The notes beneath the pieces are model-generated. The model searched no databases. It was not told the origin of the DNA and saw nothing but the letters and a program-made list of their open reading frames with translations. Positions 1-40,007 of a stretch of 40,007 bases of DNA are shown piece after piece. Origin of the DNA: a virus; the IMG/VR virus record IMGVR_UViG_3300031629_000016, positions 1 through 40,007 of that record; one strand, 5' to 3'. Position 1 is the stretch's first letter. Each line of letters starts with the position of its first letter. A program made the position numbers and the translations under genes.

Positions 1-447
1 GCAATAAACAACCAAGCACAATGGGACAGCCTTGTCTCAGCATTTCCGTCAATACGCAGACAATTTGTAGGTTTTGATAGAGTAATTGATTTACTCAACA
101 TGAACTACGAACCAACTGCGAATAATTTTCCGCCTTTCAATATAGAAAAGATTGATGAAGTAAACTACGAGATACAAATGGCTCTCGCTGGTTTCAAGAA
201 TGACGATCTGGATATTAAGGTAGAGGATGGCACTCTAACAGTAGAGGGTGGTCAAAATGAAACGGATAAAGACGCAAATTTTATTCACCAAGGTATCGCT
301 CAGAGAAAATTCCGCAAAGTTTGGAGTCTGGCAGACACAGTTGTTGTCAAAGGCGCCGAATTGTCAGAGGGAATTCTGAGAATCAGTTTGGAGAATCGAA
401 TACCAGAGGATAAGAAACCTCTAACCATTAAGATTAAAACAAAATAG
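1..447 (+). CDS. hsp20: Small heat shock protein Hsp20 (IbpA-like), 5' end outside window
   Basis: The reading frame is open from base 1 to the stop at 445-447 (148 residues visible), so the gene enters from the left edge. The ATG at 100 is internal: residues before it (RRQFVGFDRVIDLLN) match the N-terminal arm of IbpA-type proteins (IbpA has a GFDRLF segment). Downstream are the alpha-crystallin features PPFNI, a VNYEIQMALAGF strand, a GIAQRKF segment near the end of the domain, and ISLENRIPEDKKPLTIKI with the IPExKKP motif of IbpA. The family forms ATP-independent holdases; T4-like marine phages often carry one, presumably to help virion proteins or host proteins fold during infection (inference). 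A hairpin terminator follows. Confidence 0.9.
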   Translation, partial: AINNQAQWDSLVSAFPSIRRQFVGFDRVIDLLNMNYEPTANNFPPFNIEKIDEVNYEIQMALAGFKNDDLDIKVEDGTLTVEGGQNETDKDANFIHQGIAQRKFRKVWSLADTVVVKGAELSEGILRISLENRIPEDKKPLTIKIKTK

Positions 448-454
448 TTTTATC

Positions 455-480
455 GGGGGGCGGAAACGCTCCCCATTTTA
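455..480 (+). terminator. Rho-independent terminator after hsp20
   Basis: An 8-bp stem (455-462 pairing with 467-474, one G-U pair) closed by a GAAA tetraloop is followed by ATTTTAT. It lies just after the hsp20 stop and before the Shine-Dalgarno (TAGGAAAA) of the next gene. Confidence 0.8.
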
Positions 481-492
481 TAGGAAAATATT

Positions 493-909
493 ATGACTAA
501 GAAGAAAAGTGACAAGACAGTTTTGGAAGAAGTAAAAATGGATATCTCCCCAGAGGAGTTCACTCCAGATAACGATGAGACACCCAACACAAACCCAATT
601 CAGATTTGTGGACTCAAAGTGAATGGTATGGATGAGATGCTTTGTTATCTACAGAAAGATGACGAAGGCGGTAGATACATCTGCACCAACCCAGCTAACA
701 TTCGATACATCCCAACCGAAGGTAAACAAGGGCAATACAAGATTGCTTTCCAACCACAATCTCCTGCTAGTAGGGGTGTGCTTTTTGTGCCGTATGGGCA
801 GATGAATTACATCTACGAACCCAAGAAGGAATTGGTTGATGAATGGTTGGCGAAGTTTCAGCACACTCAATCCTCCGAGACAAAGAAAAAACCAAAATTT
901 ACAGGATAA
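493..909 (+). CDS. Conserved-looking hypothetical protein
   Basis: The gene encodes 138 residues and I do not recognise it. The start ATG has TAGGAAAA a few bases upstream. The N-terminus (about residues 1-35) is charged and likely disordered (KKKSDKTVLEEVKMD, then a D/E/P/N-rich stretch). Residues about 36-115 look like a compact beta-rich domain (IQICGLKVNGMDEMLCYL, RYICTNPANIRYIP, GVLFVPYGQMNYIY). The C-terminus is basic (KKKPKF). It sits alone between the hsp20 terminator and the early promoter in front of DNA polymerase, so it is a single-gene unit or is read through from hsp20. No catalytic motif is visible. Confidence 0.75.
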   Translation: MTKKKSDKTVLEEVKMDISPEEFTPDNDETPNTNPIQICGLKVNGMDEMLCYLQKDDEGGRYICTNPANIRYIPTEGKQGQYKIAFQPQSPASRGVLFVPYGQMNYIYEPKKELVDEWLAKFQHTQSSETKKKPKFTG

Positions 910-912
910 CGC

Positions 913-941
913 TTGACTTCTAATAGTTATTGTGTTATAAT
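913..941 (+). promoter_or_regulatory. Sigma70-like early promoter upstream of DNA polymerase
   Basis: TTGACT (913-918), a 17-base spacer and a perfect TATAAT (936-941) preceded by TGT, an extended -10. The bases TAACGC just before the -35 recur as TAAC[CG]C at the promoters at 35756 and 37187. The predicted start is near 948, giving a leader of about 20 bases before the polymerase ATG at 970. Confidence 0.85.
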
Positions 942-969
942 ATGTACATATTGAACTACTGGTTATTCT

Positions 970-3471
970 ATGTCTAATTTTTATACCTTTGCTTGGCAAT
1001 ACGGAAACTCTATCCTCACTCGTGGGGTTAGGAATGGCAAGCGTTTTACTGAGAAACATCCCTTTCAACCTACGCTGTATGTGAGGAACGGTGAACCTTC
1101 TGATATCAAAAGTATCGAAGGTCATTCCCTCAAACCCATACAGTTTGGTGATAATGGTGATGCTAAAGAGTTTCTTGATAAGTATTCTAAGATAGAAAAC
1201 TATCCCATCTATGGTCAAACTGATTTGACCTATCAATACCTATCTTCAATGTATCCAGATAACATTGAGTTTGACCTGTCACAGATGAACATATGGTCTA
1301 TCGATATTGAGACAACTGCTGAACATGGGTTTCCAGATACGGAGAACCCCATCGAAGAAGTGTTGTTGATTACTATGGTTAACAGTCACACCAAAGAGAT
1401 ATTTACATGGGGTGCTGGTGAGTGGAAGCCTGGCCCAGAAACGAAAGACTTGCCCGTTACATACACTGTTTGTTCTGATGAGTATGACTTGTTAGAAAAG
1501 TTTATGACATGGTGGGCGCAAGATTACCCAGACATTGTAACTGGTTGGAATCACGAACTGTTCGACATGCCTTACTTGACGGGTAGGATTGACCGAATAT
1601 TTGGTGAGAAGGCTAAGAACAATCTCAGTCCATTTGGCATGACCCGTAAGAAGACTGTTCGTGGTCACAATAGAGAATTGTTGAAGACCGATATCAAGGG
1701 TGTTATCCAACTAGATTACATGGACTTGTATAAGAAGTTTACCTATACTTTCCAAGAAAGTTATCGACTCGATTACATTGCTGAAGTAGAACTTGGGCAG
1801 AACAAACTAGAGTCTGGATTTGAAACATTCCGTGAATTCTACGAGGGTGATTGGAATCGGTTCATCGACTATAATATCATCGATACGGTTCTGGTTGACA
1901 GACTTGATGACAAGATGAAGTTCTTGGAACTCATTATCACGATGGGGTATGACTGCAAGTGTAATTACAATGATATCTTTTCATCGGTTAGGACATGGGA
2001 TTGCCTGTTGTACAACTTCTTGCTTGAGAAGAACATTATGATTCCCCAGAAGAAAGAAAGTTTCTCTAAGGGATTCCCAGGCGGTTATGTACAGGAACCT
2101 AAACTTGGTAAGTACAAGTGGATTGTGTCTGTCGATGCTACCTCACTGTATCCATCTATTATCATGCAACACAATCTTTCGCCCGAGATGTTGGCGGAAG
2201 GTCACAAACCATTGGACTGCACTGTCGATAGTATCCTAGAACGGAAGCACTCAACTACACGACTAAAGGAATCGGGGTTGTCTATGGCAGCCAATGGTTA
2301 TCTCTATCGCAAAGAGTCCCAAGGATTCATGGCAGAAATCACCCAAAGATTCTTTGATGACCGACAGAAATACAAGAAGTTGATGAAACAGGCAGAACAG
2401 GAATATGAGGATACCAAAAATCCAGACCTCTTAAATGATATTGCCAAGTACAACAACTTTCAGATGGCGAGAAAGATTCAGTTAAACTCCCTGTTTGGTG
2501 CGATAGGTAATAAGTGGTTTAGATATTTCGATGAACGGATTGCCGAATCAATTACATTGACCGGACAGTTAATCATCCGCGATACCAGTAAGGTGGTGGA
2601 TGAATTCTTAAATAAGTTCATGGACACTGAGGGTGTCGAGTACAGTTTTTACACTGACACTGATAGTTGTTATGTCACATTGGATGCGATGGTAGAAAAA
2701 CATCTCAAGGGCAAAACCCGCGAAGAGATAATCGATGTGCTTGACAAGTTTGTCGAGGATAAGTTAGTGCCGTCAATCAATGGCCGCATGACTGACCTTG
2801 GTGAATACATGAATGTGTTCCAACCCAAGATTGATTTCAAACGAGAAGCTATTGCTGACGTTGGTATCTGGGTTGCGAAGAAACGATATGCAATGAATGT
2901 CTGGGACAATGAAGGCGTCCGATACAAGGAAGCTAAACTAAAGGTCATGGGTCTAGAGATTGTACGGTCTTCTACTCCTGCTCCGGTTAGGGATAGTCTG
3001 AGGTCGGCAGTTAGGTTGTGTCTGGACAAGAACGAGAAAGAATTACAGGCAATGGTAGAGGAGACTTGGCAGGCATTTCGCAAGATGTCTCCAGAACAAA
3101 TTGCCTTCCCGCGAGGATGTAATAACCTTGGTAAGTATTCCTCAAAGGTAACTGTGTATACTAAGGGGACGCCGATGCATGTTAGAGGTGCATTAGTATA
3201 CAATCACTTGATTCGTACCCAGAAGTTAGAGAAGAAATATCAACTCATCCAAGACGGTGACAAGATTAAATTCCTCTATCTAAAGGAACCGAACCATGTG
3301 TGGGAAAACACCGTAGCAATGAATGGTCTGATGCCAAAAGAATTTGACTTACATCGTTACATTGATTATGAAACAATGTTTGAGAAAGCATTTATTGACC
3401 CATTGAATACTATTGTGACTAGTTTGAATTGGAATACTAGACCAGTAGCATCATTGGAATCATTATTTTAG
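970..3471 (+). CDS. 43: Family B DNA polymerase, T4 gp43-type
   Basis: 833 residues (T4 gp43 is about 900). The protein is the replicative polymerase with a proofreading exonuclease. Exonuclease motifs: Exo I DIE at residues 112-114, Exo II NHELFD, Exo III YNIIDTVLVD. Polymerase motifs: motif A SVDATSLYPS with catalytic Asp389, motif B K502 to G510 (KIQLNSLFG), motif C YTDTDS at 561-566 with Asp563 and Asp565, and KKRY further on. No intein or frameshift interrupts it; T4-like polymerases in some marine phages are split or intein-bearing. It is followed after 9 bases by uvsX with an overlapping ribosome site (GGAGTGAG), so the two are co-transcribed. The sequence before the ATG has no clear Shine-Dalgarno. 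Confidence 0.97.
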   Translation: MSNFYTFAWQYGNSILTRGVRNGKRFTEKHPFQPTLYVRNGEPSDIKSIEGHSLKPIQFGDNGDAKEFLDKYSKIENYPIYGQTDLTYQYLSSMYPDNIEFDLSQMNIWSIDIETTAEHGFPDTENPIEEVLLITMVNSHTKEIFTWGAGEWKPGPETKDLPVTYTVCSDEYDLLEKFMTWWAQDYPDIVTGWNHELFDMPYLTGRIDRIFGEKAKNNLSPFGMTRKKTVRGHNRELLKTDIKGVIQLDYMDLYKKFTYTFQESYRLDYIAEVELGQNKLESGFETFREFYEGDWNRFIDYNIIDTVLVDRLDDKMKFLELIITMGYDCKCNYNDIFSSVRTWDCLLYNFLLEKNIMIPQKKESFSKGFPGGYVQEPKLGKYKWIVSVDATSLYPSIIMQHNLSPEMLAEGHKPLDCTVDSILERKHSTTRLKESGLSMAANGYLYRKESQGFMAEITQRFFDDRQKYKKLMKQAEQEYEDTKNPDLLNDIAKYNNFQMARKIQLNSLFGAIGNKWFRYFDERIAESITLTGQLIIRDTSKVVDEFLNKFMDTEGVEYSFYTDTDSCYVTLDAMVEKHLKGKTREEIIDVLDKFVEDKLVPSINGRMTDLGEYMNVFQPKIDFKREAIADVGIWVAKKRYAMNVWDNEGVRYKEAKLKVMGLEIVRSSTPAPVRDSLRSAVRLCLDKNEKELQAMVEETWQAFRKMSPEQIAFPRGCNNLGKYSSKVTVYTKGTPMHVRGALVYNHLIRTQKLEKKYQLIQDGDKIKFLYLKEPNHVWENTVAMNGLMPKEFDLHRYIDYETMFEKAFIDPLNTIVTSLNWNTRPVASLESLF

Positions 3472-3480
3472 GAGTGAGAA

Positions 3481-4542
3481 ATGAGTTTAATAGATAAATT
3501 AAAAAAGAATAGTACGATAAAACACACAGAGATTCTATCCAAGAGTAAATTTCTGAATGATAAAGATTTGATTCAGACCACTGTGCCTGCATTGAACGTG
3601 GCATTGAGTGGTAAGTTGGATGGTGGACTGTGTGCTGGTCTGACAGTATTTGCTGGGCCCTCTAAACATTTTAAGACCGCATTCGCCATGTTACTTTCCA
3701 AAGCTTATCTGGACAAGTATGATGATGCGGTAGTATTGTTTTATGATTCAGAGTTTGGTGCGCCGCAAGGATATTTTAAGAGTTTTGGTATTGATACTGA
3801 TAAAGTTATCCATACCCCCATTACTGATATCGAACAATTAAAACATGATATAATGTCACAACTATCGGAGATAGAACGTGGTGACCATGTTATTATTATT
3901 GTAGACTCTGTTGGTAACTTGGCAAGTAAGAAAGAAGTTGATGATGCACTTGACGGTAAGTCTGTTGCTGATATGACTCGCGCCAAACAGATGAAGTCTC
4001 TGTTCAGAATGATTACACCCCACTTGACTATCAAAGATATTCCTGCCATCGTGGTCAACCACACTTACATGGAAATTGGTATGTTCCCCAAGGCAGTTGT
4101 TTCTGGTGGCACAGGCATATATTACTCTGCGGATAACATCTTCATCATTGGTCGCCAACAAGAGAAAGTTGGTAAGGATGTCACTGGTTATAATTTCATT
4201 ATCAATGTAGAGAAGTCACGATTTGTTCGTGAGAAGTCTAAGATACCGATTGAAGTATCGTGGGAAGGTGGTATCAGTAAATGGTCTGGATTGCTAGACA
4301 TGGCCCTAGAGTCTGGTCATGTAGTCAAACCATCAAATGGATGGTATCAGATTGCATCGGATGGAGAAGATGGCAAGAAGTTCAGAACCAAGGACACTTA
4401 TGTAAAAGAGTTCTGGATGCCGATTCTTGCCGATAAAACATTCTCTACTTGGATTGAGGGTAGGTATCAGATGTCTACTGATGCGATTATGCAGTCTGAG
4501 GTGTCAGAAAAGGACATTGCTGATGCCTACTCCGAAGTGTGA
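3481..4542 (+). CDS. uvsX: UvsX RecA-like recombinase
   Basis: 353 residues, slightly shorter than T4 UvsX. RecA-family ATPase that forms filaments on single-stranded DNA and drives recombination-dependent replication. Walker A is GPSKHFKT at 59-66, close to the T4 form GPSKSFKS rather than bacterial RecA GPESSGKT. Walker B is VIIIVDSVGNL with Asp142. An LSKAYLDKYDDAVVLFYDSE segment carries the catalytic Glu region, and VVNHTY lies in the L2-type region. The start has GGAGTGAG seven bases upstream. Order gp43-uvsX-gp41 is the normal marine T4-like order. Its last 20 bases overlap the next small gene. Confidence 0.96.
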   Translation: MSLIDKLKKNSTIKHTEILSKSKFLNDKDLIQTTVPALNVALSGKLDGGLCAGLTVFAGPSKHFKTAFAMLLSKAYLDKYDDAVVLFYDSEFGAPQGYFKSFGIDTDKVIHTPITDIEQLKHDIMSQLSEIERGDHVIIIVDSVGNLASKKEVDDALDGKSVADMTRAKQMKSLFRMITPHLTIKDIPAIVVNHTYMEIGMFPKAVVSGGTGIYYSADNIFIIGRQQEKVGKDVTGYNFIINVEKSRFVREKSKIPIEVSWEGGISKWSGLLDMALESGHVVKPSNGWYQIASDGEDGKKFRTKDTYVKEFWMPILADKTFSTWIEGRYQMSTDAIMQSEVSEKDIADAYSEV

Positions 4543-4699
4543 TAAGTGCGACAAAGATTTAGATTTAGATAATGATGCAGTCGTGTGTTTTCGCCACAGT
4601 AGTGGCGAGGCATACATGTGTGAACCATGCGTTGAAGAAGTGAAGGAAGAATTTATTAATGAGAATAGAACAACAAATACTGACGAATTTAATTTTTAA
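4523..4699 (+). CDS. Small zinc-finger-like protein between uvsX and gp41
   Basis: 58 residues from ATG 4523. An in-frame upstream start would lie deep inside uvsX; I chose 4523 because the zinc-binding sequence starts directly after it. Cys6/Cys9 (CDKC) and Cys33/Cys36 (CEPC) form a four-cysteine treble-clef-like pattern, with Cys22 and His25 between. The tail is acidic. It overlaps uvsX by 20 bases and gp41 by 41 bases, so translation is probably coupled. Function unknown; a small Zn protein in a replication operon might bind nucleic acid or a replication partner (inference). Confidence 0.7.
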   Translation: MPTPKCDKCDKDLDLDNDAVVCFRHSSGEAYMCEPCVEEVKEEFINENRTTNTDEFNF

Positions 4700-6053
4700 T
4701 GAAGATTATCTTAGACAAGCAATAGCGCATCTCAACGAAGACTATTTCCTTGATACCGAATACCGTGAAGTATTCAAGGCCATTAGTGAGTATACTACCA
4801 AGTATAATGCGCCGCCGTCTATCAGTGCAATTAAGATTGCCTTACAGGACAACCGTAGAATTACGGAAGACTTGTATGAGAAGTGCGAACAACTAGTAAA
4901 CAGTTTTAAGACAGACTTGACTGCGGCCGACTTGACTTGGTTGGTAGACACGACAGAGAAGTTCTGTAAAGAAAAGGCAGTGTACAATGCCATTATGAAA
5001 TCTATTCAGATTATCGATGGTACAGAGAAAGAGTTTACTGTTGATTCGTTACCCTCTATTCTGTCTGATGCCTTGAGTGTTGGTTTTGATAATAGTATCG
5101 GTCACGATTATGTTGGTGATGCTGAGTCACGGTATGAATTCTATCATAGACACGAAGAGAAATTGCCATTTGATTTGGATTACTTCAACAAGATTACTGA
5201 GGGTGGGTTGACAAACAAAACCTTGAACATCGCTCTCGCCGGTACGGGTGTTGGTAAGTCTCTGTTCATGTGTCATGTTGCTGCTGGTGCTATCGCTGCC
5301 GGAAAGAATGTTCTCTATATTACATTGGAAATGGCTGAGGAAAGAATCGCTGAGAGGATTGACGCCAACCTAATGGATGTTTCCATTGGTGATTTGCGAG
5401 ACCTATCACATGAAATGTACAGTGACCGCATAGAGAAAATCAAAAATAAAGTTAACGGACGTTTGATTATTAAGGAGTATCCAACTGCTACTGCTCATAC
5501 TGGACACTTCCGTGCTCTACTAGAAGAACTAAAACTCAAACAAGACATGACGCCTGATATTATCTTTGTGGATTATCTTAATATATGCGTGAGTCAAAGA
5601 CTGCGGGCAAATGCTGGTGCGAATTCATACACCATCATTAAGAGTATCGCTGAAGAAATGCGTGGTCTCGCCGTAGAGTATAACTTGCCAATTGTATCTG
5701 CAACACAAACTACTCGTGGTGGTTACAATAATAGTGATGTTGACTTGACAGATACCTCAGAGAGTTTTGGTTTGCCTGCTACTGCTGATTTGATGTTCGC
5801 TCTAATCTCCACCGAAGAGTTAGAAGAACAAGGTCACATGATGGTTAAACAATTGAAGAATCGATACAGTGACCCAACGAGAAACAAACGATTTATGATT
5901 GGTGTTGACAGGGCGAAGATGCGTTTGTATGATTTGGAAGATGGTGCTCAGATTAACATAGTTGATTCTGGTCAAAGTAAACAGGATGACCAACCCGTGT
6001 TCGACAGGGGAACTTTCGGCAGTCGGTTAAACCTTAACGAAATAAAAGTATAA
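4659..6053 (+). CDS. 41: Replicative DNA helicase, gp41/DnaB-type
   Basis: 464 residues, close to T4 gp41 length. Hexameric 5'-3' helicase of the replication fork, partner of primase gp61 (encoded at 24146). The N-terminal helical domain (about 1-130) begins MRIEQQILTNLI. RecA-fold motor domain: Walker A GTGVGKS at 195-201, the DnaB H1a-type ITLEMAEERIAERI at about 221-234, Walker B IIFVDYLN at 301-308, and QTTR (H3-like) near residue 350. The start has AAGGAAGA about eight bases upstream although it lies inside the preceding small gene. The stop is followed immediately by a late promoter for the lysis genes, so the early replication transcript ends in late territory without a visible terminator. 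Confidence 0.95.
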   Translation: MRIEQQILTNLIFNEDYLRQAIAHLNEDYFLDTEYREVFKAISEYTTKYNAPPSISAIKIALQDNRRITEDLYEKCEQLVNSFKTDLTAADLTWLVDTTEKFCKEKAVYNAIMKSIQIIDGTEKEFTVDSLPSILSDALSVGFDNSIGHDYVGDAESRYEFYHRHEEKLPFDLDYFNKITEGGLTNKTLNIALAGTGVGKSLFMCHVAAGAIAAGKNVLYITLEMAEERIAERIDANLMDVSIGDLRDLSHEMYSDRIEKIKNKVNGRLIIKEYPTATAHTGHFRALLEELKLKQDMTPDIIFVDYLNICVSQRLRANAGANSYTIIKSIAEEMRGLAVEYNLPIVSATQTTRGGYNNSDVDLTDTSESFGLPATADLMFALISTEELEEQGHMMVKQLKNRYSDPTRNKRFMIGVDRAKMRLYDLEDGAQINIVDSGQSKQDDQPVFDRGTFGSRLNLNEIKV

Positions 6054-6056
6054 ATA
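6049..6056 (+). promoter_or_regulatory. T4-type late promoter (TATAAATA)
   Basis: Exact TATAAATA, the T4 late consensus read by the gp55/gp33/gp45 system. The box overlaps the gp41 stop. With the T4 geometry (box at -13 to -6) transcription would start at 6062, the A of the next ATG. The sequence TATAAATAGGATTA is shared with the late promoter at 13010. Confidence 0.8.
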
Positions 6057-6061
6057 GGATT

Positions 6062-6445
6062 ATGATAAGTAAAATACTATTTGGTTTCATTCTCGCCGGT
6101 GGTCTGGTTGGGTATTTGTATTACACAAACACTCAGTCGGAACTCATCGAACTAAGAGAATACAATATGGCAATGGAACTCCAAGTCCAAGTCCAAAATG
6201 ATACCATAGAGAAAATTCAGCATCAATATGAATTGAATGCAAAGGCGCTTGGTGAGTTGACTTCTAAGAATGCAGAAATTGAGGCGGAGATGACAAGGTA
6301 TCTTGATATTTTCCGCCGACATGACTTCAGTAAACTTGCAGCTGCGAAGCCAGGCCTAATTGAACCGAAGGTGAATAATGCAACCAAAAAAGTATTCGAT
6401 AGTCTCGAAAGTGATTCTACTTTCGACTTTGACTCTAGTAATTAA
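6062..6445 (+). CDS. Probable i-spanin (Rz-like), inner-membrane lysis protein
   Basis: 127 residues. One N-terminal membrane anchor (about 4-22, ILFGFILAGGLVGYLYY) is followed by a long hydrophilic predicted coiled coil (about 26-90, heptad-like QNDTIEKIQHQYELNAKALGEL split by charged residues) and a short acidic tail. This is the topology of i-spanins, which span the periplasm with their C-terminus outside. Its last 68 bases overlap, in another frame, a lipoprotein gene, the Rz/Rz1 arrangement. It lies directly behind a late promoter, as lysis genes do. It could instead be an unrelated tail-anchored or structural protein; sequence homology to Rz is not claimed. Confidence 0.65.
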   Translation: MISKILFGFILAGGLVGYLYYTNTQSELIELREYNMAMELQVQVQNDTIEKIQHQYELNAKALGELTSKNAEIEAEMTRYLDIFRRHDFSKLAAAKPGLIEPKVNNATKKVFDSLESDSTFDFDSSN

Positions 6446-6836
6446 CGCCTGTTCGTTATTACCGCAACCGCCCCGTGTGGTTGAAATTAAAACTGTTGAG
6501 GTGCGAATACCTATTCAGCATCCAGTGTATCCTCGGCCCATCGATATGAAAGAACCCCGATGGTATGTCGTATCAAAGAAAAACCTAGATTCATTTATAG
6601 AGAAAGTTGAAAAAGAAGCTGGACAACTGGTCTTTATGGCCATGACGCCGGGCGACTATGAACTCATGGCATACAATCTTCAAGAGATTAAACGCTATGT
6701 GAAAGAAACCAAAGAAGTGATAGTATATTATAGAACTGTGATATCAGATGATGTGGAAACAGAAGTACAAGAAAGCGAGGCCCCTGACAAGGAATCGTTC
6801 TTAGACAAAATAAAAGGAGCAGTATCTGATGACTGA
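6378..6836 (+). CDS. Probable o-spanin (Rz1-like) outer-membrane lipoprotein
   Basis: 152 residues. A signal peptide with a basic start and hydrophobic core (VILLSTLTLVINAC) ends in a lipobox-like LVINAC with Cys25 as the lipidation site, followed by a proline-rich stretch (SLLPQPPR) typical of Rz1 proteins. The rest is a charged, partly helical periplasmic domain, larger than most Rz1 proteins (40-80 residues), which makes assignment less certain. Its 5' end is embedded out of frame in the preceding i-spanin candidate; it overlaps the next gene by 8 bases. With its partner it would bridge inner and outer membranes and fuse them at lysis, implying a Gram-negative host (inference). Confidence 0.62.
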   Translation: MQPKKYSIVSKVILLSTLTLVINACSLLPQPPRVVEIKTVEVRIPIQHPVYPRPIDMKEPRWYVVSKKNLDSFIEKVEKEAGQLVFMAMTPGDYELMAYNLQEIKRYVKETKEVIVYYRTVISDDVETEVQESEAPDKESFLDKIKGAVSDD

Positions 6837-7146
6837 TGAGACCAAATCACACCACCCAGCAGACAGCAACGGTGATGGCGTAGTTGACCAAGAAGAACAC
6901 AAGATGTTCATGGAGTTTAAACGAAAGGAACTGGAAGACCAAGACCTGATGAGGGACTCTCAACGTGCCATGGCGTGGTTTGCCCTTGGTGGCATGTTGC
7001 TGTATCCCGCCTCAGTGGTTGTTGCCTCCATGATGGGGTTGGATGAGGCCCAGAAAACACTGGGTAGCATGGCCCCCACCTATTTTGTCGCTGTTGCTGG
7101 TATTGTGGCCGCTTTCTTTGGGGCTCAGGCATATAATAAGAAATAA
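6829..7146 (+). CDS. Two-TM protein with canonical EF-hand loop; holin candidate
   Basis: 105 residues; the start has AAAAGGAG upstream within the preceding gene. Residues 12-23 (DSNGDGVVDQEE) fit the 12-residue EF-hand calcium loop: Asp12, Asn14, Asp16, Gly17, hydrophobic Val19, Asp20, Glu23. A charged helix (24-45) leads to two hydrophobic segments, about 48-68 (MAWFALGGMLLYPASVVVASM) and 80-102 (APTYFVAVAGIVAAFFGAQAY), ending NKK. Small, two TM, basic tail and position after the spanin genes before a terminator fit a class II holin. The EF-hand on the soluble side is unusual and may bind calcium. No other holin is obvious near the lysozyme. It could instead be another membrane protein. Confidence 0.6.
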   Translation: MTDETKSHHPADSNGDGVVDQEEHKMFMEFKRKELEDQDLMRDSQRAMAWFALGGMLLYPASVVVASMMGLDEAQKTLGSMAPTYFVAVAGIVAAFFGAQAYNKK

Positions 7147-7166
7147 ACTGTGAAATATCTCCGATT

Positions 7167-7190
7167 AAAGCGCTTTATTTGCGCTTTTTT
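7167..7190 (+). terminator. Rho-independent terminator closing the lysis block
   Basis: Perfect 7-bp stem AAAGCGC (7167-7173) with GCGCTTT (7181-7187), a seven-base loop and a run of T to 7190. It lies 20 bases after the EF-hand gene and just before an early promoter. Confidence 0.88.
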
Positions 7191-7202
7191 CGATATTGGC
7201 CC

Positions 7203-7231
7203 TTGACTTCTGCTTAGAAGTGTGTCATGAT
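7203..7231 (+). promoter_or_regulatory. Early-type promoter with spacer palindrome
   Basis: TTGACT (7203-7208), 17-base spacer, CATGAT (7226-7231, four of six -10 matches) preceded by GTGTG as in the other early promoters. The spacer contains a perfect 6-bp inverted repeat, ACTTCT (7206-7211) and AGAAGT (7216-7221), four bases apart, a possible operator. It starts just after a terminator, so the genes from 7262 form their own unit. Confidence 0.65.
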
Positions 7232-7261
7232 CATTATGTAATCGAGATGAGAGAGATGATG

Positions 7262-7621
7262 ATGAAAAAAGAAATTGATAACCTGTTAGAACTAATCAAC
7301 AATGACTATGAACGATGGACTACCGCGTCTTTTCGGGCGAATAACTACTCCGAAGACCGACTAGTAGAGACCATTGCTAACTTCCGCGAGGAGTGTACGG
7401 TCACCGAAGGTAGTAAGTACATTAAGATAATAAAACGAAACGCTGTCTGGGGTTTCATTGTTAAGACTGACACCGACAAGTTGTTCGCCAAGGGTGACAT
7501 CCTAATGGCCGCAGGGTACAATGCTCCTGCTAGGAACAAACCACGGGGCAATGTCTTTAAGATGCTAGAAGATGGTATCGGTGTGGGTTGGGTTCAGTGG
7601 ACAGGGCCGGGATATCTATAA
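7262..7621 (+). CDS. Conserved phage hypothetical protein
   Basis: 119 residues from ATG 7262. Upstream in-frame starts at 7247, 7256 and 7259 exist; an earlier one would overlap the promoter. I chose 7262 because GAGAG lies seven bases before it, but 7259 is possible. The protein starts MKKEIDNLLELINNDYERW and has a mixed alpha/beta look with an aromatic C-terminus (VGWVQWTGPGYL). It resembles a small family seen in T4-like marine phages for which I know no function. It is the first gene after the early-type promoter at 7203 and overlaps the next gene by one base (TAATG). Confidence 0.7.
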   Translation: MKKEIDNLLELINNDYERWTTASFRANNYSEDRLVETIANFREECTVTEGSKYIKIIKRNAVWGFIVKTDTDKLFAKGDILMAAGYNAPARNKPRGNVFKMLEDGIGVGWVQWTGPGYL

Positions 7622-7839
7622 TGAGTATTGCTTACTGCGACAAAATCGCCCAAGAATGTCTCAATCAATTGGTACGGTCAAAGTACTCCAACATTGACTG
7701 TGACATGTTAATCACCGATGTTGGGCCAATCTGCTCGGACTTAGACCCCGTTGGTGGTTGGTTTATATCAACGAAGAAAACAATAAAAGTCACCGATTTT
7801 AATGGACAAAATTATACTGTTACGATTGAGGTAGATTAG
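7621..7839 (+). CDS. Hypothetical protein
   Basis: 72 residues from ATG 7621, which shares its A with the upstream TAA stop; a longer reading from 7588 would only extend into the preceding gene. The sequence has two halves: a helical start with cysteines (IAYCDKIAQECLNQL) and a beta-rich end (GGWFISTKKTIKVTDF, YTVTIEV). Not recognised. It is the last gene of its pair; a terminator follows about 60 bases later. Confidence 0.65.
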   Translation: MSIAYCDKIAQECLNQLVRSKYSNIDCDMLITDVGPICSDLDPVGGWFISTKKTIKVTDFNGQNYTVTIEVD

Positions 7840-7899
7840 AAACGAGGCGATTACAGGATGCCTGCTAAAGTCTGTAGAGGTTGATGACCGAACATCCAC

Positions 7900-7928
7900 G
7901 GGGGGACTGAAAATGCCTCCCTTTTTTT
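7900..7928 (+). terminator. Rho-independent terminator
   Basis: GGGGGG (7900-7905) pairs with CCTCCC (7916-7921) with one G-U pair, ten-base loop, then seven T. It ends the 7262-7839 unit. The 60 bases before it hold no gene longer than a few codons but contain GGATG and CATCC segments able to pair. Confidence 0.8.
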
Positions 7929-7949
7929 AATTATGACGAGACCTTAAAT

Positions 7950-8222
7950 ATGGAAAAGAATGATATTGTGTCGGTAATCACGGCCGCCGGTGAGTTTATC
8001 GGCAAACTAGATTGGGAAACAGATACACGTTTAAAACTAACAGACCCACGGATGTTAATTACCACGGCAGAAGGCATGGGATTTGCTAGGGGTGTTTGTC
8101 TTACTGGTGTTGAAAATGCCGATGAGATGACTTTCTATTCAGGTGGCATTGTATTTGTTTCGCCAACGAATAAGGATGTGCAAAGTTCATACCGCAAATT
8201 CACGAGTGGGATTATAGTCTAA
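7950..8222 (+). CDS. Small conserved phage protein, possibly Sm-like fold
   Basis: 90 residues. The pattern NDIVSVITAAGEFIGKLDW, RLKLTDPRMLI and a second strand-rich half ending YRKFTSGIIV resembles the strand order of Sm/LSm proteins (a GEFIGKL strand turn, then a DPRML segment). This is fold guesswork from pattern only; it recurs in T4-like marine phages as an uncharacterised family. The gene follows a terminator, lacks an obvious promoter of its own, and ends with TAATG coupling to the next gene. Nothing catalytic is visible. Confidence 0.7.
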   Translation: MEKNDIVSVITAAGEFIGKLDWETDTRLKLTDPRMLITTAEGMGFARGVCLTGVENADEMTFYSGGIVFVSPTNKDVQSSYRKFTSGIIV

Positions 8223-8458
8223 TGTCTGAACCGTTACAGAAAATTGCCGATATGCTTAGTACTCTGCCGGATGAACAGGAAGATATGGCGCAAAACATTT
8301 TAGATGCATACCGTCTTTTGTATCGGTTGTTAGACCCAGAACAGTTTGGGCATGCTGTAAGTGCAGAAGTGCGAGATGCCGCTAGAGTGGTGTTGGGAAT
8401 GAAACGAGTAGAATATAAACTTTATACATCTTTCCCTGATGTATCAGGACACCCTTAA
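8222..8458 (+). CDS. Small helical hypothetical protein
   Basis: 78 residues, starting at ATG 8222 which shares one base with the preceding stop. Largely helical and acidic (LQKIADMLSTLPDEQEDMAQ, NILDAYRLLYRLLDPEQ). No motif, membrane segment or cysteine is present. It ends with another TAATG join to the next gene, so 7950, 8222 and 8458 form a coupled set. Not recognised. Confidence 0.65.
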   Translation: MSEPLQKIADMLSTLPDEQEDMAQNILDAYRLLYRLLDPEQFGHAVSAEVRDAARVVLGMKRVEYKLYTSFPDVSGHP

Positions 8459-8751
8459 TGCCTCATCACTCTTTTGATAAAAAAGAACTAGAAAATTCCA
8501 GAAGAATATTCAAATCTGCGACACCTAAATATACACTAGATTGGTATGTAAAGTGGGTAGCATCTGTATTTGTTCTCAGTGCAATGTCTCTTAGAGGTAT
8601 TGATGGATTTCAGATGTACGATTTAACCCTTTCATTTATAGGTATCTCACTGTGGTTGTGGGTATCTATTATATGGCAGGATAGGGCCCTCATCATGCTA
8701 AACGCTGCTGGAATAATACTACTAATGAGAAACATACTTACTTCACTATAA
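8458..8751 (+). CDS. Small membrane protein (DUF6552-like)
   Basis: 97 residues. A polar basic start (about 1-28) is followed by two or three hydrophobic segments: about 31-47 (VKWVASVFVLSAMSL), 56-71 (LTLSFIGISLWLWVSII) and 78-96 (ALIMLNAAGIILLMRNIL). The KWVAS plus W-x-DRALI-x-NA pattern matches what I recall of the DUF6552 family from marine phages, whose function is unknown. Inner membrane location is likely. Coupled to the gene before it by TAATG. Confidence 0.7.
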   Translation: MPHHSFDKKELENSRRIFKSATPKYTLDWYVKWVASVFVLSAMSLRGIDGFQMYDLTLSFIGISLWLWVSIIWQDRALIMLNAAGIILLMRNILTSL

Positions 8752-8764
8752 CTAGGAAACCATG

Positions 8765-9091
8765 ATGCCCACTTATACAATATACAATGAGGAAACCGGA
8801 GAAGAATTCGATATTATGCTGAAGATAGCTGACAAACCTAAGTTCCTCAGTCAGAACCCACACTTCAGGCAGATAGTAACCGCTCCCGCCATCAGCAAAG
8901 GTGGTGTGAATGACAGAGTTAAGCCCGATGGTGGATTTAAAGATGTATTGTCTAGGATTGCTGATGCAAACCCCACCTCGGCATTGGCGAGTGATTATGG
9001 CAAGAAGGACAAAAAGGAATCTGCTGTGCGTGACAGTATGCAACGAGTCAGAAAGAAACTAGGTTCTATTTCAACTGAGGGATTTAAGTAG
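8765..9091 (+). CDS. Conserved phage protein with FmdB-like N-terminus
   Basis: 108 residues from ATG 8765; the adjacent ATG 8762 is possible. TAGGA lies six bases before 8765, which favours it. The N-terminus PTYTIYNEETGEEFD resembles the first strand of FmdB-type zinc ribbons but has no cysteines, so it would not bind zinc that way. The middle (GFKDVLSRIADANPTSALASDYG) and the basic end (KKDKKESAVRDSMQRVRKK) match a T4-like marine phage family often left as hypothetical; in other genomes it lies among structural genes. Role unknown. Confidence 0.72.
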   Translation: MPTYTIYNEETGEEFDIMLKIADKPKFLSQNPHFRQIVTAPAISKGGVNDRVKPDGGFKDVLSRIADANPTSALASDYGKKDKKESAVRDSMQRVRKKLGSISTEGFK

Positions 9092-9112
9092 TTTTAGTTG
9101 ATAGAGAATTGG

Positions 9113-9120
9113 TATAAATA
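9113..9120 (+). promoter_or_regulatory. T4-type late promoter overlapping a terminator region
   Basis: Exact TATAAATA. With T4 geometry the start would be about 9126, inside the hairpin that begins at 9123, so the late transcript would omit the 5' arm of that terminator. Confidence 0.75.
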
Positions 9121-9122
9121 TA

Positions 9123-9143
9123 GGGGACGAAAGTCCCCTTTTT
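9123..9143 (+). terminator. Rho-independent terminator
   Basis: Perfect 6-bp stem GGGGAC (9123-9128) with GTCCCC (9133-9138), GAAA tetraloop and five T. It ends transcripts of the 8.0-9.1 kb genes and lies immediately downstream of a late promoter box. Confidence 0.88.
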
Positions 9144-9161
9144 AATTATGAGGAAATGAGA

Positions 9162-9614
9162 ATGAAGACACTACTAAGTGACACCTTAAAACCGGCCGAA
9201 AAAGTAATTGACCCATTGACCGATGAACTGGGTCTGGAAGAACAATTTGTCAATCCAGTAATCATGGATGACAAGATGTTGTATGATGAAGACTTGGACA
9301 GCGAGACAGTCAAGGCACTATCACACGCATTGGAACTTGACTACATTGAGAAATGGAAAGTCTTTGCACAGATGAAACTCTTGGAAAGAAACTTTGCTGT
9401 TGCGGAACAGGCTAGAATTGCATTGCGTGACCAACTTATTATTGCTAATGCCAATGTACAAATTCTACTGAGGAACTACGAAGAGAAGAAGATTGGGTTA
9501 GACTTTGAACTATCAGCTAAACTGTCAGCATTAGAAGAGTTGAAAGAACTCCGCGCTGAAAATAAGAGGGTATTAACTGGAGGCAAAAAGAAACCCAAAA
9601 TAAAAGAGGTCTAG
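9162..9614 (+). CDS. Hypothetical coiled-coil protein
   Basis: 150 residues from ATG 9162; ATG 9156 in frame is too close to the AGGA at 9151-9154, which is seven bases before 9162. The N-terminal third is acidic. Residues about 60-140 are strongly helical with heptad character (LERNFAVAEQARIALRDQL, then ILLRNYEEKK, ELSAKLSALEELKELRAENK). The end is basic (GGKKKPKIKEV). Not recognised. First gene behind the late promoter at 9113, so a virion, assembly or lysis-time role is likely (inference). Confidence 0.7.
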   Translation: MKTLLSDTLKPAEKVIDPLTDELGLEEQFVNPVIMDDKMLYDEDLDSETVKALSHALELDYIEKWKVFAQMKLLERNFAVAEQARIALRDQLIIANANVQILLRNYEEKKIGLDFELSAKLSALEELKELRAENKRVLTGGKKKPKIKEV

Positions 9615-9624
9615 AAGGGTTTAT

Positions 9625-9632
9625 TATAAATA
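9625..9632 (+). promoter_or_regulatory. T4-type late promoter
   Basis: Exact TATAAATA, 32 bases before the ATG at 9665. A related stretch AATAAAATAGGATTATG follows at 9637-9653, similar to the TATAAATAGGATTATG of 6049-6064, perhaps a decayed second copy. Confidence 0.75.
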
Positions 9633-9664
9633 GTGGAATAAAATAGGATTATGGAAAGAACATT

Positions 9665-10924
9665 ATGTCAATGACATCTTTTTTATCATATTTGAATGAG
9701 GATTCAAACGGTAAAAATTTGCACTTAGAACACCTAGAAGATGAAATTCTTAATTTCGGAATAGGTGGTGCTAGGGGTGCAATCAACTTTTTGCAGGCAT
9801 TGAGAGATATGATGGCTGGGCATTCTCGTTCGGCTGTTAATATGACAGTCAAATGGGATGGCGCTCCTGCTATATTTGCTGGTGTCGATCCTAGTGACGG
9901 TAAATTCTTTGTCGCAAAGAAATCCGTGTTTAATAAGTCTCCACTATTATATAAGACCACGCAAGAAATCACCAAAGACCCCAAACTTCCAACCGGACTA
10001 AAGGCGCCTTTCATTGTCGCCTTACAGGAATTTTCTAAACTGGGTATTCGGAATGTACTACAGGGTGACCTCATGTTCACTACTGCTTCTTTGGAAAACG
10101 AAATCATTGATGGTGAGAAATACACCACGTTTCAACCCAACACGATTGTGTATGCAGTACCCAAAGGTTCGGACTTGGACAATGAGATACGCAAAACAAA
10201 AATCGGTGTAGTATGGCACACAACATACACAGGTGATTCATTGCAGGCTATGAAGGCATCTTTTGGTGCGAACATATCCTCTCTAAAAAAACAAAGAACA
10301 GTTTGGATGGATGATGCCACATACAAGGATACCAGTGGTACGTCTACATTCACACAGGCCGAGACCGCCTCTATTACCGCGAAGTTGAGTCAGGTCGGCA
10401 AGATATTCCAAACAATCAATTCGGGCCAACTGACTAGATTCTTGTCATTGCAATCAAGTTTCACTGGTAAGTTTATTGGTGCCAGTATTAAGACATACTA
10501 TAATTCAAAGGTCAAGGTCGGACAGAAAGTAACAAATGTGTCCGGTTATGTGTCCGGTTATACTGATTGGGTCGAGGGTAAATTCGACATAGAGATAAAT
10601 AAACTAAAGACCGAATCTAATCAGAAAAAATTGGAAATTAAGAAGAAAGAAACCATACGAGAGTTGAAATCATATAGTACTCTTATTACCAATATAATAT
10701 TATATCAGAATGCATTGATTGATGCTAAACAAATGATTATCAATAAATTAAACAAGGTAAAACAATTAACTAATACTTTCGTTAGGACTAAACAGGGGTT
10801 CAAGGTTACTAATCCAGAGGGATATGTTGCCATAGATAGGGTAACTGGTAACGCTGTTAAGTTGGTCGATAGGATGGAGTTTAGTTACAATAACTTTACC
10901 GCAATAAAGGCGTGGGACAGATGA
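9665..10924 (+). CDS. Ligase-superfamily nucleotidyltransferase-like protein (DUF6267-type)
   Basis: 419 residues; GGAAAG lies before ATG 9665. Motifs of covalent nucleotidyltransferases (DNA/RNA ligases, capping enzymes): motif I KWDGAPA with candidate AMP-accepting Lys63, a motif III-like QGDLMF, motif IV-like EGYVAID at 385-391 and motif V-like AVKLV with Lys399. Between about 320 and 375 lies a lysine-rich helical stretch. It matches what I recall of DUF6267 in T4-like marine phages. The N-terminus TSFLSYLNED resembles a capsid-targeting sequence. The gene overlaps the following adenylyltransferase gene by an ATGA join. Ligase activity on DNA or RNA is inference; the spacing of motifs is looser than in T4 ligases. 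Confidence 0.75.
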   Translation: MSMTSFLSYLNEDSNGKNLHLEHLEDEILNFGIGGARGAINFLQALRDMMAGHSRSAVNMTVKWDGAPAIFAGVDPSDGKFFVAKKSVFNKSPLLYKTTQEITKDPKLPTGLKAPFIVALQEFSKLGIRNVLQGDLMFTTASLENEIIDGEKYTTFQPNTIVYAVPKGSDLDNEIRKTKIGVVWHTTYTGDSLQAMKASFGANISSLKKQRTVWMDDATYKDTSGTSTFTQAETASITAKLSQVGKIFQTINSGQLTRFLSLQSSFTGKFIGASIKTYYNSKVKVGQKVTNVSGYVSGYTDWVEGKFDIEINKLKTESNQKKLEIKKKETIRELKSYSTLITNIILYQNALIDAKQMIINKLNKVKQLTNTFVRTKQGFKVTNPEGYVAIDRVTGNAVKLVDRMEFSYNNFTAIKAWDR

Positions 10925-11508
10925 AGACATTAGTATATGCATTTGGTAGAATGAACCCGCCTACCAATGGCCATGGGAAACTGGTGCAAAAAGTCAAGCA
11001 GATTGCTCAACAAAATAAAGCAGACCATCTTATCGTAGTGAGTCATACTCAGGATAAACACAAGAATCCTTTGAGTCCTAAACGCAAGGTCGCACACCTA
11101 AAAAAGATGTTCCCCAATACCAATGTTAAATCCTCCGACACGCAGAACCCCAACTTCATACGACAACTCGCATTGTTATCTGATAAATATGATAAGGTTA
11201 TTATGATTGCTGGTTCAGATAGGGTGTCAGAATTTCAACGTATATTAACGAAGTACAATGGCAAGGATTTTACGTTTGATGAAATAACAGTAGTTTCTGC
11301 TGGTGCTAGAGACCCAGATGCCGAAGGCGTTTCTGGGATGAGTGCTAGTAAGATGCGACTGTTTGTTAAAAACAACGATTTTAAATCTTTCAAGAGAGGC
11401 CTACCCGCTGGTTACACTGGTTCTCAGTCACTGTTTAACGATGTGAAGAAAGGTATGGAGTTAAAAGAAAACACACACTACTCTTTCTCACAATACATAA
11501 AGGAATAA
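10921..11508 (+). CDS. NMNAT/cytidylyltransferase-like nucleotidyltransferase
   Basis: 195 residues from ATG 10921, which forms an ATGA overlap with the preceding stop; a GTG at 10912 is less likely. The HxGH-superfamily signature is GRMNPPTNGH (9-18; Thr15 and His18), and SGMSASKMR (138-146) matches the ISSTxxR motif. These enzymes transfer AMP or CMP to a phosphorylated small molecule such as NMN. The exact substrate cannot be read. The last residues, YSFSQYIKE, resemble the SFxxYxxE motif at the N-termini of neighbouring proteins. Its adjacency to the ligase-like gene and nearby kinase suggests a common nucleotide-handling task (inference). Confidence 0.85.
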   Translation: MKTLVYAFGRMNPPTNGHGKLVQKVKQIAQQNKADHLIVVSHTQDKHKNPLSPKRKVAHLKKMFPNTNVKSSDTQNPNFIRQLALLSDKYDKVIMIAGSDRVSEFQRILTKYNGKDFTFDEITVVSAGARDPDAEGVSGMSASKMRLFVKNNDFKSFKRGLPAGYTGSQSLFNDVKKGMELKENTHYSFSQYIKE

Positions 11509-11512
11509 AAAC

Positions 11513-12121
11513 ATGTCAAAATATTTAGAAGGGTTATTACCCGACAACGGGCTAGAATGGAACCCTACCTCAGCACCTCACGAAGGCCAAACATGGGGAC
11601 TTTACGGACTTAAAACGAACGGGCCAGGCATATCAGAACCCAATGACCTGCCTGACGGTTACTATGAGGAGATTGCTTTACGGCCGGAACTCCTTGCTGT
11701 GATATCAGAAGACGAAGGTTGTAAATATGAAGTGTACTTAGACCACCTCGGTTATCCTACAGTTGGTATTGGACACTTCATAAAAGCAGATGACGCAGAA
11801 GTAGAACTGGAAGTTGGTGATGCGGTCACCAAAGAAAGAGTCGAAGAGTTGTTCGTTCAAGACATACAAATTGCATGTAGGGATTGTGTTAACTTGTATG
11901 GCTGGTCTGGATTTTGCGAATGGCCTGAAGAAGTTCAGAATATCAATATTAACATGGTGTTTAATATGGGTATGACTCGACTGTCAAAATTCAAGAATAT
12001 GCACAAAGCTTTGGAAAGTCAAGATTGGGCAAAAGCTGCTGTAGAAGGTAGAGATTCAAAATGGTACAAGCAAGTAACCAACCGGGCAGAAAGGTTAATG
12101 TCCACTCTAGAGAAACTATAG
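11513..12121 (+). CDS. e: T4-type lysozyme (GH24 endolysin) with N-terminal extension
   Basis: 202 residues (T4 lysozyme 164). Cleaves the glycan strands of peptidoglycan. The catalytic triad is present with T4 spacing: Glu68 (SEDEG), Asp77 (YLDHLG) and Thr83 (PTVGIGH), nine and six residues apart as Glu11, Asp20 and Thr26 are in T4. The C-terminal half (NININMVFNMGMTRLSKF, KWYKQVTNRAERL) matches the helical lobe. About 57 residues precede the domain compared with T4; they hold no signal peptide or membrane segment and are not recognised. Export would need a holin. AAGGAATAAAA precedes the ATG. It could be a virion-borne lysozyme, but the simple domain layout suggests an endolysin. Confidence 0.9.
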   Translation: MSKYLEGLLPDNGLEWNPTSAPHEGQTWGLYGLKTNGPGISEPNDLPDGYYEEIALRPELLAVISEDEGCKYEVYLDHLGYPTVGIGHFIKADDAEVELEVGDAVTKERVEELFVQDIQIACRDCVNLYGWSGFCEWPEEVQNININMVFNMGMTRLSKFKNMHKALESQDWAKAAVEGRDSKWYKQVTNRAERLMSTLEKL

Positions 12122-12135
12122 AAAGGGAAAAATAG

Positions 12136-12726
12136 ATGGACTTAGTGCAATTTGTAGTAGATTTGGCAATTCAGTTTTGGCAATTCACATTAGCCATTAT
12201 CATAATCCTTATAGGTGCAGCAATAAACGCGCTGGACTTAAAGGAAAGGAACGAGTTAACATTTAATGCAAAGGATATGCCACAACTAAAACCACTGCCG
12301 ATGGAAACTAAGGGCAAAGGATTTTGGGGTGGAGTACTTGCATGGTTGACGGGTTCTAGGAACTGGGAGTTAACTAAAGACTTTAACTATACGATTGATG
12401 GTGTTGGATATGTTATACCAAAGGGATTTCAATTTGACGGTGCAAGTATACCAAAATTTATGAGAACTTTTTTCTCTCCAGTTGGTGTAATGTTAATCGG
12501 TGGATTGGTTCACGATTATGGGTATAAGTATGAGACACTATTATTAAAAGGCAAGAAGAAAAACATTGGAATCAAAGACCAAAAATGGATGGATGAAACA
12601 TTCAGAGATATTAATATCAATGTTAACGGATTTTACACTATGAACTATCTTGCATATTGGACACTGCGGTTGGGTGGATTTGTTGCATGGAGAGGACACA
12701 GAAAACGTAATATCCAAATTGACTAA
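12136..12726 (+). CDS. DUF1353 family protein with N-terminal membrane anchor
   Basis: 196 residues. One strongly hydrophobic N-terminal segment (about 8-30, QFWQFTLAIIIILIGAAI) is followed by a soluble domain. The domain shows the DUF1353 pattern YVIPKGFQFDGASIPKFM, then GLVHDYGYKYE, and a second Asp/Tyr-rich block. The HDYGY histidine-aspartate is conserved in the family; function is unknown. DUF1353 genes often lie near phage lysis or tail genes, and here it directly follows the lysozyme, so a lysis-related membrane role is possible (inference). Confidence 0.82.
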   Translation: MDLVQFVVDLAIQFWQFTLAIIIILIGAAINALDLKERNELTFNAKDMPQLKPLPMETKGKGFWGGVLAWLTGSRNWELTKDFNYTIDGVGYVIPKGFQFDGASIPKFMRTFFSPVGVMLIGGLVHDYGYKYETLLLKGKKKNIGIKDQKWMDETFRDININVNGFYTMNYLAYWTLRLGGFVAWRGHRKRNIQID

Positions 12727-12736
12727 GGGGTAGATT

Positions 12737-13018
12737 TTGTTGTCTGTACTGAGAGATGTTTATTTAGCGATGGCGAGGCCTTTGACGGCCCCGCTGTTGT
12801 TGCCCGAGTTTAATCTAGTAGAGGAATACGAGGATAAACTTAAACAACTAAACGAACTGTTTTACAACGGAATGATTACCTTTGCCGAGTATGATGAGAT
12901 GGTAGAAGATTTTCGAGATGTAGATGCAATTAGAAATCATATCAAGGACGAAAAAATGAAAGTCTTTGCTCCGATGATAGTCGAAAATTGCAAACCACTT
13001 ATACAAAGTTATAAATAG
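12737..13018 (+). CDS. Hypothetical protein, TTG start likely
   Basis: 93 residues from TTG 12737, which has AAGGGG at 12725-12730 six bases before it; ATG 12770 would remove the first 11 residues and lacks a good ribosome site. The N-terminal quarter is hydrophobic (LRDVYLAMARPLTAPLLLPE), then helical and acidic with a short-tail motif YNGMITFAEYDEMVEDF. This resembles SHOCT-like C-terminal helices only loosely. Not recognised. The 3' end contains the late promoter for the next gene. Confidence 0.6.
   Translation: MLSVLRDVYLAMARPLTAPLLLPEFNLVEEYEDKLKQLNELFYNGMITFAEYDEMVEDFRDVDAIRNHIKDEKMKVFAPMIVENCKPLIQSYK
13010..13017 (+). promoter_or_regulatory. T4-type late promoter
   Basis: Exact TATAAATA overlapping the end of the upstream gene, followed by GGATTACTATG. 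The predicted start (about 13023) is three bases before the ATG at 13026, giving a nearly leaderless message. Confidence 0.8.
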
Positions 13019-13025
13019 GATTACT

Positions 13026-15227
13026 ATGAAGAAATTTACCGATTTTGCTGAACTGCCACCAAGTACACTTGAAGAGGGTATTAATGACCCCGCAATTTTC
13101 AAGGCTATTTTTCTCGCCGGCGGGCCTGGCAGTGGCAAATCGTTTATCGTAGGAAAGACTGCTCTTCCAGCACTTGGATTCAAGGTTGTAAATTCTGACT
13201 TTGCATTTGAATCTGCCCTAAAGAAAGCTGGGATGGAGATGAATGTTGATTCCATATACTCAACCAAAGGTCAATCTCTCAGAGACCGCGCTACGAAACT
13301 TACTGCTGCCAGAAAGAGTAATTACCTCACGGGTAAACTTGGTTTAGTTATTGATGGTACGGGTAAGAACTATGACAAAATCAGGAAACAGAAATCTGAA
13401 CTAGAGAAGTTGGGTTATCAAACTGCAATGATTTTTGTCAATACCGACATTGATACTGCTGTGAATAGAGACAATAAAAGAGACCGGACTCTGGGCCCAG
13501 ACAAAATCAAACCAATGTGGAAATCAGTCCAACTGAACTTGGGACGATTTAGTAACGCATTCACTGAAGGTACTAGTAAATTCTTTGTAGTGGATAATTC
13601 TGATGATTCTGATTATGAGGCTGCTATCCAAACAACCTACAAGAAGGTTCTGGCTTGGTCGAAAACGCCAATCACCAACCCTATCGCAAAGAGATGGATG
13701 TTAGACCAAAAACAACGCCGTGGTATTAAAGAAAGTCGGGTCTGGGAAGCGCAAGCTATTAAGTGGAAAGTTAAACCACCCAAAGGCACTAAGAATATGC
13801 ATCCCGATTCCAACTGGAAAGGTATGAAGAAGGGCGACATCGAAAAGAGTTACCCACAGAATAAATTAAAGTCTACTGTGAATGAGGCTCGTTCTATTGC
13901 CGAAGGTTACACTCTATATCATAAGAGTTATACTGATGCAATTAACCACGCACATGCACACCACGCGAAGAGTGGGTTGTCTGTTTCCGATGATGACCGC
14001 GATACTCATATTGCGATGGGTTCAAAGAAGCCTGGCAGTGGAAAGACCACTACCATCAATATTCCGGCAACACACAAGTCTGGTTCATCACATACGATAC
14101 ACACGCAAGTGTATAATAAGGGTGGTAAAACCCCGTATGAACTGAATACATATTCTTCTAAGAATAAAACTAAAAAAAAAGTTAATGAAAACTTAGAGGT
14201 CTCAGAAGAGCAATCCATGATAAAACCATTCTTGGCAAAAACGTGGAATAGGAAAGAATACAAAGAAGCAGGCGAAGTACTAAAGAAGATAATTGACAGA
14301 AAGAAGAAAGAAACTGGTGGTCGCCTACGCCACGGCATATCATACTACGCTCAACAAGTTGCTCGACAGTTCGGACAAAATAAAGTTGATGCTAGAGTCC
14401 TTGCTAAGAACTTCACCGAAGGTTATTCTCCACAGAAACACGAGTGGGGTACTCCCGAAGGTACTGCTTATTATAAGAAACTTACGCCAGGCCAATCCGA
14501 TGCAACAACAAAGGAGAGGGCCCTCGCTTTAGTATCTGCTAGGAAGAAGGTACAAGAAGATTATCCAAAGACGTTAGAATCACTAGATACTGATATCGGA
14601 GTCATCCCACTAGATAACGATTGGACTGCGATATTTGGCGAACCAGAAATCGAAAAGATGGAAGGTGAGATAGATGTCATGTCGTTTGAAGACATGATGG
14701 GTCTAGACATGTATGACGCTGAAGAGTTGGATGACTTTGAAGCGTTTGACCAAGATGTTGATTGGCATGATGAAGTAGAGATAACAGAAGTACTATCTAT
14801 TCAGGGCCGGATGAAACGAAGATTCGCCGCTAGAAGAAACCGACAGAAACTTAAAGTTGCCAGAATGCGGGCGTCAAGACGCGCTGCTGACCCAGCAAGA
14901 CTGAAGAAACGTGCCACCCGTGGTGCAAGGAATATGATTAAGAATCGTATTGCTAAGGGTAGAGATATCAGTTCGTTGCCGCCGGCAGAGAAGGGTCGTA
15001 TTGAGGCAATGGTTCAGAAGTTCTCTGGATTAGTATCTAGAATGGCAACTAGAATGATACCAATCGTGAGAAAGAACGAGATGAAACGATTGAAGTCTGG
15101 CGGCATGAAAAAACAGACTGCGAAGAAGTATAACCCTAAGAAGGCAATGGCATCTGCTTCTAAACAGAAGGGTAAGAAATTTAAGGCGAGTAAGAAAACA
15201 TTCGCAAAACCAAAAACTAGAAGGTAG
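13026..15227 (+). CDS. P-loop kinase (zeta-toxin/PNK-like) fused to basic tail
   Basis: 733 residues with separate modules. (1) A P-loop kinase, about 24-240: Walker A GGPGSGKS at 32-39, VNSDFAFE, an LVIDGTGK Walker-B-like strand and VNTDIDTAVNRDNKR lid region, as in zeta-toxin and polynucleotide-kinase-type enzymes. (2) A His-rich middle (about 300-390, YTDAINHAHAHHAKSGL) found in other marine phage proteins. (3) A helical stretch with WNRKEYKEAGEVLKKI. (4) An acidic linker (about 500-585). (5) A very basic tail from about 590 (MKRRFAARRNRQKLKVARMR onward) to KPKTRR, suited to binding DNA. The N-terminus MKKFTDFAE resembles a capsid-targeting sequence. Phosphoryl acceptor unknown; possibly packaged with the genome (inference). 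Confidence 0.8.
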   Translation: MKKFTDFAELPPSTLEEGINDPAIFKAIFLAGGPGSGKSFIVGKTALPALGFKVVNSDFAFESALKKAGMEMNVDSIYSTKGQSLRDRATKLTAARKSNYLTGKLGLVIDGTGKNYDKIRKQKSELEKLGYQTAMIFVNTDIDTAVNRDNKRDRTLGPDKIKPMWKSVQLNLGRFSNAFTEGTSKFFVVDNSDDSDYEAAIQTTYKKVLAWSKTPITNPIAKRWMLDQKQRRGIKESRVWEAQAIKWKVKPPKGTKNMHPDSNWKGMKKGDIEKSYPQNKLKSTVNEARSIAEGYTLYHKSYTDAINHAHAHHAKSGLSVSDDDRDTHIAMGSKKPGSGKTTTINIPATHKSGSSHTIHTQVYNKGGKTPYELNTYSSKNKTKKKVNENLEVSEEQSMIKPFLAKTWNRKEYKEAGEVLKKIIDRKKKETGGRLRHGISYYAQQVARQFGQNKVDARVLAKNFTEGYSPQKHEWGTPEGTAYYKKLTPGQSDATTKERALALVSARKKVQEDYPKTLESLDTDIGVIPLDNDWTAIFGEPEIEKMEGEIDVMSFEDMMGLDMYDAEELDDFEAFDQDVDWHDEVEITEVLSIQGRMKRRFAARRNRQKLKVARMRASRRAADPARLKKRATRGARNMIKNRIAKGRDISSLPPAEKGRIEAMVQKFSGLVSRMATRMIPIVRKNEMKRLKSGGMKKQTAKKYNPKKAMASASKQKGKKFKASKKTFAKPKTRR

Positions 15228-15234
15228 GGATAAC

Positions 15235-15393
15235 ATGTTAACATTCTTAGAAGGCAATAAAAAGGGCCTTTGGGATAACATTCACGCCAAACGAAAAAGA
15301 ATCAAGAGTGGTTCTGGTGAGAAGATGCGTAAACCATTCAGTAAAGGCGCACCACAAAAAGGCGCATTCAAAGATTCAAGTGTGGAAGACTAA
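15235..15393 (+). CDS. Small basic phage protein (52 residues)
   Basis: Short ORF filling the gap after the kinase gene; AAGGTAGGG precedes the ATG. The protein MLTFLEGNKKGLWDNIHAKR continues with the pattern KRIKSGSGEKMRKP, very rich in Lys/Arg/Gly. I recall near-identical small proteins or protein tails in many marine T4-like phages (LWxNIxxKRKRIKxGSGEKMRKxG). The tight fit between neighbours (7 bases before, 2 after) and conserved pattern make it a real gene. Likely nucleic-acid binding or a head-internal protein (inference). Confidence 0.75.
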   Translation: MLTFLEGNKKGLWDNIHAKRKRIKSGSGEKMRKPFSKGAPQKGAFKDSSVED

Positions 15394-15395
15394 TC

Positions 15396-15728
15396 ATGCA
15401 ATCGTTCATCAAGTACATCACCGAAAAGCAAAGGCTAGACCCCAAGTGCTGGGATGGATATAAGAAGAAAATCTCAAAGACGATTGAAGAAGGCGGTGTC
15501 AAATCTGGTCATAAACGGTCAGTAGAAGATGGTGCTGGACTCACTCAAAAAGGTGTGGATGCGGAGAATAGAAAAACTGGTGGTAATCTGCAAACCGCAG
15601 TGACTACTCCTCCAAGTGACCTCAAAAAAGGTAGTAAGGCTGCCGGAAGACGCAAATCATTCTGCGCTCGCTCCAAGAAATGGAAGGGAGAAAGAGGAAT
15701 GGCTGCAAGAGCAAGGTGGAACTGTTAG
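15396..15728 (+). CDS. Small basic protein with capsid-targeting-like N-terminus
   Basis: 110 residues. The N-terminus MQSFIKYITEK closely resembles T4 internal protein leaders (MKTYQEFIxE type). The rest is basic: WDGYKKKISKTIEEGG, GAGLTQKGVDAENRK, TAVTTPPSDLKKGSKAAGRR, then KSFCARSKKWKGERG and a terminal RARWNC. The RRKSFCAR block followed by a C-terminal WNC is a recurring marine phage module. It has three cysteines. It probably is a head-internal or DNA-associated protein made late and packaged (inference). The next gene starts nine bases after its stop. Confidence 0.72.
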   Translation: MQSFIKYITEKQRLDPKCWDGYKKKISKTIEEGGVKSGHKRSVEDGAGLTQKGVDAENRKTGGNLQTAVTTPPSDLKKGSKAAGRRKSFCARSKKWKGERGMAARARWNC

Positions 15729-15736
15729 GGGTTGTT

Positions 15737-16312
15737 GTGATAACAGTAATCGCAAATTATAGAACAGGGTCATCCACGTTTATAAAAGAACTATCTGATT
15801 CAACGGGACTCAAGTATCCTGAGATGTGTACTGGGGAATACTTATACCAGCAATATCAGGAACCTAGCAACGATTATCAGATTTATAAAATAATGCCGGA
15901 TCAGGTTCAACATCGTCTGTACCACGAAATTTTTTATAGACAGTATATCAAGGGGGCCGATGTAATTTATCTTTGCAGACGGAACTTGACGGAACAGATT
16001 ATTAGTTATATTAATTGTGTTGCTCATGACGTATGGCATCCAGTTGAATGCCGGAATGAATCCGATTGGTTCGATGATGTACTGGATAGTTTTGATTCGA
16101 CTATTGACATCGCCATTGACCGCATCACAGATAATTACGAGAGACAACATGAATTTTACAAGAAGTGGCCTGGCCAAGTTTTATTTTTAGAAGATAGATT
16201 TGATGAAAATCAAAAGTACCCAAAACGGAAATTACCTTTTACCGAACAACAACTTTTAAAAATATCTAGTGTTTGTAACAATGGCAAGGATTTGTGGTTC
16301 AATAACATTTAG
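15737..16312 (+). CDS. Sulfotransferase-like protein
   Basis: 191 residues from GTG 15737, preceded by AGGGG five bases upstream; an ATG at 15680 would lie inside the preceding gene. The N-terminus VIANYRTGSSTFIKEL has the RTGSS phosphate loop that binds the 5'-phosphosulfate of PAPS, and YLCRRNLTEQIISYI has the Arg...Ser pattern of the 3'-phosphate site. The catalytic base is not identifiable. The protein is shorter than typical sulfotransferases (250-300). Acceptor unknown; a surface or virion glycan is possible (inference). Lies in the late block downstream of the small basic proteins. Confidence 0.7.
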   Translation: MITVIANYRTGSSTFIKELSDSTGLKYPEMCTGEYLYQQYQEPSNDYQIYKIMPDQVQHRLYHEIFYRQYIKGADVIYLCRRNLTEQIISYINCVAHDVWHPVECRNESDWFDDVLDSFDSTIDIAIDRITDNYERQHEFYKKWPGQVLFLEDRFDENQKYPKRKLPFTEQQLLKISSVCNNGKDLWFNNI

Positions 16313-16321
16313 GGGATTGAT

Positions 16322-16561
16322 ATGATAACGTGGTTGAAGAAACTTCTCTATGAAGAGTACGAAGTTACTATTTGGTTTGTTAAGGAAGTCGGTAAGACTA
16401 AAGATGGTGTTTCTCGCAAGGTGAAGTCTAAGAAAGTTTTTAGTCTGAAGAAAATCTCAACTAAGAAACCGAATCACTTCAAGGGAATTGACACGGACGG
16501 TAACCCGATAGAGATTAGAACCTCCGAACCCTTTGACTACCAGATAAAAAAGATATATTAA
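16322..16561 (+). CDS. Conserved small phage protein
   Basis: 79 residues, ATG with TAGGGGATTG upstream. Pattern MITWLKKLLYEEYEVTIWF, KSKKVFSLKKIS, GIDTDGNPIEIRT and a closing FDYQIKKIY is one I recall from many T4-like cyanophage and other marine phage genomes as an unnamed protein. Beta-rich, basic, no cysteines. No function known. Read late, from the 13010 promoter or a more distal one. Confidence 0.8.
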   Translation: MITWLKKLLYEEYEVTIWFVKEVGKTKDGVSRKVKSKKVFSLKKISTKKPNHFKGIDTDGNPIEIRTSEPFDYQIKKIY

Positions 16562-16581
16562 TTATATAATGTAGGATAGAT

Positions 16582-18171
16582 ATGAGTGTAGATGTATTAT
16601 TATTTACTGGTATGACAGGATACTCCAGTAATATAAATGATTTTGGTGATGACCCTGTGTACGAAACCAGAAGCCGGTCTTCTGGAACTTATCGAATTGC
16701 TACATATCTTAGAAAAGAGTTTGAGTTTGATGTAGAGGTGATAGACTTCATCTTTTCGTGGACACTAGAAGAACTCAAAGAAGTCTGTAAAAGTAGAATA
16801 GGCCCAGACACACGGATGGTGGGTATAGGCGGCATATTCTATCTCCATGCGCCAGTCATAGTTAAACTATTTGCACACATCAAAGAAGAATATCCCCACG
16901 TTTTGACCACTGCCGGTAGTCAGACAATCTGGTCTATAACACAAATACCAAACATCGATTATTATATTTCTGGGTACGGTGAACTCGGATTGAAGGCAGT
17001 TCTGAATGGCACTGCGAAGTATGAAATGTGGCAAGGCAGAGTCAAACATGTTGATTGTTGGCGAACCCCAGAGTACGCTGCATATCCTTGGCCGATTCTA
17101 ACTATCCTTTACGAAGACAGAGACTATGTGTTGCCACACGAAACTCTTTCGATGGAGACATCTCGCGGGTGCAAGTTCAAATGTTCTTATTGTAACTACC
17201 CCGTTCTTGGTGTGAAGGGTGACTATACCAGAAGTGCTGCAGACTTTGAGTATAACATGAAAGACAATTACGATAGGTGGGGTATCACCGAATACATTAT
17301 TACGGATGATACCTTTAATGACCACATTGAAAAGATTCGCAAGTACGGTGATGTGGTAGAATCACTGGATTTCACTCCGAACTTTGCTGGGTACATTCGC
17401 GCAGACTTGATGACACAGAGACCACACGATGTAGAAGAACTGGCACGGATGAGATTCAACAGTCACATGTATGGTATAGAGAGTACCAACCACGCATCTG
17501 CTAAGTCTATCGGCAAGGGTGCGAAAGCAACGAACATCTTGCCTGCTATTCTAGAGGCAAAGAAATATATCCAGAAAAACAATGGATTCTATCGTGGCGA
17601 GATGAGTTTCATCTATGGGTTGCCACATGAAACACAGGAGACACTGGATTACACCTTTAAATGGATAGATGAGAACTGGCAAAATGAATCGGTGTCAATG
17701 TTCCCATTGCTGATTATGCGCGACACTGGATTGATACACCCAAATGAAATGACTCATAACTTGGACAAGTACGGGTACACGGTGATGCAACAAATAGAGG
17801 CTCAACCAATCGGTAATAGACTCGATCACATATATGACAACCCAAACATACACCAATACTTTAAGGATAGAATACGGAAACAACTACCAGACCCGATGGG
17901 CCCAGAGTTTCAATATGCTACCTATCTCTGGAGGAACGAATTCACAAATTATATGGAAGCTTTCATAAAAGTACAAGAGAGTTTATGGGGCCACGAGAGA
18001 TACTGGGATAGGGCTGTCCCTATTTTCGGTCAGGCTAACTGGAATAACGTAGGGTTCACCAAGACAGATATGCAGAAATCCTTTAGAGATTTGCCTAGTA
18101 TGATGAACCCACCAGAGGAAATGGTTAGGGCTTCTATTGAAGATTATAAAAAGAAGAAATTATCATTATAA
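16582..18171 (+). CDS. Radical SAM protein with B12-binding-like N-terminal domain
   Basis: 529 residues. Residues about 1-150 look like the Rossmann-type cobalamin-binding domain of the B12-dependent radical SAM class (SVDVLLFTGMTGY, VGIGGIFYLHAPVIVKL, DYYISGYGELGL), but the DxHxxG cobalamin motif is absent. The radical SAM core has the cluster motif CKFKCSYC (Cys197, Cys201, Cys204), then FTPNFAGYIRADLMT, HMYGIESTN and an EMSFIYGLPHET strand. The C-terminal 130 residues are aromatic-rich. Substrate unknown; these enzymes methylate or rearrange unreactive carbons. The gene is flanked by late genes, so it acts late or modifies virion components (inference). Confidence 0.88.
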   Translation: MSVDVLLFTGMTGYSSNINDFGDDPVYETRSRSSGTYRIATYLRKEFEFDVEVIDFIFSWTLEELKEVCKSRIGPDTRMVGIGGIFYLHAPVIVKLFAHIKEEYPHVLTTAGSQTIWSITQIPNIDYYISGYGELGLKAVLNGTAKYEMWQGRVKHVDCWRTPEYAAYPWPILTILYEDRDYVLPHETLSMETSRGCKFKCSYCNYPVLGVKGDYTRSAADFEYNMKDNYDRWGITEYIITDDTFNDHIEKIRKYGDVVESLDFTPNFAGYIRADLMTQRPHDVEELARMRFNSHMYGIESTNHASAKSIGKGAKATNILPAILEAKKYIQKNNGFYRGEMSFIYGLPHETQETLDYTFKWIDENWQNESVSMFPLLIMRDTGLIHPNEMTHNLDKYGYTVMQQIEAQPIGNRLDHIYDNPNIHQYFKDRIRKQLPDPMGPEFQYATYLWRNEFTNYMEAFIKVQESLWGHERYWDRAVPIFGQANWNNVGFTKTDMQKSFRDLPSMMNPPEEMVRASIEDYKKKKLSL

Positions 18172-18174
18172 ATA
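18167..18174 (+). promoter_or_regulatory. T4-type late promoter
   Basis: Exact TATAAATA overlapping the radical SAM stop codon (18169-18171), 29 bases before ATG 18204. Confidence 0.75.
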
Positions 18175-18203
18175 ATTGCAGAACAATATAGAGTGGGTAG
18201 ATA

Positions 18204-18428
18204 ATGTCGGATGTTAGCGCGGTTGGTAATGTGCCCCCAGTTGTACGGGAGGTGAGTTCGCCTAGGGGTGGTGGTTCTTATACGGATAGACAAACCGTAA
18301 CTAGAGTACTAAATGCGGTGGATGGTAAGACACGGATTATACAGGACGTATATAATGTTACCATCTATGATTCCAATGGTCTGAAAAAGTCAGTCACCAA
18401 TGCACACACGGTGGATTTTTTGGTATGA
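18204..18428 (+). CDS. Small hypothetical late protein
   Basis: 74 residues, ATG preceded by GTGGGTAG. The sequence is a Pro/Gly-rich N-terminus (VPPVVREVSSPRGGG), a polar middle, then three likely strands (RIIQDVYNVTIYDSNGL, KSVTNAHTVDFLV). No cysteine or membrane segment. It has a late promoter in front (18167) and another after it (18452), so it is expressed as a single late gene; a minor virion protein is plausible (inference). Not recognised. Confidence 0.68.
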   Translation: MSDVSAVGNVPPVVREVSSPRGGGSYTDRQTVTRVLNAVDGKTRIIQDVYNVTIYDSNGLKKSVTNAHTVDFLV

Positions 18429-18451
18429 CCATATCCCTAGCACTTGAACTT

Positions 18452-18459
18452 TATAAATA
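18452..18459 (+). promoter_or_regulatory. T4-type late promoter
   Basis: Exact TATAAATA, 31 bases before ATG 18491, in an intergenic gap of 62 bases. Confidence 0.8.
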
Positions 18460-18490
18460 ATACCAAAGCAAACTCTCTTGGAGAACAAAG

Positions 18491-20182
18491 ATGCCAGTTG
18501 AACGTAATATTAGAGACATTCTAGAGACAGGTCAATCTACCCTGCTAGAAGCGGATATGTCTAAACGATTAGATATGTTAGTCCGAGCAGGATTGATGCC
18601 CGCAAGTCAGTTGGTGGTATTGAAACGTGGCCTAGAAAAATTTAATCAAGGTAAAGTGCCTGCGCCCAATGAACGCGCTGCGGTAAACACCATGATAAAT
18701 GGAATGATGTTTATTGTCCTTGGTGATGATGCCGTCTTCAATAGAGCAAAGACTTCAGTTCAGAAAAATCGCGGAAAACAGATGCAAGAATACACGGAAG
18801 AATCGTGTTCTTGTTGCGACAGCAAAATAGAATCAGACGGTACATGCGGATGCGACTCTTCATGTTCTCACTGTGGTGGACAACACGCAGTATCAGAAAG
18901 TGTAGAAGAGTTGCCTGAAGACGAAATTCCACCCGTACAAAAAGAAACCTTTGATGTGATTTATGCCTCGGCAAAGAATGCTCCGATGCAGAAGTCTAGT
19001 TTCGATACGGTTGAAGAGGCCAAAGAGTTTCTCCAGAGTATTGAGGAGACAGGTCACAAGGGAATCGTTTCTCAGGGTGGAGAAATTATTGAAAATGCTT
19101 TGTTGGAATACGGTGCGCCAGTCAAACCTAGAAGTTTGCAGAGTACGGATTATCCCAAAGGTACATCTATGTCAGCCACTGACGCTCAGAAACGTGGACT
19201 GTCCGTATCTAAAGACCGAAATGATGCAAAGGCCGATGCTAAAGCAAAACGGGATAAGTCACGACAAGATGAATTTAATAAAACTAGAGAGGTCGGCGGA
19301 AAAAGAGTCGGTGTCAAAGAATCAGAAATTAAGGAGACTCACATGGAGATAGATTGGACAGGTAATAATCCATTCGCCGCTCACAAAAAGAGAATGATGG
19401 AATCCTCTACTAAGGGGGACGCCGAAGAAAACCGATTGGCCGCACAACGAAAGGCAGCTGCGGTATCTAAGAAAGTTGCCAAGTCAGAAAAAGAAACTGA
19501 CCCAGGCTTAGACGAAGGATACTCTTCTCCCAAGAAGAATGACTATACAGACAAAGAAGTAAAGCAGGCTAAAGGTATCGCTTTCGATAAACGATACAAG
19601 GGTGGCAACATGACAGGTGCCTCCAACGCAATGAATAAAATCAAAAAAGGTTTGTCTGACCACCCAGTTGCTGCAGATGCCTTACGCAAGGCAAACGAGA
19701 GTACTACTGTAGACAGTGTGGATAGTATTGAACAACTTGCAGAACTCTCTTATAAAGAAAAGTTTGATGCGATGTTAAAGAAAGAAGGCATGACACTCGG
19801 TCAAATGTCAGACGCACAGAAAAAGGAATTTTTTGCTAAAGTCGATAAAAATCATGTTGCCGTAAATGAAGGCCGCGCAGAAGATGACGCAAGGGATGAT
19901 TACGAGAAAGACGATAAACGTGGACTCGCTCCAACTAAGTCTGAACCAAAAGTATCGAGTGCATCTAATGCCAAAGAAATAGAACACATTGTACCTCAAA
20001 TGAGGAAGGCGTTATCAGTAGGTAAAAAAGTACAGTTTAAAGACGGCAAACATCACGATGTACCAAAACATCATGCTGCTAAGTTTTTGGCAAAGTACAT
20101 GAGTTCAAAACCTAAAGATAAAGAACATATGCAGACTCATGGGCATAAGTCCATCAAGCATTTCGCCACACATATCAAATAA
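18491..20182 (+). CDS. Modular late protein with cysteine cluster, likely virion/prohead-associated
   Basis: 563 residues, AGAACAAAG upstream of the ATG. Order: an N-terminal helical domain (1-95, DILETGQSTLLEADMSKRLD, NTMINGMMFIVLGDDAVF); a seven-cysteine cluster between 106 and 128 (CSCCDS, CGCDSSCSHCGG), zinc-finger-like; a domain at about 150-200; a long charged, disordered part (AKADAKAKRDKSRQDE; AAQRKAAAVSKKVAKSEKE); and conserved marine phage modules such as DKRYKGGNMTGASNAMNKIK and VQFKDGKHHDVPKHHAAKFL near the end. The same short modules recur in many marine T4-like phage proteins in different orders, so it is a mosaic. Head-internal or scaffold role is inference. Confidence 0.75.
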   Translation: MPVERNIRDILETGQSTLLEADMSKRLDMLVRAGLMPASQLVVLKRGLEKFNQGKVPAPNERAAVNTMINGMMFIVLGDDAVFNRAKTSVQKNRGKQMQEYTEESCSCCDSKIESDGTCGCDSSCSHCGGQHAVSESVEELPEDEIPPVQKETFDVIYASAKNAPMQKSSFDTVEEAKEFLQSIEETGHKGIVSQGGEIIENALLEYGAPVKPRSLQSTDYPKGTSMSATDAQKRGLSVSKDRNDAKADAKAKRDKSRQDEFNKTREVGGKRVGVKESEIKETHMEIDWTGNNPFAAHKKRMMESSTKGDAEENRLAAQRKAAAVSKKVAKSEKETDPGLDEGYSSPKKNDYTDKEVKQAKGIAFDKRYKGGNMTGASNAMNKIKKGLSDHPVAADALRKANESTTVDSVDSIEQLAELSYKEKFDAMLKKEGMTLGQMSDAQKKEFFAKVDKNHVAVNEGRAEDDARDDYEKDDKRGLAPTKSEPKVSSASNAKEIEHIVPQMRKALSVGKKVQFKDGKHHDVPKHHAAKFLAKYMSSKPKDKEHMQTHGHKSIKHFATHIK

Positions 20183-20218
20183 ATATTTAAAACACAAAAA
20201 AGAGAAAAGGAGAGACAC

Positions 20219-22030
20219 ATGTCAGGTTGGGGAAAAAAGGACGATAAAACGTCCACGGGTACTATTACCATCACTGCGCCTACCGTAACATTTAATGGAG
20301 CATCTGCTGTTGGGAGTGCTACCATTACAAGTAATGGCCATCCATTCCGAAACGGCGATTACTTGTTATATGGTAACGGCGGCGGAACCACGGTAGTGGG
20401 TTTAACAAGTACGTCTAGTTACTATGTGACTAACGTAACCACAAACACATTTCAGTTGGCGTCTTCATATCACAATGCGATGATGAATACACCGACACCT
20501 ATTGCTATTACCGATGGGTCTGGTGCATCACATGTACTGACTCTTTCATTCGCAAAAGGTATTCGTGCAACAGTAACTGGAAGCGGAACTGATTTTGCTT
20601 CTGAATCTGCAACTGGTGACGTTATTGTTACAGGAACGCAGGAACTTTTAATCACATCGATTACTAGTGGAACAGTAGCATCTGTTATTGGTCTTGACCG
20701 ACAGACTGCTCCCGCTGCTGCTTCTGGTGCTCAATTTACATTGAATGAAAAACCATCATCTTCTGCTTCGGACGCTAACACTGATACCACATCAATATTC
20801 GGTGTCGATAAGTCTGAACTGGTTCGTGGTACGGACAATGTTGTAAGTATCGCGGTTAACAATGGCGGTGCTGGATACTTAGAAGTACCGACTATTGTTC
20901 TTGCTGCTCCTACTACTAACACAGTCGCAACTGCAAAGGTAACGATTGCTACAGATAGTGTTGAGATTGCTGGACATAACATGCCTACTGGTACTAAGTT
21001 GACTTACGGTAACGGTGGTGGTACTGCTCTCGCTGGTCTTGCTGATTCTACTGCATACTTTGTAATAGTTGTTGACGCAAACAATATCAAACTTGCATCT
21101 AGTTTATCAAATGCAAACGCCGGTACTGCTATTACACTAACTGGTACTGGTAACAACGCTCAGACATTTATTGGTGATAGTGCCACTGCAACTGCTGCGG
21201 TTGCAGCTGGTGCTATTAGTGCATACACTGTCACTGCCGTGGGTTCTGATTATAGTGGAACTGCTCCTGCTATAACAATCCCTGTTCCTATCAGAACAAT
21301 ACCCACATCAACCGTAACAATCGCTACTGAATCTATTGCATACACTACTCACGGACTTTCAGAAGCATTCTCTATCAAGTATCAAGACGGTGGCGGAACT
21401 GCACTTGCTGGACTTGTTGACAATACCACATACTTTGTGTCTGGTATGGGTTTAACTGCAAGTGCATTTAGACTTGCTACTACTGCGGTTGCTGCTGCTC
21501 CTTCTACATTGACAACGATAGTTATTGGTGGAACTGGTGGACAGTTTACTTGCGCCGCTTCTTCTGTTGCTGTTGGTGACAGAGTGGTAGTTGCTGGAAC
21601 ATTTGGTGGAACTGGATCAATCAACTCATATGCGAGTGGTGGAATCTATAAGGTTTCTGCCATCACTGGTTCTGGTTCATCTGTAACTGGGTTTACTTTG
21701 ACAACTGAAGCAGGCGTATCAATTGTCACGGTTGCTGGAACACCTACTGGTATTACAGTTACACATGCAACTCTGATTAACCTTACTGGTACTGGTAACA
21801 ACGCACAGACCTTTGAAGTTGCTGTTTCTAATACTGGAATCACGCAGTCAACTGCTGGTGTAAGTATCGGTGCAGGTTCTGGTGGGGCAAGTGTTGCTCA
21901 CACAGGATGGGTCAAACGTACAGAGATGACAGGTGCTCACGCTGGTCGAGTCCAGTATGAAACTCTTGTTGCACTGTCGAAAAACGGTATCGTTGGTGAT
22001 GCTGCTGATGACATCCAGTTCTCTGAATAA
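20219..22030 (+). CDS. Repeat-rich beta-structured virion protein
   Basis: 603 residues, AAAGGAGAG before ATG. Composition is Thr/Gly/Ala/Ser/Val-rich with no cysteines except one, typical of fibre or decoration proteins. The start SGWGKKDDKTSTGT and the end RVQYETLVALSKNGIVGDAADD resemble a structural protein of marine T4-like phages. Three imperfect repeats of one beta domain are visible, with the core GNGGGTALAGLxDxTxYFV at about residues 50, 262 and 387; the third is interrupted by an inserted domain. The protein follows the cysteine-rich gene in the same late unit. Capsid decoration, neck or fibre location cannot be decided. Confidence 0.78.
   Translation: MSGWGKKDDKTSTGTITITAPTVTFNGASAVGSATITSNGHPFRNGDYLLYGNGGGTTVVGLTSTSSYYVTNVTTNTFQLASSYHNAMMNTPTPIAITDGSGASHVLTLSFAKGIRATVTGSGTDFASESATGDVIVTGTQELLITSITSGTVASVIGLDRQTAPAAASGAQFTLNEKPSSSASDANTDTTSIFGVDKSELVRGTDNVVSIAVNNGGAGYLEVPTIVLAAPTTNTVATAKVTIATDSVEIAGHNMPTGTKLTYGNGGGTALAGLADSTAYFVIVVDANNIKLASSLSNANAGTAITLTGTGNNAQTFIGDSATATAAVAAGAISAYTVTAVGSDYSGTAPAITIPVPIRTIPTSTVTIATESIAYTTHGLSEAFSIKYQDGGGTALAGLVDNTTYFVSGMGLTASAFRLATTAVAAAPSTLTTIVIGGTGGQFTCAASSVAVGDRVVVAGTFGGTGSINSYASGGIYKVSAITGSGSSVTGFTLTTEAGVSIVTVAGTPTGITVTHATLINLTGTGNNAQTFEVAVSNTGITQSTAGVSIGAGSGGASVAHTGWVKRTEMTGAHAGRVQYETLVALSKNGIVGDAADDIQFSE
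20938..21815 (+). repeat. Imperfect internal repeats in the virion protein gene
   Basis: Unit B runs from about 20938 to 21169 and unit C from about 21304 to 21815. Both carry GGGTALAGL and both end in LTGTGNNAQTF (21137-21169 and 21782-21814). A weaker unit A lies at about 20285-20535 (GNGGGTTVVGL). Unit C is split: about 95 codons (about 21490-21775) sit between its LATT segment and its terminal LTGTGNNAQTF. Confidence 0.75.
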
Positions 22031-22041
22031 GGACAAGACAA

Positions 22042-22488
22042 ATGGCTGATAGTAAACTTACTGAACTGACGGCGGCTACATCTGTAGCCGCCGCAGATAC
22101 TTTTTATCTAGTACAAGGTGCTACTAGTAAATCAACATCAGCTGCAGTATTGTTTTCTGATATAACAACACCCGTCAAATTTTCAGACAAGGTGTCAATA
22201 GGAGACTTTGATACGATTGTAGGGCCCGGTGTAGTTTCGGTTGCAACAAATATAACCAGACTCACCAATGCGGGTTCCGGTGGTACGTTAACCATTGGCG
22301 CTGGTACTGAGGGACAATTGAAAATTATTGTAATGGATAGTAATTCTAGTTCAGTTACGCTTACACTAGATGATTCCGATTTGGGACACGACACAATTAC
22401 GTTCAACAATGCAGGCGATACTGCAACTCTCATATATACTAATAGTAAATGGTGGATGATTGGAGGAACAGCTGCAGTCGCCAATTGA
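22042..22488 (+). CDS. Virion-associated beta-rich protein
   Basis: 148 residues; AAGGACAAG before ATG. The N-terminus MADSKLTELTAATSVAAADT, followed by FYLVQGATSKSTSAA, is the common start of marine phage tail-fibre or collar-type structural proteins (xDSKITxLxxxxxxxxxDxxYxV). The rest is strand-rich (VTLTLDDSDLGHDTITF, ATLIYTNSKWWMIGGTA) and closes with a WWMIGGTA beta hairpin seen at ends of such proteins. It follows the repeat-rich virion gene by 11 bases. Exact position in the particle unknown. Confidence 0.75.
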   Translation: MADSKLTELTAATSVAAADTFYLVQGATSKSTSAAVLFSDITTPVKFSDKVSIGDFDTIVGPGVVSVATNITRLTNAGSGGTLTIGAGTEGQLKIIVMDSNSSSVTLTLDDSDLGHDTITFNNAGDTATLIYTNSKWWMIGGTAAVAN

Positions 22489-22519
22489 TAATTAATGGAT
22501 TAAAATAAAGATTTTATGA

Positions 22520-22897
22520 ATGATTGAATTGAATGAAGATAATTACTTAGTATATGCATTGAAGAATTACAGTAGTCCAGAGTGTTCTGGTATGGATGAT
22601 TTTGAGGAAGATGTGAAACGATTCAAATACCTAAAACGATTGTTTAGAAGGTATGAGAGAACGAATGTGTTGAACGATAGACTTATTTTGAATCACCTTA
22701 TTGTACTGTACAATGTATTAGACGCGGCTGCAACGCCACTGTTATTTTATAAAATCGACAATGACCACTGGTCTATACTAAAGACGTTCTTGGTATTCTT
22801 AAATAGGATGCCTCTGGAACAAATAGTTACAGGCGGCGTTCGGGGGGATGATATCCCGCTTGATTTTGATGTAATAAACATACTTAGGAAAATCTAA
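22520..22897 (+). CDS. Conserved T4-like marine phage protein
   Basis: 125 residues. It begins MIELNEDNYLVYALKNY, with FKYLKRLFRRYERTNVLNDR and LILNHLIVLYNVLDAAATPL, then LLFYKIDNDHWSILKTFLVF, a helical family I recall next to the following gene in many cyanophage genomes, function unknown. The upstream gap (32 bases) is AT-rich with no clear Shine-Dalgarno and no exact late box. TAATG joins it to the next gene. Confidence 0.82.
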   Translation: MIELNEDNYLVYALKNYSSPECSGMDDFEEDVKRFKYLKRLFRRYERTNVLNDRLILNHLIVLYNVLDAAATPLLFYKIDNDHWSILKTFLVFLNRMPLEQIVTGGVRGDDIPLDFDVINILRKI

Positions 22898-23448
22898 TGT
22901 CGAGAGTAGTTGACAGTCTTATTGCATATCGGATACTGAGGATGTTCTCTCAGAAGATAACAGACCACCCAGCATTTCAGATGGGCATAGTCGATAAGGA
23001 TGGGGTTAAGTTAAAGGAACCATCCGGTGCTGCCGAGATGGATGCATATACAATGCTCGACAAACTCGCATTCAAAATTAAACGGGCACTGTATAAGTCT
23101 CCCGATAGAACTGCGCGAAGACTTCTCACATTTGCTGCTGCCATTGCTCTTCTCCGCGAAAACAGAAAAGTATCGGAAATGGATGATGATGAATTTGAGT
23201 CACTGATTGATTTATATTCACAGGATGAAAAGGTAATAAAAGAAGCTAGACTATTAGAGATGGGTAGAACACCATTCAACTATTTTGCTCTAGACGAAGA
23301 AATTGCAAATGCCGGCGGGCCCATGACAGGTGGGAATATTGCCGGAATAGGAACTGACTCTCAGGGAGAGCCGGGACGAAATCCCAGTATGATGCCTCTT
23401 CAGAAACGAAAGAAAAAGAAGAACAAGGGGCCGGAGTATGGTCGGTAA
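22897..23448 (+). CDS. Conserved T4-like marine phage protein
   Basis: 183 residues. The N-terminal half is helical (VVDSLIAYRILRMFSQKI, then MDAYTMLDKLAFKIKRALY); the C-terminus after about 140 is Gly/Pro-rich then strongly basic (LQKRKKKKNKG). A conserved family of marine T4-like phages in the same pair with the 22520 gene; role unknown, possibly head or tail assembly. Shares one base with the upstream stop (TAATG) and overlaps the next gene by 11 bases. Confidence 0.82.
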   Translation: MSRVVDSLIAYRILRMFSQKITDHPAFQMGIVDKDGVKLKEPSGAAEMDAYTMLDKLAFKIKRALYKSPDRTARRLLTFAAAIALLRENRKVSEMDDDEFESLIDLYSQDEKVIKEARLLEMGRTPFNYFALDEEIANAGGPMTGGNIAGIGTDSQGEPGRNPSMMPLQKRKKKKNKGPEYGR

Positions 23449-23887
23449 AACACTAGAAACAAGAGTCGCCGTTATCGAATCAGACATCAAGCAGTGGACA
23501 AACCTGTTTGGTCGTTTAGATGTGTCTATAGAAAAAATCACCGAACTTAATATCTCAATTAAGGAGGTGCTTGCAGTGCATGAACAACGTATAACCACAA
23601 CAGAGGTAGAGGTAGAGAGAAATGCCGATGGCTCTGATATTAAGTATGAACAACTCCATTCCCGCATTTCAACGATACACAGAGAAATCCTAAAAAACCA
23701 AGAGAAACTCACCGTTACTCTTATGGAGTCGATTGATTCCGTCCATCAAGCAGTTGACCTGAATGAAAAAAATGCTGATGACAGAATCAGGTCACTAGAG
23801 AAACGTCAATGGATGATGATGGGTGCCGCGGCAGTTATGGGGTTCATAATAGGCAATGCTGAAGTACTCAAACTTTTAATGAATTAA
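23438..23887 (+). CDS. Coiled-coil tail-anchored protein (DUF7201/XhlA-like)
   Basis: 149 residues. It starts MVGKTLETRVAVIESDIKQW, a helical repeat pattern, continues as a long coiled coil (about 20-118), and ends in one hydrophobic membrane segment (about 127-148, WMMMGAAAVMGFIIGNAEVL). The layout matches XhlA-like proteins and a marine phage family of unknown role; XhlA takes part in host lysis in Bacillus phages, so a lysis or membrane role is possible (inference). Last gene of the late block; an early promoter follows. Confidence 0.75.
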   Translation: MVGKTLETRVAVIESDIKQWTNLFGRLDVSIEKITELNISIKEVLAVHEQRITTTEVEVERNADGSDIKYEQLHSRISTIHREILKNQEKLTVTLMESIDSVHQAVDLNEKNADDRIRSLEKRQWMMMGAAAVMGFIIGNAEVLKLLMN

Positions 23888-23890
23888 CCC

Positions 23891-23919
23891 TTGACATCTG
23901 GTCAATCATCGTGTATACT
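23891..23919 (+). promoter_or_regulatory. Sigma70-like early promoter with -35 palindrome (twin 1)
   Basis: TTGACA (23891-23896), 17-base spacer, TATACT (23914-23919). The -35 box is the left arm of TTGAC-N5-GTCAA (23891-23905). The ATG of the next gene begins eight bases after the last base of the -10, at the expected transcription start. Confidence 0.88.
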
Positions 23920-23926
23920 ACCCACT

Positions 23927-24106
23927 ATGACTAAGAAGAAACCCAAGATTCCGCTGAATGGCGGCGCAGAGTATGATGCTCTTACTGATGCTCGTAAGTT
24001 CTATGTATATCTAACTAAGTCAGGGGTTGCTAAGTCAATCAAACGTGGATACAACAAACGATTCCGTAAGGAAGGCAAAGAAGAACTGCAAAATGAGTTA
24101 AATTAG
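23927..24106 (+). CDS. Small basic conserved phage protein, leaderless start likely
   Basis: 59 residues from ATG 23927; a start further upstream would lie inside the promoter. Pattern MTKKKPKIPLNGGAEYDALT, RKFYVYLTKSGVAKSIKRGY, NKRFRKEGKEELQ. Very basic, helical at the end; similar small proteins (IPL...EYDALT...KRxYNKRxRK) occur in T4-like cyanophages without known function. RNA or DNA binding is plausible (inference). It lies between two near-identical promoters, so it is its own short transcription unit with possible read-through into primase. Confidence 0.8.
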   Translation: MTKKKPKIPLNGGAEYDALTDARKFYVYLTKSGVAKSIKRGYNKRFRKEGKEELQNELN

Positions 24107-24109
24107 TTC

Positions 24110-24138
24110 TTGACATTTGGTCAATCATAGTGTATAAT
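24110..24138 (+). promoter_or_regulatory. Consensus sigma70-like early promoter (twin 2)
   Basis: Perfect TTGACA (24110-24115), 17-base spacer, perfect TATAAT (24133-24138). The 29 bases differ from the promoter at 23891 at only three positions and share the TTGAC-N5-GTCAA dyad (24110-24124). The primase ATG begins eight bases after the -10. Confidence 0.93.
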
Positions 24139-24145
24139 GTCCCTT

Positions 24146-25201
24146 ATGTTATACGTTGATGTGAAGTACATAAATCTGATATCTCATAATTTTGAGAAAT
24201 TCAAGAAAAAGAATGATTATCTTTGGAATGTAAGATGCCCGTTCTGTGGCGACTCACGCAAGAATCTTAATAAGATGCGTGGGTTTTTCTTCCGTAAAGA
24301 AAATAATATGATATTCAAGTGCCATAACTGTGGTCATGGCGCATCGATGAATAGCGTATTAAAGGAACTCGCACCCAATCTCCACAAGGAATATTGCCTT
24401 GAGAAGTTCGGCGAGACACAGAATAAGAAGAAGACGCCCACTTGGACACCGCAAGGGTCTGATTGGACACCCAATGGTCATAAGTTGTTTGATGATAAGC
24501 CAGTAGTACCGCCCAAGTTTGAACCTAAGTTTAGTTTGTTTTATAAATTGTGCGATAGATTGGACAGTCTCCCATATGACCATGAAGCAGTAAAATATGT
24601 TAAAAGTAGAAATATCCCAAATGATAAATGGGATCGACTTTACTATATCAATAACATAAAAGACATAGTACAACTCAACGACAAGTACCAAGATTCAATA
24701 GTTACTGACGAACCTCGATTGGTCATTCCCTTCTTTGACCACAATGGCGAGTTGATGTCAGTATCGCTGAGAGGTATGCGGGGAGAATCACTGAGGTATA
24801 TTCTTGTTAAGATACAAGAGGATGCGCCGACAGTGTTTGGTTTAGATAAAGTGGATTTGACCAAAACAGTATCAATTGTTGAGGGCCCGTTGGATAGTCT
24901 GTTTTTAGAAAACAGTATTGCCTGTGCTGGTACATCCTTCAACAAGATTGAACAGTTGAATATCCAGAAAGATAAGATTACAATTGTGATTGACAATCAA
25001 CCACGAAATGTAGAAGTTATGAAGGTGGTGGAGAAGTATGTCGAGTTGGATTATAATGTTGTTATATGGCCAGAATCGATAGTTCAGAAAGATATAAATG
25101 ATATGTACGATGCTGGTATTGATGTTGCTGATGTGATTAATAGTAATACACACAGTGGATTGACTGCCAAGTTTTTATTAAACCAATGGAAGAAGTGTTA
25201 G
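24146..25201 (+). CDS. 61: DNA primase, T4 gp61-type
   Basis: 351 residues from ATG 24146; ATG 24137 overlaps the -10 box and cannot be in the message. Makes RNA primers at the fork with helicase gp41. Zinc finger: Cys31, Cys34 (CPFC), Cys59, Cys62 (CHNC). The TOPRIM-type catalytic part has RLVIPFFDHNGELMSVSLRG, IVEGPLDSLFL (EGPLD, catalytic Glu and Asp) and IVIDNQPRN. Length matches T4 gp61 (342). KDINDM near the end is conserved in the family. Its promoter is the strongest match to consensus in the window. Confidence 0.95.
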   Translation: MLYVDVKYINLISHNFEKFKKKNDYLWNVRCPFCGDSRKNLNKMRGFFFRKENNMIFKCHNCGHGASMNSVLKELAPNLHKEYCLEKFGETQNKKKTPTWTPQGSDWTPNGHKLFDDKPVVPPKFEPKFSLFYKLCDRLDSLPYDHEAVKYVKSRNIPNDKWDRLYYINNIKDIVQLNDKYQDSIVTDEPRLVIPFFDHNGELMSVSLRGMRGESLRYILVKIQEDAPTVFGLDKVDLTKTVSIVEGPLDSLFLENSIACAGTSFNKIEQLNIQKDKITIVIDNQPRNVEVMKVVEKYVELDYNVVIWPESIVQKDINDMYDAGIDVADVINSNTHSGLTAKFLLNQWKKC

Positions 25202-25208
25202 GAGTAAT

Positions 25209-25889
25209 ATGAAGCAAGAAGTGAACCTAGTTGGATTGACACAACCATCAGCCCAATCTAACTGTAAGACGGCTAATCAATTAATTGCATATGCAGCTAG
25301 AGTTAGTAACCCCAATAATCAAGCCAATGAAAGAACCGCGCCTAAATTATTGTCCTATCTTATTAAAGAAGACCATTGGTCTCCGTTTGAAATTGTGTCA
25401 TTGACAATGGAGATAAAAACTACACGGGATATCGGAAGACAGATATTGCGACACCGTAGTTTTGCATTCCAAGAATTCAGTCAACGATATGCTGAGTCAA
25501 CCGATTGGGTTGAGAGGGAAACTAGATTACAGGATGATAAGAACCGACAGAACAGTGTTGAGTTGGGTGAATCTCTCAGTGACAAAGAACTAAATGAAAC
25601 TTGGGCAATGAAACAACGAGAGGTTATCAATAAATCAAAGGAGGTTTATGATTGGGCTCTTGGTTCTGGTATTGCAAAGGAACAGGCACGAGCAATACTA
25701 CCAGAAGGCAATACCATGAGTACTCTTTACATGGCTGGTACATTGCGTTCTTGGATTCATTACTGTCACTTACGAATGGGACACGGCACTCAGAAAGAAC
25801 ACAGTGAAATTGCTTCTTTGTGTTGGGATATCATTACCACCCACTTTCCAGATGTTGCTGCTGCCTGTGAAGACAGGTACAGTTTCTAA
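25209..25889 (+). CDS. thyX: Flavin-dependent thymidylate synthase ThyX
   Basis: 226 residues; AGGAGT before ATG 25209. Converts dUMP to dTMP using FAD, NADPH and methylene-tetrahydrofolate. The ThyX signature RHRX7S is present as RHRSFAFQEFSQRY at about 81-94, and ILPEGNTMSTLYMAGTLRSW matches the conserved region that binds dUMP (RxxLP-type, here RAILPEG). Further C-terminal HLRMGHGTQKEH and AEIA-type residues fit. It opens a run of nucleotide-metabolism genes (nrdA, nrdB, dCMP deaminase), giving the phage its own thymidylate supply. Confidence 0.96.
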   Translation: MKQEVNLVGLTQPSAQSNCKTANQLIAYAARVSNPNNQANERTAPKLLSYLIKEDHWSPFEIVSLTMEIKTTRDIGRQILRHRSFAFQEFSQRYAESTDWVERETRLQDDKNRQNSVELGESLSDKELNETWAMKQREVINKSKEVYDWALGSGIAKEQARAILPEGNTMSTLYMAGTLRSWIHYCHLRMGHGTQKEHSEIASLCWDIITTHFPDVAAACEDRYSF

Positions 25890-26726
25890 GTGGTTTCTAA
25901 GTATGAAGCCTTTGAACGGGTGTTGCATGGTAGGACAGATGACTTCTCACTGGAGGATGCCAGCGATTCTGTAAAGAAAAGAATCGCGTATGCATTTGGG
26001 TGGAACAGGGAGTTGGATGAACCCAGTAGACAGAAGTGGAGTTCTACCGACAATGAAGAAGCGTGGAAAGGAAACGTAAAGTTTAAACGGGATGTACTGG
26101 AGAAGGAAGGTTGGTTTGACACAGAAGTCTACTATGACCTAAACTCTCACGGGTATAGAGATGATGAATTCGTATCATCGCCCGACTCTATCATTGCCAT
26201 TGGAGAATGTTTTACCTATGGCACTGGTATACCAAGAGAGATGACATGGCCATACCTATTGGGCGAGGAATTGAACGAGAAGGTATGGAACTTAGGATTA
26301 TGCATGACGGGGCTTGACACTTGCTTCCGAACACTGTATAATTGGCTACCTGTCATCAAGCCTAAGATGGTTCTTCTATTGGAGAATAGTTCACTGGGTA
26401 GAGAAGTCTGGTCTGTTGATGAGTCCGGCAAGGAAGAATGGAACGATGCTATTGGGTTCTGGTCAAGTGTTGAGTGGCAGAAAGAGTTGGTCAATTCATC
26501 GACTGAAAGGTTTATATCAAGACAAAAGAATTTGCTTGCTGTATCCCAGTTGTGTTCCATTAACAATGTAGAATTAAAGATTATATCAGCATCAGAAAGA
26601 AATGCAGTCGGATTGGCAGACTATGCTAAGAACAAACATAAAAAATACGCTCTCTCACGAGACCTAATTCACCCAGGCCTCCCCTTCCATGAAGCAATGG
26701 TGGAACTCTGGAAAAAGGAACTATAA
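25890..26726 (+). CDS. SGNH-hydrolase-like protein with Cys at the nucleophile position
   Basis: 278 residues from GTG 25890, directly after the thyX stop; no strong ribosome site, so the start is uncertain. Block I reads AIGECFTYGTG at about 103-113 where SGNH/GDSL hydrolases have GDSxTxG: Ser is replaced by Cys107 and Asp by Glu106. Block II is NLGLCMTG, block III-like LLLENSS, and block V DLIHPG gives Asp258 and His261, the remaining catalytic pair. It could be a thiol esterase/acyltransferase or an inactive relative. The first 90 residues are a separate acidic domain not recognised. It is squeezed between thyX and nrdA (one-base TAATG overlap). Confidence 0.6.
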   Translation: MVSKYEAFERVLHGRTDDFSLEDASDSVKKRIAYAFGWNRELDEPSRQKWSSTDNEEAWKGNVKFKRDVLEKEGWFDTEVYYDLNSHGYRDDEFVSSPDSIIAIGECFTYGTGIPREMTWPYLLGEELNEKVWNLGLCMTGLDTCFRTLYNWLPVIKPKMVLLLENSSLGREVWSVDESGKEEWNDAIGFWSSVEWQKELVNSSTERFISRQKNLLAVSQLCSINNVELKIISASERNAVGLADYAKNKHKKYALSRDLIHPGLPFHEAMVELWKKEL

Positions 26727-28525
26727 TGCCCACGACAGATTACATTGGAATTAAGATAGACTTAGATAGGGACAAGTTGTTTGACTCGCTTGGACTTCAA
26801 CGTCTTAAAGAAAGTTACATGAAAGAGGAAGAAGATAGTCCCCAACATCGATTTGCTTATGTCAGTAAACAGTTTGGTAGTAACCCAGAACACGCACAAC
26901 GGTTATATGACTATTCAAGTAAACATTGGTTGTCTTACAGTACGCCTATATTATCATATGGTAGGTCGAAACGAGGACTGCCTATATCATGTTTCTTAAA
27001 TTACATTGATGATACAGCAGAGGGATTGGTAGAGAATTTCAGTGAGACAGCTTGGTTGTCTATGCTTGGGGGTGGTGTTGGTATTGGGTTTGGTATTCGT
27101 GCATCCGATGATATATCTACTGGGGTATTACCTCACCTTAAAACCTATGACTCAAGTTCACTTGCATATAGACAGGGCAGAACACGCCGTGGTAGTTATG
27201 CCGCTTACTTGGACATCTCACATCCAGACATTATGATGTTTATGGAAATGAGGAAAGGAACTGGTGACCAAAACATGCGGTGCCAGAACCTCCATCATGG
27301 TATTAATATCAATGATAGGTTCATGGAGATTATTGAACGGTGTATGACAGACCCCAATGCTGATGATAGATGGAATCTTACTGACCCGCACACTGGTGAA
27401 GTGCGAGATACTGTATCAGCTAAGGCATTGTGGCAGAAGATACTTGAACTCCGCATGGAGACAGGCGAACCATACTTACACTTCATCGATGCAAGTAATC
27501 GTGGCCTACCAGATTTCCAGAAGGCATTGGGATTAAAGATACACCAGAGTAATCTATGTTCTGAAATAATTCTGCCTACCAACAAAGACCGAACCGCCGT
27601 GTGTTGTTTGTCTTCTGTTAACTTGGAACACTATGACGCATGGTCAAAAAGTCCATTGTTCTTAAAAGATATCGCAGAGATGTTAGACAATGTATTGCAG
27701 TACTTCATTGATAATGCACCAAAACATGTATCACGAGCAATCTACTCCGCAAAACAGGAACGTAGTATTGGTGTTGGTGCGTTGGGGTTTCATGCCTACC
27801 TACAGAAACAAGGTATACCATTTGAAAACTTCTTAGCGAAGTCTACAAATATTAGAATGTTTAAATTAATTAGGAGTAGGTTAGATGTGGCAAACATTGA
27901 ACTTGGCACTGCACGAGGCGAAGCTATTGACGCAAGAGGCACGGGACGAAGATTTAGTCATGTTATGGCTATTGCTCCTAATGCTTCCAGTAGTATTATT
28001 ATGGGCAACACTTCACCGTCTGTGGAACCTTATCGTGCAAATGCTTACCGACAAGACACATTATCTGGATCGTATCTCAATAAGAATAAGCATCTGGATG
28101 CTCTTATTAAAAGTAAAGTTGAAGAGAATAAACGCTTGGATTATGACCAGATTTGGTCATCGATAGTTGCTAACGATGGTTCTGCCCAACACGTTTCATG
28201 TTTGAGTGATAAAGAAAAAGAAGTATACAAGACTGCTATGGAGATTGACCAACGATGGGTCATCGAACATGCTTCCACGAGACAGGAATGGATTGACCAA
28301 TCACAGTCAATAAATCTATTCTTCCGTCCCACGGTAAACATTAAGTATTTACATGCGGTGCATTATCTTGCATGGAAACAGGGTATGAAAACCCTATACT
28401 ATTGTCGGTCTGAGAAACTGGGTAAGGCAGATAAGATATCACAACGCATTGAGAGGGCAGTTATTAAAGAACTCGATTTTCAGAGTATGATAGATGGTGA
28501 CAATTGCGTGGCGTGCGAAGGCTGA
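26726..28525 (+). CDS. nrdA: Ribonucleotide reductase large subunit NrdA
   Basis: 599 residues, class Ia type, reduces ribonucleoside diphosphates. Redox cysteine in PISCFLN, active-site NLCSEI, second redox cysteine region CCLSSVNLE, the radical-transfer tyrosine pair in TLYYCRSE, and C-terminal CVACEG for regeneration. Compared with E. coli NrdA (761) it lacks the N-terminal ATP cone, so overall activity inhibition by dATP is probably absent, as in many phage enzymes. No intein. Coupled to neighbours by TAATG and TGATG joins. Confidence 0.96.
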   Translation: MPTTDYIGIKIDLDRDKLFDSLGLQRLKESYMKEEEDSPQHRFAYVSKQFGSNPEHAQRLYDYSSKHWLSYSTPILSYGRSKRGLPISCFLNYIDDTAEGLVENFSETAWLSMLGGGVGIGFGIRASDDISTGVLPHLKTYDSSSLAYRQGRTRRGSYAAYLDISHPDIMMFMEMRKGTGDQNMRCQNLHHGININDRFMEIIERCMTDPNADDRWNLTDPHTGEVRDTVSAKALWQKILELRMETGEPYLHFIDASNRGLPDFQKALGLKIHQSNLCSEIILPTNKDRTAVCCLSSVNLEHYDAWSKSPLFLKDIAEMLDNVLQYFIDNAPKHVSRAIYSAKQERSIGVGALGFHAYLQKQGIPFENFLAKSTNIRMFKLIRSRLDVANIELGTARGEAIDARGTGRRFSHVMAIAPNASSSIIMGNTSPSVEPYRANAYRQDTLSGSYLNKNKHLDALIKSKVEENKRLDYDQIWSSIVANDGSAQHVSCLSDKEKEVYKTAMEIDQRWVIEHASTRQEWIDQSQSINLFFRPTVNIKYLHAVHYLAWKQGMKTLYYCRSEKLGKADKISQRIERAVIKELDFQSMIDGDNCVACEG

Positions 28526-29160
28526 TGATGACAGTGTTCACGTTTTCATTGGTGAAGGATATTCCCCTAGACAAACGAATCGCGGTCATGGTTAGTGGGG
28601 GTTGGGACAGTGCTGTCATGTGGTACATGGTTAAGACTGTATGTATGCAACGCAATCAGGAGTGTAATGCGTTTACAGTACCGAAGATAGATGGTGCTGA
28701 ACATTACGCTAATAAGGTGCTAGAGTGGTCATCCAAGACGCTAGGGCATCGCCAGACAGAGACTACCATCGTAGGGGACATATCCTCTACCAATCCCTCT
28801 GACTATGTTACCAGTGGGGCATATGAGATATTTGAGAGGGACTTGGCGGATCATTTATTCACCGCCGTAAATAAGTACCCGCCTAATCAAAGGGACATGC
28901 TGGATGAAGGTTATCCAATGCCCAATGATAGATTCCAGAAACCGGAGTCGGGGTTTGAGAAATTGAGTCAACCTTTTGCGAACTTTACAAAGGATATGAT
29001 AGTACAACTAGGGTTTGATTTGGGGATTGCAGGTGCCATCTCCCCTATCACCCACAGTTGCACCGAACTAAACAGGGGTAGATGTAATTCTTGTTGGTGG
29101 TGCAAAGAAAGAGAATGGGCATTCAAACAAATAAACAAAACAGATACCGGAGAGAACTAA
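28525..29160 (+). CDS. QueC-like PP-loop ATPase
   Basis: 211 residues from ATG 28525 (TGATG join with nrdA; ATG 28528 equally possible). PP-loop signature SGGWDSA at 24-30, with a C-terminal zinc-site pattern HSC...RGRCNSCWWC (His177, Cys179, Cys187, Cys190, Cys193), the arrangement of QueC (7-cyano-7-deazaguanine synthase). QueC adenylates a carboxylate and installs a nitrile to make preQ0. The partner genes (folE, queD, queE, dpdA-type) are not in this window, so DNA or tRNA deazaguanine modification cannot be claimed; other PP-loop enzymes share the fold. Lodged between the two RNR subunit genes. Confidence 0.72.
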   Translation: MMTVFTFSLVKDIPLDKRIAVMVSGGWDSAVMWYMVKTVCMQRNQECNAFTVPKIDGAEHYANKVLEWSSKTLGHRQTETTIVGDISSTNPSDYVTSGAYEIFERDLADHLFTAVNKYPPNQRDMLDEGYPMPNDRFQKPESGFEKLSQPFANFTKDMIVQLGFDLGIAGAISPITHSCTELNRGRCNSCWWCKEREWAFKQINKTDTGEN

Positions 29161-29161
29161 G

Positions 29162-30151
29162 ATGACACCAAAACAAGACTTGACAAGTAAGAGAGAATAT
29201 TTTAAACCATTTAATTATCCGTGGGCATATGACGCATGGTTGAAACACGAACAATCGCATTGGTTACACACAGAAGTGCCTATGGCGGAGGATGTGAAAG
29301 ATTGGAAGACTGTATTGACACCGGCCGAGAAATCATTTCTTACTAATATCTTTCGGTTCTTCACACAAGGTGACATTGATGTCGCTGATGGATATGTGAC
29401 CAACTACTTGCCATATTTTCCACAACCAGAAGTTCGTATGATGTTATCTGGATTTGCTGCTAGGGAGGCATTGCATGTTGCTGCGTACTCGCATTTGATT
29501 GAGACTCTTGGTATGCCAGAAAGTACATACAGTGAGTTCTTAGAGTATCAGGCGATGGCGGACAAACACGAATATTTCGTGGGACTGTCTCAAGCGAATG
29601 GAACCAAGAAAAGTATTGCTGTTAACATTGCAGCTTTCAGTGCATTCACTGAGGGTATGCAGTTGTTTAGTTCTTTCATCATGTTGTTGAATTTCGCACG
29701 ACATGGTAAGATGAAAGGTATGGGACAAATTATTACATGGTCTATCGTGGATGAGACAATGCACGCTGAGTCCATGATTAAATTGTTTAGAACATATGTC
29801 GAAGAGAATCTAGAGATTTGGAATGACGAACTGAAAAAAGAAATCTACACTGTCGCTGAACAGATGGTAGTGTTAGAAGAGAAGTTCATTGACTTGGCAT
29901 TTGCAATGGGGCCAATGGACAATCTTACATCCGATGATGTTAAGAAATACATTCGATATATTGCAGACAGGAGATTGATTAGTTTGGGCATGAGAGGGAT
30001 ATTCAAAGCGAAAAAGAATCCATTACCGTGGGTAGAGGAAATGATAAACGCTCCAACACACACCAACTTCTTTGAGAACCGCGCCACTGATTATGCTAGG
30101 GGCGCAGTAGAAGGTGAGTGGGGTGAGGTATGGGGGTCAGTGACATCATAA
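29162..30151 (+). CDS. nrdB: Ribonucleotide reductase small subunit NrdB
   Basis: 329 residues. Holds the diiron-tyrosyl radical used by NrdA. Metal ligands Asp71, Glu102 and His105 (REALH) and radical Tyr109 fall at the E. coli spacing (Asp84, Glu115, His118, Tyr122). The second set, FTEGMQLF and VDETMHAES, contains the remaining Glu/Glu/His. So a radical-bearing class Ia enzyme, not an NrdF or Tyr-free type, is predicted. The C-terminus that docks to NrdA ends EVWGSVTS. Overlaps the next gene by one base. Confidence 0.96.
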   Translation: MTPKQDLTSKREYFKPFNYPWAYDAWLKHEQSHWLHTEVPMAEDVKDWKTVLTPAEKSFLTNIFRFFTQGDIDVADGYVTNYLPYFPQPEVRMMLSGFAAREALHVAAYSHLIETLGMPESTYSEFLEYQAMADKHEYFVGLSQANGTKKSIAVNIAAFSAFTEGMQLFSSFIMLLNFARHGKMKGMGQIITWSIVDETMHAESMIKLFRTYVEENLEIWNDELKKEIYTVAEQMVVLEEKFIDLAFAMGPMDNLTSDDVKKYIRYIADRRLISLGMRGIFKAKKNPLPWVEEMINAPTHTNFFENRATDYARGAVEGEWGEVWGSVTS

Positions 30152-30339
30152 TGACAGAACATTCAAAACAAGTAGAGTGTATTAACTGTGATGCGGTTTA
30201 TAAGATAAAGACCGATTCTTTGTCTGAGTCACATTATATAATTTCATACTGTTCATTTTGTGGCGCAGAGGTGGAATTAGAAGAGGAACTGCAAACTGAT
30301 TTCCTTGATGAGTTTGGGGAAGTTGTAGAGGATTGGTAA
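30151..30339 (+). CDS. Small zinc-ribbon protein
   Basis: 62 residues from ATG 30151 (TAATG join with nrdB). Cys10/Cys13 (CINC) and Cys34/Cys37 (CSFC) form a zinc ribbon with 20 residues between, followed by an acidic helix (VELEEELQTDFLDEFGEVVEDW). Similar small ribbons accompany RNR genes in phages, but no partner is known. It ends with a TAATG join to the dCMP deaminase gene. Confidence 0.75.
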   Translation: MTEHSKQVECINCDAVYKIKTDSLSESHYIISYCSFCGAEVELEEELQTDFLDEFGEVVEDW

Positions 30340-30776
30340 TGATAGATAAATTTGACCATGCCTACATGGATGTGGCTGCAAGATTTGGTGAACTTTCATC
30401 AGCAGAAAGACTGAAGGTGGGTTGTATCATTGTAAAGGATGATAGGATAATTTCTATTGGATACAATGGTACGCCCGCTGGATGGGACAATTGTTGTGAG
30501 GATGTAAAGAAAAGTGGTAACACTGGATACGGTAGGAAACTAGTAACTAAACCAGAAGTACTACACGCAGAGACAAACGCAATTGCTAAAGTTGCTAAGT
30601 CTACGGAGAGTGCCGATGGTGCTGAGATGTATACTACACACGCTCCGTGTTTGGAATGTTCTAAGTTGATATACCAATCCGGTATTAAACATGTCCTTTA
30701 TAAAGAAGAGTATAGAGACAGTGATGGCCTCACCCTTTTGAAGAAGTTGGGTCTTGTAATAACTAAAGTGGAGTAG
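30339..30776 (+). CDS. dCMP deaminase
   Basis: 145 residues from ATG 30339. Zinc-dependent deaminase turning dCMP into dUMP for thymidylate synthesis. HAE motif at 77-79 (His77, Glu79) and PCLEC with Cys104 and Cys107 form the zinc/catalytic site; VGCIIVKDDRIISIGYNGTP is the family's strand-loop. With ThyX, it feeds dTMP production. Its last 12 codons plus stop lie in a 40-bp sequence (30743-30782) that is repeated exactly after purM. Confidence 0.94.
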   Translation: MIDKFDHAYMDVAARFGELSSAERLKVGCIIVKDDRIISIGYNGTPAGWDNCCEDVKKSGNTGYGRKLVTKPEVLHAETNAIAKVAKSTESADGAEMYTTHAPCLECSKLIYQSGIKHVLYKEEYRDSDGLTLLKKLGLVITKVE

Positions 30777-30782
30777 CAGATG
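30743..30782. repeat. 40-bp perfect direct repeat, copy 1
   Basis: Spans the dCMP deaminase 3' end, its stop, the GGAG ribosome site and the purM ATG. It begins GAAGTTGGGT and ends GTAGCAGATG. Copy 2 is at 31731-31770. Flanking bases differ on both sides. Confidence 0.98.
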
Positions 30783-31754
30783 AATTATAAAGACAGTGGT
30801 GTGGACTTACATGAACAGGATATGTTTAATGCTAAGTTAGGACAGAAAATGCCTTGGTTGGGTGGATTTGGTGGAGCGTTTGATATTGGCGAAGATTACT
30901 TAGTATCATCTACGGATGGTGTTGGAACTAAAGTAAAACTATACACTCAATCGCAGAAGGAAGAGGGTGTTGATATTAAAAACCTCGGAATTGACTTGGT
31001 CGCTATGGTGGTCAATGACCTTGTTTGTACGGGCGCTAAACCCCTATTCTTCAACGATTACTTATCAGTCAATACTATTGATTCGATAGATGCAATGGGA
31101 ATAATTGAAGGTATTAACGAGGGTCTAGCACAGTGTGGTGATGGTATTCCTTTGATTGGTGGAGAGACTGCTATCATGGGTGATATGTATAAAGAGGGTG
31201 AGTTTGATATAGCAGGTTTTGGTGTTGGTGCGTGTCCTAAGGAAAACTTTATTGACGGCAGTGGTATTGAGGTTGGTGATGTTATGCTGGGGTTGAAATC
31301 TAACGGATTTCATTCCAACGGTTATACCTTGATTCGTCAGGTTGTTTCGCACACAGTAGAGAATGACCCAGAATCAATCCCTGAGGGGTTATTTGCAGAT
31401 TTACTTAAACCGACTAGGATTTATGTAAATAGTATATTAAAGGTTTTAGACTATTATAAAGAAGACGTTCATGGCATATCTCACATCACTGGTGGAGGAC
31501 GATACAATGTTAATAGGTTGCTTGGTGATATTAACCTAAAACCAAAGTGGAATAATAACAATACAGCGTTCAGACAAGATGAGTTTAATTGGATACAAAA
31601 GGCAGGAAACATTAGTGACGAGGAAATGCGTCGAGTGTTCAATGATGGTATTGGTATGGTATTAGTGGTCAACCGTAACAGTGCTCAGAAAATTATATCA
31701 TTACTTGAGTCTTTGGGTGAAGATGTGTTTGAAGTTGGGTCTTGTAATAACTAA
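30780..31754 (+). CDS. purM: PurM, phosphoribosylformylglycinamidine cyclo-ligase, with replaced C-terminus
   Basis: 324 residues (E. coli PurM 345). ATP-dependent cyclisation of FGAM to AIR in purine synthesis. Family segments: YKDSGVDLHEQD, STDGVGTKVKL, LGIDLVAMVVNDLVCTGAKP, GGETAIMGDMY, ISHITGGGRYNVNR (the catalytic-domain GGG loop) and FNDGIGMVLVV. The end, EDVFEVGSCNN, diverges right after the Gly that in E. coli starts about 14 more residues; the extra codons come from the repeated deaminase tail read in another frame. The gene uses the repeat's ribosome site. Known marine phage metabolic gene (purM) that boosts nucleotide synthesis; whether the altered tail is active is not known. Confidence 0.94.
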   Translation: MNYKDSGVDLHEQDMFNAKLGQKMPWLGGFGGAFDIGEDYLVSSTDGVGTKVKLYTQSQKEEGVDIKNLGIDLVAMVVNDLVCTGAKPLFFNDYLSVNTIDSIDAMGIIEGINEGLAQCGDGIPLIGGETAIMGDMYKEGEFDIAGFGVGACPKENFIDGSGIEVGDVMLGLKSNGFHSNGYTLIRQVVSHTVENDPESIPEGLFADLLKPTRIYVNSILKVLDYYKEDVHGISHITGGGRYNVNRLLGDINLKPKWNNNNTAFRQDEFNWIQKAGNISDEEMRRVFNDGIGMVLVVNRNSAQKIISLLESLGEDVFEVGSCNN

Positions 31755-31770
31755 AGTGGAGTAGCAGATG
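31731..31770. repeat. 40-bp perfect direct repeat, copy 2
   Basis: Identical over 40 bases to 30743-30782. It forms the purM 3' end (EVGSCNN and stop), the ribosome site and the ATG (31768) of the following methyltransferase gene. Confidence 0.98.
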
Positions 31771-32454
31771 TATTGTATGTTTTATGGATATGATTTAGAA
31801 TATGACGATAGTTGTTTTGTGCCAACCACCATCACGAAGTTTACTGCTATAAATGTACCCGTAAAGGGTAAGACCGTATTAGACCTTGGATGTGGCATTG
31901 GCCCACTCGCGGTTTACTTTGCAAAGAATGGTGCCAAGTCGGTAACTGCTAGTGACGTATATGATAAACATATATACTACACCAAAAGAAATGTCGCTAT
32001 CAATCAGTCAACCGATCCTACTGGTACTCAAGTGGATACCATACAGAGTGACCTATTTGAAAATATAGATGACAAGTTTGATGTGATTGCATGTGATGTA
32101 TCTGGTATTGATAGAAGGGTGGCAGAGATGACGGGATGGTTTCCGAAAGGAGTCCCCACTGCCGATGAGACAGGTGCTGATATAATATGCAGGGCGATAC
32201 GCGAGGCCCCATACCATCTGAATAAGGGTGGGGAGTTGTACATATGTACGGCACAGTTTTCAGACGTAGAACGAATAAAAGAAGAGATGAACTCCAGTAC
32301 AATGATGACCAAGGCAGAACAGGTATTCACCAAACAGATACCATTCTCAAAGATACTGTTGGACAATATTGGTGACCTTGACCCCTCGCACTACACCAAA
32401 AAGGGGTCACGGTATGTCTGGGAATTTGGATTGTGGAAAATGAAATTAATATGA
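31768..32454 (+). CDS. SAM-dependent methyltransferase (HemK/RsmC-like fold)
   Basis: 228 residues from ATG 31768, the ATG that ends the 40-bp repeat; ATG 31777 is possible. Motif I VLDLGCGIGPLAVYFAKNGA at 38-57, motif II-like VTASDVYDKHIYYTKRN, and FDVIACDVSGID at the position where N6/PrmC-type enzymes have NPPY, so the substrate amide motif is missing. A helical end follows. Substrate unknown (small molecule, protein or RNA). Its translation start is supplied by a duplicated deaminase tail, which suggests it originally followed the dCMP deaminase directly. Joined to the next gene by ATGA. Confidence 0.78.
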   Translation: MYCMFYGYDLEYDDSCFVPTTITKFTAINVPVKGKTVLDLGCGIGPLAVYFAKNGAKSVTASDVYDKHIYYTKRNVAINQSTDPTGTQVDTIQSDLFENIDDKFDVIACDVSGIDRRVAEMTGWFPKGVPTADETGADIICRAIREAPYHLNKGGELYICTAQFSDVERIKEEMNSSTMMTKAEQVFTKQIPFSKILLDNIGDLDPSHYTKKGSRYVWEFGLWKMKLI

Positions 32455-32753
32455 TTGGTAAGAAATTGGTAACCACATGGATGATTCTACTGTGGGTGTT
32501 GCTATTGCCTATCATTGCATTTATACCACAATCCAATTGCTGGTACTATGCTGGCAAAAGATGGTTCCTTGAAGGATTCAGGGGAAAGATTGTTCCGGTT
32601 GCCAGTAGACGATGGAGAGGATACCACTGTGTCTATGAAGACGAACATGGACAGTTGTGGGAGTTTACATTACAACGGATGCCCAAGTTTGTGCCTTGGT
32701 GGAAATTAATATTGTATCGTGGAATTGAGAGGAAGTATCGTGGAAAGTTATAG
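32451..32753 (+). CDS. Small membrane protein
   Basis: 100 residues from ATG 32451 in an ATGA overlap; a GTG at 32433 is possible. One hydrophobic helix near the start (about 7-25, VTTWMILLWVLLLPIIAFI) then a basic, aromatic-rich soluble part with WRGYHCVYEDEHGQLWEFTL. It overlaps the next gene by 14 bases if that one starts at 32740. Not recognised; membrane location predicted. Confidence 0.65.
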   Translation: MIGKKLVTTWMILLWVLLLPIIAFIPQSNCWYYAGKRWFLEGFRGKIVPVASRRWRGYHCVYEDEHGQLWEFTLQRMPKFVPWWKLILYRGIERKYRGKL

Positions 32754-33369
32754 TCAATTTTTAACTAGGGAGGTGTTTCCTTGTGTAGAGGGTAAACGGG
32801 TTTTAGAAATTGGTTCTCTTACTGGCCGCATTACAGAAGAAATTAGAAAACACACTCCATTGGAAATAACAACAATAGACCCAGACCCGATGGTGAGAAA
32901 ACAAACCACATTCAGTGGTACTGCCAATGACTATTTTAATTATTATTGTTTCGACAAATCGGCGACTGACCACCTTTCTCGATACGATGTAGTTGTTTTG
33001 ATGGGTGTGTTGTACCATTTACATAGTCCACTTCATTTATTGGAGATGATTATAAACAAAATCAGACCAGAGATGTTGATAATTGAAACTGCTACTGGCG
33101 AACCTTACCATGTCGCTGTGGATACCGAATACAGTGGAACGCCTGGCAATGCATGGCCTGATAAAGGAATCGAATACCCGATAAGAACGAACATAAACTT
33201 TTCAACAAAAGATTTGATTGCGACTATCGAAACAACACCCATGAAATTACGAAGAAAGGTTATCTATGAGGAACGATTTGATAATTGGCATGGTGCGAAT
33301 TTGGAACAGGATTCTCTGGAACATAGTAAACGAGGCATGTGGATAGGGCATTTTCAATGGCGGAACTAA
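32740..33369 (+). CDS. Class I SAM-dependent methyltransferase
   Basis: 209 residues from GTG 32740, with AGAGGAAG just before it; GTG 32719 is the longer option. Motif I VLEIGSLTGRITEEI, motif II ITTIDPDP, post-motif VVLMGVLYHLHSPLHLLEMI, and MLIIETATGEPYHV, like tRNA-CmoB/ubiquinone-type small-molecule methyltransferases. The C-terminal part is polar with aromatic residues. Substrate unknown. A second methyltransferase near 31768 suggests that the two modify related targets or one is a spare (inference). Confidence 0.78.
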   Translation: MESYSQFLTREVFPCVEGKRVLEIGSLTGRITEEIRKHTPLEITTIDPDPMVRKQTTFSGTANDYFNYYCFDKSATDHLSRYDVVVLMGVLYHLHSPLHLLEMIINKIRPEMLIIETATGEPYHVAVDTEYSGTPGNAWPDKGIEYPIRTNINFSTKDLIATIETTPMKLRRKVIYEERFDNWHGANLEQDSLEHSKRGMWIGHFQWRN

Positions 33370-33539
33370 TGAAGAAACTTTGGGTAGTGTGGAAACATGC
33401 GCTGGGCTCATTCGATGAAGAGGATGGGTATGATGTTCAAAATGAAAATAGAATATCAGCCATCCGCACGTTCATAGTATTGTCAAACCTAATATGCGTA
33501 TACCTAATTATGATTAATATCCTTGTGGGTTGGTTCTGA
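33369..33539 (+). CDS. Small C-terminally anchored protein
   Basis: 56 residues from ATG 33369 (TAATG join, GGCGGAA upstream); ATG 33357 in frame adds four residues. A soluble N-terminal half (KKLWVVWKHALGSFDEEDGY) and one membrane helix at the end (about 36-55, TFIVLSNLICVYLIMINILV). Not recognised. Tightly joined to both neighbours by TAATG and TGATG, so part of one operon. Confidence 0.6.
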   Translation: MKKLWVVWKHALGSFDEEDGYDVQNENRISAIRTFIVLSNLICVYLIMINILVGWF

Positions 33540-33763
33540 TGGCAGCGATAACACCGATAACACATGAACATGCAAAGAAACCAAAACTAGTCAGTGCTAA
33601 CAAAGACGAGGCAATGGATAGATTATGGGGTGGTGAAAAGACCATAAATAGTAGTTCGCTAAGTGAGGAATTACCTGATGGTTATGAGTGGAACAGTAAA
33701 AGAACTAAAATCGTCCCCGAAGAAGAAAAAGAAGAAGAAGAAAACGCCCCCGAAGACCCATAG
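33539..33763 (+). CDS. Small protein with acidic tail overlapping a basic reading frame
   Basis: 74 residues from ATG 33539 (TGATG join). The N-terminus is polar (MAAITPITHEHAKKPKLVSA), the end is strongly acidic (PEEEKEEEENAPEDP). The DNA behind that tail (33717-33755) is an A/G-rich run that in the next frame gives eight consecutive lysines for the following gene. Not recognised. It overlaps that gene by 86 bases, so one of the two may not be translated from its full predicted start. Confidence 0.55.
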   Translation: MAAITPITHEHAKKPKLVSANKDEAMDRLWGGEKTINSSSLSEELPDGYEWNSKRTKIVPEEEKEEEENAPEDP

Positions 33764-34055
33764 AGTTTACTGTACATATTTTCCTGATGGGAGATACTAC
33801 ATTGGATATTCGTGCAAGAGTGATAAACTATATGAGAAGTACTTTGGCAGTTCTAAGTTTGTCAAGGAGTGGGAAGGCCAATTAAGAAAAGAAACCATAG
33901 TAGAGTATGACCAACGTAACTATGCAAAGATACAGGAATTCCTATATCAATGGCAACAAAGGAAAGACCCAAATTGCCTGAATGACATGTTACATATAAG
34001 ATTGAGAATGGGTTACTTATCAGAGTTTGAACCCGTGGAGTGGACTCCAGTTTAG
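33678..34055 (+). CDS. GIY-YIG-like endonuclease domain protein
   Basis: 125 residues from ATG 33678 (GAGGAA seven bases before); ATG 33684 is possible. After a lysine run (residues 15-22) comes VYCTYFPDGRYYIGYS, matching the GIY-YIG signature with the second motif YYIGYS and the first replaced by VYC. The following part (YFGSSKFVKEWE, YDQRNYAKIQEFLYQW) fits the small domain's helix region; the usual catalytic Glu cannot be placed with confidence. Free-standing GIY-YIG proteins in T4-like phages are homing or degradation endonucleases. Without a DNA-binding NUMOD module it would be a minimal nuclease. Confidence 0.62.
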   Translation: MVMSGTVKELKSSPKKKKKKKKTPPKTHRVYCTYFPDGRYYIGYSCKSDKLYEKYFGSSKFVKEWEGQLRKETIVEYDQRNYAKIQEFLYQWQQRKDPNCLNDMLHIRLRMGYLSEFEPVEWTPV

Positions 34056-34069
34056 GAGATAGTAAAATA

Positions 34070-35029
34070 ATGGTATTATTAATAGGACTGCTGTTCTCAG
34101 CATTATCAGTATCGGCAGTTGCCGCATACTTTTCTATTGTTGGGTTGATGGCAATTTTCAGTGGACTACCCCAATCCATATTTGCTATGGGAGTTGCCTT
34201 GGAGATTGCCAAACTTGTTACCGCATCTTGGGTGTACCAGTATTGGGCAAAGACGCAATGGGTGATGAAGACGTATATGGTCTTAGCGATAATCATACTG
34301 TCCATTATCACATCCATTGGTATATTTGGATTCCTATCTAAAGCGCACATAGACCAGACAGCAACAAATGCCGACTACGCTCTAAGTATTGATGTGATAG
34401 AGTTTAGACTAGACGCAGAGGTCAGCAAACTAAATCAGGCCAGAAACCGCATTGTCGGATTAGATGACACACTCAGAACATCCCAAGGCAAAGATAAGAA
34501 TTATGTTAACGGAAGACAACGAGTTGAACGTGCCGAACTAAATGCACAGATGGATGCTGCCGTTGTTAGGATTGACGAACTCAATCTTGAACTGTTACCA
34601 ATGAGACAACAAACAGCACAGATGGATGCTGAGATAGGCCCCATCAAATACATATCAGAACTAATATACGAGGAGTCAGGCAAGGATAGTGTTGACAAGT
34701 CAGTGCGTATCATTATACTACTGCTCATGTTTGTGTTTGACCCATTGGCCATCGTGTTAGTGATTGCGGCCAACATGAGTTTTAAGGAAAGAACCGGCGG
34801 TAGAATCACAATGATGTCGATTGATGAGTCGGTGGTAGAGGAACAGATAATACCAGAATCTCCAGCAGAGGCATCAGATGATGCTGGTCACCATTTTACC
34901 AGTGAACCACACATTGCTGCAGATATAGATGATTGGGTAATGGATAAGTATGGTACAACTTCTGGTAGTGAAAATTTAACGGATGGCGAGAAGAAGAAAT
35001 TAAAGTGGTTGATAGATAAGGAAACTTAA
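34070..35029 (+). CDS. Conserved multi-span membrane protein with coiled coil
   Basis: 319 residues from ATG 34070; the AGGAGAT lies 11 bases upstream, longer than ideal, but the family starts with a hydrophobic LIGLLFS-type segment here. TM segments about 1-17, 21-41, 75-95 and 215-237 (VRIIILLLMFVFDPLAIVLV). Between them a coiled coil (about 100-200) with RVERAELNAQMDAAVVRIDE. The FGFLSKAHIDQ and FDPLAIVLVIAAN blocks are typical of a widely shared marine T4-like phage protein with no known function. The acidic tail (after about 245) is variable. Inner-membrane location predicted; a role in host takeover is inference. Confidence 0.85.
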   Translation: MVLLIGLLFSALSVSAVAAYFSIVGLMAIFSGLPQSIFAMGVALEIAKLVTASWVYQYWAKTQWVMKTYMVLAIIILSIITSIGIFGFLSKAHIDQTATNADYALSIDVIEFRLDAEVSKLNQARNRIVGLDDTLRTSQGKDKNYVNGRQRVERAELNAQMDAAVVRIDELNLELLPMRQQTAQMDAEIGPIKYISELIYEESGKDSVDKSVRIIILLLMFVFDPLAIVLVIAANMSFKERTGGRITMMSIDESVVEEQIIPESPAEASDDAGHHFTSEPHIAADIDDWVMDKYGTTSGSENLTDGEKKKLKWLIDKET

Positions 35030-35031
35030 TA

Positions 35032-35748
35032 ATGTTATCGTACAAGTATATTGATTTTGTGCCAAAGAGGTTTGATTGGTCTATATGTTTAAGACAACCA
35101 TTTGCCAATAGATTTGATATGTCTGCATCTGAACATGGCGACTGGGCTAGAAACCAAAGTTTTACAGATGCAGAACGACAAACTATCATTGATGAGAGTT
35201 ATTATCAAATCTATGGCCCATTAGACTATTGGCAGATGAAGAACATTCCAATAGAAGATTTCTCATTCTCTACTGTACACGGCAATTCTGTCGAAACGAT
35301 TAAAAGTTATGTGAAGTCTTATCGTGGTTACTTGGGTATATTGATAGGTAACAATAGTTACACCCCATCCACACAGACCAGATTATTCAAACACGCCCAC
35401 TTACCACTAACAACTGACGGCGTAACCTACAAGGACACCTTTACCATAATATACCCGATACATATTGAGGGGGAGGTTACAGAGAGTATGAAAGTATTCT
35501 TTACTGATAAATGTCTAGGCGTCCCCAATTTGACTGCTCCACTTAGAGAACCAGAAGTTGATGTAACCACGATTGATTTCCCCAAACAAGGGCAGGCATT
35601 ACTGGTACATTTTAATTCATGTAATGGTATACACTGGGTTGATGGTTTAACTAATAACAACTTTATAGCACATGCCTTTGATGGTGTCACTATCAATAAA
35701 CAATTCTATGAGGAAACGCATCCGCCATTTTATTATCGCGCTGCGTAA
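35032..35748 (+). CDS. Hypothetical protein, possible double-stranded beta-helix
   Basis: 238 residues from ATG 35032. A pattern RLFKHAHLPL, FTIIYPIHIEGE, QALLVHFNSCNGIHWVD and FIAHAFDGVTI suggests cupin/2-oxoglutarate-oxygenase-type strands with histidines, but a firm metal-binding HxD...H set is not seen. I do not recognise the family for certain. Last gene before the early promoter at 35756. No membrane segment or signal peptide. Confidence 0.5.
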   Translation: MLSYKYIDFVPKRFDWSICLRQPFANRFDMSASEHGDWARNQSFTDAERQTIIDESYYQIYGPLDYWQMKNIPIEDFSFSTVHGNSVETIKSYVKSYRGYLGILIGNNSYTPSTQTRLFKHAHLPLTTDGVTYKDTFTIIYPIHIEGEVTESMKVFFTDKCLGVPNLTAPLREPEVDVTTIDFPKQGQALLVHFNSCNGIHWVDGLTNNNFIAHAFDGVTINKQFYEETHPPFYYRAA

Positions 35749-35755
35749 ATAACCC

Positions 35756-35784
35756 TTGACATTTGCCCTATGATGGTGTATAAT
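35756..35784 (+). promoter_or_regulatory. Consensus sigma70-like early promoter
   Basis: Perfect TTGACA (35756-35761), 17-base spacer and perfect TATAAT (35779-35784), with AAATAACCC before the -35 as at the other early promoters. Predicted start near 35791; the dyad of the twin promoters is degenerate here. Confidence 0.93.
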
Positions 35785-35815
35785 GGTTGTTATCAAATGA
35801 GATGTGGAGAGAAAA

Positions 35816-36886
35816 ATGCCATCCCTATTAACTAATGGTTGTTCTATTACACTTGGTGCGGAACTAGGTGAAACGACTGAAAAACTTGATGATGTATCGT
35901 GGCAGGCCTGCGATTTTCAATACAGACATGACCATCGATGGCCCACTATACTCGCAAAGAAATTGGAATTGTCCCCCGTCAACTTATCTAGGGGCGGTGG
36001 TTCTAATTGGCGTACTTGGAGAACGACTCAAGATTTCTTGTTAGAAACAGACAAGATTGTTAATTGTGCAGTCATACAGATGACAGAAGCAAGTAGGTTC
36101 CAGATACCAATTGGATTTGATTTCATAGACAAATGGCGGCCAACTGAACCAACACCAGATTTCCATAATTGGGCAGACGGCGGGATATGGTCTCAAGAAA
36201 GTGATGTTGGGTATTTTACTCAGGAAGAATATTGTAATTGGAACTGGGGCGAATACCAAACGATGGTTGAAAATATACATGGCACACCAGCGTATTCATT
36301 CCAAAATGACAACGACAAGAACGTCACTGGACATTACCATAATATGAAAGATGAGTTCTCGGCATTGACATTTATGAATCAGTCAGTGCATAGTTTGTTT
36401 GACTATCTCCGCCATGTGATTTACTTACATGATATGTTTGAGAGTAACGAGATACCACACCTAATAGTTGACATGATGATGAACTGGGAAACGTGTCAAA
36501 AATTGAAATCAGAACTAGAAATGATTGACGCCTTTGGCACAGAAGTATTGTCTAATACACCCCCCAGAGGATGTAATTGGCGTACTAAGTGGGCGCATTT
36601 TGATACTTTTGGTGACCCTGAGAAGGATAAGACAAATAAGATTTTCATAAGGACAATGCAAAAATCAGAAATGAGTAGGAAGTTTAATAACCTATTCAAA
36701 ACAGTTTCCACTGCGAAGTGGTTTGATGGTCACCCCTATGCGATGTATTTTAGGGATGCGCCGTACAACAACCAACCCAATGGGTTGTATATCGGGCATA
36801 TGCCGGATGGCCACCCCGATGAGGCATGCCATCAGGCATATGCCGATAGAATATATAATGAACTTAAAGGAAGGAAAATATTATGA
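35816..36886 (+). CDS. SGNH-hydrolase-like protein (GCS variant)
   Basis: 356 residues from ATG 35816, with GGAGAG five bases before it; GTG 35804 would put the ribosome site inside the gene. Block I is LTNGCSITLG (Gly8-Cys9-Ser10) where GDSL enzymes have GDS, so the serine is kept. Block II NLSRGGGSNWRTW has the conserved Gly/Asn pair, an AVIQMTEASRF strand stands at block III, and DGHPDEACHQAYADRIYNEL gives block V with His. This GCSxTxG family recurs in marine phages without known substrate; ester or glycan cleavage is inference. First gene behind a strong early promoter, so it acts early. Confidence 0.68.
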   Translation: MPSLLTNGCSITLGAELGETTEKLDDVSWQACDFQYRHDHRWPTILAKKLELSPVNLSRGGGSNWRTWRTTQDFLLETDKIVNCAVIQMTEASRFQIPIGFDFIDKWRPTEPTPDFHNWADGGIWSQESDVGYFTQEEYCNWNWGEYQTMVENIHGTPAYSFQNDNDKNVTGHYHNMKDEFSALTFMNQSVHSLFDYLRHVIYLHDMFESNEIPHLIVDMMMNWETCQKLKSELEMIDAFGTEVLSNTPPRGCNWRTKWAHFDTFGDPEKDKTNKIFIRTMQKSEMSRKFNNLFKTVSTAKWFDGHPYAMYFRDAPYNNQPNGLYIGHMPDGHPDEACHQAYADRIYNELKGRKIL

Positions 36887-37176
36887 ATGATGTAACCTAT
36901 ACACAAGAGCAACTGCAAAAAGTACTCGTAAATGATAGTAACCACATATCAAATCTCTTACAAACACACGAGGTGGTGCTTGGATACAAGAAACTCGATG
37001 GAACAGAAAGGGATGTCCGTGCTACCCTGAAGCCAGACTTACTGCCTGAGGTGACTAGTCCCGTTCAAACAGGGGGTGCTAAAGTAAAGGACACCCATGT
37101 GACGGTGTATGATACCGAAAAAATGAACTGGCGCACACTAATTGTCGCTAATATTCAATATATTCGATCTTTTTAG
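36883..37176 (+). CDS. SH3-like DUF2693-type protein
   Basis: 97 residues, ATGA overlap with the preceding stop. The motif VLGYKKLDGTERDVRATLKP, LLPEV, then HVTVYDTEKMNWRTLIVANI matches the DUF2693-like family of small beta-barrels in T4-like phages (KxxGxxRxMxxTLxxxxLP ... VWDxxxxxWRSFRxxxI). Function unknown; such folds often bind nucleic acids or host proteins. An N-terminal helix of about 25 residues precedes the barrel. A promoter follows the stop. Confidence 0.75.
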   Translation: MNDVTYTQEQLQKVLVNDSNHISNLLQTHEVVLGYKKLDGTERDVRATLKPDLLPEVTSPVQTGGAKVKDTHVTVYDTEKMNWRTLIVANIQYIRSF

Positions 37177-37186
37177 TAAATAACGC

Positions 37187-37216
37187 TTGACACTTGGTCT
37201 ACACATGTGTTACTAT
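37187..37216 (+). promoter_or_regulatory. Early-type promoter
   Basis: TTGACA (37187-37192) preceded by AAATAACGC as at 913 and 35756, an 18-base spacer, and TACTAT (37211-37216, four of six matches) after GTGT. Weaker than the others; about 31 bases before ATG 37248. Confidence 0.65.
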
Positions 37217-37247
37217 ATAGCCTTAGTAATCATAAAAGAGTCCAATC

Positions 37248-37760
37248 ATGGCACGAATATCAAAAGAAGACTTCCGAAAGGAACCCGCTCCGACTCGGAA
37301 ACGTAGGAAACCTATGACCGAAGAACAACGGGCTGCCGCTGCCGAACGGTTAGCGAAGGCCCGTGAGGAGAAGGCGAAGAAGAACCCTCCGCAACTGAAA
37401 TCTGTCCACCCCGATGTACTGGCGAAAGACGATGATGATATGTTATCGTATGTAAAGGTGAAGGCGTGGATTAAGGCCAACAAAGATAAGTTGCCTTCCC
37501 TGAGACAACAGGAGAAACAAGGTGCTAAGGGTGCTCTTGCTCAATATGAGTCTGTCAGGCATTACATCAATTCGATGGAAAGATACCTGAAAGATTCGGT
37601 ATGGACAAACCAATTTCTTGGCGAAGACCAAGAGAAACGTGTTGTCTGGCGTTGTATTGTTCCAGCGTTTGACGCAGATGGTAATATCAAACGCCAGAAG
37701 GGCGTGTACTACACAGACATACAAGGCGTTTGGGGGGAAGAATCAGATGATAATAATTGA
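37248..37760 (+). CDS. Conserved marine phage protein, basic N-terminus
   Basis: 170 residues. Basic, disordered start (about 1-65) with many Lys/Arg (FRKEPAPTRKRRKPMTEEQR, AAAAERLAKAREEKAKK), then a more ordered part: SVHPDVLAKDDDDMLSYVKVK, ALAQYESVRHYINSME, RVVWRCIVPAFDADGN and GVYYTDIQGVWG. I recall this layout from T4-like cyanophages where it precedes the RNase H gene; no function known. It overlaps RNase H by 14 bases. First gene of the 37187 promoter unit. Confidence 0.78.
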   Translation: MARISKEDFRKEPAPTRKRRKPMTEEQRAAAAERLAKAREEKAKKNPPQLKSVHPDVLAKDDDDMLSYVKVKAWIKANKDKLPSLRQQEKQGAKGALAQYESVRHYINSMERYLKDSVWTNQFLGEDQEKRVVWRCIVPAFDADGNIKRQKGVYYTDIQGVWGEESDDNN

Positions 37761-38631
37761 TTACAACCAGATTGGTATAGGCGCCCTCATGGCACACATG
37801 AATGGGTCTAAATCCGAAGTCATGGATACTGACCTAGTTCGCCATATGATACTCAATACCTTACGCAGTTATAAAGCTAAGTACGGTGATGAGTATGGTG
37901 ATTTGGTGATTGCCTGTGACAATAGAAGATACTGGCGGAGGTCGGTATTTCCACAGTACAAGGCGAGTCGAAAGAAGACAAGAGAATCCAGTGGTTATGA
38001 TTGGGCATCTATCTTCCAAGGTTTGTCGATGGTCAAACATGAACTACAACAACACATGCCGTATCCGGTTATTGATGTTGATGGTGCAGAGGCAGATGAT
38101 GTGATTGGTACATTATGTGCATACAGTCAAGACCATGATTTGACAGACCACCCATTGTTCCCAGATGCTCAGAGATTGCTCATTGTGTCGGGTGACCATG
38201 ACTTCCAACAACTACAGAAATATTCTAACGTGGCGCAATTTTCACCCATGAAGAAGAAGTTCGTAGTAATCAAGGAAAGTGCCGAGGCAATACTGCGCGA
38301 ACATATCATACGCGGTGACAAGGGCGATGGTGTACCCAATATCCTCAGTTGTGATAATAGTTTTGTTGATGGCATACGACAGACACCTATTCGTAAAGTT
38401 CTAGTTGCTGAGTGGAAGACTCAGAAACCAGAGGAGTGGGTGACGGGTGATATGGCCGCAGGGTATATCCGAAACAAGACTATGGTGGATTTGACATGTA
38501 CGCCCGATGACATCAAGGAACAGATTGTCAATCAATACGAGGCTCAATTAAATAAGTCCTCCGAGGACATGTATAAATATTTCATGAACTTTGAATTAGA
38601 CAGACTAATTGATGTGATTGATGACTTTTAA
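37747..38631 (+). CDS. rnh: T4-type RNase H (5' nuclease, FEN-like)
   Basis: 294 residues from ATG 37747 (T4 RNase H 305); starts inside the preceding gene after GGAAGA. Removes RNA primers and flap DNA on the lagging strand. Metal site residues of the FEN family: Asp5 (IIIDYN), Asp58 (ACDNRRYWRRSVFPQYKASR), Glu115/Asp117/Asp118 (AEADDVI), Asp150 and Asp152 (SGDHDF), Asp191 and Asp194 in RGDKGDGVPN. Complete acidic set, so probably active. The stop is followed by GGAGAATG for the next gene. Confidence 0.94.
   Translation: MIIIDYNQIGIGALMAHMNGSKSEVMDTDLVRHMILNTLRSYKAKYGDEYGDLVIACDNRRYWRRSVFPQYKASRKKTRESSGYDWASIFQGLSMVKHELQQHMPYPVIDVDGAEADDVIGTLCAYSQDHDLTDHPLFPDAQRLLIVSGDHDFQQLQKYSNVAQFSPMKKKFVVIKESAEAILREHIIRGDKGDGVPNILSCDNSFVDGIRQTPIRKVLVAEWKTQKPEEWVTGDMAAGYIRNKTMVDLTCTPDDIKEQIVNQYEAQLNKSSEDMYKYFMNFELDRLIDVIDDF
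38572..38579 (+). promoter_or_regulatory. Late-promoter-like TATAAATA inside rnh 3' end
   Basis: Exact TATAAATA within the RNase H coding sequence (near its end), 65 bases before the next ATG at 38645. It may be a real late promoter for the downstream genes or chance, since it is in coding DNA. Confidence 0.4.
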
Positions 38632-38644
38632 TGGAGAATGAAAG

Positions 38645-39172
38645 ATGAGAAAATTTAGGCAACAGAACGAGGGTTTCGACTGGATATTTGAAGCCCTAAC
38701 TGTGGAGGAACAAGTCACACGGTTAAAACAATGGAAGACAACCAACCAAGCATTGGTTCCAATAGTAAGAATGGGTGTTGGTGCAGATAAACCAAATTGG
38801 AACCTACCCGAAGGTATGCCAGACAATATTAAGTTAGACATGGCACCAGAAGGATTAGGTGCTACCTCTATAATGATGGAGTGGCGTAGAATCTCACAGT
38901 TTGTTGACCCCAATTCCAACATGAACAATCTAGTTGCTTGGAAACGTGAAATGAACTGGGCCCAGATACTAGAAGGTATCCACCCATCAGAAGCTGCAAT
39001 ATTGACCCATGTTAAAGATGGCACATTGCTTGAACTGTATCCCAAACTAGAGAAACTTCTCGCTGCGATTGGTATCACGGACTACACGAAACCCAAAAAG
39101 AAACGTGCATCCAAGAAGAAGGCAGTCAGCAAGAAAACAGATAGGCCAACCAATCAGGTATTCAGCAAGTGA
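38645..39172 (+). CDS. Conserved marine phage protein (DUF6433-like)
   Basis: 175 residues; GGAG upstream of ATG. Pattern FDWIFEALTVEEQVTRLKQW at the start and LDMAPEGLGATSIMMEWRRI, then a Trp-rich helix (NMNNLVAWKREMNWAQILE) and a basic tail (KPKKKRASKKKAVSKK). This fits what I recall as DUF6433, an uncharacterised family in T4-like cyanophages often near rnh. No catalytic motif is visible; the lysine-rich tail suggests DNA/RNA contact (inference). Confidence 0.75.
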   Translation: MRKFRQQNEGFDWIFEALTVEEQVTRLKQWKTTNQALVPIVRMGVGADKPNWNLPEGMPDNIKLDMAPEGLGATSIMMEWRRISQFVDPNSNMNNLVAWKREMNWAQILEGIHPSEAAILTHVKDGTLLELYPKLEKLLAAIGITDYTKPKKKRASKKKAVSKKTDRPTNQVFSK

Positions 39173-39459
39173 GCGCAGGAGACTCGCTTGAAGCGTGGCG
39201 CAAGAGCGTCGGCAAACTGAGTAGGCGTGATTCGACTATCTCTACAATGACTACCTACTTAGAAGGTCAAATTGCGAAACACCAACTAAATCTAGAAATG
39301 ATGATAGAAAATGAACATCGCCAAGGGCACGCTGCCGACTACGACTATACTGACAGCATTGAGGATGAGTTGGCGGAACTTCACGGATGGATGGGTAAGT
39401 TGACAGCATTAAAGTCTCTGGGTCTGAATGGTAGTTCAGTTGAAGTTCTAAATGGGTGA
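39169..39459 (+). CDS. Small helical hypothetical protein, GTG start
   Basis: 96 residues from GTG 39169, in a GTGA overlap with the preceding stop. Mostly helical and polar (LEAWRKSVGKLSRRDSTI, YLEGQIAKHQLNLEMMIEN, DSIEDELAELHGWMGKL). Not recognised. A coupled start with an unusual GTG is supported by CAGG upstream only weakly. It overlaps the next gene by 8 bases. Confidence 0.6.
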   Translation: MSAGDSLEAWRKSVGKLSRRDSTISTMTTYLEGQIAKHQLNLEMMIENEHRQGHAADYDYTDSIEDELAELHGWMGKLTALKSLGLNGSSVEVLNG

Positions 39460-39985
39460 CACTAGAGCATCCAGATTCTTTCTTTTTAAGTGCAGTGGTT
39501 GGAAAAATGAGTTTTGGATTGTTGATGAAAAGACTCTCCAAGACGTTCCAAAACCACGAGAAATGATTATCAAATTTGGTAATGTTGAGAAGATTAGAGA
39601 GTACGCTGTCACACAGAATCCACAAGACCTACCCATAGTAGACAGATGCCGAGATCGTACCGCCTGGCACACGCCAGAGGGGCGTGAGAGGATTAAGAAC
39701 GCCAAGTTGGGGAAAGGTAACCCTAATTCAAAGGGTCTCTCAGAAGACCACAAGTCCAAGATATCTCGTACAATGACAGGTACACGCCGTGGGGAATTCA
39801 ACCCCATGTACGGGCGTCAACACAACCCAAAGACCATACAACTAATACGGGAAAAGGCCTACGCCAGACCCAAAATGCGATGGGCCGTGGAGCCAACTGG
39901 GAAGTCCCATTTGATACGCTCTGACGGCGATATCCCAGAATCATGGCAATGGGGTCGATATTACGACAAATACCGCCCCAAATGA
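39452..39985 (+). CDS. NUMOD3-containing homing-type protein lacking an obvious nuclease domain
   Basis: 177 residues. The C-terminal half has NUMOD3-like DNA-binding repeats: RIKNAKLGKGNPNSKGLSED and GEFNPMYGRQHNPKT (GxxNPMYGxxH), as in Seg/Mob-type and I-TevI-type endonucleases. The end IPESWQWGRYYDK fits the PxxWxxGR motif of such proteins. The N-terminal 70 residues (RASRFFLFKCSGWKNEFWIV) contain no GIY-YIG or HNH motif I can see. It may be a DNA-binding remnant or have a diverged catalytic part. Homing endonucleases sit free between genes in T4-like phages. Starts 8 bases inside the preceding gene. Confidence 0.72.
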   Translation: MGDTRASRFFLFKCSGWKNEFWIVDEKTLQDVPKPREMIIKFGNVEKIREYAVTQNPQDLPIVDRCRDRTAWHTPEGRERIKNAKLGKGNPNSKGLSEDHKSKISRTMTGTRRGEFNPMYGRQHNPKTIQLIREKAYARPKMRWAVEPTGKSHLIRSDGDIPESWQWGRYYDKYRPK

Positions 39986-40007
39986 GTCGGATTAAGCAAG
40001 AAAAGAC
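39982..40007 (+). CDS. Start of next gene, 3' end outside window
   Basis: ATG 39982 overlaps the preceding stop by ATGA and reads MSRIKQEK before the window ends. The ATGA join is the norm for this genome, which is the only support. Confidence 0.4.

Follow-up and report, generated by a model that had tools for sequence, protein, structure and literature searches.

Morons are extra genes inserted between adjacent phage genes. In T4-related phages, foreign genes are added between conserved genes by ectopic or illegitimate recombination, without known mobile-element signatures, and the junctions of such additions are described as giving few clues in general (Petrov et al. 2010, PMC2993671). PeSL regulatory cassettes of T4-like phages, as outlined in a paper that cites their description (Arbiol et al. 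2010 and Comeau et al. 2014, cited in PMC4503421), combine a promoter with a stem-loop and place a short repeat at both borders of a movable gene. The purM gene is an auxiliary metabolic gene in cyanophages and pelagiphages and is carried by 45% of one pelagiphage group (PMC5083919, PMC9599517). In the literature on target duplications around phage-acquired genes, our search found nothing specific.

Here, we analyzed 40,007 nucleotides of viral DNA (IMG/VR record IMGVR_UViG_3300031629_000016, positions 1 to 40,007, called the window below), in which a purM from another marine phage lineage was very probably added to a T4-like phage by microhomology-guided illegitimate recombination. As in the additions of PMC2993671, a foreign gene lies between conserved genes, and a recombination-driven replication system is present as well (genes for a UvsX-like recombinase and a T4-type polymerase lie in the window), but in this case both joints could be resolved, along with the duplicated target, the empty site and the donor clade. 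Like a moron, this purM is a single gene added between two neighbors in an otherwise matching genome, but it borrows the recipient's ribosome site and has no detected promoter or terminator of its own. As in the PeSL cassettes outlined in that source, a short repeat marks both borders; in contrast to their promoter and stem-loop, it consists of a coding tail and a ribosome site and would have been made by the insertion itself. The enzyme family (phrog_1207) is that of the cyanophage and pelagiphage genes, but the cyanophage versions are only distantly similar, and the nearest relatives of the window gene belong to another phage group, where they follow a DNA ligase gene.

Pfam, NCBIfam and PHROGs concur on the gene assignments around the site (Table 1), where purM entered a nucleotide-metabolism cluster that includes nrdB.

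Table 1. Features at and around the purM insertion, in window coordinates
Feature	Position	Strand	Details
nrdB, ribonucleotide reductase small chain	29162..30151	+	PF00268, 1.7e-74
dcd, dCMP deaminase	30339..30776	+	PF00383, 4.5e-24; phrog_174; 3' end is the source of the duplicated bases
Repeat copy 1	30743..30782	+	dcd tail, TAG stop, overlapping GGAG ribosome site, CAG, purM ATG
purM, 324 aa	30780..31754	+	TIGR00878; phrog_1207; residues 1-320 from the donor lineage
Left crossover zone	30780..30789	+	Recipient ATGTATTGTA, donor ATGAATTATA; 8/10, ATGnATTnTA
Right crossover zone	31731..31740	+	Recipient GAAGTTGGGT, donor relative L001 GAGGTTGGGT; 9/10, GA(A/G)GTTGGGT
Repeat copy 2	31731..31770	+	purM end, same GGAG, methyltransferase ATG
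Raised divergence from L095	31765..33744		29 differences, beginning at the repeat
Methyltransferase (small-domain class I), right neighbor of the insertion site	31768..32454	+	PF05175, 4.2e-14

The first-pass annotation of this DNA had reported a perfect direct repeat around purM, which proved exact: the copies are identical at 40/40 bases with a spacing of 988, the match extends over 5 of the 7 bases beyond the ATG (45/47), and base composition predicts about 4e-15 such 40-base pairs by chance. The roles it had assigned to the two copies at the gene ends, and the change of frame between them, also agree with the sequence, copy 2 being read as the purM end (codons S C N N stop, 31740-31754). 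This is the longest direct repeat within the 40-kb window. Among 92 purM loci (the window included, some contigs present twice), the window is alone in having purM straddled by an exact repeat of ≥15 bp. Five other exact repeats of ≥22 bp with 200-4000 bp spacing occur in the window and the first ~97 loci (716 kb), and they comprise a dsrA stretch present in duplicate and, in other phages, AT-rich repeats. In L078, L080, L086 and L092, direct repeats that are AT-rich and related to one another (26-29 bp, 0.6-1.6 kb apart) start around GTTCTT and are perhaps promoter-type. Separately, a baseplate- or fiber-like gene in the window holds a 39-bp repeat, 87% identical (21131-21169 and 21776-21814), which probably reflects repeated protein domains.

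Two described kinds of inserted gene were considered for purM and rejected. No terminator-like stem-loop was found at either repeat copy and no close inverted repeat within the 40 bp, as a PeSL cassette would have. The moron reading was set aside because a promoter and a terminator belonging to purM went undetected: in a consensus scan that carried little information, promoter-like matches numbered 16 against 13.3 in shuffles, and the same kind of scan found no terminator on the purM gene strand.

The same site is found without purM in a sister genome, contig IMGVR 3300047668_000295 (L095, L096 and L098 in our set). L095 aligns to window positions 22708-30789 at 99.6% and 31731-38486 at 98.8%; it lacks purM, and dcd is followed directly by the methyltransferase, with a single repeat copy (3964-4003, 39/40 against the window). 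A profile search with the methyltransferase returned 13 contigs, each of which has the backbone QueC - nrdB - dcd - site - methyltransferase. The site is empty in five of them, with 3-17 bases from the dcd stop to the matched methyltransferase start: L095 and the more distant relatives L099-L102. The deaminase-methyltransferase junction that the first-pass annotation had proposed to look for among relatives therefore exists, both in a near-identical genome and further afield. Because L099-L101 are mutually close, the empty state represents about three lineages; it is likely ancestral.

The layout of L095 is just what recombination between the two 40-bp copies would produce, so the sister could be an excision product, with purM as the older state at the site. 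This account differs from the insertion reading solely in the history of L095 and is improbable, as L099-L102 are empty too, adding at least two further lineages, and a dcd-derived repeat requires that insertion came first in any case.

In the remaining eight contigs (L103-L110), the site holds other cargo of ~1.6-3.0 kb. Where seen in L040, L041 and L036 (views of L104, L106 and L107), this cargo begins no more than a few bases from the dcd stop, and its first gene has a CxxxCxxC motif and is radical-SAM-like by eye. None of the 13 related contigs has purM at the dcd-methyltransferase site, and the full records of six of the eight cargo-bearing contigs have no purM match. Because eight relatives hold other cargo there, the boundary is a recurrently used gene-gain site in this phage group.

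The nearest relatives of the window purM are found in L001 (91% DNA identity) and L002-L005 (88%), which, in the stretches compared, match the window over purM alone; the similarity ends at the crossover point. These genes encode 342 residues. In their phages, a small ORF separates purM from a DNA ligase gene upstream, and an exonuclease-like gene and a topoisomerase subunit are present as well. No dcd match was found in five donor-type records, and neither dcd, nrdB nor this methyltransferase occurs near the other purM loci. PurM of cyanophages is only ~40% identical to that of the window, and a search of genome_contigs for a bacterial source gave 73 pattern matches, with no relative confirmed. 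The dS between the window and L001 purM genes is 0.42, far above the divergence of the window from L095, so most of it must have accrued in the donor lineage, and the direct donor is unsampled. In base composition, a comparison that the first-pass annotation had proposed, purM (GC 38.9%, GC3 33.5%) resembles the L001 gene (38.7%, 34.1%), but it also lies near the range of the neighboring genes, which makes this a weak signal.

More distantly, L009 carries a 68% purM relative near a dsrA gene, which recalls the viruses described from sulfur-oxidizing SUP05 bacteria (PMC4164917). At the end of that locus (L009:7081-8941), a second dsrA-like frame, in part a repeat, comes after dsrA. Upstream of purM, the flanks in L001, L002, L006 and L009 differ as far as the ATG, a pattern that repeated exchange bounded by the start codon might give.

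Both joints were scored against a donor relative, the exact donor being unsampled. At the right joint, the 9/10 match between L001 and the recipient has a random-pair P of ~6e-5, and no other site in the donor gene has ≤1 mismatch; the match lies at the (E/K)-(V/I)-G segment and bears out the microhomology that had been suggested there from the window sequence alone. At the left joint, the donor flank is unrelated to the recipient up to the ATG, and the match has P ~0.02 once the shared ATG is granted, so the crossover at the start codon is only weakly matched. The earlier picture of purM placed between two copies of a deaminase tail thus holds for the repeat and the empty site but not for the gene, which is not whole: its tail has been replaced. 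Relatives with full purM tails lack the repeat.

Joints of this kind bear on whether a purM fragment of another phage was joined into the contig during assembly. The purM-plus junctions are known from one metagenomic assembly, with no second record of either in viral_contigs (a weak absence, as near-identical records may be omitted there), and a near-identical empty-site genome exists. However, no run of identical bases shared by donor and recipient at the joints exceeds 7, far below assembly word length; the repeat, absent from the donor relatives, could not have linked contigs; and the fused gene keeps its reading frame, with intact start, stop and ribosome sites. We regard an artefact as very improbable.

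The order recipient, repeat, donor gene, repeat, recipient, together with short matches at the joints, is what a switch out and back would be expected to leave, and template switching was probably the physical process. Copying along the recipient would have reached the methyltransferase start codon and there moved over to the purM start codon of the donor (the ATG-ATT-TA match). Donor purM would then have been copied to codon 320, where a switch back at GA(A/G)GTTGGGT would have led into the dcd tail, to a position 37 bases before the departure point, so that 40 recipient bases were copied twice; the opposite copying direction would be equivalent. The product is a start-codon-precise fusion: purM takes the old ribosome site, a second copy of which stays with the methyltransferase, and four repeat-derived codons give PurM its new end.

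A staggered break with an offset of ~40 nt at the dcd-methyltransferase boundary, with both ends filled in and a purM fragment caught by short end matches, without template switching, would leave the same scar, with the 40-bp target duplication as its directly expected outcome, and a breakage-prone site would also explain why different cargo is repeatedly held there. Simple capture does not need a 9/10 match at the right joint, however, and the good match on that side favors switching over fill-in. Nor is the other cargo surrounded by dcd-tail duplications, with none above shuffles in L103, L105, L106, L107 and L109, and 40 nt would be a long stagger for nuclease cuts. We consider the staggered break unlikely, though with an appreciable chance of being correct.

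Target duplications are typical of transposition, and the insert is bounded and sits at a recurrent site, as might follow if a dedicated mobile element (a transposon, a homing endonuclease cassette or an integron-like cassette) had moved purM and duplicated its target. Yet purM is all that the insert contains, with no transposase, integrase or endonuclease gene and no terminal inverted repeats; its right end cuts purM inside the coding sequence, and no other purM has a flanking repeat. Such an element is extremely improbable.

The window protein follows the donor relatives to codon 320 (EVG) and then continues with SCNN and a stop from the repeat, so that 22 donor residues after EVG were lost and four codons gained. 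It scores 293.2 bits against TIGR00878 (curated cut-off 236.35), covering profile positions 2-329 of 332, and PurM relatives at 67-70% identity end ~8 residues past the crossover point. Because of this natural end point and the near-full profile match above the cut-off, function of the shortened PurM is plausible. Escherichia coli PurM aligns over residues 2-320. An omega of 0.06 against relatives indicates strong purifying selection, most of it predating the insertion. In an AlphaFold model (8 sequences; mean pLDDT 55, usable for the C-terminal half alone, the N-terminal half being unreliable), the new residues lengthen the last strand (316-323) with good local confidence. From pathway knowledge, the gene likely adds to purine supply beside ribonucleotide reductase and dCMP deaminase, and we infer a benefit to nucleotide supply.

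Because the two repeat copies are still identical, the insertion appears young relative to mutation, at the little resolution that 40 bases give. Divergence between the window and L095 is uneven: no differences fall in 29042-30776 (1735 bp), so that the dcd coding region is identical, and 17 fall in 31765-32410. The tract 31765-33744 reads as a mosaic whose step lies exactly at the insertion, which suggests homologous exchange: either a purM-plus sibling supplied purM together with ~2 kb of the flank downstream, or L095 underwent exchange there. Mutagenic break repair is disfavored as the cause of this divergence, 11 of 16 changes in the methyltransferase being synonymous.

For one single-gene gain, the sequences show recipient, empty site and donor clade as well as both crossovers and the scar. 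Other cases could be searched for by the form of this scar, a short repeat that joins the tail of the upstream gene to the start codon of the next and brackets a single gene. Tandem copies of the purM-repeat unit are possible, and excision through the repeat may make the arrangement reversible, which could be tested in laboratory T4. More broadly, and with only a small chance of being correct, start codons with their ribosome sites may repeatedly serve T4-like phages as points where microhomology lets whole genes in; one switch out and back would yield an expressed, operon-integrated gene at once, the dcd-methyltransferase boundary would be one such dock, and the flanking repeat would keep the gain reversible.
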